This document shows positions 1 to 35,007 of a DNA stretch of 35,007 nt, piece by piece. The notes beneath the pieces were generated by a model that saw nothing but the letters and a program-made list of their open reading frames with translations, searched no databases and was not told the origin of the DNA. Origin of the DNA: an uncultured Burkholderiales bacterium. Lineage in GTDB: Bacteria; Pseudomonadota; Gammaproteobacteria; Burkholderiales; Burkholderiaceae_C. A program made the translations under genes and the position numbers. The stretch's first letter is position 1. Every line of letters starts with the position of its first letter. The stretch is from contig CAIVLE010000046.1 of the NCBI GenBank assembly GCA_903906635.1, forward strand, positions 1 through 35,007, given 5' to 3'.

Positions 1-313
<313 letters not shown>

Positions 314-320
<7 letters not shown>

Positions 321-991
321 CTGAGGTTCGCCGGACGATAGACCGGTTGCGGTGGCATGCCGCTCAAATGTGTCGTGTCGGCCCAAGCCTGGATGTGCCA
401 AGCACTGCCAAGCCGCGCCACCTGATTCCACCCGGCATTGGGAATATCACACACCCGAGGCCCATGCAAAGACAAGGTCTGGGCATAACGCCACACCATG
501 TCCAGCACCCCACCGTGCGTGACCACCACCACAAGCTCGTCAGGGTATTGGTCTGCCAAGCGCGTCATCGCTTGAACCACCCGATCGTGAAAGCTCTGGG
601 TGCTCTCAGCGCCAGTCACTGCGAAGTTGGCATCAAACTCAAGCCAGCGCCGCCAAGCCTCGGGGTGCTGCTCCTTGATCTCAGGCACGCACAAGCCCTC
701 AAAGCAGCCAAAGCACTGCTCGCGCAAGCCCGCCTCTAACACCCATTCACATTTCAGGGCCTGCGCCACGGGTTGAGCAGTTTGTTGGGCTCGCAACAAG
801 TCGCTGCTGATGACGCGCGTGGGCAGGCGCCCTGTGGCAAGCCACTCGGGCATCGCGTGCTTCACGCGTTCTTGCAAGCGCTGAGCTTGCGCCAGCCCTA
901 TGGCGTTGAGTGCAACGTCCACCTGCCCCTGAAAGCGCAAGGCTTTGTTCCAATCGGTTTCGCCATGCCGGATGAGCACAAAATCGGTCAT
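314..991 (-). CDS. Histidine phosphatase (phosphoglycerate mutase-like) family protein
   Basis: A 225-residue cytoplasmic enzyme of the histidine phosphatase superfamily, branch 1. The phospho-accepting histidine is in the RHGET motif (R8, H9). The second catalytic histidine is in VTHGG (H159), and R67 and E91 lie where the phosphate-pocket arginine and acid residue are expected. The length matches the GpmB/CobC-like phosphatases rather than the larger glycolytic mutase, so the substrate is not determined. It begins 16 bp after the coaD stop and is probably co-transcribed with coaD and rsmD. The 3' end sits in a 13-bp tandem repeat, so the last residues may vary between strains. Confidence 0.88.
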
Positions 992-1007
992 AGGAACCTG
1001 GTCAAGC

Positions 1008-1511
1008 TCATGGGGCAGCCACTTTTTTAGCCATCAGGCGTGCATACACCGCAGGGGAGACCAAGTCACTGGCGTCGCCCTCGCCCCCCAATTGAGAAAT
1101 CTCTCGCACAAAGGTGCTGGAGATGAACTGGCACGACGCACTCGGGGTGAGAAACACCGTTTGCACATCTGGCATGAGTTGGCGGTTCATGCCGGCGAGT
1201 TGAAACTCGTAATCAAAGTCGGTCACCGCCCGCACGCCGCGCACCATGACACTTGCATGATGGGCTCGCACAAAATCGCGCACCAACCCGCTGAAGGGCT
1301 CCACGCTGACTTGGGGGTAAGCCGCCATCACCTCACGCGCCATAGCCATGCGCTCGTCCAAAGTGAACAATGTTTTTTTGTGGTGCCCAGCGGCCACCGC
1401 CAAGATCACCCGGTCAAACAATTGGGTGGACCGCACGAGGATGTCTTCATGGCCCAAGGTGATGGGATCAAAGGTACCGGGGTATACGGCAATCACGGGC
1501 TTTTTGTCCAT
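1008..1511 (-). CDS. coaD: Phosphopantetheine adenylyltransferase
   Basis: Catalyses the fourth step of coenzyme A synthesis: ATP plus 4'-phosphopantetheine gives dephospho-CoA and pyrophosphate; cytoplasmic. The 167-residue protein has the nucleotidyltransferase motif TFDPITLGH (13-21), the substrate loop around GVRAVTDFDYEF (92-103) and the C-terminal ISSTFVRE motif (130-137), all canonical. The frame stays open 20 codons further upstream, but the start at 1511 is chosen because GCAGGAG lies just before it and because family members begin shortly before the YPGTFDP motif. It lies 31 bp after rsmD on the same strand, the usual rsmD-coaD pairing. Confidence 0.96.
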   Translation of the reverse strand: MDKKPVIAVYPGTFDPITLGHEDILVRSTQLFDRVILAVAAGHHKKTLFTLDERMAMAREVMAAYPQVSVEPFSGLVRDFVRAHHASVMVRGVRAVTDFDYEFQLAGMNRQLMPDVQTVFLTPSASCQFISSTFVREISQLGGEGDASDLVSPAVYARLMAKKVAAP

Positions 1512-1542
1512 GGACACTCCTGCAAATTCAAAGGTGGGCAGA

Positions 1543-2133
1543 TTATGCAATTCGCTGTAACAAGTGCGCATGCACCGTGCCCGCTTTGAGGTGGCGGTAA
1601 GTTGTCAGGCCCAAGACGGCCAAGGCCTCTTCGCTCCAGCGCGTGGGGGACTCCAGGTACACAAAGCCATCGGTCTTCACCGCCTGTGCCGCAGCTTGCA
1701 AGGCGGCATCGAACAACCCGCTGTCAAACGGGGGGTCAATGAACACCAAATCGACACTGGAGGCACTCAGCTGCTTGAGGCAGGCCACGCCGTCGCCCCG
1801 CTGCACCTGCACTGCACTGGCTTTGAGGCGCGTGACTTGGGTGGTCAGCTGTGCCACCAAGCCCGCATCGCTCTCGCACAGATGCACATGCGCAGCGCCC
1901 CTTGAAGCAGCCTCGAACCCCAAGGCCCCCGTGCCTGCGAAGGCGTCCACACAGCGCCAACCCAAGAGGGATTGGCCCAACCAGTTGAACAACGTCTCGC
2001 GCACGCGGTCCGGGGTGGGCCGCAAACCGGGCTTCAATGCCACTGGCAGCTTGGTACGGCGCCACTGCCCGCCAATGATGCGAACCTCGCCAGCGCCTTT
2101 GGGTAATTTGGGAGAAGTGGTGGTGGGTTTCAT
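1543..2133 (-). CDS. rsmD: 16S rRNA (guanine966-N2)-methyltransferase
   Basis: SAM-dependent methyltransferase that modifies G966 of 16S rRNA in the small ribosomal subunit. The 196-residue protein has the N-terminal RIIGGQWRR (18-26), the conserved LRPTPDRVRETLFNWL stretch (37-52), the SAM-binding motif DAFAGTGALGFEA (63-75) and the catalytic DPPF (133-136). The open frame runs back to 2352 inside ftsY, but the start at 2133 fits the family N terminus. ftsY diverges only 30 bp away, so the two genes share a very compact control region. The ribosome-binding site is weak. Confidence 0.94.
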   Translation of the reverse strand: MKPTTTSPKLPKGAGEVRIIGGQWRRTKLPVALKPGLRPTPDRVRETLFNWLGQSLLGWRCVDAFAGTGALGFEAASRGAAHVHLCESDAGLVAQLTTQVTRLKASAVQVQRGDGVACLKQLSASSVDLVFIDPPFDSGLFDAALQAAAQAVKTDGFVYLESPTRWSEEALAVLGLTTYRHLKAGTVHAHLLQRIA

Positions 2134-2150
2134 AGAATGGACCGATTCTA
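2133..2150. promoter_or_regulatory. Symmetric element between rsmD and ftsY, candidate shared -10
   Basis: TAGAAT at 2133-2138 and its inverted copy ATTCTA at 2145-2150 are separated by 6 bp, so a -10-like hexamer can be read on both strands. For ftsY it would give a leader of about 19 nt. For rsmD it would give an almost leaderless transcript. No convincing -35 box was found at a 16-18 bp distance on either strand, so this is a tentative call. Confidence 0.35.
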
Positions 2151-2163
2151 GAAACACCCACCC

Positions 2164-3195
2164 ATGTTTAGCTTTTTCAAGAAAAAAATCAGCCCTCCTC
2201 CTGTCGCGGATGTGCCCTCGGGGCTCACCCAAGACAAAGCCCCTGCGCTCGCCCCCCCCCCAGAGCGACCCCGTCAAAGCTGGATGGCACGATTGGGCCA
2301 AGGTTTGCGCCGCACGGGACAAAGCATCAGCACGGTGTTCAGCGGCACGCAAATAGATGACGCGCTGTACGAAGAGCTAGAAGCGGCTTTGCTGATGGCC
2401 GATGCGGGCGTGCAAGCCACCCAGTACTTGCTTTCAGACTTGAAACGCCGTGTCAAAGACACTCGCACCAGCGAGCCCTCGCAAGTCAAAGCCTTGTTGG
2501 CTGCATCCATCGCCCAATTGCTCCAACCGCTTGAGAAGTCCTTGGTGATCGGGGCACATAAACCCACGGTGATCATGGTCGCGGGCGTCAATGGCGCCGG
2601 TAAAACCACCTCCATTGGCAAACTCACCCGCCATTTGAGCGACCACGGCGCCACGGTCTTGCTGGCAGCGGCAGACACGTTTCGTGCAGCCGCCAAAGAG
2701 CAACTCGGGGTGTGGGCAGACCGCAACCAAGTCGAGATCGTCAGCCAAGCGGGGGGCGACCCAGCCGCGGTGAGCTTTGACGCCGTCACAGCAGGCAAAG
2801 CACGTGGCAAAGATGTGGTGCTCGTCGACACCGCTGGGCGCTTGCCCACGCAACTGCACCTGATGCAAGAGCTCAGCAAGATCAAACGCGTGGTCCAAAA
2901 AGCTGACCTCACGGCCCCTCATGAAGTGTTGCTGGTGATCGATGGCAACACCGGACAAAACGCCCTGGCGCAAGTCAAAGCTTTTGACGAAGCGCTGGGA
3001 CTGACTGGACTCATCGTCACCAAACTCGACGGGACCGCCAAAGGGGGCGTGCTTGCAGCGATCGCTCTTTGGGGCCAAACGCGTGTGGCTGCAGGCGGCG
3101 CGCAAGTTCCGGTCTACTTCATCGGTGTGGGTGAAGCGGTGGAGGACCTGGAGACCTTCAGTGCCCAAGAGTTTGCCGACGCCTTGCTCGGCTGA
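2164..3195 (+). CDS. ftsY: Signal recognition particle receptor FtsY
   Basis: GTPase receptor at the inner membrane that docks the SRP-ribosome complex to the Sec translocon. The 343-residue protein has a short, proline-rich N-terminal region (about 1-40), a helical N domain (about 45-125) and the G domain. The G-domain motifs are all intact: P-loop GVNGAGKTT (141-149), DTFRAAA (171-177), DTAGR (222-226), TKLD (286-289) and GVGE (321-324). The stretch before GVGE (about 303-316) is slightly longer than in E. coli. The acidic A domain of E. coli FtsY is largely absent, as in many betaproteobacteria. A run of ten C residues in the proline-rich region could be prone to slippage. Confidence 0.97.
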   Translation: MFSFFKKKISPPPVADVPSGLTQDKAPALAPPPERPRQSWMARLGQGLRRTGQSISTVFSGTQIDDALYEELEAALLMADAGVQATQYLLSDLKRRVKDTRTSEPSQVKALLAASIAQLLQPLEKSLVIGAHKPTVIMVAGVNGAGKTTSIGKLTRHLSDHGATVLLAAADTFRAAAKEQLGVWADRNQVEIVSQAGGDPAAVSFDAVTAGKARGKDVVLVDTAGRLPTQLHLMQELSKIKRVVQKADLTAPHEVLLVIDGNTGQNALAQVKAFDEALGLTGLIVTKLDGTAKGGVLAAIALWGQTRVAAGGAQVPVYFIGVGEAVEDLETFSAQEFADALLG

Positions 3196-3219
3196 TTGTC
3201 CCCACACTAGGCTCAACAG

Positions 3220-3882
3220 GTGTTACAAAAATCTCTTGCCCTACTGCGCAACCGACCCAGGTTGAGCTGCTGCATTGCGCTGGGACTGTTGAGTCTGGCG
3301 CTGTTTCCCAGCGAGTGGCGACTGCATTGGATCACCCGCCTGACCCTGGCCTGGAATGTTGGTGCTTTGCTTTATTTGGCCTTGGCCTTGCACATGATGT
3401 TTGGCTCCAGCCATGAGCGCATGCGCACGCGGGCGTTGCAGCAAGACGAAGGCCGATGGATCTTGCTGGGCATGGTGGTCATGTCAGCACTGAGCTGCTT
3501 GGCGGCCATCGTGGCTGAGCTGGCGCTGGCCAAAACGTCACTAGGCACTTTGCGCTACGCCCACATCGGCTTGGCGGGGTTGACCATCGTGTCGTCTTGG
3601 GGCTTCACACAAACCATGTTTGCCCTGCACTACGCCCACGACTACTACATCGCAGAGCTCAACAATCAAGCCGGGGGGTTGGACTTCCCGGGAGGCCACG
3701 CCCCGGACTATGGTGATTTCTTGTACCTCGCTTGCATCATCGGCACCTCGGGCCAAACGGCCGATGTGAGCTTCACCAGCCGCGCACAGCGAAGGGTGGG
3801 CTTGGTTCACTGCGTGTTGGCGTTTTTCTTCAACACCACCGTGGTGGCCTTGATGATCAACATGGCGTCCGCCCTTCTTTGA
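3220..3882 (+). CDS. DUF1345 family integral membrane protein
   Basis: A 220-residue inner-membrane protein with about five hydrophobic segments, near 15-30, 42-62, 80-105, 112-135 and 195-220. The conserved DUF1345 block is recognisable as GLDFPGG followed by PDYGDFLY, then IGTSGQTADV. The function of this family is not known. The start is a GTG at 3220, 24 bp after ftsY; no closer ATG exists before the first membrane segment. It is probably read from the ftsY transcript. A perfect 7-bp hairpin overlaps its stop codon. Confidence 0.82.
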   Translation: MLQKSLALLRNRPRLSCCIALGLLSLALFPSEWRLHWITRLTLAWNVGALLYLALALHMMFGSSHERMRTRALQQDEGRWILLGMVVMSALSCLAAIVAELALAKTSLGTLRYAHIGLAGLTIVSSWGFTQTMFALHYAHDYYIAELNNQAGGLDFPGGHAPDYGDFLYLACIIGTSGQTADVSFTSRAQRRVGLVHCVLAFFFNTTVVALMINMASALL

Positions 3883-3887
3883 AGGGC
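3871..3887. terminator. Short hairpin spanning the DUF1345 stop codon
   Basis: GCCCTTC (3871-3877) and GAAGGGC (3881-3887) form a perfect 7-bp stem with a TTT loop. A second, longer-range pairing, GGGCCTG (3884-3890) with CAGGCCC (3914-3920), shares part of the stem. The genes on either side converge here, so a bidirectional terminator is plausible, but no T-run follows on either strand. Confidence 0.4.
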
Positions 3888-3931
3888 CTGCGGGAATGCC
3901 AGTTCTAAGCGCTCAGGCCCCTGCCAAGGGC

Positions 3932-4714
3932 TCAAGCCAGTTTCAAAACCGCCAACGATTGCCCCATGAAGCTGAATCGCTCGATCCATACTTCATGACG
4001 TTCGTATTGATTGGGCCCGGTGCAAAAGCCCAGAGAGAAAGCGTTTTTGGGCTGCTTGACGGAGGTGTTGTCCAGCTGTTCTTGTAACAAAGCCAAGTCA
4101 TCTGGCGTAAAGGCCAAGGGCCAATCCTCTACGGGATCGTGGATAGAGAAGTGGGTTGCCAACCTGTAAAACAAAAGCTTGATCTTAAAGTCCTCGGCGC
4201 CGAATTTGATCAAAATGATCTTGTCGAAATCAGTCAACAGTTCTTCCAAAATAGCCCACGCCTCGCCAGATTTTTTGGAAAAGTAAATCCGGTCGTTTTC
4301 TCTGTGCAGTGAGATTTTGTGCCGTGACTCCATGACTTTGAGCAGCAACTCACGCGCATAGACCGAGCGACGCAATGACTCCATGAAAGCGACTGCAACC
4401 AGCGTCACCAGCGCAAAATTCAAGGAGGTGATCAAATCTTTGGAGGAGACCGTGTCAAATGTGCCGTAAGGTGCTACAAAAAAGTAATTGCCCAGGCCAG
4501 TACTGACCAAGATGGCGAGAACGGAGAACTTGAAACCATATAAATATTGCGTCAGCAAGCATCCCACGATGAAAAAGTGAAATACTGCGTAGGGTTCAAT
4601 GTAGGGGTGCAAAAAGTAGCGCAGAAAAAAAGCAACCAGCGTGATCAAACACGACCCCAACAACGCTTGCTCTTGAGAATACCTGACCCAATTTTTTGAA
4701 TTTTTGATTTCCAT
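3932..4714 (-). CDS. DUF4118 domain membrane protein of unknown function
   Basis: A 260-residue protein with four or five N-terminal membrane segments (about 17-35, 43-60, 62-80 and 94-114). They match the DUF4118 module that forms the membrane part of KdpD-type sensor kinases. The stretch NYFFVAPYGTFDTVSSKDL is typical of that module. The cytoplasmic part (about 115-260) has no histidine kinase, HATPase or GGDEF motif, so this is a stand-alone DUF4118 protein and not a complete sensor. The start at 4714 is preceded by AGGGA at good spacing. GC content is visibly lower than in the neighbours. Its ATG overlaps the ATG of the divergent hydrolase gene in a CATG sequence. Confidence 0.7.
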   Translation of the reverse strand: MEIKNSKNWVRYSQEQALLGSCLITLVAFFLRYFLHPYIEPYAVFHFFIVGCLLTQYLYGFKFSVLAILVSTGLGNYFFVAPYGTFDTVSSKDLITSLNFALVTLVAVAFMESLRRSVYARELLLKVMESRHKISLHRENDRIYFSKKSGEAWAILEELLTDFDKIILIKFGAEDFKIKLLFYRLATHFSIHDPVEDWPLAFTPDDLALLQEQLDNTSVKQPKNAFSLGFCTGPNQYERHEVWIERFSFMGQSLAVLKLA

Positions 4715-5591
4715 GAACTCATCCCTGACCCGTCAAGACGGTATTTACCTCGAAGCAGGCCCGCATTGTGTGTTGATGTTACATGGGCTGGCGGCTAACT
4801 CTGTGGAGCTCTCGCGCATGGCCAAAGAACTCCATCAACAAGGCTTTTCTGTGTGTGTGCCAGACATTGCCGGCTATTGCTTTGGCACCCCTGCTCAGCC
4901 TTGGACCGCTTGGGTCGAGCAAGCACAAAGCCAAGTGTGGGAATTGCGCAAGCATTACGACACGGTCAGCGTGGTGGGGGTCTCCATGGGGGCCACACTT
5001 GCCATGGTCTTGGCGCAAAGAGAGAGCGTTGACGCCTTGGTCTTGCTCTCGACCGCCTTGTCCTATGACGGGTGGGCCATGCCGTGGTATCGGTTTTTGT
5101 TGGACTGGGCCTCATGGTTGCCATTTGCCAACCGCTACACCTACAAAGAAGCCGAGCCCTATGGCGTCAAAAACGAAGAGATGCGCGCCATGGTCAAGCG
5201 GGCCATGAAATCCGCGCACATCTCAGAAAGTGGCTCTGAAGTATTGACCATGCACTACATCACGCAGGGTCGACAACTGATCAAGCAGGCCATCAAACAC
5301 ATCCCCGATGTCGATGCCCCAGTTTTGTTCATGCATGCGATCGATGATGAAACCGTTCACATCCGCAATGCCGAGTGGGCGTATCGGCGCGTGTCGTCGA
5401 GCCACAAAGATTTCATCTATCTGGGTGACAGCTATCACATGATCACGGTCGACAACGAACGAGAAATGGTCAGCTCCGAAACCGCGCGGTTTTTGAAAAC
5501 AGCCATCAACAGCAGCTTGGAGACACCGGCTTTTGAGGTACCAGCGGTGCTCTCGCCTGAGTTGCGCCGCGCCCTGAGAAAACGCACCTGA
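4713..5591 (+). CDS. Alpha/beta hydrolase, carboxylesterase-like
   Basis: A 292-residue cytoplasmic hydrolase of the Est30/monoacylglycerol lipase-like group. The oxyanion loop is LMLHGL (21-26) and the nucleophile elbow is GVSMG with Ser91. The acid is Asp211 or Asp212 in HAIDDE, and His242 in YHMITVD completes the triad. No signal peptide is seen. The ATG at 4713 is preferred over an in-frame TTG at 4704; neither has a clear ribosome-binding site. The natural substrate cannot be inferred. Divergent from the DUF4118 gene with no spacer, and convergent with the MipA-like gene. Confidence 0.85.
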   Translation: MNSSLTRQDGIYLEAGPHCVLMLHGLAANSVELSRMAKELHQQGFSVCVPDIAGYCFGTPAQPWTAWVEQAQSQVWELRKHYDTVSVVGVSMGATLAMVLAQRESVDALVLLSTALSYDGWAMPWYRFLLDWASWLPFANRYTYKEAEPYGVKNEEMRAMVKRAMKSAHISESGSEVLTMHYITQGRQLIKQAIKHIPDVDAPVLFMHAIDDETVHIRNAEWAYRRVSSSHKDFIYLGDSYHMITVDNEREMVSSETARFLKTAINSSLETPAFEVPAVLSPELRRALRKRT

Positions 5592-5610
5592 TGGGCTACA
5601 AGTCGCGGCT

Positions 5611-6357
5611 TTATTTGAACGAGCGCGTCAGGGCCAAAAATCCACTGTCTTGTCGCTGCGCAAAGACCAAGGGACTTTGCGTGATGGCTCGGTCCAACCA
5701 ACGCCTGCGCCATTGCACATTAATATGCCACGCCTCATCTAAGGGCCACTCTAGCGCCATGGCAAGCACAGGCGTGTCAGAGGCTGTCGCGCTGTAGGCC
5801 CCGAGACCACTGGCAAGCGCCTCTTGAGTGGACACACCGTAGAGGTGTTGCACGTACTTTTGTGTGCGGTGCTCTACCCCCAACTGTGGATACACGCTCA
5901 GCGCGCCCACTTGGAACTCAGCGGCATAGGTCAATTCATGCAGCGAGCCACCCGAGGAGGGGTCGTAAAAACTGTACGCAAACAACGCCCCCCAGGGCGT
6001 CTCTTGGTAAGTCCCCACCCCCAAGGGCATGGGGTTGGTCCTGGCTGCAATGCCATGCAAGCCTGGCGCATCGCTTGAGAACCCCTCAAAGCTGATGCGT
6101 GCAGCCAACTCCAAATGACCACTGCCTACACGCATGGTCTTGACGCCCACAGTATCGACCCGTGTGTAGACACGCCCATAGTCAAAATAGGCATACGGCA
6201 AGGTCAAGCTCGTTGAACCCGTGCTGTGGACGATTTTTTGGGTGCTGTAAAAAGCGCCCCCGAAGTCACCGATCACACGCTCCTGTGCGGGAGCACTCAG
6301 GGCCATGCAGCCCAACAGCGCGAGGACCCATTGAATGTTCATCACCGGCATGTTCAC
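5611..6357 (-). CDS. MipA/OmpV-family outer membrane protein
   Basis: A 248-residue secreted protein with an N-terminal signal peptide (hydrophobic IQWVLALLGCMALSAPAQ near residues 8-25) followed by alternating aromatic and polar strands typical of a small outer-membrane barrel. It ends in RSFK and not in the usual terminal phenylalanine. MipA-type features are the PYAYFDYGRVY strand near the N terminus and the large, gapless barrel length. The first start is a GTG at 6357 overlapping the upstream stop by 4 bp; ATG codons at 6351 and 6342 are alternatives, the latter giving a compact signal peptide. It is translationally coupled to the binding-protein gene. Function in this organism is unknown. 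Confidence 0.68.
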   Translation of the reverse strand: MNMPVMNIQWVLALLGCMALSAPAQERVIGDFGGAFYSTQKIVHSTGSTSLTLPYAYFDYGRVYTRVDTVGVKTMRVGSGHLELAARISFEGFSSDAPGLHGIAARTNPMPLGVGTYQETPWGALFAYSFYDPSSGGSLHELTYAAEFQVGALSVYPQLGVEHRTQKYVQHLYGVSTQEALASGLGAYSATASDTPVLAMALEWPLDEAWHINVQWRRRWLDRAITQSPLVFAQRQDSGFLALTRSFK

Positions 6358-7169
6358 GGCGCCACCGAAGCACCGTCGATACGGTGTCGCAACAAGGCTT
6401 GCGCCACAAAGCCGCTGGCTTTCATCTCCTGCACAAACGCACTCAAGAAGTCTGAGGCTGCCTGCCCACGTCCTTGGGGGATTCCTATGGCTTGGTCAAT
6501 CACCATGAAGCGCCCCGCAAGCAAGCGCAAGTTAGGCACCCTCGCAGCATCTGCCTCGAGTTGCTGCTTTACACCTGCGGCCACTTCCAGGTTGTGTGAC
6601 AAGAAAAAATCTACCACCTGAGGCGACGTGGGGGCACGCACGATTTGCGCCTGCTTCAAATGACGTGTCAAAAATAAATCGTACGCACTGCCCTTGCCCA
6701 CGACCACGCGGTGCGCGGCGACATCCACCTCCTCGTTGCGCTGCAGGGGTGAGTCTTGCCGCACCAAGTAGCTGCCCTCTATTTGCACATAGGCAGGCGT
6801 GAACACCACGCCTTGCGCTCGTTGCGGGTCAAGTGCAAAAAAACCAATGTCCCCGCGGTCTTGCGTGACCGCCTCCACTGCCTTGCCGGCGGCATCCACC
6901 ACCACCAGCTGCAAGGGCACACCCAAGCGTTGGGCCAACAGCTGCGCAAGATCGACCGAGACGCCGAGCGGCAAACCCGTGCTGTCATCACGACGTGCCA
7001 AGATGGGGTTGCCCAAGTTGATCACAGCGCGCAAGGCGCCGCTGGGCGCCAACAATGTCGCCTGAGCGCTTGGCGTTTGAGCTCGAACCACGTCCGTCGT
7101 CCACAAACACAGGGCCAAGATACCCGCACCAACACAACGCAAATAAGAAAAGCAGAAATTGGGTTTCAT
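6354..7169 (-). CDS. Periplasmic substrate-binding protein, amino-acid ABC type (SBP_bac_3)
   Basis: A 271-residue protein with a signal peptide (about 1-30, ending VRAQ) and one solute-binding domain of the family 3 type. Typical features are the first strand GALRAVINLGNP, the segment GLPLGVSVDLAQLLAQRLGVP, and GDIGFFALDPQRA followed by FTPAYVQIEGSYLV. No permease or ATPase gene is adjacent. It is followed with a 4-bp overlap by the MipA-like gene, an unusual partner, so it may act as a sensor or accessory protein rather than an ABC transport component. It diverges from queE with only 35 bp between starts. Confidence 0.82.
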   Translation of the reverse strand: MKPNFCFSYLRCVGAGILALCLWTTDVVRAQTPSAQATLLAPSGALRAVINLGNPILARRDDSTGLPLGVSVDLAQLLAQRLGVPLQLVVVDAAGKAVEAVTQDRGDIGFFALDPQRAQGVVFTPAYVQIEGSYLVRQDSPLQRNEEVDVAAHRVVVGKGSAYDLFLTRHLKQAQIVRAPTSPQVVDFFLSHNLEVAAGVKQQLEADAARVPNLRLLAGRFMVIDQAIGIPQGRGQAASDFLSAFVQEMKASGFVAQALLRHRIDGASVAP

Positions 7170-7204
7170 GGCTAGAGGTTAGCACTCCGGTACAGTTCGT
7201 CTCC

Positions 7205-7837
7205 ATGACATACAGCGTGAAAGAAATGTTTTATACCTTGCAAGGCGAAGGCGCCAATGCAGGCCGTGCGGCCGTGTTTTGTCGCTTCACCGGATGCAAC
7301 CTGTGGAGCGGACGGGAACAAGACCGCAGCAGCGCCATCTGTCAGTTTTGCGACACCGACTTTGTGGGGACCGACGGCGACGGAGGCGGAAAATTTGCCA
7401 ATGCCCAAGAATTGGCCCTCGCCATTGCCGCGTTTTGGCCCGAGGGCCAAGACCATCGCTTTGTGGTGCTCACCGGGGGCGAGCCCTTGTTGCAAGTTGA
7501 CCCAGCGTTGGTTCAAGCCCTGCACGACCAAGACTTCATCATCGCCGTAGAAACCAATGGCACGGTGCTGCCGCCTGAGGGCATTGACTGGCTGTGCGTC
7601 AGCCCCAAAGCAGGCAGCACCTTGGTGGTGCTGCGCGGACAAGAACTCAAGTTGGTCTTCCCCCAAGCGGGCCACCCTCCGCAAGCGTTTGAACATCTCC
7701 GCTTTGAACACCATTACTTGCAGCCCATGGATGGCCCCCAGGCTGGGGCCAACACGTCAGCCGCCATCGCCTACTGTCAGTCACACCCGCAGTGGCGACT
7801 GAGCGTGCAAACCCATAAATTGATCGGTATCCGATGA
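7205..7837 (+). CDS. queE: 7-carboxy-7-deazaguanine synthase QueE
   Basis: Radical-SAM enzyme that converts 6-carboxytetrahydropterin to 7-carboxy-7-deazaguanine in queuosine synthesis. The 210-residue protein begins with the family signature EMFYTLQGEGANAGR. Its cluster cysteines are C31, C46 and C49, a CX14CX2C spacing instead of the canonical radical-SAM CX3CX2C; this expanded form is known in some proteobacterial QueE proteins. LTGGEPLLQ and VETNG are the SAM and substrate motifs, and the C terminus QTHKLIGIR is typical. The frame is open upstream to 7055, but the ATG at 7205 gives the family N terminus. The stop overlaps the queD start (ATGA). Confidence 0.95.
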   Translation: MTYSVKEMFYTLQGEGANAGRAAVFCRFTGCNLWSGREQDRSSAICQFCDTDFVGTDGDGGGKFANAQELALAIAAFWPEGQDHRFVVLTGGEPLLQVDPALVQALHDQDFIIAVETNGTVLPPEGIDWLCVSPKAGSTLVVLRGQELKLVFPQAGHPPQAFEHLRFEHHYLQPMDGPQAGANTSAAIAYCQSHPQWRLSVQTHKLIGIR

Positions 7838-8202
7838 CGTTTGAACTGAGCCAGCGCTTTTACTTTGAAGCCGCACACACCTTGCGCCGAAGCATTGACG
7901 CCCAAGGCAGCCTGCGTATCCACGGCCACACTTACCACGCAGAAGTCACCCTTTCGGGCGAGCCTGACCCAGCCACGGGCATGATGATAGATCTGGCCTA
8001 CTTACGCCAAGAGGTCGAGAAAGTGCGAACCCAACTCGACCACCACTTCTTGGACGAAGTCGAGGGGTTGGGACCCGCCACCTTGGAGAACCTGTGTTTG
8101 TTTTTACACACGCACCTTAAAGCGGCGTTGCCCACTTTGGTTCGCGTGGTGGTCGAACGCCCGGCCAGCGGAGACAAGTGCTGCCTTCGACTTGACGCCT
8201 GA
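7834..8202 (+). CDS. queD: 6-carboxy-tetrahydropterin synthase-like protein QueD
   Basis: Expected to convert dihydroneopterin triphosphate to 6-carboxytetrahydropterin, upstream of QueE. The 122-residue protein keeps the zinc ligands His15 (FEAAH), His30 and His32 (HGH), the LDHHFL motif (Asp69, His70) and Glu108 (VVVERP). The catalytic cysteine of E. coli QueD, which lies four residues before HGH, aligns here with Ser26 in GSLRIHGH. The neighbouring QueE and the ATGA overlap argue strongly for a queuosine role. The missing cysteine suggests a variant subfamily, possibly with a different catalytic residue. Two cysteines near the C terminus (116, 117) are the only others apart from Cys88. Confidence 0.85.
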   Translation: MTFELSQRFYFEAAHTLRRSIDAQGSLRIHGHTYHAEVTLSGEPDPATGMMIDLAYLRQEVEKVRTQLDHHFLDEVEGLGPATLENLCLFLHTHLKAALPTLVRVVVERPASGDKCCLRLDA

Positions 8203-8246
8203 AGCCAGCGCGCTGAGTGCTCTGCGTGTGGGGAATTGAGAGCGCA

Positions 8247-9227
8247 TCAAGGTGCCGCAAAGTTGATCTTGGTCGCCAAGCGTTTGTTGGCCTCGATCTC
8301 ATCGGCAATCACCTTGGCAAACTCAGTAGGCGTGGAGCCCAGCGTCACATAGCCTTGCTCGGCAAATGAGCGTTTGACCTCTGGGTCATCCAGGGCTTTG
8401 AGCACTTCTTGGCGCATGCGCACCACGTACTCGCTGGGCGTGCCTGCGGGGTACCACAAGCCATACCAAGGCGTGTAAAAAAACCCTTTCACACCCGCCT
8501 CATCCACCGTGGGCACATCGGGCATCATGGCCCAACGTGTTTTGCCGGTGATGGCCAAAGCACGCAACTTGCCCGACTTGACCAAGGGCAACAAAGCCGT
8601 GGCCGAGCCGATGCACACATCGATACGCCCGGCCATCAAATCGGTGATCGCCTCGCCCACGCCTTTGTAGGGTACGTGGTTGATCTTGGTGCCTGCACTG
8701 GTGTTGAAAAACTCAGCCGCGAACTGCATGACATTGCCCACACCGCCCGAGCCGTAGTTGAGCTTTTCTGGGCGCGCTTTGGCGTCGGCAATGAACTCCT
8801 GCAAAGTGCTGGCCTTGACACTGGGCCCCACCGCCACCACAAAACCCACGCTATGGGCCACCAAAGTGATGGGCGTGAAGTCTTTCACCGGGTCATAACT
8901 CAGGCCGGGCGAGACCACGGGCAAGCTGGCATGGCTTGAAGAGGTGTTGAGCACCGTGTAACCATCGGGGGGCGACTTGGCGACCATCGCGGTGCCAATG
9001 GCACCCCCGGCCCCCGCACGGTTGTCGATGACGAAGTTTTGCCCCAGAGACGGGGCCATTTTTTGGTTCAGTGCACGACCGATGAAATCCATGGGTCCGC
9101 CCGCTACATAAGGCACCACCATGCGAATGGGGTGGTTGGGGTAGTCCTTGTGCGCGGTTTGACTTTGTGCTTGAACCCAAGAGGTGCAACACAACACGCC
9201 GCACAGTAGCCAAGGAATCATCTTCAT
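8247..9227 (-). CDS. Bug-family tripartite tricarboxylate-type substrate-binding protein (1)
   Basis: A 326-residue periplasmic receptor of the Bug/TctC family. It has a signal peptide (about 1-21, SWVQAQ), then the family motif YPNHPIRMVVPYVAGGPMD, the SPPDGYT motif and the VPYKGVGEAITDLMAGRID block that shapes the carboxylate-binding cleft. Ligands of these proteins are usually small organic acids or aromatic carboxylates, but the specificity cannot be read from sequence. The start at 9227 is chosen for the signal peptide; the frame stays open to 9419 inside the MFS gene. It is the last gene of a five-gene minus-strand operon. No TctAB membrane genes are in the window. Confidence 0.93.
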   Translation of the reverse strand: MKMIPWLLCGVLCCTSWVQAQSQTAHKDYPNHPIRMVVPYVAGGPMDFIGRALNQKMAPSLGQNFVIDNRAGAGGAIGTAMVAKSPPDGYTVLNTSSSHASLPVVSPGLSYDPVKDFTPITLVAHSVGFVVAVGPSVKASTLQEFIADAKARPEKLNYGSGGVGNVMQFAAEFFNTSAGTKINHVPYKGVGEAITDLMAGRIDVCIGSATALLPLVKSGKLRALAITGKTRWAMMPDVPTVDEAGVKGFFYTPWYGLWYPAGTPSEYVVRMRQEVLKALDDPEVKRSFAEQGYVTLGSTPTEFAKVIADEIEANKRLATKINFAAP

Positions 9228-9246
9228 GAGACATCTTTCAAAAAAT

Positions 9247-10461
9247 TCATTGCATGCGATCACGGTTTGCCAGCTGGGGAAACAAGCGCAACCAAAGAAC
9301 CGCCACCACGATGGTGCCCAAGCCGCCCAGTACCACCGACTCCACAGGACCCAACCAAGCCGCCGTGGCGCCCGACTCAAACTCGCCAAGTTGGTTAGAC
9401 GCCCCAATGAAAATACCATTCACTGCAGCCACGCGGCCCCGCATGTCCTCGGGGGTTTCCATTTGCATCAACGTCAAGCGTGTCACCACACTGATGTTGT
9501 CTGCCGCCCCCGTCACGGCGAGCGCCAGCATCGACAGCCAAAAGGACTCTGACACACCAAAAGCCATGGTGGCTAAACCAAAGACCCCCACCGCCCACAG
9601 CAGTCGGTGCCCCACGTGGCGCTGCATGGGCCAGCGCGCCAAGATCAAGGACACCACCAGCGCGCCGATCGCAGGCGCGCCACGCAGCAGCCCCAAGCCC
9701 TCGGGTCCCACATGCAAAATGTCTCGCGCATAAATTGGCAACAACGCCGTGGCCCCGCCCAGCAGCACAGCAAACAAATCCAGCGCCATTGCGCCCAACA
9801 ACACTTGTCGTTCACACACGAACACCACCCCTGCCATCACGGTGCGCCAACTGGCGGCCGTTTGAGCGGCTTGGGTACGGGGCAACACCACCCACCAAGT
9901 CAAGACAAAGGCCAGCGTCAGCAACGCGGCACAACTCAGGTACACGGTGCTGGGGCCCAACACATACAGCAAGCCTCCCAAGGCAGGCCCGCCAATGACC
10001 GCCACTTGCACCCCACTGGAGCTCAAGGCAATGGCGGGCTGCAGCAAACCGTTGGGCACCAGCATGGGAGTGATGGCTTGCTGCGCAGGCATTTGAAAAG
10101 CGCGAGCCACACCCAGCACCACCGACAGCGCAAACATCAACTCTCGGGTGGCAAAGTCACCCTGAACACCTCCCACCAACAGCAGCGCCACCAGCGCATC
10201 GGCCAACATGCACACAGCAAACAAGCGACCGCGGTGTACCCGATCGGCCACGTGTCCCGCAGGCAAGGTCATCAACAAAGCGGGGATGAACTGAAACAAA
10301 CCCACCAGCCCCAAGTCCCACGCGCTGGAGGTCATGTCGTACACATGCCATGCCAGCGCCACCATGAGCATTTGATTGGCCAAGATGCCCACTAAACGGG
10401 CAAACCAAAAACGAAGGAACTGAGGCTGCTTGAGCAGAGCGGAAAACGAATTGGAGTTCAT
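9247..10461 (-). CDS. MFS transporter, EntS-like exporter family
   Basis: A 404-residue inner-membrane transporter of the major facilitator superfamily with about 12 hydrophobic segments. The loop 2-3 signature AGHVADRVHRGRLF is typical. The segment SRxxAVNGIFIGASNQLGEFESG, preceded by PEDMRGRV, resembles the MFS_3 group of enterobactin exporter-like proteins, which usually export small molecules. It lies between azlD (16 bp upstream) and the Bug receptor gene (19 bp downstream) on the same strand, so all are probably co-transcribed. The substrate is unknown; it may be related to what AzlCD and the two Bug receptors handle. Confidence 0.87.
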   Translation of the reverse strand: MNSNSFSALLKQPQFLRFWFARLVGILANQMLMVALAWHVYDMTSSAWDLGLVGLFQFIPALLMTLPAGHVADRVHRGRLFAVCMLADALVALLLVGGVQGDFATRELMFALSVVLGVARAFQMPAQQAITPMLVPNGLLQPAIALSSSGVQVAVIGGPALGGLLYVLGPSTVYLSCAALLTLAFVLTWWVVLPRTQAAQTAASWRTVMAGVVFVCERQVLLGAMALDLFAVLLGGATALLPIYARDILHVGPEGLGLLRGAPAIGALVVSLILARWPMQRHVGHRLLWAVGVFGLATMAFGVSESFWLSMLALAVTGAADNISVVTRLTLMQMETPEDMRGRVAAVNGIFIGASNQLGEFESGATAAWLGPVESVVLGGLGTIVVAVLWLRLFPQLANRDRMQ

Positions 10462-10477
10462 TGAATTTTCAAAAAGA

Positions 10478-10819
10478 TCAAGCCATGATGCCGTAACTCA
10501 TGATCAGCAAAGTTCCCGTCAACAAGGCCGGCACCAAGCGACGCTGTGGGTGCGACATCATCACCCCCACACTCAACACACACACGGCCACACGCACCCA
10601 CATTGGGACTTGAGCCAACACGCCAATGGGCAGCAAGATCATGCGCACCGTCAAGGCGGCCACCATGGCATAGGTCACGGCTGACAACCAGCGGAAAATC
10701 TCGCTGTCTTGGTTGATTTGGTCTGACAACACCACACCAATGGCGCGGCAAAAATAAGTGCCCACACTCGCACCCAGCAACGCCAGCCAAGGCGTCCAGT
10801 CTTGGATCGCAGCCATCAT
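10478..10819 (-). CDS. azlD: AzlD-family branched-chain amino acid export subunit
   Basis: A 113-residue inner-membrane protein with four hydrophobic segments, the small partner of AzlC in putative export of branched-chain amino acids or analogues. Conserved features are the N-terminal GTYFCRAIGVVLS and the central membrane stretch. The ATG at 10819 overlaps the azlC stop by 4 bp (ATGA), which explains why it is preferred over the longer frame starting at 10867. Members of this family are about 100-115 residues long, so it is complete. Confidence 0.87.
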   Translation of the reverse strand: MMAAIQDWTPWLALLGASVGTYFCRAIGVVLSDQINQDSEIFRWLSAVTYAMVAALTVRMILLPIGVLAQVPMWVRVAVCVLSVGVMMSHPQRRLVPALLTGTLLIMSYGIMA

Positions 10820-11589
10820 GCGCGCACCTCTTGGGGTGGTGGGCGCAGAAAGCGTCGATCGACCCAATACGCCAGCGTTCCGCCCACCAAGCCCGTGGTC
10901 AACAAACTGGTGTCACGGTCCCAAAGATAAAAAGCAGGCCCCAGCAAGCACCCCAGCACAATGGCCAAGCGGTTGGCCCAAGGCTTGACCTCGGTGAAGG
11001 TCAACAAAAAGAACAAAGGGTTCAAAAATACCAGCGCCAAGGTCACAGGGGGCGAGACCCAACCGGCCACTTGGTAGCCCAAAAACGTGCCGGGCACTGA
11101 CACCAACCAACACGGCACAGCCAAACCTAAAAAGTAGGCCAAGCGGTGCTTGGCAGGCATGGCCTGAAACTCGCGCATCGAGACGGCCCATGCGGTCATG
11201 GCCAGCACGTGCACGGCTGCGTAGAGGCTGCTGTTGCGGTCACGGCGGTGAAACTGCGGAAACAACGTCACGGTCATCGTGATAAAGCGCGACGAGGACA
11301 AAGTCACCGCCAACACCATGGCCAACAAGGAAGAGCCGGTGATGAGCATTTCAAACAACACCACTTGGCCGGGCAAGGCGAACATCAGCAAACTGCTGGC
11401 CGTCATCAGCCACACATCAAAGCCATTGCTGCGCCCCATGGCGCCAAAGCCCACCATGCCAGCAAACAGCACCACCATGGGCGCGCCCAAGGCGGCACGC
11501 ACACCGGCCACACCAGCGTCTCGTCGGCTGGCAAACCGAGAGGCTGTCGTGTGCATCTGCGACTCCATCTGCATCTCCCTGTGCGGCAT
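10816..11589 (-). CDS. azlC: AzlC-family branched-chain amino acid export permease
   Basis: A 257-residue inner-membrane protein of the AzlC family (LIV-E type exporters), which works with AzlD. Segments VVLFAGMVGFGAMGR and ALPGQVVLFEML match the conserved first half, and SSRFITMTVTLFP is the family hallmark. The first ATG at 11589 overlaps the upstream Bug stop in TGATG, indicating coupled translation; later ATG codons at 11574, 11568 and 11556 are possible and would shorten the hydrophilic N-terminal tail. Function as an exporter is known for B. subtilis and C. glutamicum relatives; the substrate here is unproven. Confidence 0.88.
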   Translation of the reverse strand: MPHREMQMESQMHTTASRFASRRDAGVAGVRAALGAPMVVLFAGMVGFGAMGRSNGFDVWLMTASSLLMFALPGQVVLFEMLITGSSLLAMVLAVTLSSSRFITMTVTLFPQFHRRDRNSSLYAAVHVLAMTAWAVSMREFQAMPAKHRLAYFLGLAVPCWLVSVPGTFLGYQVAGWVSPPVTLALVFLNPLFFLLTFTEVKPWANRLAIVLGCLLGPAFYLWDRDTSLLTTGLVGGTLAYWVDRRFLRPPPQEVRA

Positions 11590-12566
11590 CAGTCGGCTTG
11601 AACGCCGGCCTTGATCAACAAGGGATTGAGCGTTTCAATTTCGTGTTTCAAATGGGCCCGCAAATACTCTGGCCGCGCCTTGTCTGGCGTCACTGGCAAG
11701 GCTCCCAGAGACCCCAAACGCTGTTTCACATCCGGGTCTTTGATGGCCGCTTGCAGCGCCCCTGTGAGCTTGTCAATCACCGCCTTGGGCGTGCCCTTGG
11801 GCGCATACAAACCAAACATGATGCTGATGTCAAACCCCGATGTCCCCAACTCGGGCAAGGCCGGCAACTCAGGCAACGAGGCCAAACGGGTTTTACCTGC
11901 TACCAGATAAGCTTTGACGCGGCCACTGGTGGTGGCAGGCGTGGTGCTCGTGGTTTGGTCACACATCATGTCGAGCTGTCCTCCCATCACATCGTTGAGT
12001 GCAGGAGCCGCGCCCTTGTAGGGCACGGAAGTCAGTTGTACATTGAGCGCGTTCATGAACATCAAGCTGCACAGATGCGAGGCCGATCCCACGCCGGCAT
12101 GCCCCATACTCAACTTGGCGGCGTTCTCGCGCACATAGGTCACGAACTCTTTGGCATCTTTGGCCGCAAAGTCACGCCTGGCCACCACCACCATGGGGCC
12201 TTCGGTCGCCAGTCCGATCGGCTCGAAGTCGTCCACCGGGCTGTAAGAGAGGTTTTTGAACATGGCCAAATTGGTGGCGTGGCTCACATGGATCATCAAC
12301 AGCGTGTAGCCATCGGGCTTGCTGCGTGCTACCTTGGCTGTGCCAATCGTGCCCGAGGCGCCGGAGGTGTTGTCCACCACGATTTGCTGCCCCAAAGCCT
12401 TTTGCATCGCTGCGGCATAAATGCGGGTGATCACGTCGCCTGGGCCACCTGCCGCATAGGGCATGACCATCGTGATGGGGCGTGATGGGTATTCTTGGGC
12501 CCAAAGCGGTGCACTCAGCGCCAGGCCTAGCCAAAGAAACCGCTTCAAAATGCAAGATCGTGTCAT
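11589..12566 (-). CDS. Bug-family tripartite tricarboxylate-type substrate-binding protein (2)
   Basis: A 325-residue periplasmic receptor with signal peptide (about 1-23, cleavage after LWAQ), the N-terminal motif YPSRPITMVMPYAAGGPGD, SKPDGYT and the VPYKGAAPALNDVMGGQLDMM block. It is the first gene of the operon Bug-azlC-azlD-MFS-Bug. It differs clearly from the first Bug protein of the same operon, so the two probably bind different ligands or one is a regulator-type receptor. The start at 12566 is set by the signal peptide; the frame extends to 12959 without one. The 144-bp region upstream, shared with a divergent small gene, has no promoter I would call with confidence. Confidence 0.92.
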   Translation of the reverse strand: MTRSCILKRFLWLGLALSAPLWAQEYPSRPITMVMPYAAGGPGDVITRIYAAAMQKALGQQIVVDNTSGASGTIGTAKVARSKPDGYTLLMIHVSHATNLAMFKNLSYSPVDDFEPIGLATEGPMVVVARRDFAAKDAKEFVTYVRENAAKLSMGHAGVGSASHLCSLMFMNALNVQLTSVPYKGAAPALNDVMGGQLDMMCDQTTSTTPATTSGRVKAYLVAGKTRLASLPELPALPELGTSGFDISIMFGLYAPKGTPKAVIDKLTGALQAAIKDPDVKQRLGSLGALPVTPDKARPEYLRAHLKHEIETLNPLLIKAGVQAD

Positions 12567-12710
12567 GACGTGCAGCGTATCACGCCGTCTGAAATTCAAC
12601 CCAAAGCGCAGTGAGTACCCGAGTTGTTTGAAGGACCTGGACCAGAGCCACCCACTCAAGTTAGGCCGTGTCGTGCCGATCACCCAAGCATACGAAGAAA
12701 GGAACGGGCC

Positions 12711-12953
12711 ATGGGCTTGATTGTCAACTCCATCAACAGCAACCGCCCCTCGGCCAGGGTCTACCCACCCGTGGCCAAAGTCTCGCGCGTCACCAAGGGG
12801 GCGAGCCCGGTGCAAGAGGTCGACGGCCCCTTCAGCGCCAGCGCGTCTGACGAATTGTCTGACAGCCTTTCGATGGCCCAAGCAGCGACAGGCCAACCGA
12901 GTGCGACCGCGCTGTTTGAAGGCAAAGGCAACGAAGTCGACGTCTACGCGTGA
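12711..12953 (+). CDS. Small protein of unknown function, 80 residues
   Basis: An 80-residue protein with no family I recognise. It is rich in Ser, Ala and Val, has no cysteine and no membrane segment, and is probably largely disordered, ending in GNEVDVYA. Support for a real gene: a good ribosome-binding site (AAAGGAA) about 7 nt before the ATG, and a position between a divergent operon and a convergent one with tight ends (6 bp to the soxZ-like stop). It has its own space and does not overlap another gene. The in-frame region upstream (from 12624) lacks such a site. Confidence 0.55.
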   Translation: MGLIVNSINSNRPSARVYPPVAKVSRVTKGASPVQEVDGPFSASASDELSDSLSMAQAATGQPSATALFEGKGNEVDVYA

Positions 12954-12959
12954 CGCCAC

Positions 12960-13307
12960 TCAGGCACTGAGCACCGTGAGGACCTGGCGCAACTGCCCCA
13001 TTTGCCCCGCGTCGTCGATCCATCGCAGCCACAACTCGCCCGAGCGCGTGGCACGCAGATAAAACTCAAACAAAGGGTTGGCCGATATGCCAGAGGACGG
13101 CTCGACCCGAAACACCTCTTGCGCGGGTGCGCCCTCGCCCACCCAGTGGCAGCTCAAGGTCTGGACCACATTGCGCGGCACGTTACGCCCCTCGTTGTCT
13201 TGCAAGTAGCCCGTCTCCATGGGGTGTTGCACCAAGACACGAACCTTGAACACATCCCCCGCGACCACCCGCTCGGGCCAGGACATGCGAGCCAAATTCA
13301 TCGCCAT
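12960..13307 (-). CDS. SoxZ-like sulfur carrier subunit
   Basis: A 115-residue protein resembling SoxZ, the partner of the SoxY thiosulfate-oxidation carrier. The pattern of RVLVQHPMETGY followed by NPLFEFYLRATRSGELWLRWIDDAG fits the SoxZ immunoglobulin-like fold, in which the HxMETG motif is conserved. It has no signal peptide, as for SoxZ, which is exported with SoxY. It begins 4 bp after the soxY-like stop. No SoxAX, SoxB or SoxCD gene is near, so a classic thiosulfate oxidation role is unlikely; the association here is with a molybdenum hydroxylase. Confidence 0.8.
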   Translation of the reverse strand: MAMNLARMSWPERVVAGDVFKVRVLVQHPMETGYLQDNEGRNVPRNVVQTLSCHWVGEGAPAQEVFRVEPSSGISANPLFEFYLRATRSGELWLRWIDDAGQMGQLRQVLTVLSA

Positions 13308-13311
13308 GGCG

Positions 13312-13791
13312 TCACGACCCGTCCACGCAGGCAGACTCGGTGACGATCACGTCTGCCAAGTCATAAAAACAACGCCCATCGGCCATACGCGCCAAGGCCA
13401 ACACCATTTGAGAGCCCGCCAGGCGCACGCGCGTGCTGATCTCGGCGCGTCCTGACCAAGGCCCCAGATGGAACGTGGCCATGCGCTCGACCGGGTTGCG
13501 TTGGGACACCAAGACGATTTCTTGCACATGCTCTGAAGGGGTCATCGGGCTATCCACCCGCACGCTCAGGGGCACCAAATGGCCGTTATCGGCCAGCAAA
13601 GGCAGTTGCAAATGCACCGCTTGGCGCAGCGGGGCGGCCCCTTGAGCCCAAGGCGCCAGCATTTCAGACAAGGAACGCAATCGCCCAGAGACCATGCCCT
13701 GGGCCCAGGCGCTGGAGCGCTGGCCTGACAGAGCCAGCGCGCCACAACCCAGCGCCGCACTGGCGTGCAGCCACTGCCTGCGCTGCATCAT
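13312..13791 (-). CDS. SoxY-like carrier with shortened cysteine arm (AACIE-arm type)
   Basis: A 159-residue periplasmic protein similar to SoxY. An N-terminal twin-arginine signal (RRQWLHASAALG, 4-15) is followed by the SoxY domain, with blocks VPLSVRVDSPMTPSEHVQ and FHLGPWSGRAEISTRVRLAGSQ. True SoxY proteins end in GGCGG, carrying the substrate-binding cysteine on a swinging arm. Here the chain ends VTESACVDGS, with Cys155 four residues from the end. This resembles SoxY-related proteins with an AACIE arm. Its ATG at 13791 overlaps the iorB stop by 4 bp. A carrier role for some thiol-linked or electron-linked intermediate is inference only. Confidence 0.8.
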   Translation of the reverse strand: MMQRRQWLHASAALGCGALALSGQRSSAWAQGMVSGRLRSLSEMLAPWAQGAAPLRQAVHLQLPLLADNGHLVPLSVRVDSPMTPSEHVQEIVLVSQRNPVERMATFHLGPWSGRAEISTRVRLAGSQMVLALARMADGRCFYDLADVIVTESACVDGS

Positions 13792-15950
13792 CCGCGGGCC
13801 AAGCTCAAGCCGTGGTTTTTGAGTGGCAATGAGCGCAAGCGCTTGCCGGTGGCCGCAAAGATGGCGTTGGCCAAAGCCGGCGCCAGCGGCGCTTGGGCAG
13901 GTTCGCCCACGCCACCCCAAAAGCCACCCGTGGGAGCGATCACGGCCTGCACCTTGGGCATCTCGTTGAAGCGCATCATGCGGTAGTCATGGAAGTTCGA
14001 TTGCTCAATGCGGCCGTCCTTGAGCGTCATCTCGCCCCAGAAAATTGCGCTCAAGCCGTGCACCACGCTGCCTTGAATTTGCGCCTCGATGTTATTGGGA
14101 TTGACCGCGTAGCCCGGGTCAATGCCCATCACCACACGGTGGATCTTGACCTCTGACTTGGCGTTGACAGACACCTCGCACACACACGCGGTGTAGCTGC
14201 CATAGCCCTCGGTTTCTGCAATACCGCGGAACACGCCCTTGGGTAAAGGCTTGCCCCAGTCGGCGGCCTTGGCCACAGCGTCCAAAATCGCTCGGTCTTT
14301 GACGAACTTTTCTCCCAACAGCGACTGGCGAAACGCCAAGGGGTCTTTGCCCGCGGCGTGGGCCAGCTCGTCGATGAACGACTCGCGTACAAACGGGTTT
14401 TGTGAGTGCCCCACAGTACGCCAAAAGCCTACCGGCACATTGGTGTTGCGCTGCGCGTAATCGACCAAACTGTTGGGGATGTTGTAGGGGTGGTCGTTGA
14501 AACTTGCCACGGCTTGGCCATCGATGCCGTTGGGCAAGGGCAACTTGAGCAAGGTGGCCAAAATCGACGGTGCACTCACTCGGATGTGAAGGGCTTGCAC
14601 CTTGCCTGCATCATCCATCGAAGCCTTCATGCGCACCAAGCTGGCGGGTCGGTACAAGTCGTGCTGGGTGTCTTCCTCGCGGGTCCACACCATTTTGACG
14701 GGCTTGCCCTCCATGGCCTTGGCAATCAGCACGCCTTGGCGCGTGAAGTCTTGAGCGCCCTTGCGGCCCAAGCCACCCCCGAGTTGCATGGGGTGCACCA
14801 ACACTTGGTCTTGCGGCACGCCTGCCGCGGCCGCCGCCGTCGCCAACACCCCTTCTGGGTTTTGCGTGGAGGTCCACACTTCGGCCTTGCCGTCGTGCAC
14901 CCATGCAGTACACACCAAGGGCTCCATGGTGGCGTGGGCCAAATAAGGAGTGAAGTACTCGGCCTCGTGCACCTTGGTGGCTTTGGACAAGACTTCTGGG
15001 GCATTGCCGTCGTTGCGGGCCACAGCCAGTTGAGGTTGGTCTAGACCTTCCTTGAAGCTGGCCATGATGGAGGCGCTTGAGAGCTTGGCGTTGTCGCCGC
15101 TGTCCCATTCGATGGCGACATCTTTCAAAGCTTCCTTGGCACGCCACCAGTTGTCAGCCACCACAGCCACAAACGTGCCCTGGTTGAGCACCTTGACAAT
15201 GCCACGGCGGTTGTCCACTTTGGAGGAGTCCAGCGACTTGACCGTGCCATTGAAGACCGGACAAGCCGCCACTGCGGCGTACAACATGCCGGGCAATTGG
15301 GCGTCGATGCCGTAGCGCACGCGCCCCGTCACGATGTCGGGAATGTCCACCCGCTTGATGGGCTTGCCAATGATCTTCCAGTCTTTGGGGTCTTTGAGCT
15401 TGACCTCTTTGGGGGGCTCCAACTTGGCGGCTTCAGCGGCCAACTTGCCGTAGCTGAGCTTGCGCTTGCTTGGGGTGTGGGTGACCACGCCCAAAGCCGC
15501 CACGCATTCGCTGGCGGGCACGCCCCACTGCTGGGCAGCGGCGGCAATCAGCATTTCACGGGCGGAGGCACCCGCCTTGCGCAGATATTCTTGCGAGTTG
15601 CGAATGGTGCGACTGCCCACAGCGGCCATGTCACCGTAGACACGTTTTTGACGCAAGTTCTCGTGCGCGGTGGCGTACTCCACGCGCACCTGTTTCCAGT
15701 CAGCTTCGAGCTCGTCGGCCACCAACTGAGGGGCCGAGGTGCGGCTGCCCTGGCCCATTTCGGTGCGAGCGTAGCGAATGATGATGGTCTCGTCAGCTTG
15801 AATCTCGATCCAGGCATTGACGCGCTCAGCCGTGGCGGCCATGCCTTTTTCAGGCAAGAAAAAGCCCAGCGACAAGGCCGCAGCAGCGGTGCTAGAGACC
15901 TTCAAGAAGCTGCGACGGTCCACGCCATCGTTGAGGTGTGAGGTGGTCAT
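13788..15950 (-). CDS. Molybdopterin-binding subunit of aldehyde/isoquinoline oxidoreductase
   Basis: A 720-residue periplasmic molybdenum enzyme of the xanthine oxidase family, closest in layout to isoquinoline 1-oxidoreductase beta subunit (IorB). It has a Tat signal ([10 protein letters not shown], 11-20), TEMGQGSRT (63-71), HATMEP (339-344), the cofactor loop GGGLGRKG (391-398) and the catalytic Glu683 in GVGEP. It works with the adjacent iron-sulfur subunit, whose stop overlaps this start. No FAD subunit is encoded, which is normal for IorAB-type enzymes that pass electrons to cytochromes or azurin. The substrate (an N-heterocycle or aldehyde) cannot be told. The 3' end overlaps the soxY-like gene. 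Confidence 0.9.
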
Positions 15951-16408
15951 GCGTGTGCTCCTTTGTTGGCCACCGCGTGGATGGCTTGGCGCATGCGCGC
16001 ATAGGTCCCACAGCGGCAGATGTTGCTCATGGCGGCATCGATGTCTTCGTCCGTGGGCTTGGGTTTTTTCTTGAGCAAGGCCACAGCCGTCAAGATTTGG
16101 CCGCCTTGGCAGTAACCGCACTGGGGCACCTCATGGTCAATCCAAGCTTGTTGCACCGCATGCAGGGTGCCGTTTTTATTGGCCAATCCCTCGATGGTGA
16201 CCACCTTTTGTGATGCAGCGGCAGACACGGGGTAAGAGCATGAGCGCACGGGCTCGCCGTTCAAGAGCACCGTGCACGCGCCGCACTGGGCCACGCCACA
16301 ACCGAATTTGGGACCTTTGATGTCAAGCTCATCGCGCAAGGCCCACAAAAGAGGCATGTCGGGCTCGACGTCGGCCTCATGCACACGTCCGTTGATGTTG
16401 AGTTTCAT
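15947..16408 (-). CDS. [2Fe-2S] subunit of aldehyde/isoquinoline oxidoreductase
   Basis: A 153-residue two-cluster iron-sulfur protein that feeds electrons from the molybdenum subunit. The plant-type cluster ligands are C37, C42, C45 and C57. The second cluster is formed by C97, C100 (QCGYCQGG), C131 and C133 (CRCGTY). It has no signal of its own and is presumably exported with the Tat-bearing large subunit. Start at 16408 is chosen for the GAGGTGG ribosome-binding site and the usual N terminus; the frame extends 14 codons further. It is the first gene of the operon iorA-iorB-soxY-soxZ and diverges from the aromatic cluster. Confidence 0.93.
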
Positions 16409-16496
16409 GTTGTCTGCCACCTCGTTGAAAGAAGCGCCTAGGGTAGCCAATTCAAATGCGTCTCACCAGCGTGAAAGCCCCCTAAAGTGCACAGTA

Positions 16497-16514
16497 CTGA
16501 CGCCTTCGCGTCAG
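16497..16514. promoter_or_regulatory. Perfect hairpin in the iorA/dioxygenase intergenic region
   Basis: CTGACGC (16497-16503) pairs with GCGTCAG (16508-16514) across a 4-nt loop. A third copy, GCGTCAGG, follows at 16520-16527. It lies in the 289-bp divergent region between the iorA-type operon and the ring-cleavage cluster, and could be an operator for either side or a structured leader of the minus-strand transcript. Confidence 0.4.
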
Positions 16515-16552
16515 CCATGCGTCAGGCTGGGCCGCACACCGATATCATCAAA

Positions 16553-16569
16553 GTCTCATCCAATGAGAC
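16553..16569. promoter_or_regulatory. 17-bp palindrome, candidate operator of the IclR regulator
   Basis: GTCTCAT (16553-16559) and ATGAGAC (16563-16569) form a perfect inverted repeat with a 3-bp centre. Its centre lies about 50 bp before the predicted transcription start of the downstream cluster, directly upstream of the -35 box. That is a usual place for activator binding, and the cluster encodes an IclR-family regulator. The pairing of this site with that regulator is inference. Confidence 0.5.
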
Positions 16570-16575
16570 GATTGA

Positions 16576-16604
16576 TTGACGAGAGGCGGCGTTCACACGA
16601 TAGT
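16576..16604 (+). promoter_or_regulatory. Predicted sigma70-type promoter of the ring-cleavage cluster
   Basis: A -35 box TTGACG (16576-16581) and a -10 box GATAGT (16599-16604) are separated by exactly 17 bp. The predicted start near 16611 leaves a leader of about 87 nt that contains the 13-bp tandem repeats. Confidence 0.5.
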
Positions 16605-16634
16605 GCATGCGTTTGAAAGCTGTCCCCCTTTTTT

Positions 16635-16699
16635 AAACGCTGAACTTGAACGCCATCTTTGAACGCCATCTTTGAACGTCAACTTTGAAAGCCAACCTT
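16635..16699. repeat. 13-bp tandem repeat, 5 units, leader of the dioxygenase gene
   Basis: Five consecutive 13-bp units with consensus GAACGCCATCTTT lie at 16635-16647, 16648-16660, 16661-16673, 16674-16686 and 16687-16699. Units two and three are identical and the outer ones are diverged. The array ends inside the TTG start codon (16698-16700) of the dioxygenase-like gene, so the ribosome-binding region is itself made of repeat DNA and copy-number changes would alter the leader length. Confidence 0.8.
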
Positions 16700-17531
16700 G
16701 AGCCTTGATGCCCACTTGGTGCGCTTGCACCTGCAATCCCCCGACCCGGCGGCCTTGGCCGCTTTCTACGCGCGCTGCTACGGCATGCAACAGCGCGTGA
16801 TCGGCCAGACCCACCTGTGCGAGGGGCCGCTCAGAGCCGTGCACATGTCACCCGGTCAAGCCAACCAGCTGCACTACGCGCTGTGGGCCTGCAATTCACA
16901 GGCAGCTTGGGAGCGCTTGTGTGCCAAAACAGCCACGCTGCCGCACGTCGATTTAAGTGGGTTTTCAGACCTGCCCCAAGGCGCCTTGGGTCTGCGAGAC
17001 CCGCAAGGCTTGTGCCTGGTGTTTGTGCCGCCTCAAGCTCCCCCCGCACCCACGCAGCTCGCCAGCCCCCTGCCTGGGGCCACCAACCAACACTTTGCTA
17101 TTCGAACCCAGCAGATCGAGACCTTGCTGAGCTTTTACACCGAACAATTGGGCTTTACTTTGTCCGACCGGGTGCAAGACGACAGCGGCAAACTCACCGC
17201 CTGCTTTTTGCGCACCGAGCACCTGCACCATTGCATCGCCTTGTTTGGCGCGCCCGTGAACTGCTTTGACCACCAGTCGTTTGAAACCCCGAACTGGGCC
17301 GACCTCAAAGACTGGGCCGACCACATGGGTCGCCTGCGAACCGAAATCGTCTGGGGTGTGGGGCGCCACGGGCCCGGGGACGATGTGTTTTTCATGGTTC
17401 GGGACCCCGATGGCAATTTGGCTGAAATATCGGCAGAAATAGAAACCTGCGCGAGCGACAGACCGGTGGGTATCTGGCCACATGAAGAGCGCACCCTCAA
17501 TGTGTGGGGCAAAGCCATCATGCGCAGTTGA
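16698..17531 (+). CDS. Extradiol ring-cleavage dioxygenase-like VOC protein
   Basis: A 277-residue protein with two VOC domains (about 5-115 and 127-250), the architecture of type I extradiol dioxygenases that open catechol rings. The metal triad is present in the second domain: His132 (NQHFAI), His178 (HLHHCIALFG) and Glu243 (DPDGNLAEIS). The start is a TTG at 16698, since an in-frame stop lies just upstream and the first VOC strand begins at residue 7; TTG 16716 and GTG 16719 are alternatives. It is the first gene of a cluster with a hydroxylase and a decarboxylase-like protein, which fits cleavage of a catechol made by those enzymes. The exact substrate is unknown. Confidence 0.78.
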   Translation: MSLDAHLVRLHLQSPDPAALAAFYARCYGMQQRVIGQTHLCEGPLRAVHMSPGQANQLHYALWACNSQAAWERLCAKTATLPHVDLSGFSDLPQGALGLRDPQGLCLVFVPPQAPPAPTQLASPLPGATNQHFAIRTQQIETLLSFYTEQLGFTLSDRVQDDSGKLTACFLRTEHLHHCIALFGAPVNCFDHQSFETPNWADLKDWADHMGRLRTEIVWGVGRHGPGDDVFFMVRDPDGNLAEISAEIETCASDRPVGIWPHEERTLNVWGKAIMRS

Positions 17532-17540
17532 GTCCCTGGC

Positions 17541-18314
17541 ATGCCCAACACCCAGCGCATCTTGCGCGTGCTCAATGCCTTCACCGCCCAGCGTCCTGAG
17601 ATATCTCCCGAATGGTTGATGGCTGACTTGGGCGCCTCACGCGCCAGCATTTACCGTGACCTGCAGCAGCTCAGCCGCGTGGGCTTGATCGAACGTGTGA
17701 GCGAGCGGGGCTACTCGCTGGGTCCCAAAATCGTGGAGTTAGATCGGCAAATTCGCCACTCCGACCCGCTCTTGCGCTCAGCCGCAGAAATTCCAGCGCA
17801 CTTGGCACGCACCACGGGCGGGCGGGTGCTCATCTGCCGCTTGCATGACGACAAAGTGCTGTGCATCCAAGACACCCCCGGCCAGCACGCTCCTTGTGCC
17901 GTGAGTTACGAGCGCGGCAAAGCCATGCCCCTGTACAAAGGCGCCACCTCCAAAATCATCTTGGCACACCTGCCCAGCAAAAAAGTGGACGAGCTGTTTG
18001 CCAAAGAACAGGCGTTCATTCGCTGCGCCGGGTTGGCACAGACCTTGGAGGAACTTCACTTGGTGCTCAAGCAGTGGCGCAGCGAAGGCAGCGTCACCAC
18101 CGAGGCAGATCTTGACCCACACACCGTGGGCTGTGCGGTCGCTTTGATGCAGGGCAAGCGAGTGCTGGGCAGCTTGAGCGTGGTCTTGCCGGCCCAAGCT
18201 GTTAACCCCGAAAAACACGCGCGCGACCTGCGCGAGTTGCGCAGCGCAGCGCGGCGTATCGAAGCCCGATTGGCCTCAGAGCACAAAAAACCTCCCCCCA
18301 CAGCGACGAGTTAA
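17541..18314 (+). CDS. IclR-family transcriptional regulator
   Basis: A 257-residue DNA-binding regulator. A winged helix-turn-helix lies in about 1-65 (RILRVLNAF ... LGASRASIYRDLQQLSRVGLI ... GYSLGPKIVEL). The ligand-binding IclR domain follows (about 75-245), including the stretch ERGKAMPLYKGATSKIILAHLP. IclR proteins beside aromatic genes, such as MhpR and PcaR, often activate them in response to the substrate. It is inside the cluster it probably controls, 9 bp after the dioxygenase-like gene and 2 bp before the hydroxylase. The likely site is the palindrome at 16553-16569. Confidence 0.92.
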   Translation: MPNTQRILRVLNAFTAQRPEISPEWLMADLGASRASIYRDLQQLSRVGLIERVSERGYSLGPKIVELDRQIRHSDPLLRSAAEIPAHLARTTGGRVLICRLHDDKVLCIQDTPGQHAPCAVSYERGKAMPLYKGATSKIILAHLPSKKVDELFAKEQAFIRCAGLAQTLEELHLVLKQWRSEGSVTTEADLDPHTVGCAVALMQGKRVLGSLSVVLPAQAVNPEKHARDLRELRSAARRIEARLASEHKKPPPTATS

Positions 18315-18316
18315 GC

Positions 18317-19909
18317 ATGAACCCAATTTTGAATTTTGATGTGATTGTGGTGGGCACCGGCCCCAGCGGCTTGGTGCTCGCGCACTTGCTGGGCAACCAT
18401 GGCGTGAGCGCCTTGGTGATCGATAAAAACGCGGGCCCCGTAGACGAGGCACGTGCGGTCACCATTGACGACGAAAGCCTGCGCACCCTCCAAGCGACTG
18501 GCATGCTGCCCGAGGTGCTGACCCATGTGGTGCAAGGCTACGGCGTGCATTACTACTCGTGGACAAATCAGTTGTTTGCCAAGATCGAGCCGAGCTCGCA
18601 GGAATACGGCTACCCCAAACGCAACGCTTTTCGCCAACAACTCTTGGTGCAAACCTTGAGCCAAGGCTTGACCCGCCAAGCCTCGGTGAGTCTGCGCTAT
18701 GACCATGAACTCCTCAGCCTTGAACAACACGCAGACCATGTCAGCGCCACCGTGCAACACCAGGGCCAAACCCAGGCCTTCACCGCGCGCTGGCTGGTGG
18801 CGTGCGACGGCGGGCGCAGCACGGTGCGTGAGTTGCTAGGCATTGCCCTGGAGGGCAGCACCTACAAGGAAAAGTGGTTGATTGCAGACTTGATTGGTCG
18901 CGCCTCAGCGTTTCGCCACACCCGCACTTACTGCGACCCACAGCGTCCGGCCATTCGCCTGCCCGGTCCGCAAAGCACCGTGCGCTATGAGTTCATGCTG
19001 CACCCGGGTGAAGATCCTCAAGCCGTTTTGCAAGACGAACAGCTGCGCAGTTGGATTCGTGGCCGCGATCCGCAAGACGCACAGCTGCAACTGTTGCGCA
19101 AAGTGGTCTACACCTTCCATGCGCGCGTGGCCACGCGCTGGCGCGAGGGTCGAGTGCTGTTGGCAGGCGACGCGGCACACCTCACGCCACCCTTTGCAGG
19201 GCAAGGCATGAACAGCGGCGTGCGAGACGCTGCCAACTTGGCTTGGAAACTGGTGGCCAACTTGCAGCACGGCGCTTCGCCCCAACTGCTGCAGAGCTAC
19301 CAACAAGAACGCAAACCACACGCGTGGGCCTTGATTCAAATGGCCTTGCGCATTGGCGCTTTCATGCAACCCAAGTCACGCTGGGGCGCGGCCTTGGCCC
19401 AAACCTTGTTGAAAGTGGTGTGCCTGGTGCCCGCGGCACGCGACTACATCTTGCACCTCAAGTTCAAACCCAAGCCCCGTTTCCACGAAGGATTTTTTGT
19501 TCCCTGGAACATCCCCCACGCCAAAATCCCAAGTGGCCAGCTCATGACCCAACCCTTGGTTGAGTTGCCCCATGGCAAGACCTCTCTGCTTGACGATTTG
19601 CTGGGACAAGGCTTTGCTGTGCTGCAGTGGGCCGACTCTGCGGACTTGGTGTTGCCAAAGAACATGCATGCGCGCGTGGTGCGTGTGGTACGGCATGAGG
19701 ATGATTTTTTGCCTGCCACCACCGCCGCGCATGCGCTGTGCGTGCGTGACTTGCAGCGCGAACTCGCCGCAGTGCTCGACAGCGCCCAAGCACAGGCCGT
19801 GGTGCTCAGGCCCGACCGTTACGTCATGGCTTATGTGGGACAGGATGCTGCACAAGCCTGTGGCACCATCGCGGAAATTTTTCACACGGTCTACCCTTCG
19901 CAGGTTTGA
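18317..19909 (+). CDS. FAD-dependent aromatic hydroxylase, MhpA-like
   Basis: A 530-residue group A flavoprotein monooxygenase. The ADP-binding motif GTGPSG (13-18), the CDGGRSTVR motif (163-171) and the second FAD motif GDAAHLTPPFAGQGMNSG (284-301) are all present. Overall layout is that of 3-(3-hydroxyphenyl)propionate hydroxylase MhpA, including a C-terminal thioredoxin-like region (about 410-530) without a CxxC pair. It would hydroxylate a phenolic substrate ortho to an existing hydroxyl, giving the catechol for the dioxygenase. The true substrate may differ from MhpA. It starts 2 bp after the regulator gene; the next gene begins 5 bp after its stop. Confidence 0.88.
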   Translation: MNPILNFDVIVVGTGPSGLVLAHLLGNHGVSALVIDKNAGPVDEARAVTIDDESLRTLQATGMLPEVLTHVVQGYGVHYYSWTNQLFAKIEPSSQEYGYPKRNAFRQQLLVQTLSQGLTRQASVSLRYDHELLSLEQHADHVSATVQHQGQTQAFTARWLVACDGGRSTVRELLGIALEGSTYKEKWLIADLIGRASAFRHTRTYCDPQRPAIRLPGPQSTVRYEFMLHPGEDPQAVLQDEQLRSWIRGRDPQDAQLQLLRKVVYTFHARVATRWREGRVLLAGDAAHLTPPFAGQGMNSGVRDAANLAWKLVANLQHGASPQLLQSYQQERKPHAWALIQMALRIGAFMQPKSRWGAALAQTLLKVVCLVPAARDYILHLKFKPKPRFHEGFFVPWNIPHAKIPSGQLMTQPLVELPHGKTSLLDDLLGQGFAVLQWADSADLVLPKNMHARVVRVVRHEDDFLPATTAAHALCVRDLQRELAAVLDSAQAQAVVLRPDRYVMAYVGQDAAQACGTIAEIFHTVYPSQV

Positions 19910-19914
19910 ACACC

Positions 19915-20895
19915 ATGTCTTCACGCACTTTTTTTTGCAAGTTCATCTGCACGGCTTTGTGGCTCCTGTGCACCACATCTATGACCTGGGCACAAGCGCC
20001 CTACCCCAACCGCGCCATCAAACTGGTCTCCCCCATACCGCCCGGTGGCGCCCCCGATTTGATTGCACGCGCCATTGGCTACAAGCTCTCGACAGGACTC
20101 AACCAGGCGGTGGTGATTGAAACCAAGGTGGGCTCTAACGGCAACATCGCTGCGGAATTTGTGGCACGTGCACCGGCCGATGGCTACACCTTGCTGGTGG
20201 GCATGGACAGTTTGTTTGTCATCAACCCCTATCTCTACCCCAAGGGTGCAGTGGATGTGAACAAAGAACTCATCCCCATTGCCTCGCTGGGCAGCAACCA
20301 GTTTGTCTTGTCGGTCAATGCGGCCTTGCCAGTGAAGACGTTGCCTGAATTTGTGGCCTATGTGAAAAAAGCCACGCCCCCGCCCGCATACGCCTCGGGG
20401 GGCAACGGCAGCCAGCACCACCTCACCATGGAAATGCTCAAAGCCCGTGCGGGCATGGACTTGCTGCATGTGCCCTATAAAGGTGGCGCGCCGGCCACCA
20501 CGGCCACCATTGGTGGTGAAACCGTTGCCATGTTCTCGGGCACCTCCAACGCGGCACTCATCAAAGCGGGCAAACTCAAAGCCATTGCGGTCAGCAGCTC
20601 GCAACGTCTCAAAGAAATGCCCGAAGTGCCCACCATTGCCGAGACCTACCCGGGCTTTGACAACAGCATCTGGATTGGCCTGTTCGCGCCGGCGGGTACA
20701 CCCGACGCCGTGGTGCAGCGCTTGCGCGCGGAAGTGGCCAAAGCCTTGCATGCGAGCGACTTGGTGGAAGCCTTTGACAAAGCTGGGGGCATCGAGCCTA
20801 TGCTGACCACCCCAGAAGAGCTGCAAGCGAGAATCAAGCGCGATCAAATCAAATACAGCAAGATCATTCGCGACCTTGGCATCAAACCCGACTGA
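19915..20895 (+). CDS. Bug-family tripartite tricarboxylate-type substrate-binding protein (3)
   Basis: A 326-residue periplasmic receptor with a signal peptide (about 1-27, SMTWAQ), the N-terminal motif YPNRAIKLVSPIPPGGAPD, ARAPADGYT, and the VPYKGGAPATTATIGGETVAMF block. The location between the hydroxylase and the decarboxylase-like gene suggests it binds the aromatic acid that the cluster degrades. The ATG at 19915 is preferred over a TTG at 19906 that overlaps the hydroxylase stop. No matching membrane components are nearby, as is common for this family. Confidence 0.93.
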   Translation: MSSRTFFCKFICTALWLLCTTSMTWAQAPYPNRAIKLVSPIPPGGAPDLIARAIGYKLSTGLNQAVVIETKVGSNGNIAAEFVARAPADGYTLLVGMDSLFVINPYLYPKGAVDVNKELIPIASLGSNQFVLSVNAALPVKTLPEFVAYVKKATPPPAYASGGNGSQHHLTMEMLKARAGMDLLHVPYKGGAPATTATIGGETVAMFSGTSNAALIKAGKLKAIAVSSSQRLKEMPEVPTIAETYPGFDNSIWIGLFAPAGTPDAVVQRLRAEVAKALHASDLVEAFDKAGGIEPMLTTPEELQARIKRDQIKYSKIIRDLGIKPD

Positions 20896-20964
20896 GTGCA
20901 GCGCCAGCCCCAAGCCTCATCCCCATTTACCCTTTGATCCATTCACTTTTTCACGGAGTCTCAT

Positions 20965-21954
20965 TTGTCCAACCTCAATCTCTCCATTGCCGTCGGTGAC
21001 TACGACCATGTGCGCGACCTCATGTCTGGACGCGTACGCGCCGAAGGCATCGACATCACCCCCATCCATGTGCCGGTTGAAGAAATGTTTTTTCGCTTCA
21101 CCAAATTCCAAGAGTGGGACGTGTCGGAGATGTCATTTGCCAAAGCCATCTCGCTGGTGTCCCACAGCGACCCCTGGCTGGTCTTGGTGCCTGTGTTTCC
21201 TTCACGGGCATTTCGACACTCGTCCATCTATGTTCGCAAAGACCGCCACATCCAAGCCCCGGGCGATCTGGCGGGCAAGAAGGTGGGGGTGCCCGAATGG
21301 GCACAAACCGCAGCGATTTACTCGCGCGGTATGCTGGCCCATGAGTACGGTGTGGACCTCAACAGCATCGACTGGTACCAAGCGGGGGTGAACGATGCCG
21401 GGCGGCGTGAAAAAGTGGCCTTGCAACTGCCACAAGGTCTGCGCTACACCCCCATGCCCCACACCTCGCTGTCTGAGATGCTGCTCAACGGCACGCTGGA
21501 CGCAGTCCTGAGCGCGCGCCCACCCAGCGCATTTGTCGAGCACCCCGAGTTGGTGGAGCGCCTGATCCCCAACTACCGCGACGTCGAGATGGCGTATTGG
21601 CAAAAAACACAGATCTTTCCGATCATGCACGTGATGGCCATCAAGCGCGAGGTGTACGAGAAGAACCGCTGGATCGCCACCAACTTGCTCAAAGGGTTTG
21701 AGCAAGCCAAAACCCGAAGCCTGCACCGTGCCGCTGACATCACCGCTTCTTCCTACCCGCTGCCCTGGGTGGCCGACTACGCGGCCCAATCGCAAGCCAT
21801 CATGGGCGACGATTTCTGGCCATATGGCATCGAGGGCAATCGCTCGACACTGGAGGCCTTCAGCCAGTATGCTTGGGAGCAAGGTATCACCACCCGCCAC
21901 CTCAAACTCGAAGAAATATTCGTCAAAGAGGTCCAAGACAGCGTGAAGGTCTGA
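20965..21954 (+). CDS. 4,5-dihydroxyphthalate decarboxylase-like protein
   Basis: A 329-residue protein with the type 2 periplasmic-binding fold and no signal peptide. It resembles 4,5-dihydroxyphthalate decarboxylase (Pht5) in the N-terminal pattern LSIAVGDYDHVRDL followed by VPVEEMFFRF and WDVSEMSFAKAISL. Pht5-type enzymes remove a carboxyl group from a dihydroxylated aromatic acid to give protocatechuate; many homologues are annotated only as ABC substrate-binding proteins. The start is TTG at 20965, supported by GGAG 6 nt upstream and by the family N terminus. It follows the Bug gene after 69 bp and precedes the YhhQ-like gene by 2 bp. The decarboxylase call is a family inference. Confidence 0.72.
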   Translation: MSNLNLSIAVGDYDHVRDLMSGRVRAEGIDITPIHVPVEEMFFRFTKFQEWDVSEMSFAKAISLVSHSDPWLVLVPVFPSRAFRHSSIYVRKDRHIQAPGDLAGKKVGVPEWAQTAAIYSRGMLAHEYGVDLNSIDWYQAGVNDAGRREKVALQLPQGLRYTPMPHTSLSEMLLNGTLDAVLSARPPSAFVEHPELVERLIPNYRDVEMAYWQKTQIFPIMHVMAIKREVYEKNRWIATNLLKGFEQAKTRSLHRAADITASSYPLPWVADYAAQSQAIMGDDFWPYGIEGNRSTLEAFSQYAWEQGITTRHLKLEEIFVKEVQDSVKV

Positions 21955-21956
21955 GC

Positions 21957-22664
21957 ATGAACACACACCGTACATACCGTTATTACGACTTGATCGTGGC
22001 CGCGTTTGTGACGGTGCTGCTGTGTGCCAACTTGATTGGTGCGGGCAAAGTGGCTCAAGTCGAGTTGCCCGTGGTGGGCACCTTGGTCTTTGGAGCCGGG
22101 GTGCTGTTTTTTCCGATCTCTTATTTCTTTGGCGACATCTTGACCGAAGTCTATGGCTACGCCCATGACCGTCGTGCGGTGTGGTGTGGCTTTGGCGCTT
22201 TGGCCTTTGCTGCGCTCATGGCGTTTGTGGTGACGGCTCTGCCGGCAGCACCGGGTGACTACAACAGCCAGTTGCAATCGGGCTTGCAGGTGGTGTTTGG
22301 TAACACTTGGCGCATTGCGTTGGGCTCGATCTTGGCATTTTGGGCGGGTAGCTTGATCAACAGCTTTGTGCTGGCCAAACTCAAAATCATGACCGAGGGC
22401 AAGCACTTGTGGGTGCGCACCATCGGCTCGACCATGGCTGGCGAGTTGGTTGATTCGTCGCTGTTTTACATGCTCGCCTTTTATGCCATTTGGCCCACCG
22501 AACAGGTGATTCAAGTGGCCATCACGCAGTACGTCTTGAAGACCAGCTGGGAGGTGCTCGCCACGCCCATGACCTACCGCATCGTGGCGTTTTTAAAGCG
22601 CAAAGAAAACGAAGACTTCTACGACACCCACACCAACTTCACGCCCTTCAAGGTATCGGTCTGA
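21957..22664 (+). CDS. yhhQ: YhhQ-type queuosine precursor transporter
   Basis: A 235-residue inner-membrane protein with about six hydrophobic segments, of the VUT/DUF165 family that takes up queuosine precursors (preQ0 and preQ1 in E. coli). Conserved blocks are LLCANLIGAGKV, VLFFPISYFFGDILTEVYGY and the region ending TMAGELVDSSLFY. The ATG at 21957 is 2 bp after the previous stop; the longer open frame from 21873 overlaps that gene. Its place at the end of an aromatic cluster is odd, but it complements the queED genes in this window, so the organism may combine synthesis with salvage. Confidence 0.9.
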   Translation: MNTHRTYRYYDLIVAAFVTVLLCANLIGAGKVAQVELPVVGTLVFGAGVLFFPISYFFGDILTEVYGYAHDRRAVWCGFGALAFAALMAFVVTALPAAPGDYNSQLQSGLQVVFGNTWRIALGSILAFWAGSLINSFVLAKLKIMTEGKHLWVRTIGSTMAGELVDSSLFYMLAFYAIWPTEQVIQVAITQYVLKTSWEVLATPMTYRIVAFLKRKENEDFYDTHTNFTPFKVSV

Positions 22665-23173
22665 ACGTTGGTCTGAACCGCTAGCTCAACGGCCACCCTA
22701 ACAATCGTCGGTCAACTCACCAAAGCTCAGCTCGGCGCGTGAGATGGGGCCTGCTCGCTGGCCAAGCGCAGACCCCGGAGTTTGACTCTCAGCAGTTTGG
22801 ATCTCAGTAAAAAGACTTTTCAGATCCCAGCTGCCCTGCTCACAAACGCGGCCACAAAGCAGGTGATCGATGCGATCGTCTTGCTTGGCGAGTGCATGAA
22901 CTCCGCCCCTGGACCTAGGGGAAGGTGCGCAGGGCATCAGGCTCACAAAGCCCTGAGCCCCCTCTTGGGCCCAGCGCGCTTACGGTCTTGGCGCGGATGT
23001 GGGGGCATGGCCCCCAGGTGCAAAGCAGCAGACTCTGAACGCGAGCCCCAAGAAAAGGGATGGGGGCCGTGGCTTGATCCTCTGTGCGCACTGTGGCGCT
23101 TGGAGGATCAAGACCATGCGAGCGCTGCGCCTGCATGGCGTGCTCGCGCTGGCCTACCCACGCCAAGTCGCAA
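22665..23173. other. 509-bp region without a recognisable gene, with several inverted repeats
   Basis: Open frames on both strands here are short, overlapping and lack a family I recognise, a good ribosome-binding site or a conserved length. One plus-strand frame has a lone CAHC motif but no context. Structure is present: GGATCT (22799-22804) faces AGATCC (22822-22827) around an inner AAAAG/CTTTT pair. TGGGGGC (23000-23006) faces GCCCCCA (23010-23016). CTTGATCCTC (23073-23082) faces its perfect 10-bp complement at 23103-23112. The flanking genes converge, so terminators are expected, but three spread-out palindromes exceed that need. It may be the remains of a lost gene or element. Confidence 0.5.
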
Positions 23174-24172
23174 TCAGTCCAGCGTGATGTTTTTACGCTT
23201 GATCAGTTGCTCGTAGGTCTTGCCCTTGGCGTCTGCGTTTTTGCGAATCTCGTCTGGCGACCAGCTCAACGGCTCAAACGCAAAGGTGTTGAAACGAGCT
23301 TTGACTTCGGGGTCGCCCAAGACCTTGATCACATCGGCATTGATCTTGGCCTTCACGTCGTTGGGCAAACCTTTGGGCGAGACCAAGGTCACAAACGAGT
23401 TCACTTCAAAGCCAGCAGGGCCGCCCGACTCAGCCATGGTGGGCACCTCAGGCATTTGCGACAAGCGCTTGGGTGCTGCCACCGCGATGTAGCGAATCTT
23501 GCCTGCCTTGAACAAACCCTGGCTCGAAGGAATGCTGCCAAAGGACCACTGCACATCGCTGGAGCCCACCGATGTGAAAAGCTGAGACATTTCACGAAAC
23601 GCCACATGCGTCATGTCGGTGCCAGTGAGCAACTCCAGTTCTTCGCCACCCAAGTGACCTGGGCTACCAACGCCCCATGAACCGTAGTTCACCTTGGTGG
23701 GCTCAGCTTTGGCTGCGGCAATGAGGTCTTTCATGTTTTGCCACTTGGAGTCGGTGGCCACTGCCACAAGGAACGGGGTTCTGAACAACACCGCAACTGG
23801 GTCAAATGCGTTGAACGGCACGAAAGCTTTGGACTTGTACAAGTGCGGCACAGCGCCTATGTGTTCGCTGTCGAGTTGCAACAAGTTGTAGCCATCTGCT
23901 GGCAAGCGCACCACCGAGTCGATGGCGATGAAGCCACTGGCACCGGGCCGGTTGATGATGAGCACAGGCTGGCCCCACAACTTGGCGAGTTTTTCACTCA
24001 CTTGGCGCAGCACCGCATCGGGTCCGCTACCCGCCGGAAAAGGCGTGGCAATGGTCACGGGTTTGTTGGGGAAAGTGGCTGCAGTTTGGGCCCAAGCACC
24101 CGAGCTCAGGGTCAGCAACGAAGCCGTCAAACACACGAGGCGCGCGACACGTACAGGAGAAAACAAAGACAT
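23174..24172 (-). CDS. Bug-family tripartite tricarboxylate-type substrate-binding protein (4)
   Basis: A 332-residue periplasmic receptor with signal peptide (about 1-28, SGAWAQ), the motif FPNKPVTIATPFPAGSGPD, LPADGYN and a C-terminal EVPTMAESGGPAGFE segment. The VPYKG block of the other members is replaced by VAFREMSQLF, so the ligand-binding cleft differs. The start at 24172 is supported by AAGGA about 9 nt upstream; an in-frame ATG at 24205 has no such site. It is the last gene of the gentisate cluster, which suggests a ligand such as 3-hydroxybenzoate or gentisate. Confidence 0.92.
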   Translation of the reverse strand: MSLFSPVRVARLVCLTASLLTLSSGAWAQTAATFPNKPVTIATPFPAGSGPDAVLRQVSEKLAKLWGQPVLIINRPGASGFIAIDSVVRLPADGYNLLQLDSEHIGAVPHLYKSKAFVPFNAFDPVAVLFRTPFLVAVATDSKWQNMKDLIAAAKAEPTKVNYGSWGVGSPGHLGGEELELLTGTDMTHVAFREMSQLFTSVGSSDVQWSFGSIPSSQGLFKAGKIRYIAVAAPKRLSQMPEVPTMAESGGPAGFEVNSFVTLVSPKGLPNDVKAKINADVIKVLGDPEVKARFNTFAFEPLSWSPDEIRKNADAKGKTYEQLIKRKNITLD

Positions 24173-24256
24173 GTGTGAAATCCTTGATGAAATGAACAAG
24201 TTCAAAGAAACGCTTGCAGCTTAACCGCTTGTGCGCAGCCTAGCAGGGGCAGCGCA

Positions 24257-24895
24257 TCATGCGGCATCTGGCTGGAGCATGGGTGCCGCTTTTTGGAAAG
24301 CTTGCAGCTGCATGCACGCGGCATCGACCCCCGCAATCAGCGGCCATTGGGTCATGTCCACTTTGAAGCGACGCGCGCTCTCGACCTGGGGCACCAGGTA
24401 CACATCGGCCAGGGTAGGTGTGTCACCAAAGCAAAAACGACCGCGTTGGCTATCGGCTTTGAGCAAGGCCTCCAGTGCGTCAAAACCAGCAGAAATCCAG
24501 TTGGCACACCAGGTGTTGATCGCGGCTTCGTCGGCCTTGAACTGGTGGCGCAGGTACTCCAGCACACGGCGGTTGTTGAGCGGGTGGATGTCGCAGCCGA
24601 CCATAGCCGCCAGGGCTCGCACATGGGCACGTTGATCTGCGTCTTGGGGCAACAAAGCTGGCGTGGGGTAGCGCTCTTCCAACCACTCGATGATCGCCGG
24701 CGACTGAATCAGCACCTGGTCGTCGTGCACCAGAGCAGGCACCAGGCCCTGTGGGTTGAGCGACTTGAAGGCTTCTTTCAAATGCTCTTCGGTGCGCAAA
24801 TCCACCGCGATGTACTCAGCGCTCACGCCCTTGAGGTTCAAGGCAATGCGCAGACGGTGCGAGGTACCACTGCGGAAAAAGTTGTAGAGTTTCAT
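24257..24895 (-). CDS. nagL: Maleylpyruvate isomerase, zeta-class glutathione S-transferase
   Basis: A 212-residue cytoplasmic zeta-class GST that isomerises maleylpyruvate to fumarylpyruvate with glutathione. The catalytic loop is FFRSGTSHRLRIALNLKG (6-23), and the glutathione contact region has QSPAIIEWLEERYP. The same fold also serves as maleylacetoacetate isomerase, but the neighbouring gentisate dioxygenase and fumarylpyruvate hydrolase favour the NagL role. The start at 24895 fits the family; the frame stays open to 25219 across the neighbour. It begins 8 bp after the hydrolase stop. Confidence 0.88.
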   Translation of the reverse strand: MKLYNFFRSGTSHRLRIALNLKGVSAEYIAVDLRTEEHLKEAFKSLNPQGLVPALVHDDQVLIQSPAIIEWLEERYPTPALLPQDADQRAHVRALAAMVGCDIHPLNNRRVLEYLRHQFKADEAAINTWCANWISAGFDALEALLKADSQRGRFCFGDTPTLADVYLVPQVESARRFKVDMTQWPLIAGVDAACMQLQAFQKAAPMLQPDAA

Positions 24896-24903
24896 AGGAA
24901 GGC

Positions 24904-25611
24904 TCACTCTGCGGCTGTGATGTTCAATGCCACCTCGCCCACACCAGCCACATGGCCTTGGATGCGGTCGCCTGCCACGACCGGCCCCACACCTTCGGGT
25001 GTGCCGGTGTAAATCAGGTCGCCAGGCTGCAAGTGGTAGAACAAGGACAAGTCGGCAATGATTTCGCGAATGCCCCAAATCAATTTGTTCACATCCGAGT
25101 GTTGCTTGGTCTGGCCATTCACGCTCAAGGCGATTTCGCCGCTCTCGATCACCACCTCGGGCATGGGCACCACCTCGCTGCACACCGAGGACTGCTCCAC
25201 GTCTTTGCCCAAGTCCCAAGGACGGCCTTTGTCTCGGGCCACCAGTTGCAAGTCGCGCCGTGTCATGTCCAAGCCCGTGGCGTAGCCATAAATCAGGGTG
25301 TGGGCATCTTCGGCTTTGACACGAAAGCCCGCTTTGCCCACCACCAAAACCAACTCCATTTCGAAGTGGTAGTTCTGGGTCTCAGGTGGGTAGGCAATGC
25401 TTGCACCCGAGTGCACCAAAGTTTGCGGTGCCTTGGTGAAATAAAACGGACGCTCGACGGACTTGTCCACGGGCTTGCCCATTTCCACCGCATGCGCGTG
25501 GTAGTTGCGGCCTACAAAAAACAAGCGGTTGATGGGCAAACGCTCAGTCTTGCCCCGTACGGGCAAGGATTCAACAGCGGGAGGGGTCCAAAGGTAGGTG
25601 GGTTGTGTCAT
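24904..25611 (-). CDS. nagK: Fumarylpyruvate hydrolase, FAH family
   Basis: A 235-residue cytoplasmic hydrolase that splits fumarylpyruvate into fumarate and pyruvate, the last step of the gentisate pathway. FAH-family metal ligands are Glu84 and Glu86 (FEMELV) and Asp115 (ATGLDMTRRD). RNYHAHA, PFYFTKAP and YTGTPEGVGPV are conserved blocks of the NagK/YcgM branch. It lies between gentisate dioxygenase and maleylpyruvate isomerase. A strong hairpin lies 22 bp before its start. Confidence 0.92.
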   Translation of the reverse strand: MTQPTYLWTPPAVESLPVRGKTERLPINRLFFVGRNYHAHAVEMGKPVDKSVERPFYFTKAPQTLVHSGASIAYPPETQNYHFEMELVLVVGKAGFRVKAEDAHTLIYGYATGLDMTRRDLQLVARDKGRPWDLGKDVEQSSVCSEVVPMPEVVIESGEIALSVNGQTKQHSDVNKLIWGIREIIADLSLFYHLQPGDLIYTGTPEGVGPVVAGDRIQGHVAGVGEVALNITAAE

Positions 25612-25632
25612 GGGAGCTTTCTAAAAAATGAA

Positions 25633-25659
25633 TGCGGGGCGCACCCTTGTGGCCCCGCA
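25633..25659 (-). terminator. Strong hairpin with T-rich tail inside the gentisate operon
   Basis: TGCGGGGC (25633-25640) and GCCCCGCA (25652-25659) pair perfectly, with an inner CAC/GTG pair and a 4-nt loop. On the minus strand the stem is followed by TTCATTTTTT, so it looks like an intrinsic terminator. It lies between gentisate dioxygenase and fumarylpyruvate hydrolase and could reduce expression of the downstream genes or stabilise the upstream message. Confidence 0.7.
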
Positions 25660-25681
25660 GTAAAGGAAAAGGTCAAGCGGT

Positions 25682-26719
25682 TTAACCGCGGTTTTCGTAG
25701 ACACCGAGTTTGCGGTGCAAGGGCGACTCATCGGCCATGAACACAAAGGTGGGCTTGTCTGCGTGGCGGTTGGTCAAGGTCACACTGGTGTAGCCGGGAG
25801 CGCAACAGGTGTCGGCCTCGGTGAGTGTGAAATTTTGGTCTTCGATGGCGATCTCGGCGCCGCCTTCGATGACGTGGAACACGCAGGCGGGCGAGCGGGC
25901 TGGCAAACGCAAGCTTTGTCCGGGGCGCAGCATGAGGGCATAAAAGCCCAAGATGTTTTCTGCGTCTTCACCCGTCTCAGGGTTGACATAGGTCAGTTGC
26001 ACCGCCTCTTGCTCAGGCAAGTCCTCCCCCATGGCCAGCAAGGCAGCGCGTGCTTGGTCCCAGGGGTAACGCAGCATGGGGTATTTTTTAGATGAACGCT
26101 CAAACACCGGCGTGGGCAACATGCCCCCACGGGCGTATTGACGCTCGCCCCGACCCGCGTGAATGGTTTGGGGTTCACCATTGACGTGGTAGGAGGCCTC
26201 CATGTAGTAGACCAGCGGCAAATCCAGCACGTCCAACCACACCACGGGTTGGTCTCCGTCGTGGCCGTGTTCGTGCCACAGGCCCGTGGGGGTCAAGATG
26301 AGATCGCCCCGACTCATCGGGCACTTCTCACCATCCACGGTGGTGTAGGCGCCCTCGCCTTCGACAATCATGCGCACGGCGTTGGGCGTGTGGCGGTGTG
26401 ACGGTGCCCACTCACCGGGCAACAAGAGTTGCATGCCTAAGTACATGGCGGCACTGGCTTGCATTTTCTCCAAGCCATGGCCGGGGTTGGCCAGCACCAG
26501 CACGCGGCGCTCGGCTTTTTCAATCGGCGTTAACTCACCCGCTTTGAGCAGCAAAGGCTTGATGGTGTGATAAGCCCAAAACGTGGCGCGGGTGTTGGGA
26601 CGCGGCTTGCCCGGTGGCAACACACCGCGCAAACTGGGCCACAAAGGCACCAGGTTGTGGCTGGTCAGCTCAGCCCGGTAGTCGGCAGGCAGGTCTTCGA
26701 GTTTTCCGAGATCGTTCAT
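25682..26719 (-). CDS. nagI: Gentisate 1,2-dioxygenase
   Basis: A 345-residue bicupin iron enzyme that opens gentisate to maleylpyruvate. The N-terminal cupin carries the Fe(II) ligands His108 and His110 (SHRHTPNA) and His149 (LWHEHG). The second cupin (about 250-335) keeps the fold without a full ligand set, as in the family. Start at 26719 is supported by GGAAG about 4 nt upstream; the frame is open to 26797 inside the hydroxylase gene. It lies 26 bp after the 3-hydroxybenzoate 6-hydroxylase gene, which makes its substrate. Confidence 0.95.
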   Translation of the reverse strand: MNDLGKLEDLPADYRAELTSHNLVPLWPSLRGVLPPGKPRPNTRATFWAYHTIKPLLLKAGELTPIEKAERRVLVLANPGHGLEKMQASAAMYLGMQLLLPGEWAPSHRHTPNAVRMIVEGEGAYTTVDGEKCPMSRGDLILTPTGLWHEHGHDGDQPVVWLDVLDLPLVYYMEASYHVNGEPQTIHAGRGERQYARGGMLPTPVFERSSKKYPMLRYPWDQARAALLAMGEDLPEQEAVQLTYVNPETGEDAENILGFYALMLRPGQSLRLPARSPACVFHVIEGGAEIAIEDQNFTLTEADTCCAPGYTSVTLTNRHADKPTFVFMADESPLHRKLGVYENRG

Positions 26720-26745
26720 GAATCTTCCAATCTGAGTGACGTTGA

Positions 26746-27954
26746 TCAGTTCGAGGCCGCAGACAAGCAGTTGTCCACGTTCCAGCCATAGAGCCATTCC
26801 ATCGCATCATAGAAGCGCTCAGGGGTACGGCCTCGCCACAAGTCATTGCGCACCAAACGCTCCACACCTTTGGCGTGGTAGAGACGGCCCATCTCACGGC
26901 CCGACAACACGATGCGTGCGGTGCGCGCCACGCGCGCGCGCTGGTACAAATCGAAGGCTTTGACAAAGTCGTTGTTGTTGACCCGCAAGGCTTCGCCCAG
27001 GGTCACCGCATCTTCAATCGCCATACACGCGCCCTGCGCCATGTACTGCGTGGTGGGGTGCGCAGCGTCACCCAACAAAGTGACGCGACCAAACGACCAC
27101 TGGCCAATTGGCTCGCGGTCAGCCGTCGCCCAGCGACGCCAGCTTTTGGGCAAATCAATCAACTGACGCGCCTTGGGGCAAATGCCTTGAAAGTAGCTTT
27201 GCACCTCTTCTTTGCTGCCATCGGTCACGCCCCACTCTTCTTGCTTGCGGCTGTGAAAGGTCACCACCACGTTGTATTGCTCGCCACCGCGCAAGGGGTA
27301 GTGCACCAAGTGGCAGTTCGGGCCCACCCAAATACTGGCCGCGTTCCACTGCAAATCCACCGGAAAGTCTTTCTTGTCCACCACGGCGCGGTAGACCACA
27401 TGGCCTGTGATGCGCGCGGGGTCATTGACGTACTGGGCGCGCACGACAGACTTCACGCCATCGGAACCAATGAGTGCCGTGCCCTTGTGGGCGTTGCCAT
27501 GTTGGTCATACACCGTCACGCTGTGTTCGTCTTGCTCGATGCGCTCCACGCGGGTCGAAGTCACCACTTGCACCTTGCCGGTTTCTTTTGCACCCTCGTA
27601 CAGCGAGGTGTGCACGTCCATGCGGTGGATGACCGCGTAAGGGTTGCCAAACCGTTGAATGAAGGCCTCACCCGTTGGGATTTTGCCCACCTGGTATTCG
27701 TCGATCGCGTCGTGCATCACCATGAAGTCGGTGTAGACGGCGCGGCTGCGCGCTTTCTCGCCCACCCCCAATGCGTCAAAGGCATGAAAAGCATTGGGGC
27801 CCAACTGGATGCCCGCACCGATCTCTCCAATCTCCGGCGCTTGTTCCAGTACTTTGACCTCAAAACCTTGGCGTGTCAGCGCCAAAGCGGCAGCCAACCC
27901 CCCAATGCCGCCACCGGCCACCAGCACAGGCAAGGTTTGCGTTGTGATGCTCAT
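26746..27954 (-). CDS. 3-hydroxybenzoate 6-hydroxylase (FAD-dependent)
   Basis: A 402-residue group A flavoprotein monooxygenase that converts 3-hydroxybenzoate to gentisate with NAD(P)H and oxygen. The FAD-binding GGGIGG (14-19), the segment IGAGIQLGPNA (45-55), the GSDGVKSVVR motif (163-172) and GDAAHP (295-300) are present, together with the TTQYMAQGACMAIEDA stretch typical of the 3HB6H/salicylate hydroxylase branch. A salicylate hydroxylase of this kind is the main alternative; the gentisate genes downstream decide for 3-hydroxybenzoate. AGGGG precedes the ATG at good distance. It is the first gene of the operon. Confidence 0.9.
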   Translation of the reverse strand: MSITTQTLPVLVAGGGIGGLAAALALTRQGFEVKVLEQAPEIGEIGAGIQLGPNAFHAFDALGVGEKARSRAVYTDFMVMHDAIDEYQVGKIPTGEAFIQRFGNPYAVIHRMDVHTSLYEGAKETGKVQVVTSTRVERIEQDEHSVTVYDQHGNAHKGTALIGSDGVKSVVRAQYVNDPARITGHVVYRAVVDKKDFPVDLQWNAASIWVGPNCHLVHYPLRGGEQYNVVVTFHSRKQEEWGVTDGSKEEVQSYFQGICPKARQLIDLPKSWRRWATADREPIGQWSFGRVTLLGDAAHPTTQYMAQGACMAIEDAVTLGEALRVNNNDFVKAFDLYQRARVARTARIVLSGREMGRLYHAKGVERLVRNDLWRGRTPERFYDAMEWLYGWNVDNCLSAASN

Positions 27955-27977
27955 ATGGACCCCTTTTGAAAATATTC

Positions 27978-27989
27978 AGTATACGTACT
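27978..27989. promoter_or_regulatory. Imperfect palindrome before the gentisate operon, candidate operator
   Basis: AGTATACGTACT has 4-bp outer arms (AGTA/TACT) and overlaps a TATACT sequence that reads as a -10 box on the minus strand. It lies 24 bp upstream of the hydroxylase ATG in an AT-rich 115-bp gap. MarR-type regulators of related pathways bind such palindromes, but no regulator gene is adjacent, so this is inference. Confidence 0.4.
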
Positions 27990-28069
27990 ATTATTGTAGC
28001 AAGGCCCATGAGCCTAACGTTTGGCCTGTGACCCGGACTTACCCTTAGCTCCTCGAGCAAGGAACGCCA

Positions 28070-28291
28070 TCAAGTTGTGCTGGGGCCAGGATGCCGTGTG
28101 GCGTCGTGGTCGACGCTGGAGTCGCTGGGGCCAAACATCTCTCGCAACGCGACTTGTTCAGCCTCACTGAGCTCGTGGGTTTTGGCAGCTCCCCGGCTCG
28201 GGGTGATTTGCGCTTGGGCGATGTGCATGAAGATGCGTGCAGCCATCTCTGCATTCATGATCGCTAAGTCTTGTTTGCTGAGTTGAGCCAT
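28070..28291 (-). CDS. Small protein of unknown function, 73 residues
   Basis: A 73-residue acidic-to-neutral protein without membrane segments or cysteines, with a predicted helical N-terminal half (QLSKQDLAIMNAEMAARIFMHIAQAQ) and a polar C-terminal tail. No family recognised. It begins 24 bp after the end of the 131-residue gene on the same strand and may be in the same transcript. The ribosome-binding site is weak (GAGC). Confidence 0.5.
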   Translation of the reverse strand: MAQLSKQDLAIMNAEMAARIFMHIAQAQITPSRGAAKTHELSEAEQVALREMFGPSDSSVDHDATRHPGPSTT

Positions 28292-28315
28292 GACTGCTCG
28301 CGTGGGTTCACGCCC

Positions 28316-28711
28316 TCAGGCAAGGTTGGGTTGATGGGGGGGAGCTTTGACGATTTGACGTGACTCGACGTCAAACAACACGTCGTTGAAGTGCACGTTG
28401 ACACTTCGTTTGTGGCTGGCCTCTATGGCCTCAAAGGGGTCCAATCCCAAAACCCCAATCATGTAGTAATTGAGGGCTTGCATGAAACCCACAAAAGAAC
28501 TGTTGCCAGCCTCAAACTCTGGCGCCACGATCGACCACTTACCAGCTTCCGATTTCTCTTTGATCACCTGCACGTTGCAGGTGCGGCTTTTGTAAAAACA
28601 GCCGTACTGCTCCAACTGATAGTGCAGCAGCCCCGAGAGCAGGCCGTCTGCCTCCGGATAAAGATAGACAGCCTGAGGGTAAATTTTGAAGTAGTCCATC
28701 ATCACTTCCAT
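28316..28711 (-). CDS. Protein of unknown function, 131 residues
   Basis: A 131-residue soluble protein rich in aromatic residues (YFKIYPQAVYLYPEADG near the start, NYYMIGVLGLDPFEAIEASHK later). No family recognised. Start codons at 28711, 28702 and 28699 are all possible; GGAAG lies 5 nt before the last, which would give 127 residues. Its upstream region is AT-rich and has a plausible promoter. GC content is lower than in the catabolic genes. It lies directly downstream of the giant repeat protein on the same strand, but separated by that promoter. Confidence 0.6.
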   Translation of the reverse strand: MEVMMDYFKIYPQAVYLYPEADGLLSGLLHYQLEQYGCFYKSRTCNVQVIKEKSEAGKWSIVAPEFEAGNSSFVGFMQALNYYMIGVLGLDPFEAIEASHKRSVNVHFNDVLFDVESRQIVKAPPHQPNLA

Positions 28712-28748
28712 CGATTCTTTATTAATTTCATTTTAAATGAATTATTAG

Positions 28749-28778
28749 GTATTAATAACGAATTAATGAAAAATTCAA
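28749..28778 (-). promoter_or_regulatory. Tentative promoter for the 131-residue protein gene
   Basis: On the minus strand TTGAAT (28778-28773) is followed after 18 bp by TAATAC (28754-28749), in a 76-bp stretch of about 80 percent A+T between the giant gene and the small gene. The spacing is one base long. An inverted repeat ATTCATTT/AAATGAAT lies near 28726-28745. Confidence 0.35.
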
Positions 28779-28787
28779 GAGCCTGGG

Positions 28788-29530
28788 TCAAATCACATGT
28801 CCCGCGTTGACGATGTTTTGATCAATGAGCAGCTGTGCATACACCCCGGCTGTGTTGTAGTTGTAGGCCACCAAGGTGTGGCCGGCGTAGGTGATGGCGG
28901 TATTCGTAACCGATTTCGTCCAATCCGCCAAGCTGATATTGACGACATCCGTGGCGTCCCCCCACACCATCAACTGGTGCTGGGCCACGCTCGCCCCCAA
29001 GGCCGAAGCACTGGAGCTGCCTGTGTTAGCGCTGTTGAAGACGTTCATGCCCGTCATGTCCAACACATCACCCAGGCCTAACTTGAGTTGATTTCCAAGT
29101 CCGCCACTCATGCTGGCGTCGAGGGACAAATCCACGACTTCGATCGAGCTCAAACGCGAGGCCCCACCACCCACATTGCGAATAGCTGTCAAATCCACCA
29201 AGCCACTCAGGGTAGAGGCTGCGCCACTGGCCAGTTGCACCACGTCTATGCCTGTACCGCCATCGATGCGCGCCAACTGGGTGGTGTTGCCACCCGCGCC
29301 AAACGTGCTTTGCAAGGCATTCACCATGGCGGCGCTCACCACAAAAGTGTCGTTGCCCGCTCCGCCGTACAACACATCGGCCCCAGTGGTGGCGCTGGAG
29401 ATCAAGGTGTCATCTCCCGAACTGCCCACCAGAGTTTGGTTGCCGCTGGAGGTCAAGGTGTGGTGACTCGATGTCGCAACTTGGTCCACCGCCGTTTGAG
29501 AAAAAGCTCCCGAGGTGCTGCCAAAAATCA
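28788..29530 (-). repeat. C-terminal copy of a duplicated RTX-like module
   Basis: This module is repeated at about 32000-32755 with an offset of 3231 bp (1077 codons). DNA is identical over at least 68 bp (29365-29432), and protein similarity continues through GADVLYGGAGNDT, the GGTGID segment, VLDMTGMNVFNS and HQLMVWGDATD to the terminal QLLIDQNIVNA. Confidence 0.85.
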
Positions 29531-32500
29531 CGTAGCTGCGGCCTGCATCGGTGGAAGAAGTGGGGTCTGCCCCATTGGCTCCGACCAGCAGATCAGCCAA
29601 ACCGTCTCCATTGACATCGCCTGCGGCACTCACCGATGTACCGCTGAAGTCGCCATTGCCTTGTCCATCGATCACAAAGCCGCCTGAGCCAAAAGCCACG
29701 TCTGTCAAATCAATTGAACCACCGCTGGTCTTGCCAAACACCACATAGCTGCGCCCGGCGTTGTAGCCAGCCGCACTGGCTGTGGCTTGGAAGGGTGAGC
29801 TGACGATCACATCGGCCAGGCCGTCACCATTGACGTCCCCCGCTGTGCTGACAGACCAGCCACTTCGGTCGTTGTTGTCATGGCCATTGATGACAAAGCC
29901 ACCCGTGCCTGCAGCCACAGCAGATAGGTCAATGGGCGCTGTGCTGGTTTGACCAAACACCACGTAGCTTCGCCCGACTTGGGTGACCGTACCCAAGCTG
30001 GCATAGATCGCGCCCACCACCACGTCTGCCAGACCGTCGCCATTGACGTCCCCGGCTGCGCTCACGCTGTAGCCGCTTTGGTCGCCCGCAAATTGACCGT
30101 TGATGACAAACCCCCCGGTTCCGGCCGCCACATCCGAGACTTGGATGGGGGTGCCAGTGGCCTTGCCAAAGACCACGTAACTGGTTCCTGGGCTGGTCCC
30201 GGGTGAGCCCACGATCACATCGGCAAAGCCGTCCCCGTTGACGTCACCGGCTGCGCTGACCGAGAAGCCAGAGTTGGCTGCGGTTGATAAACCGTTGATG
30301 ACAAAGCCCCCCACACCCGTGGCCACACCCGACAGATCGACAGGACTGCCACTTGTCTTGCCAAACACCACATAACTGCGCCCTGCATCCACCCCCCCGG
30401 CCGGGTCGGATTTGTAGGCCCCCACGATCACATCGGCTAGGCCGTCGCCGTTGACGTCACCGGCGGATTTGACCGAGTAGCCGCTGTAATCACTCTGTCC
30501 TTGGCCGTTGATCACAAATCCGCCCACGCCCGCTGCAACCGCAGACAAATCAATGGCAGTGCCAGTGCTCTTGCCAAACACCACATAACTGCGCCCTGCA
30601 TCCAAACCAGCAGCAGGATCAGATTTATTGGCCCCCACCAACAAGTCAGCCAAACCATCCCCGTTGACGTCACCCGCTGAACTCACCGAGATGCCGCTTT
30701 GATCGCTGGCACCTTGGCCGTTGATTACAAAGCCCCCGGTGCCTGCGGCCACCGCCGACAAATCAATCCCCGTGGTGTCGGTCTTGCCAAACACCACATA
30801 GCTGCGCCCCGCAGAGGGACCAGCCGCAGGGTTGGAGAGAATAGCGCTCACGATCACATCGGCCAATCCGTCCCCGTTGACGTCACCGGCCGCGCTGACC
30901 GAGCTTCCACTGGCGTCGAGTGAGCATTGGCCATTGATCACAAAGCCCCCAGTGCCAGCGGCAATGCTCGAGAGTAAGAGGTAGCCTGAGTTGCCATTGA
31001 TCGTGATGGTGATGACTTGGGGGGTTCCGTCTACCGTGTTCACAGTGAAGGTATCGGTGAGGGTCTGACCCGTGTTCAAGGCTTGCACGGAGGCATTGCT
31101 GTTGTCCAAGGTGTAGGTCCACTTCCATTGACCCAAGACCCTCTTCATGGTGTAGGTGCCATAGCCTCCATCGCTGAGGGTGTCTGTGTTCACCGCGATG
31201 AAACTATTGGCCGGGTTATCAATGTCGGTATCTGTCAACCTCTGGCTGGGGCTGACATTGGGGTAACTGTTTTCTGTCATCACCGCCGTGACAGGACCAC
31301 TGATCACGGCCGGATCATTGGTGCCCAACATATTGATGGTGATGACTTGCGTGGTGCCGTCCACCGTGGCCACGGTGAAGGAGTCGGTATACGTTTGCCC
31401 GCCGACAAACTCGTCGTGCGCGCTGTTGGCCGTGTAAGTCCAAGCACCCCCTGCGTTAATGGTGAATTGACCATAGCCATGACTGCCTGCTACCCCCGTT
31501 TGCGGCACAAAGGCGGCACTGCTGTCCACATCGGTGGCTGTGAGTTGCCCAGTGGTGCTCAAGGATGATGCTGAGTTGGTTTCTGTCAAGCTCACAGTGC
31601 TCAAACCCGTGATGACCGTGGGATCGTCGGCACCTGTCACGGTCACGTTCAAGGTGCTCGTACCACTCAAGTTGCTGTCGGTGGCGCGCACCGTGAAGCT
31701 TTCGCTAGGTGAGCTGGCGGCCGCCACGGCGTTGACAGCCCCAGCGTTGGGCACAAACACGTAAGCGCCGCTGCTGCTGTTGACGTACAAGGTGCCATAA
31801 GTGCCTGCTTTTTGCAGGTCATAACTCGCTGCGCTGACCGTGTAAGACCCGCTCACCCCACCTGTGATGCCGTATGTCAGCGGTGTGCCCGTGTCAACAA
31901 AGCTGGCGTTCAAAGTCCCCGTCACATTGCTGAAGGTGTCCACCGCGGTGGTGTCGGTCAAGTTGATGGCAGCAGGCGCGCTGAGCACTGGCGTGTCGCT
32001 GGGGTCTTTGATAAAAGTCAGGTGACCGGCAGCATTCACGATGTTTTGGTCGATGAGCAATTGCGCGTGCTCGGAGGCCGAGTTGCTGTCAAAGGCCACC
32101 AGGGTGTGACCGTTGTAAGTCACTGCAGTGTTGGACAACGACTTGATCCAGCTGCCCAGATTGACGGTCACATAGTCTGTGGCATCGCCCCACACCATCA
32201 ATTGGTGCATGGCCACACTCGCGCCCAGAGCGGTGCCACTTGAGCTGCTGGTGTTGCTGCTGTTGAAGACGTTCATGCCCGTCATGTCCAGCACATCACG
32301 CAAACCGAGGGTGAGCTGGTTGCCTTTGCCAGCACTCAAACTGGCGTCGGCTGACATGTCCACCACTTCTATGCTGTTAAGTCGTGAACTGTTCGCTCCT
32401 GCGTTGGATACGGCCGTCAAATCAAATGCGGTGTTGGCCAAGGCGTTGGCTGTCCCACTGGCCAGTTGCAGCACATCGATACCCGTCCCCCCATCGATGC

Positions 32501-35007
32501 GCGCCAACTGGGTGGTGTTGCCACCGGCACCAAACGTGCTTTGCAAGGCTGCCACCATCGCGGCAGTGACCACCAAGGTGTCATTGCCAGCCCCCCCGTA
32601 CAACACATCGGCCCCAGTGGTGGCGCTGGAGATCAAGGTGTCATCTCCCGAACTGCCCACCAGGGTTTGGTTGCCGAGGGAGGTCAAGGTGTGGTGACTC
32701 GACGTCGCCACTTGGTCCACCGCCGTTTGAGAAAAAGCTCCCGTGGTGCTGCCAAAAATCACGTAACTGCGTCCTGCATCTACGCCCGAGGCGGGGTCCG
32801 AGAGTGGGGCGCCCACCAACAAATCGGCCAAGCCATCGCCATTCACATCGCCAGCGGCACTGACAGACTGGCCACTGTTGTCGCCAGCACATTGCCCATT
32901 CACCACAAAACCGCCTGTGCCCGCAGCCACTGCCGATAAATCAATCGCGCTGGTGTTCGTCTTGCCGAAGACCACATAGCTGCGTCCCGCATCCACCCCG
33001 GTGACGGGGTCTGACAACCAAGCGCCTACGATCACATCGGCCAGGCCATCCCCGTTCACATCCCCCGCTGCGGACAAAGAAACACCACTGTTGTCTGCGC
33101 CACATTGACCTTTGATCACAAAGCCCCCGTGGCCTGCAACCACCGCGGACAAATCAATGCCCGCTGTGTTGGTCTTACCAAACACCACATAGCTTTGCCC
33201 GGCCAGAGCGCCTCCTGCAGTGCTGGCACTGACAGCACTCACCAACACATCGGCCAAACCGTCTCCGTTCACATCCCCCGCTGCACTCACCGCATAACCG
33301 CTGTTGTCGCCCGGGCTTTGGCCGTTGATCACAAAGCCCCCCACACCGGTGGCTACATCCGACAGCTCAATGGCGCTGGTGTTGGCTTTACCAAAGACCA
33401 CATAACTACGTCCTGCATCAGCTCCAGCCGCAGGATCGGATTGATAGGCGCCCACAATCACATCCGCAAATCCGTCGCCGTTGACATCCCCTGCAGCACT
33501 GACCTTGGCACCACTGAGGTCTGAGGCACATTGCCCGTTGATCACAAAACCACCCACGCCTGCTGCCACGGCTGACAGATCCACGGAGGTGGTGTTGGCT
33601 TTGCCAAACACCACGTAACTGCGCCCCGCATCGTTTAAGCCGCTAGGATCTGATAAGCCGGCACCGACAATCAGATCTGCTAGACCATCGCCGTTCACGT
33701 CACCCGCCGAACTCACAGACATCCCACTTCGGTCCCCAGCGCATTGGCCATTGATCACAAAGCCACCCGCACCGCCCGCGACCGCCCCCAGATCAACAGC
33801 GGTGGTGGTGGTCTTGCCAAACACCACATAACTGCGACCAGCATTCACGCGAGCTGCGGGGTCTGAAAAGTCGGCCCCCACAATCACGTCTGCCAGACCA
33901 TCACCGTTCACATCCCCCGCTGCACTGACAGATTGACCACTCTGATCCTGAGGGCTTTGCCCAGTTATCACAAAACCACCCGTGCCCGCAGCCACAGCCG
34001 AGAGATCAACCGGCGTTGAATCCGTTTTGCCAAACACCACAAAGCTGCGGCCGGCCAAGTTCGCTGGACCATTCCAGGCATTGGGCGCGCCGATGATCAG
34101 ATCTGCTAACCCGTCACCGTTGACATCGCCTGCGGCGCTCACAGCTAAACCACTGACATCACCGGAGCTTGCCCCATTGATGACAAAGCCCCCCATGCCC
34201 GAGGCCATGTCTTGCAAGTAAATGGCATTGGCCGTCATCGTCAACGTCAGAGCTTGCGTGCTTGAGTTACCGGCAATATCCGTGGCGCTGAGCGTCACGT
34301 TGTACACATGGTTACCACCGATATCGTGGCTTGCCGCATAGGCTTCAGTGGTTTTGAAAGTCAGAACACCTGTCGAGCTGTTGAGGTTGAACAAGTTGGC
34401 GTCACCCACAGAGGGGGACACCAAGGCATAGCTCAGCGCTGAGACATCGGTGGCCATGGCTGTGGCCAATGTGGTCGTGCTGACCACGCCTGCCCCTGTG
34501 TCCACCACCGACCAAGCGCTCGCACTGGTGAATGTTGGCGCTAAGGTGTCAATGGTGACGGAGTAGTTGGATGATGCGGCGCCCACATTGCCGGCCACAT
34601 CCGTGACCTTGGCGTTCAAGGCGTAGCTGGTTGCGTTAGTGAGCGTGTTGGTGGTGATGTCCACCCACCCGTTGGTGATGTTGGTGGCGCTGAGCGTCAC
34701 CACTCCTGCAATGGCGCTGGTGTTGTCGTACAGCTGCACGCTGTCGTTGGCCAACGCCCCGGTACCCGTCAAGCTCACGCGCACCACCAGCTGTGTGTCA
34801 TCGCTGCGCCCCCCATTGGCCACCACGCCCGTGATGGTGCCCACATCGTCTGTCAGACTGGTGATGCTGGGTGCCGACGGCGCTGTGGTGTCAATGGTGA
34901 CGGAATAGTTGGATGATGCGGCGCCCACATTGCCGGCCACATCCGTGACCTTGGCGTTCAAGGCGTAGCTGGTTGCGTTGGTGAGCGTGTTGGTGATGAT
35001 GTCCACC
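28788..35007 (-). CDS. Giant secreted/surface protein with FG-GAP propellers, VCBS and RTX-like modules (5' end outside window)
   Basis: The last 2072 residues of a very large protein, whose start lies beyond the right edge. In order from the visible N-terminal side: two Ig-like repeats (near 34546-35007), one cadherin-like domain (to about 34230), seven FG-GAP repeats with GDVNGDGLAD calcium sites, a module with hemolysin-type GGAGNDTL calcium motifs, three VCBS-like domains, again seven FG-GAP repeats, and a second copy of the calcium module that forms the C terminus (ending QNIVNAGHVI). Such architectures belong to proteins exported by type I secretion and acting as adhesins or biofilm proteins. 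No secretion genes are in the window. Function is inferred from architecture only. Confidence 0.9.
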   Translation of the reverse strand, partial: VDIITNTLTNATSYALNAKVTDVAGNVGAASSNYSVTIDTTAPSAPSITSLTDDVGTITGVVANGGRSDDTQLVVRVSLTGTGALANDSVQLYDNTSAIAGVVTLSATNITNGWVDITTNTLTNATSYALNAKVTDVAGNVGAASSNYSVTIDTLAPTFTSASAWSVVDTGAGVVSTTTLATAMATDVSALSYALVSPSVGDANLFNLNSSTGVLTFKTTEAYAASHDIGGNHVYNVTLSATDIAGNSSTQALTLTMTANAIYLQDMASGMGGFVINGASSGDVSGLAVSAAGDVNGDGLADLIIGAPNAWNGPANLAGRSFVVFGKTDSTPVDLSAVAAGTGGFVITGQSPQDQSGQSVSAAGDVNGDGLADVIVGADFSDPAARVNAGRSYVVFGKTTTTAVDLGAVAGGAGGFVINGQCAGDRSGMSVSSAGDVNGDGLADLIVGAGLSDPSGLNDAGRSYVVFGKANTTSVDLSAVAAGVGGFVINGQCASDLSGAKVSAAGDVNGDGFADVIVGAYQSDPAAGADAGRSYVVFGKANTSAIELSDVATGVGGFVINGQSPGDNSGYAVSAAGDVNGDGLADVLVSAVSASTAGGALAGQSYVVFGKTNTAGIDLSAVVAGHGGFVIKGQCGADNSGVSLSAAGDVNGDGLADVIVGAWLSDPVTGVDAGRSYVVFGKTNTSAIDLSAVAAGTGGFVVNGQCAGDNSGQSVSAAGDVNGDGLADLLVGAPLSDPASGVDAGRSYVIFGSTTGAFSQTAVDQVATSSHHTLTSLGNQTLVGSSGDDTLISSATTGADVLYGGAGNDTLVVTAAMVAALQSTFGAGGNTTQLARIDGGTGIDVLQLASGTANALANTAFDLTAVSNAGANSSRLNSIEVVDMSADASLSAGKGNQLTLGLRDVLDMTGMNVFNSSNTSSSSGTALGASVAMHQLMVWGDATDYVTVNLGSWIKSLSNTAVTYNGHTLVAFDSNSASEHAQLLIDQNIVNAAGHLTFIKDPSDTPVLSAPAAINLTDTTAVDTFSNVTGTLNASFVDTGTPLTYGITGGVSGSYTVSAASYDLQKAGTYGTLYVNSSSGAYVFVPNAGAVNAVAAASSPSESFTVRATDSNLSGTSTLNVTVTGADDPTVITGLSTVSLTETNSASSLSTTGQLTATDVDSSAAFVPQTGVAGSHGYGQFTINAGGAWTYTANSAHDEFVGGQTYTDSFTVATVDGTTQVITINMLGTNDPAVISGPVTAVMTENSYPNVSPSQRLTDTDIDNPANSFIAVNTDTLSDGGYGTYTMKRVLGQWKWTYTLDNSNASVQALNTGQTLTDTFTVNTVDGTPQVITITINGNSGYLLLSSIAAGTGGFVINGQCSLDASGSSVSAAGDVNGDGLADVIVSAILSNPAAGPSAGRSYVVFGKTDTTGIDLSAVAAGTGGFVINGQGASDQSGISVSSAGDVNGDGLADLLVGANKSDPAAGLDAGRSYVVFGKSTGTAIDLSAVAAGVGGFVINGQGQSDYSGYSVKSAGDVNGDGLADVIVGAYKSDPAGGVDAGRSYVVFGKTSGSPVDLSGVATGVGGFVINGLSTAANSGFSVSAAGDVNGDGFADVIVGSPGTSPGTSYVVFGKATGTPIQVSDVAAGTGGFVINGQFAGDQSGYSVSAAGDVNGDGLADVVVGAIYASLGTVTQVGRSYVVFGQTSTAPIDLSAVAAGTGGFVINGHDNNDRSGWSVSTAGDVNGDGLADVIVSSPFQATASAAGYNAGRSYVVFGKTSGGSIDLTDVAFGSGGFVIDGQGNGDFSGTSVSAAGDVNGDGLADLLVGANGADPTSSTDAGRSYVIFGSTSGAFSQTAVDQVATSSHHTLTSSGNQTLVGSSGDDTLISSATTGADVLYGGAGNDTFVVSAAMVNALQSTFGAGGNTTQLARIDGGTGIDVVQLASGAASTLSGLVDLTAIRNVGGGASRLSSIEVVDLSLDASMSGGLGNQLKLGLGDVLDMTGMNVFNSANTGSSSASALGASVAQHQLMVWGDATDVVNISLADWTKSVTNTAITYAGHTLVAYNYNTAGVYAQLLIDQNIVNAGHVI
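29530..30985 (-). repeat. Second set of seven FG-GAP repeats (predicted beta-propeller)
   Basis: Seven copies of the GDVNGDG(L/F)AD calcium motif at intervals of about 205-215 bp, each followed by DAGRSYVVFGK or a variant. The fourth repeat is shortened. Seven FG-GAP repeats make one complete integrin-like propeller. It is the C-terminal set of the giant protein. Confidence 0.85.
32755..34220 (-). repeat. First set of seven FG-GAP repeats (predicted beta-propeller)
   Basis: Seven copies of the same unit, spaced about 213 bp (71 residues). Four carry a single cysteine in a GQC(A/G) turn, unusual for a secreted calcium-bound repeat. The set is followed at about 32750 by the same SQTAVDQVATSSHH linker that follows the second set. 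Confidence 0.85.
34546..35007 (-). repeat. Near-identical 342-bp Ig-like repeats reaching the window edge
   Basis: The stretch 34546-34665 recurs at 34888-35007 with 3 differences in 120 bases, an offset of 342 bp (114 residues). The second copy is cut by the window end, so further copies probably follow upstream in the gene. Confidence 0.85.

Follow-up and report, generated by a model that had tools for sequence, protein, structure and literature searches.

Genes for an IorAB-type molybdenum hydroxylase and for a SoxYZ carrier with an xAC-type SoxY arm are conserved together at the loci compared here, usually with soxX and soxA in one cluster with them. Neither soxB nor soxCD lies next to this module, whose IorB proteins form a clade of their own. 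The chemistry and the substrate of the module we infer: in our judgement the chances are about even that the module is periplasmic and that its hydroxylase acts on a substrate which a dedicated SoxYZ carries on its cysteine arm. The findings point to an uncharacterised oxidation of sulfur compounds outside the inner membrane in many soil and freshwater bacteria, where a molybdenum enzyme and a small protein, which seems to carry the substrate on a flexible cysteine arm, would stand in for the usual sulfur-oxidation enzymes. The window, which is the whole stretch of DNA analysed, comprises positions 1-35,007 of contig CAIVLE010000046.1 (assembly GCA_903906635.1) from an uncultured Burkholderiales bacterium (Burkholderiaceae_C).

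The operon in the window and its products

The operon consists of four genes on the minus strand. The iorA-like gene (15947..16408) encodes a small subunit of 153 aa with two [2Fe-2S] domains, the iorB-like gene (13788..15950) a molybdopterin-binding large subunit of 720 aa with a Tat start, the soxY-like gene (13312..13791) a carrier of 159 aa and the soxZ-like gene (12960..13307) its partner of 115 aa. At the iorA/iorB and iorB/soxY junctions the genes have the 4 bp ATGA in common, and the soxZ ATG is found 4 bp after the soxY stop. The coordinates thus bear out the gene order, overlaps and gap of the sequence-only reading, and the SoxY-like protein indeed ends in SACVDGS without GGCGG. This arm is encoded at 13315..13335 on the minus strand, with the codon of Cys155 at 13327-13329. 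SoxB and SoxCD are both absent from the window operon.

The iorA-like product matches PF01799 with 101.6 bits (cut-off 30.3) and PF00111 with 29.1 bits (cut-off 21), and the iorB-like product matches PF02738 with 132.5 bits and PF20256 with 112.8 bits (cut-offs 27). The closest solved chain to IorB by sequence is 8gy3_C, the large subunit of an aldehyde dehydrogenase (E 2.1e-68). The MoCoBD domains, the subunit with two [2Fe-2S] domains and Glu683 of IorB identify the window iorAB as a member of the xanthine oxidase family, and no NCBIfam equivalog model scored above its cut-off on it. Glu683, in a GVGE motif (codon 13902..13904, minus strand), is among the invariant positions common to Sox-linked IorB (at least 97% of 96) and other IorB (at least 90% of 19), and we take it to correspond to the family's catalytic Glu.

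SoxY matches PF13501 with 93.6 bits (cut-off 28.4) and SoxZ matches PF08770 with 71.5 bits (cut-off 25), with 71.1 bits for TIGR04490, below its cut-off of 76. The SoxY and SoxZ domains together with the C-terminal arm cysteine Cys155 are those of a SoxYZ carrier. The predicted SoxY model (mean pLDDT 81.6) resembles the fold of 2oxh/2oxg, with SoxY from the SoxYZ complex of Paracoccus as the top PDB matches (E 5.5e-11), and has neither helix nor strand beyond residue 151. The model supports the fold and is silent about partners.

Twin-arginine signals had been proposed for both IorB and SoxY. The textbook Tat motif is SRRxFLK, and IorB starts with VDRRSFLK and scores 17.9 bits for the Tat signal model TIGR01409 (cut-off 16.7), so the proposal holds for IorB. 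SoxY has an RR start which departs from the textbook motif and matched none of the Tat models. On inspection by eye, no signal sequence was found in IorA or SoxZ.

The claim that no other sox gene is present is true of the window, but the genome contains two soxYZ pairs besides the window pair. One is part of a canonical sox cluster with soxB on contig C150, the other belongs to a soxX-soxY-soxZ-soxA group with a TACFDET arm which faces a second iorAB on contig C57. The window locus itself is without soxXA, and SoxA is present elsewhere in the genome. In our reading, the window locus is a trimmed version of a widespread module and branches deeply. We rejected the possibility that its pairing is a local accident, as it recurs in the phylum, in the family and in the named loci, and also that the operon is a dead copy, as all four frames are intact and the arm cysteine is kept in relatives. 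Internal stops or split frames do occur among relatives, in IorB of G014, G034 and G005 and in SoxY of G066. The neighbours of the window operon gave no hint of the substrate: a homologue of the downstream TctC protein was found in 12 of the 80 named loci, the VOC protein and the FAD monooxygenase in one each, and IclR and AzlC in none of the 80.

Association of the arm type with iorAB

A contig scan, of which the best 80 matches were retained, used patterns that included the arm; the fairer tests of the link between arm and IorB are a phylum sample and twenty further family loci. In the phylum sample (34 of 35 places fetched, the 35th being the window itself), both IorA and IorB were found within 7 kb of all 19 SoxY with an xAC arm, and neither SoxB nor SoxC at any of these 19 loci. 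SoxY with a GGCG arm had IorB in 0/15 and SoxB in 13/15 cases. Among the twenty further family loci, three of the four with an xAC arm have IorAB, the fourth stopping at a contig end, and none of the 16 with other arms has IorAB. IorB was likewise absent from all 20 canonical control loci, which were hand-chosen, four of them (L283-L286) from genomes selected for absent SoxB. The tail read at L283 is not a GGCGG arm. With these sets combined, IorB accompanies 22/22 xAC arms with intact flanks versus 0/51 others, for which the Fisher p of 4e-19 is an overstatement because the loci are akin.

In the family set L005-L028, 22 of the 23 loci with xAC arms have IorB inside the 1.5 kb fetched. L027 (G083) has an xAC arm and no IorB beside SoxY, nor a near one in the genome, which is 85% complete and has this SoxY on a contig of just 4.3 kb. 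L007 of G074 has an AGCVEG arm in a soxXYZA group with no IorB within 5 kb upstream, and pieces of IorB are found on other contigs of this genome. On a Sinorhizobium plasmid (L117), SoxZ, cytochrome and flavoprotein are present and IorAB is absent; its arm is untyped, as the SoxY frame is broken.

IorB was found in 76 of the 80 named loci, the four misses all being cut by the contig start. The majority have the layout iorAB-soxXYZA, some with a flavocytochrome c sulfide dehydrogenase, a relative of which is found in the neighbourhood of 27 of the 80 loci (flavoprotein identity was tested on the L114 copy). There was a single SoxB match among the 80, with 22% identity and on the opposite strand, and no SoxC. 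By crude ORF clustering, the flavoprotein is the only recurring neighbour outside the core, and the remaining ORF groups were seen in at most 13 loci or are shadow frames of the core. Carriers of the module include Bradyrhizobium, Polaromonas (sp. JS666, L111), Ramlibacter, Massilia, Rubrivivax, Methylobacterium and Steroidobacter.

The layout iorAB-soxYZ without soxXA recurs in L053, L068 and L084, whose genomes have SoxA elsewhere and whose IorB form a small branch of their own, apart from the window. Since this layout recurs on a separate branch, iorAB plus soxYZ looks like the minimal unit. The pairing also persists in a rearranged, convergent layout. The survey thus finds IorAB-type genes paired with xAC-arm SoxY across many Proteobacteria; IorB tracks the arm type widely rather than in this lineage only, and the proposal that the carrier pair belongs with the molybdenum enzyme is strengthened.

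The sequence-only reading had also allowed for a role in maturation. Xanthine-oxidase-family enzymes need a sulfido ligand on molybdenum and the genes of carrier and enzyme are tightly linked, so SoxYZ might provide the sulfur of the molybdenum centre in IorAB or protect that centre, but we regard this as very improbable. The molybdenum cofactor is inserted in the cytoplasm ahead of Tat export, whereas SoxYZ should be periplasmic, and none of 19 other IorB, hand-chosen from the IorB places of the family genomes, has a Sox gene within the approximately 3 kb fetched on each side. Moreover, the conserved operon contains SoxXA with an intact active-site cysteine, which a maturation role would leave without a task.

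It is also unlikely, though less so, that IorAB and SoxXYZA are simply co-regulated, carrying out different reactions under the same conditions with common electron carriers. Unrelated functions can sit in one operon, as is argued for other SoxYZ variants in PMC11237559, but here the arm sequence itself follows the enzyme, and the pairing is kept across a wide range of Proteobacteria and outlasts both the loss of soxXA and the convergent rearrangement.

Arm, phylogeny and a proposed carrier cycle

The arm cysteine is present in 84/84 SoxY compared, a set chosen partly by the arm. The arm types in this set, AACIE in 41, AACVE in 22 and others in 21, are biased because the search patterns included the arm. 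The window arm SACVD retains the A, the C and the acidic residue at Cys+2, and this acidic residue is missing from the arms of L246-L249. TIGR04487 is the best-scoring NCBIfam family of the window SoxY, with 128.8 bits below the cut-off of 172, which a relative at L114 exceeds with 212.4 bits. The scores for TIGR04488, the family with the GGCGG arm (87.9 bits, cut-off 125), and for the fused SoxYZ of TIGR04557 (60.2 and 37.8 bits, cut-off 140) are below the cut-offs, and the window genes are separate.

One alignment combined the window protein with 22 loci out of the 24 in L005-L028 (L019 and L022 omitted). The SoxY tree has one clean split with 100/100 support between groups named by the arm, the arm columns having been retained. 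In the IorB tree, a quick search on 75 of the 115 sequences, Sox-linked IorB form one clade (SH-aLRT 100), in which the window IorB is sister to the remaining 55. The clade is marked by 25 positions; at 12 of them the window IorB has a different residue, with RTVGHSQN versus RGVNxNxN in the others, and because of these deviations its substrate may differ from that of the clade. Trp678 and Asn502 are clade-marking residues. Pairwise distances correlate between IorB and SoxY (r 0.82, n 91) and between SoxA and SoxY (r 0.84). The heme-ligand cysteine and both CxxCH motifs are found in all 101 SoxA of at least 200 aa, from 105 loci; the role of the heme cysteine in SoxAX is disputed, according to PMC4423706.

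SoxB is found in the same genome in 20/25 family and 15/19 phylum genomes. Canonical SoxY is commoner with the module (27/29 genomes vs 69/121), the 29 being the genomes whose arm was read, which covers a subset of the SoxY places. As SoxB and canonical SoxY are frequent in module genomes, SoxB could act on the module in trans, and the presence of canonical Sox in most such genomes argues against full independence of the module. Of the claim of a separate system, what stands is that SoxB and SoxCD are not nearby; what does not stand is a separation from Sox altogether, since SoxX and SoxA are usual in the module, a SoxEF-like flavocytochrome is sometimes present and, among the 29 family genomes that have a locus of this kind, 27 contain canonical SoxY as well.

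These frequencies, together with the flavocytochrome c sulfide dehydrogenase relative near 27/80 named loci and the thiosulfate-family active site retained in SoxA, speak for an accessory branch to ordinary sulfur oxidation. Thiosulfate, sulfide or polysulfide would be bound by SoxXA and this SoxYZ and processed by canonical SoxB in trans, and IorAB would take over from SoxCD alone or have no more than regulation and cytochromes in common with the pathway. We give this explanation a modest chance. Against it, SoxB is under the family cut-off in 9/44 genomes, five of which (G119, G226, G369, G455 and G469, listed as 100% complete) have the module SoxY without another SoxY above the canonical cut-off. 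Furthermore, arm type and IorB coincide in all 22 intact-flank loci, and xanthine-oxidase-type enzymes act on carbon.

If, as we propose, IorAB works on an arm-held substrate, IorB would carry IorA and SoxY would carry SoxZ across the inner membrane via the Tat pathway. SoxXA would oxidatively couple a reduced sulfur compound, such as a thiol, onto the arm cysteine of SoxY, and the arm would enter IorAB, where the tethered group would be hydroxylated or dehydrogenated, most probably on a carbon close to the sulfur. IorAB would thereby stand in for SoxCD and SoxB of the classical cycle. Electrons would leave by way of the two [2Fe-2S] clusters and reach a c-type cytochrome, either SoxX or the flavocytochrome pair's small cytochrome, and inorganic sulfur, once released, could feed the canonical Sox pathway. 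For the coupling step the window organism would have to borrow SoxXA, the likeliest source being its second module, on contig C57. SoxB and SoxCD are the two enzymes acting on the GGCGG arm. A bolder version, which we hold tentatively and at somewhat under even chances, is that the arm sequence serves as an address label in a second Sox-type cycle, GGCGG leading to SoxB and SoxCD and xACxx to a molybdenum hydroxylase. This enzyme would oxidise a carbon-bearing sulfur compound bound covalently to the carrier. Known IorAB-family enzymes hydroxylate heterocycles or aldehydes, and activity on a protein-bound group is not known for any of them.

If the proposal is true, the Sox carrier is an interchangeable handle whose arm specifies the processing enzyme, and a carrier family known by its arm motif alone gains a function. 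It would also provide a different annotation for such enzymes, to which the 'isoquinoline' label is commonly given, and add a hidden step of sulfur turnover in genera like the seven named above. The address-label version would further imply that a molybdenum hydroxylase works with a tethered substrate and that a periplasmic route connects organic sulfur compounds with the inorganic sulfur cycle. As a caution, soxXAYZ genes by themselves are no proof of thiosulfate oxidation.

Comparison with known systems

We found no description of IorAB joined with SoxYZ in the literature searched, which covered few subscription papers and included parts of PMC11237559, PMC4782131, PMC12997753, PMC5336275 and PMC4423706. 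The text of a Shewanella study (PMC3623810), on Tat by its title, reportedly contains both 'soxy' and 'iorb'. TIGR04487, a SoxY-related protein with an AACIE arm, is the best-scoring NCBIfam family, which the L114 relative joins and the window SoxY approaches from below the cut-off; its entry as displayed names the arm alone, with neither a function nor a link to IorAB. TIGR04557, the quinoprotein dehydrogenase-associated SoxYZ-like carrier, and the SoxYZ-S2/S4 fusions (PMC11237559) likewise place a SoxYZ carrier of no agreed role beside a carbon-oxidising periplasmic dehydrogenase. They differ in being a single fused protein, next to which alcohol or formate dehydrogenases and a hydrolase of the SoxH type are encoded, and the text covered mentions no link to SoxXA or a molybdenum hydroxylase. 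In SAR324 (PMC4782131) a flavocytochrome c adjoins a low-identity SoxYZ and the full sox set is absent, but isoquinoline 1-oxidoreductase is mentioned as a separate gene, and the passages covered state no link between it and SoxYZ.

The two-subunit IorAB type, including 8gy3, has the same combination of a molybdopterin subunit and a subunit with two [2Fe-2S] domains; unlike the module enzymes, the 19 other IorB are not near SoxYZ and are without clade-marking residues such as Trp678. Canonical Sox thiosulfate oxidation differs from the module in its GGCGG rather than xACxx arm and in SoxB and SoxCD, which are not nearby here, and it shares with the module the SoxYZ fold with its arm cysteine, the heme motifs of SoxXA and a molybdenum enzyme as partner.

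The window operon and its neighbours

The genes iorA, iorB, soxY-like and soxZ-like form a single compact minus-strand unit (16408 to 12960), and the sequence bears out the spacing described in the sequence-only reading: neighbouring frames share 4 bp at the first two junctions and are 4 bp apart at the third. Pfam detects both [2Fe-2S] domains in IorA and both molybdopterin-binding domains in IorB, and the SoxY-like and SoxZ-like proteins each match their own family. The NCBIfam model closest to the window SoxY is TIGR04487, the SoxY-related AACIE arm protein (128.8 bits, below the cut-off of 172), while the true-SoxY model reaches 87.9 bits, below its cut-off of 125. The predicted structure of the window SoxY matches Paracoccus SoxYZ structures, and because this model has no helix or strand beyond residue 151, Cys155 in the SACVDGS tail (an xAC arm; the canonical arm is GGCG or GGCGG) is predicted to lie on a free tail.

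Just downstream of soxZ a tripartite-transporter-type binding protein (TctC/Bug) is encoded at 11589-12644 (PF03401, 206.8 bits), and two more proteins of this type were named by resemblance at 8247-9419 and 19906-20895. A plus-strand block at 16698-21954 points away from iorA and resembles aromatic catabolism; we take its products to be a VOC-type protein, an IclR-type regulator, an FAD monooxygenase, a binding protein and a 4,5-dihydroxyphthalate decarboxylase-like protein. Near the window end, an open frame of 2072 amino acids (28788-35006) carries FG-GAP repeats together with cadherin-like and RTX-type domains.

Pairing of the SoxY arm type with IorAB

The window SoxY was searched against 150 Burkholderiaceae_C genomes, with matches in 67 genomes and 30 best loci. 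Apart from the window, an xAC arm occurs in 23 of the 24 closest loci (L005-L028), and in 22 of the 23 an IorB relative lies within the fetched 1.5 kb. The sole xAC exception is L027, on a 4.3 kb contig of G083 (85% complete), a genome in which no near IorB was found. L007, with an AGC arm, has no IorB within 5 kb upstream; its genome, G074, contains fragments of IorB on other contigs. In the loci whose iorB-soxY interval was read, the small cytochrome gene soxX lies in this interval and soxA comes after soxZ.

Among the best 80 named loci, from a scan whose patterns included the arm, 76 contain IorB, 70 IorA (including two weak, distant matches), 77 SoxX, 76 SoxA and 27 a flavoprotein; the four without IorB have a contig end directly upstream. 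SoxC was found in none of these 80 and SoxB in one, with 22% identity and on the opposite strand. The flavoprotein, tested in the L114 copy, is a relative of flavocytochrome c sulfide dehydrogenase (PF21706, PF09242). The complete gene group is present on annotated Methylobacterium and Roseomonas plasmids, and the DNA of a Neorhizobium plasmid encodes a large subunit that is missing from the gene table. A Sinorhizobium plasmid match has SoxZ, a cytochrome and the flavoprotein without IorAB, and its SoxY frame is broken. Internal stops or split frames also occur in IorB of G014, G034 and G005 and in SoxY of G066.

For samples not selected by closeness to the window, TIGR04487 was searched in 398 genomes across the phylum. 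This gave 35 places with E-values no higher than 1e-30; 34 were fetched with 7 kb per side (shorter at contig ends), the 35th being the window. All 19 xAC-arm SoxY had both IorA and IorB, with neither SoxB nor SoxC found within these flanks, and the 15 GGCG-arm SoxY had SoxB in 13 cases and IorB in none. In 20 canonical family control loci IorB was found in 0 and SoxB in 16, the other four coming from genomes selected for SoxB absence. A further family sample of 20 loci, whose arms and neighbours were unseen beforehand, gave four xAC arms, three with IorAB and the fourth cut by the contig, and 16 other SoxY, none with IorB. The co-occurrence that the sequence-only reading had proposed to survey is 22/22 for xAC arms with intact flanks versus 0/51 for other SoxY in the pooled samples, a comparison whose formal p-value is too small because the loci are related by descent. 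Across the phylum, control and further family samples the split has no exception at intact flanks. The acidic residue two positions past the arm cysteine is not universal, being absent in L246-L249.

Position of the window enzyme among its relatives

In an IorB tree from a quick search, the 56 Sox-linked sequences fall on one side of a branch (SH-aLRT 100) versus 19 other IorB of the same family, and none of these 19 has Sox genes in the roughly 3 kb fetched per side. One branch of the SoxY tree likewise divides 56 xAC-arm proteins from 41 other SoxY. Four MAG records (L038, L040, L059, L068) carry title species, e.g. Klebsiella and Chitinophaga, that clash with their Burkholderiales-like sequences in the trees; these titles look like poor assignments.

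Sox-linked IorB have clade marks such as Trp678, near the shared Glu683 in the sequence, and Trp191, which are present in 96 of 96 and missing in the 19 others. The window IorB retains both tryptophans yet deviates at 12 of 25 clade-marking positions, reading RTVGHSQN where the clade has RGVNxNxN, and two of the deviating positions carry the residue commonest in unlinked enzymes. It is sister to the other 55 Sox-linked IorB, and copies of the type on contig C57 of the window genome branch next. By tree position and deviating markers the window holds an early or divergent form of the module, whose enzyme may act on another substrate.

The earlier statement that no other sox gene is present stands for the window but not for the genome, where two more SoxY occur. 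Contig C150 carries a canonical cluster of GGCGG-type SoxY, SoxZ, SoxA and SoxB. On C57, soxX-soxY-soxZ-soxA, with the arm TACFDET, faces a second iorAB, and the IorB encoded there shares 49% identity with the window IorB; this convergent arrangement is also found in G130 and in the family loci L308 and L309. The second iorA is adjoined (locus L120, 7842-10052) by what we take from its sequence to be a SulP-like transporter gene with a cyclic-nucleotide-binding-like end, a possible clue to the substrate.

Proposed mechanism and related systems

The smallest unit seen is iorAB plus soxYZ, because four layouts (the window, L053, L068 and L084) have no soxXA nearby; SoxA is encoded elsewhere in all four genomes. 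Each of the 101 SoxA compared retains both heme motifs and a cysteine at the aligned position of the SoxA heme-ligand cysteine. In the SoxA family this ligand is regarded as holding a sulfur compound before transfer to SoxYZ; evidence for a sulfur-carrying heme ligand is presented in PMC4423706 for TsdA, with a proposal for SoxAX and a dissenting claim for SoxAX also reported.

In the classical model, as outlined in PMC5336275, SoxAX joins thiosulfate to SoxYZ, SoxB removes the sulfonate and SoxCD, a sulfite oxidase relative, oxidises the sulfane; the same source stresses that none of these steps had been directly demonstrated. The module keeps loader and carrier, its arm differs, and a molybdenum hydroxylase stands in place of SoxB and SoxCD. 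Known enzymes of this hydroxylase family act on carbon. For this reason the load on the SoxY arm would be a sulfur compound that is organic or at the least contains carbon, held as a mixed disulfide and oxidised in place by IorAB, a reading to which we give roughly even chances. No hint to the substrate was found among the neighbouring genes.

SoxB might instead act in trans: 20 of the 25 family genomes and 15 of the 19 phylum genomes encode it at another place. Genomes with the module also have canonical SoxY more often (27/29 against 69/121). This co-presence fits a module feeding canonical Sox, and it fits SoxB in trans as well. In five genomes, each listed as 100% complete, this SoxY occurs with neither SoxB nor another SoxY over the canonical cut-off, so SoxB is not required in every case.

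Other SoxY contexts were also observed. A further class ends in SGCGM (L029, L031, L033, L313, L314, L315); in L313-L315 it occurs with SoxZ, a flavocytochrome c relative and a small cytochrome lie a few kb away, and SoxX, SoxA, SoxB and IorB were not found. G006, G011, G066 and G069 (L283-L286) have a SoxY over the canonical cut-off and no SoxB over its own; of the Sox genes searched for at these loci, only SoxZ (L284, L286) and a flavocytochrome pair (L286) were present.

The arm itself is already named by NCBIfam entry TIGR04487, and no paper joining IorAB with SoxXAYZ was found in the literature searched. PMC11237559 and PMC12997753 describe fused SoxYZ proteins next to alcohol and formate dehydrogenases, and PMC4782131 describes a flavocytochrome adjoining SoxYZ in SAR324. 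We class the module as Sox carrier chemistry in which the partner enzyme is a different one.
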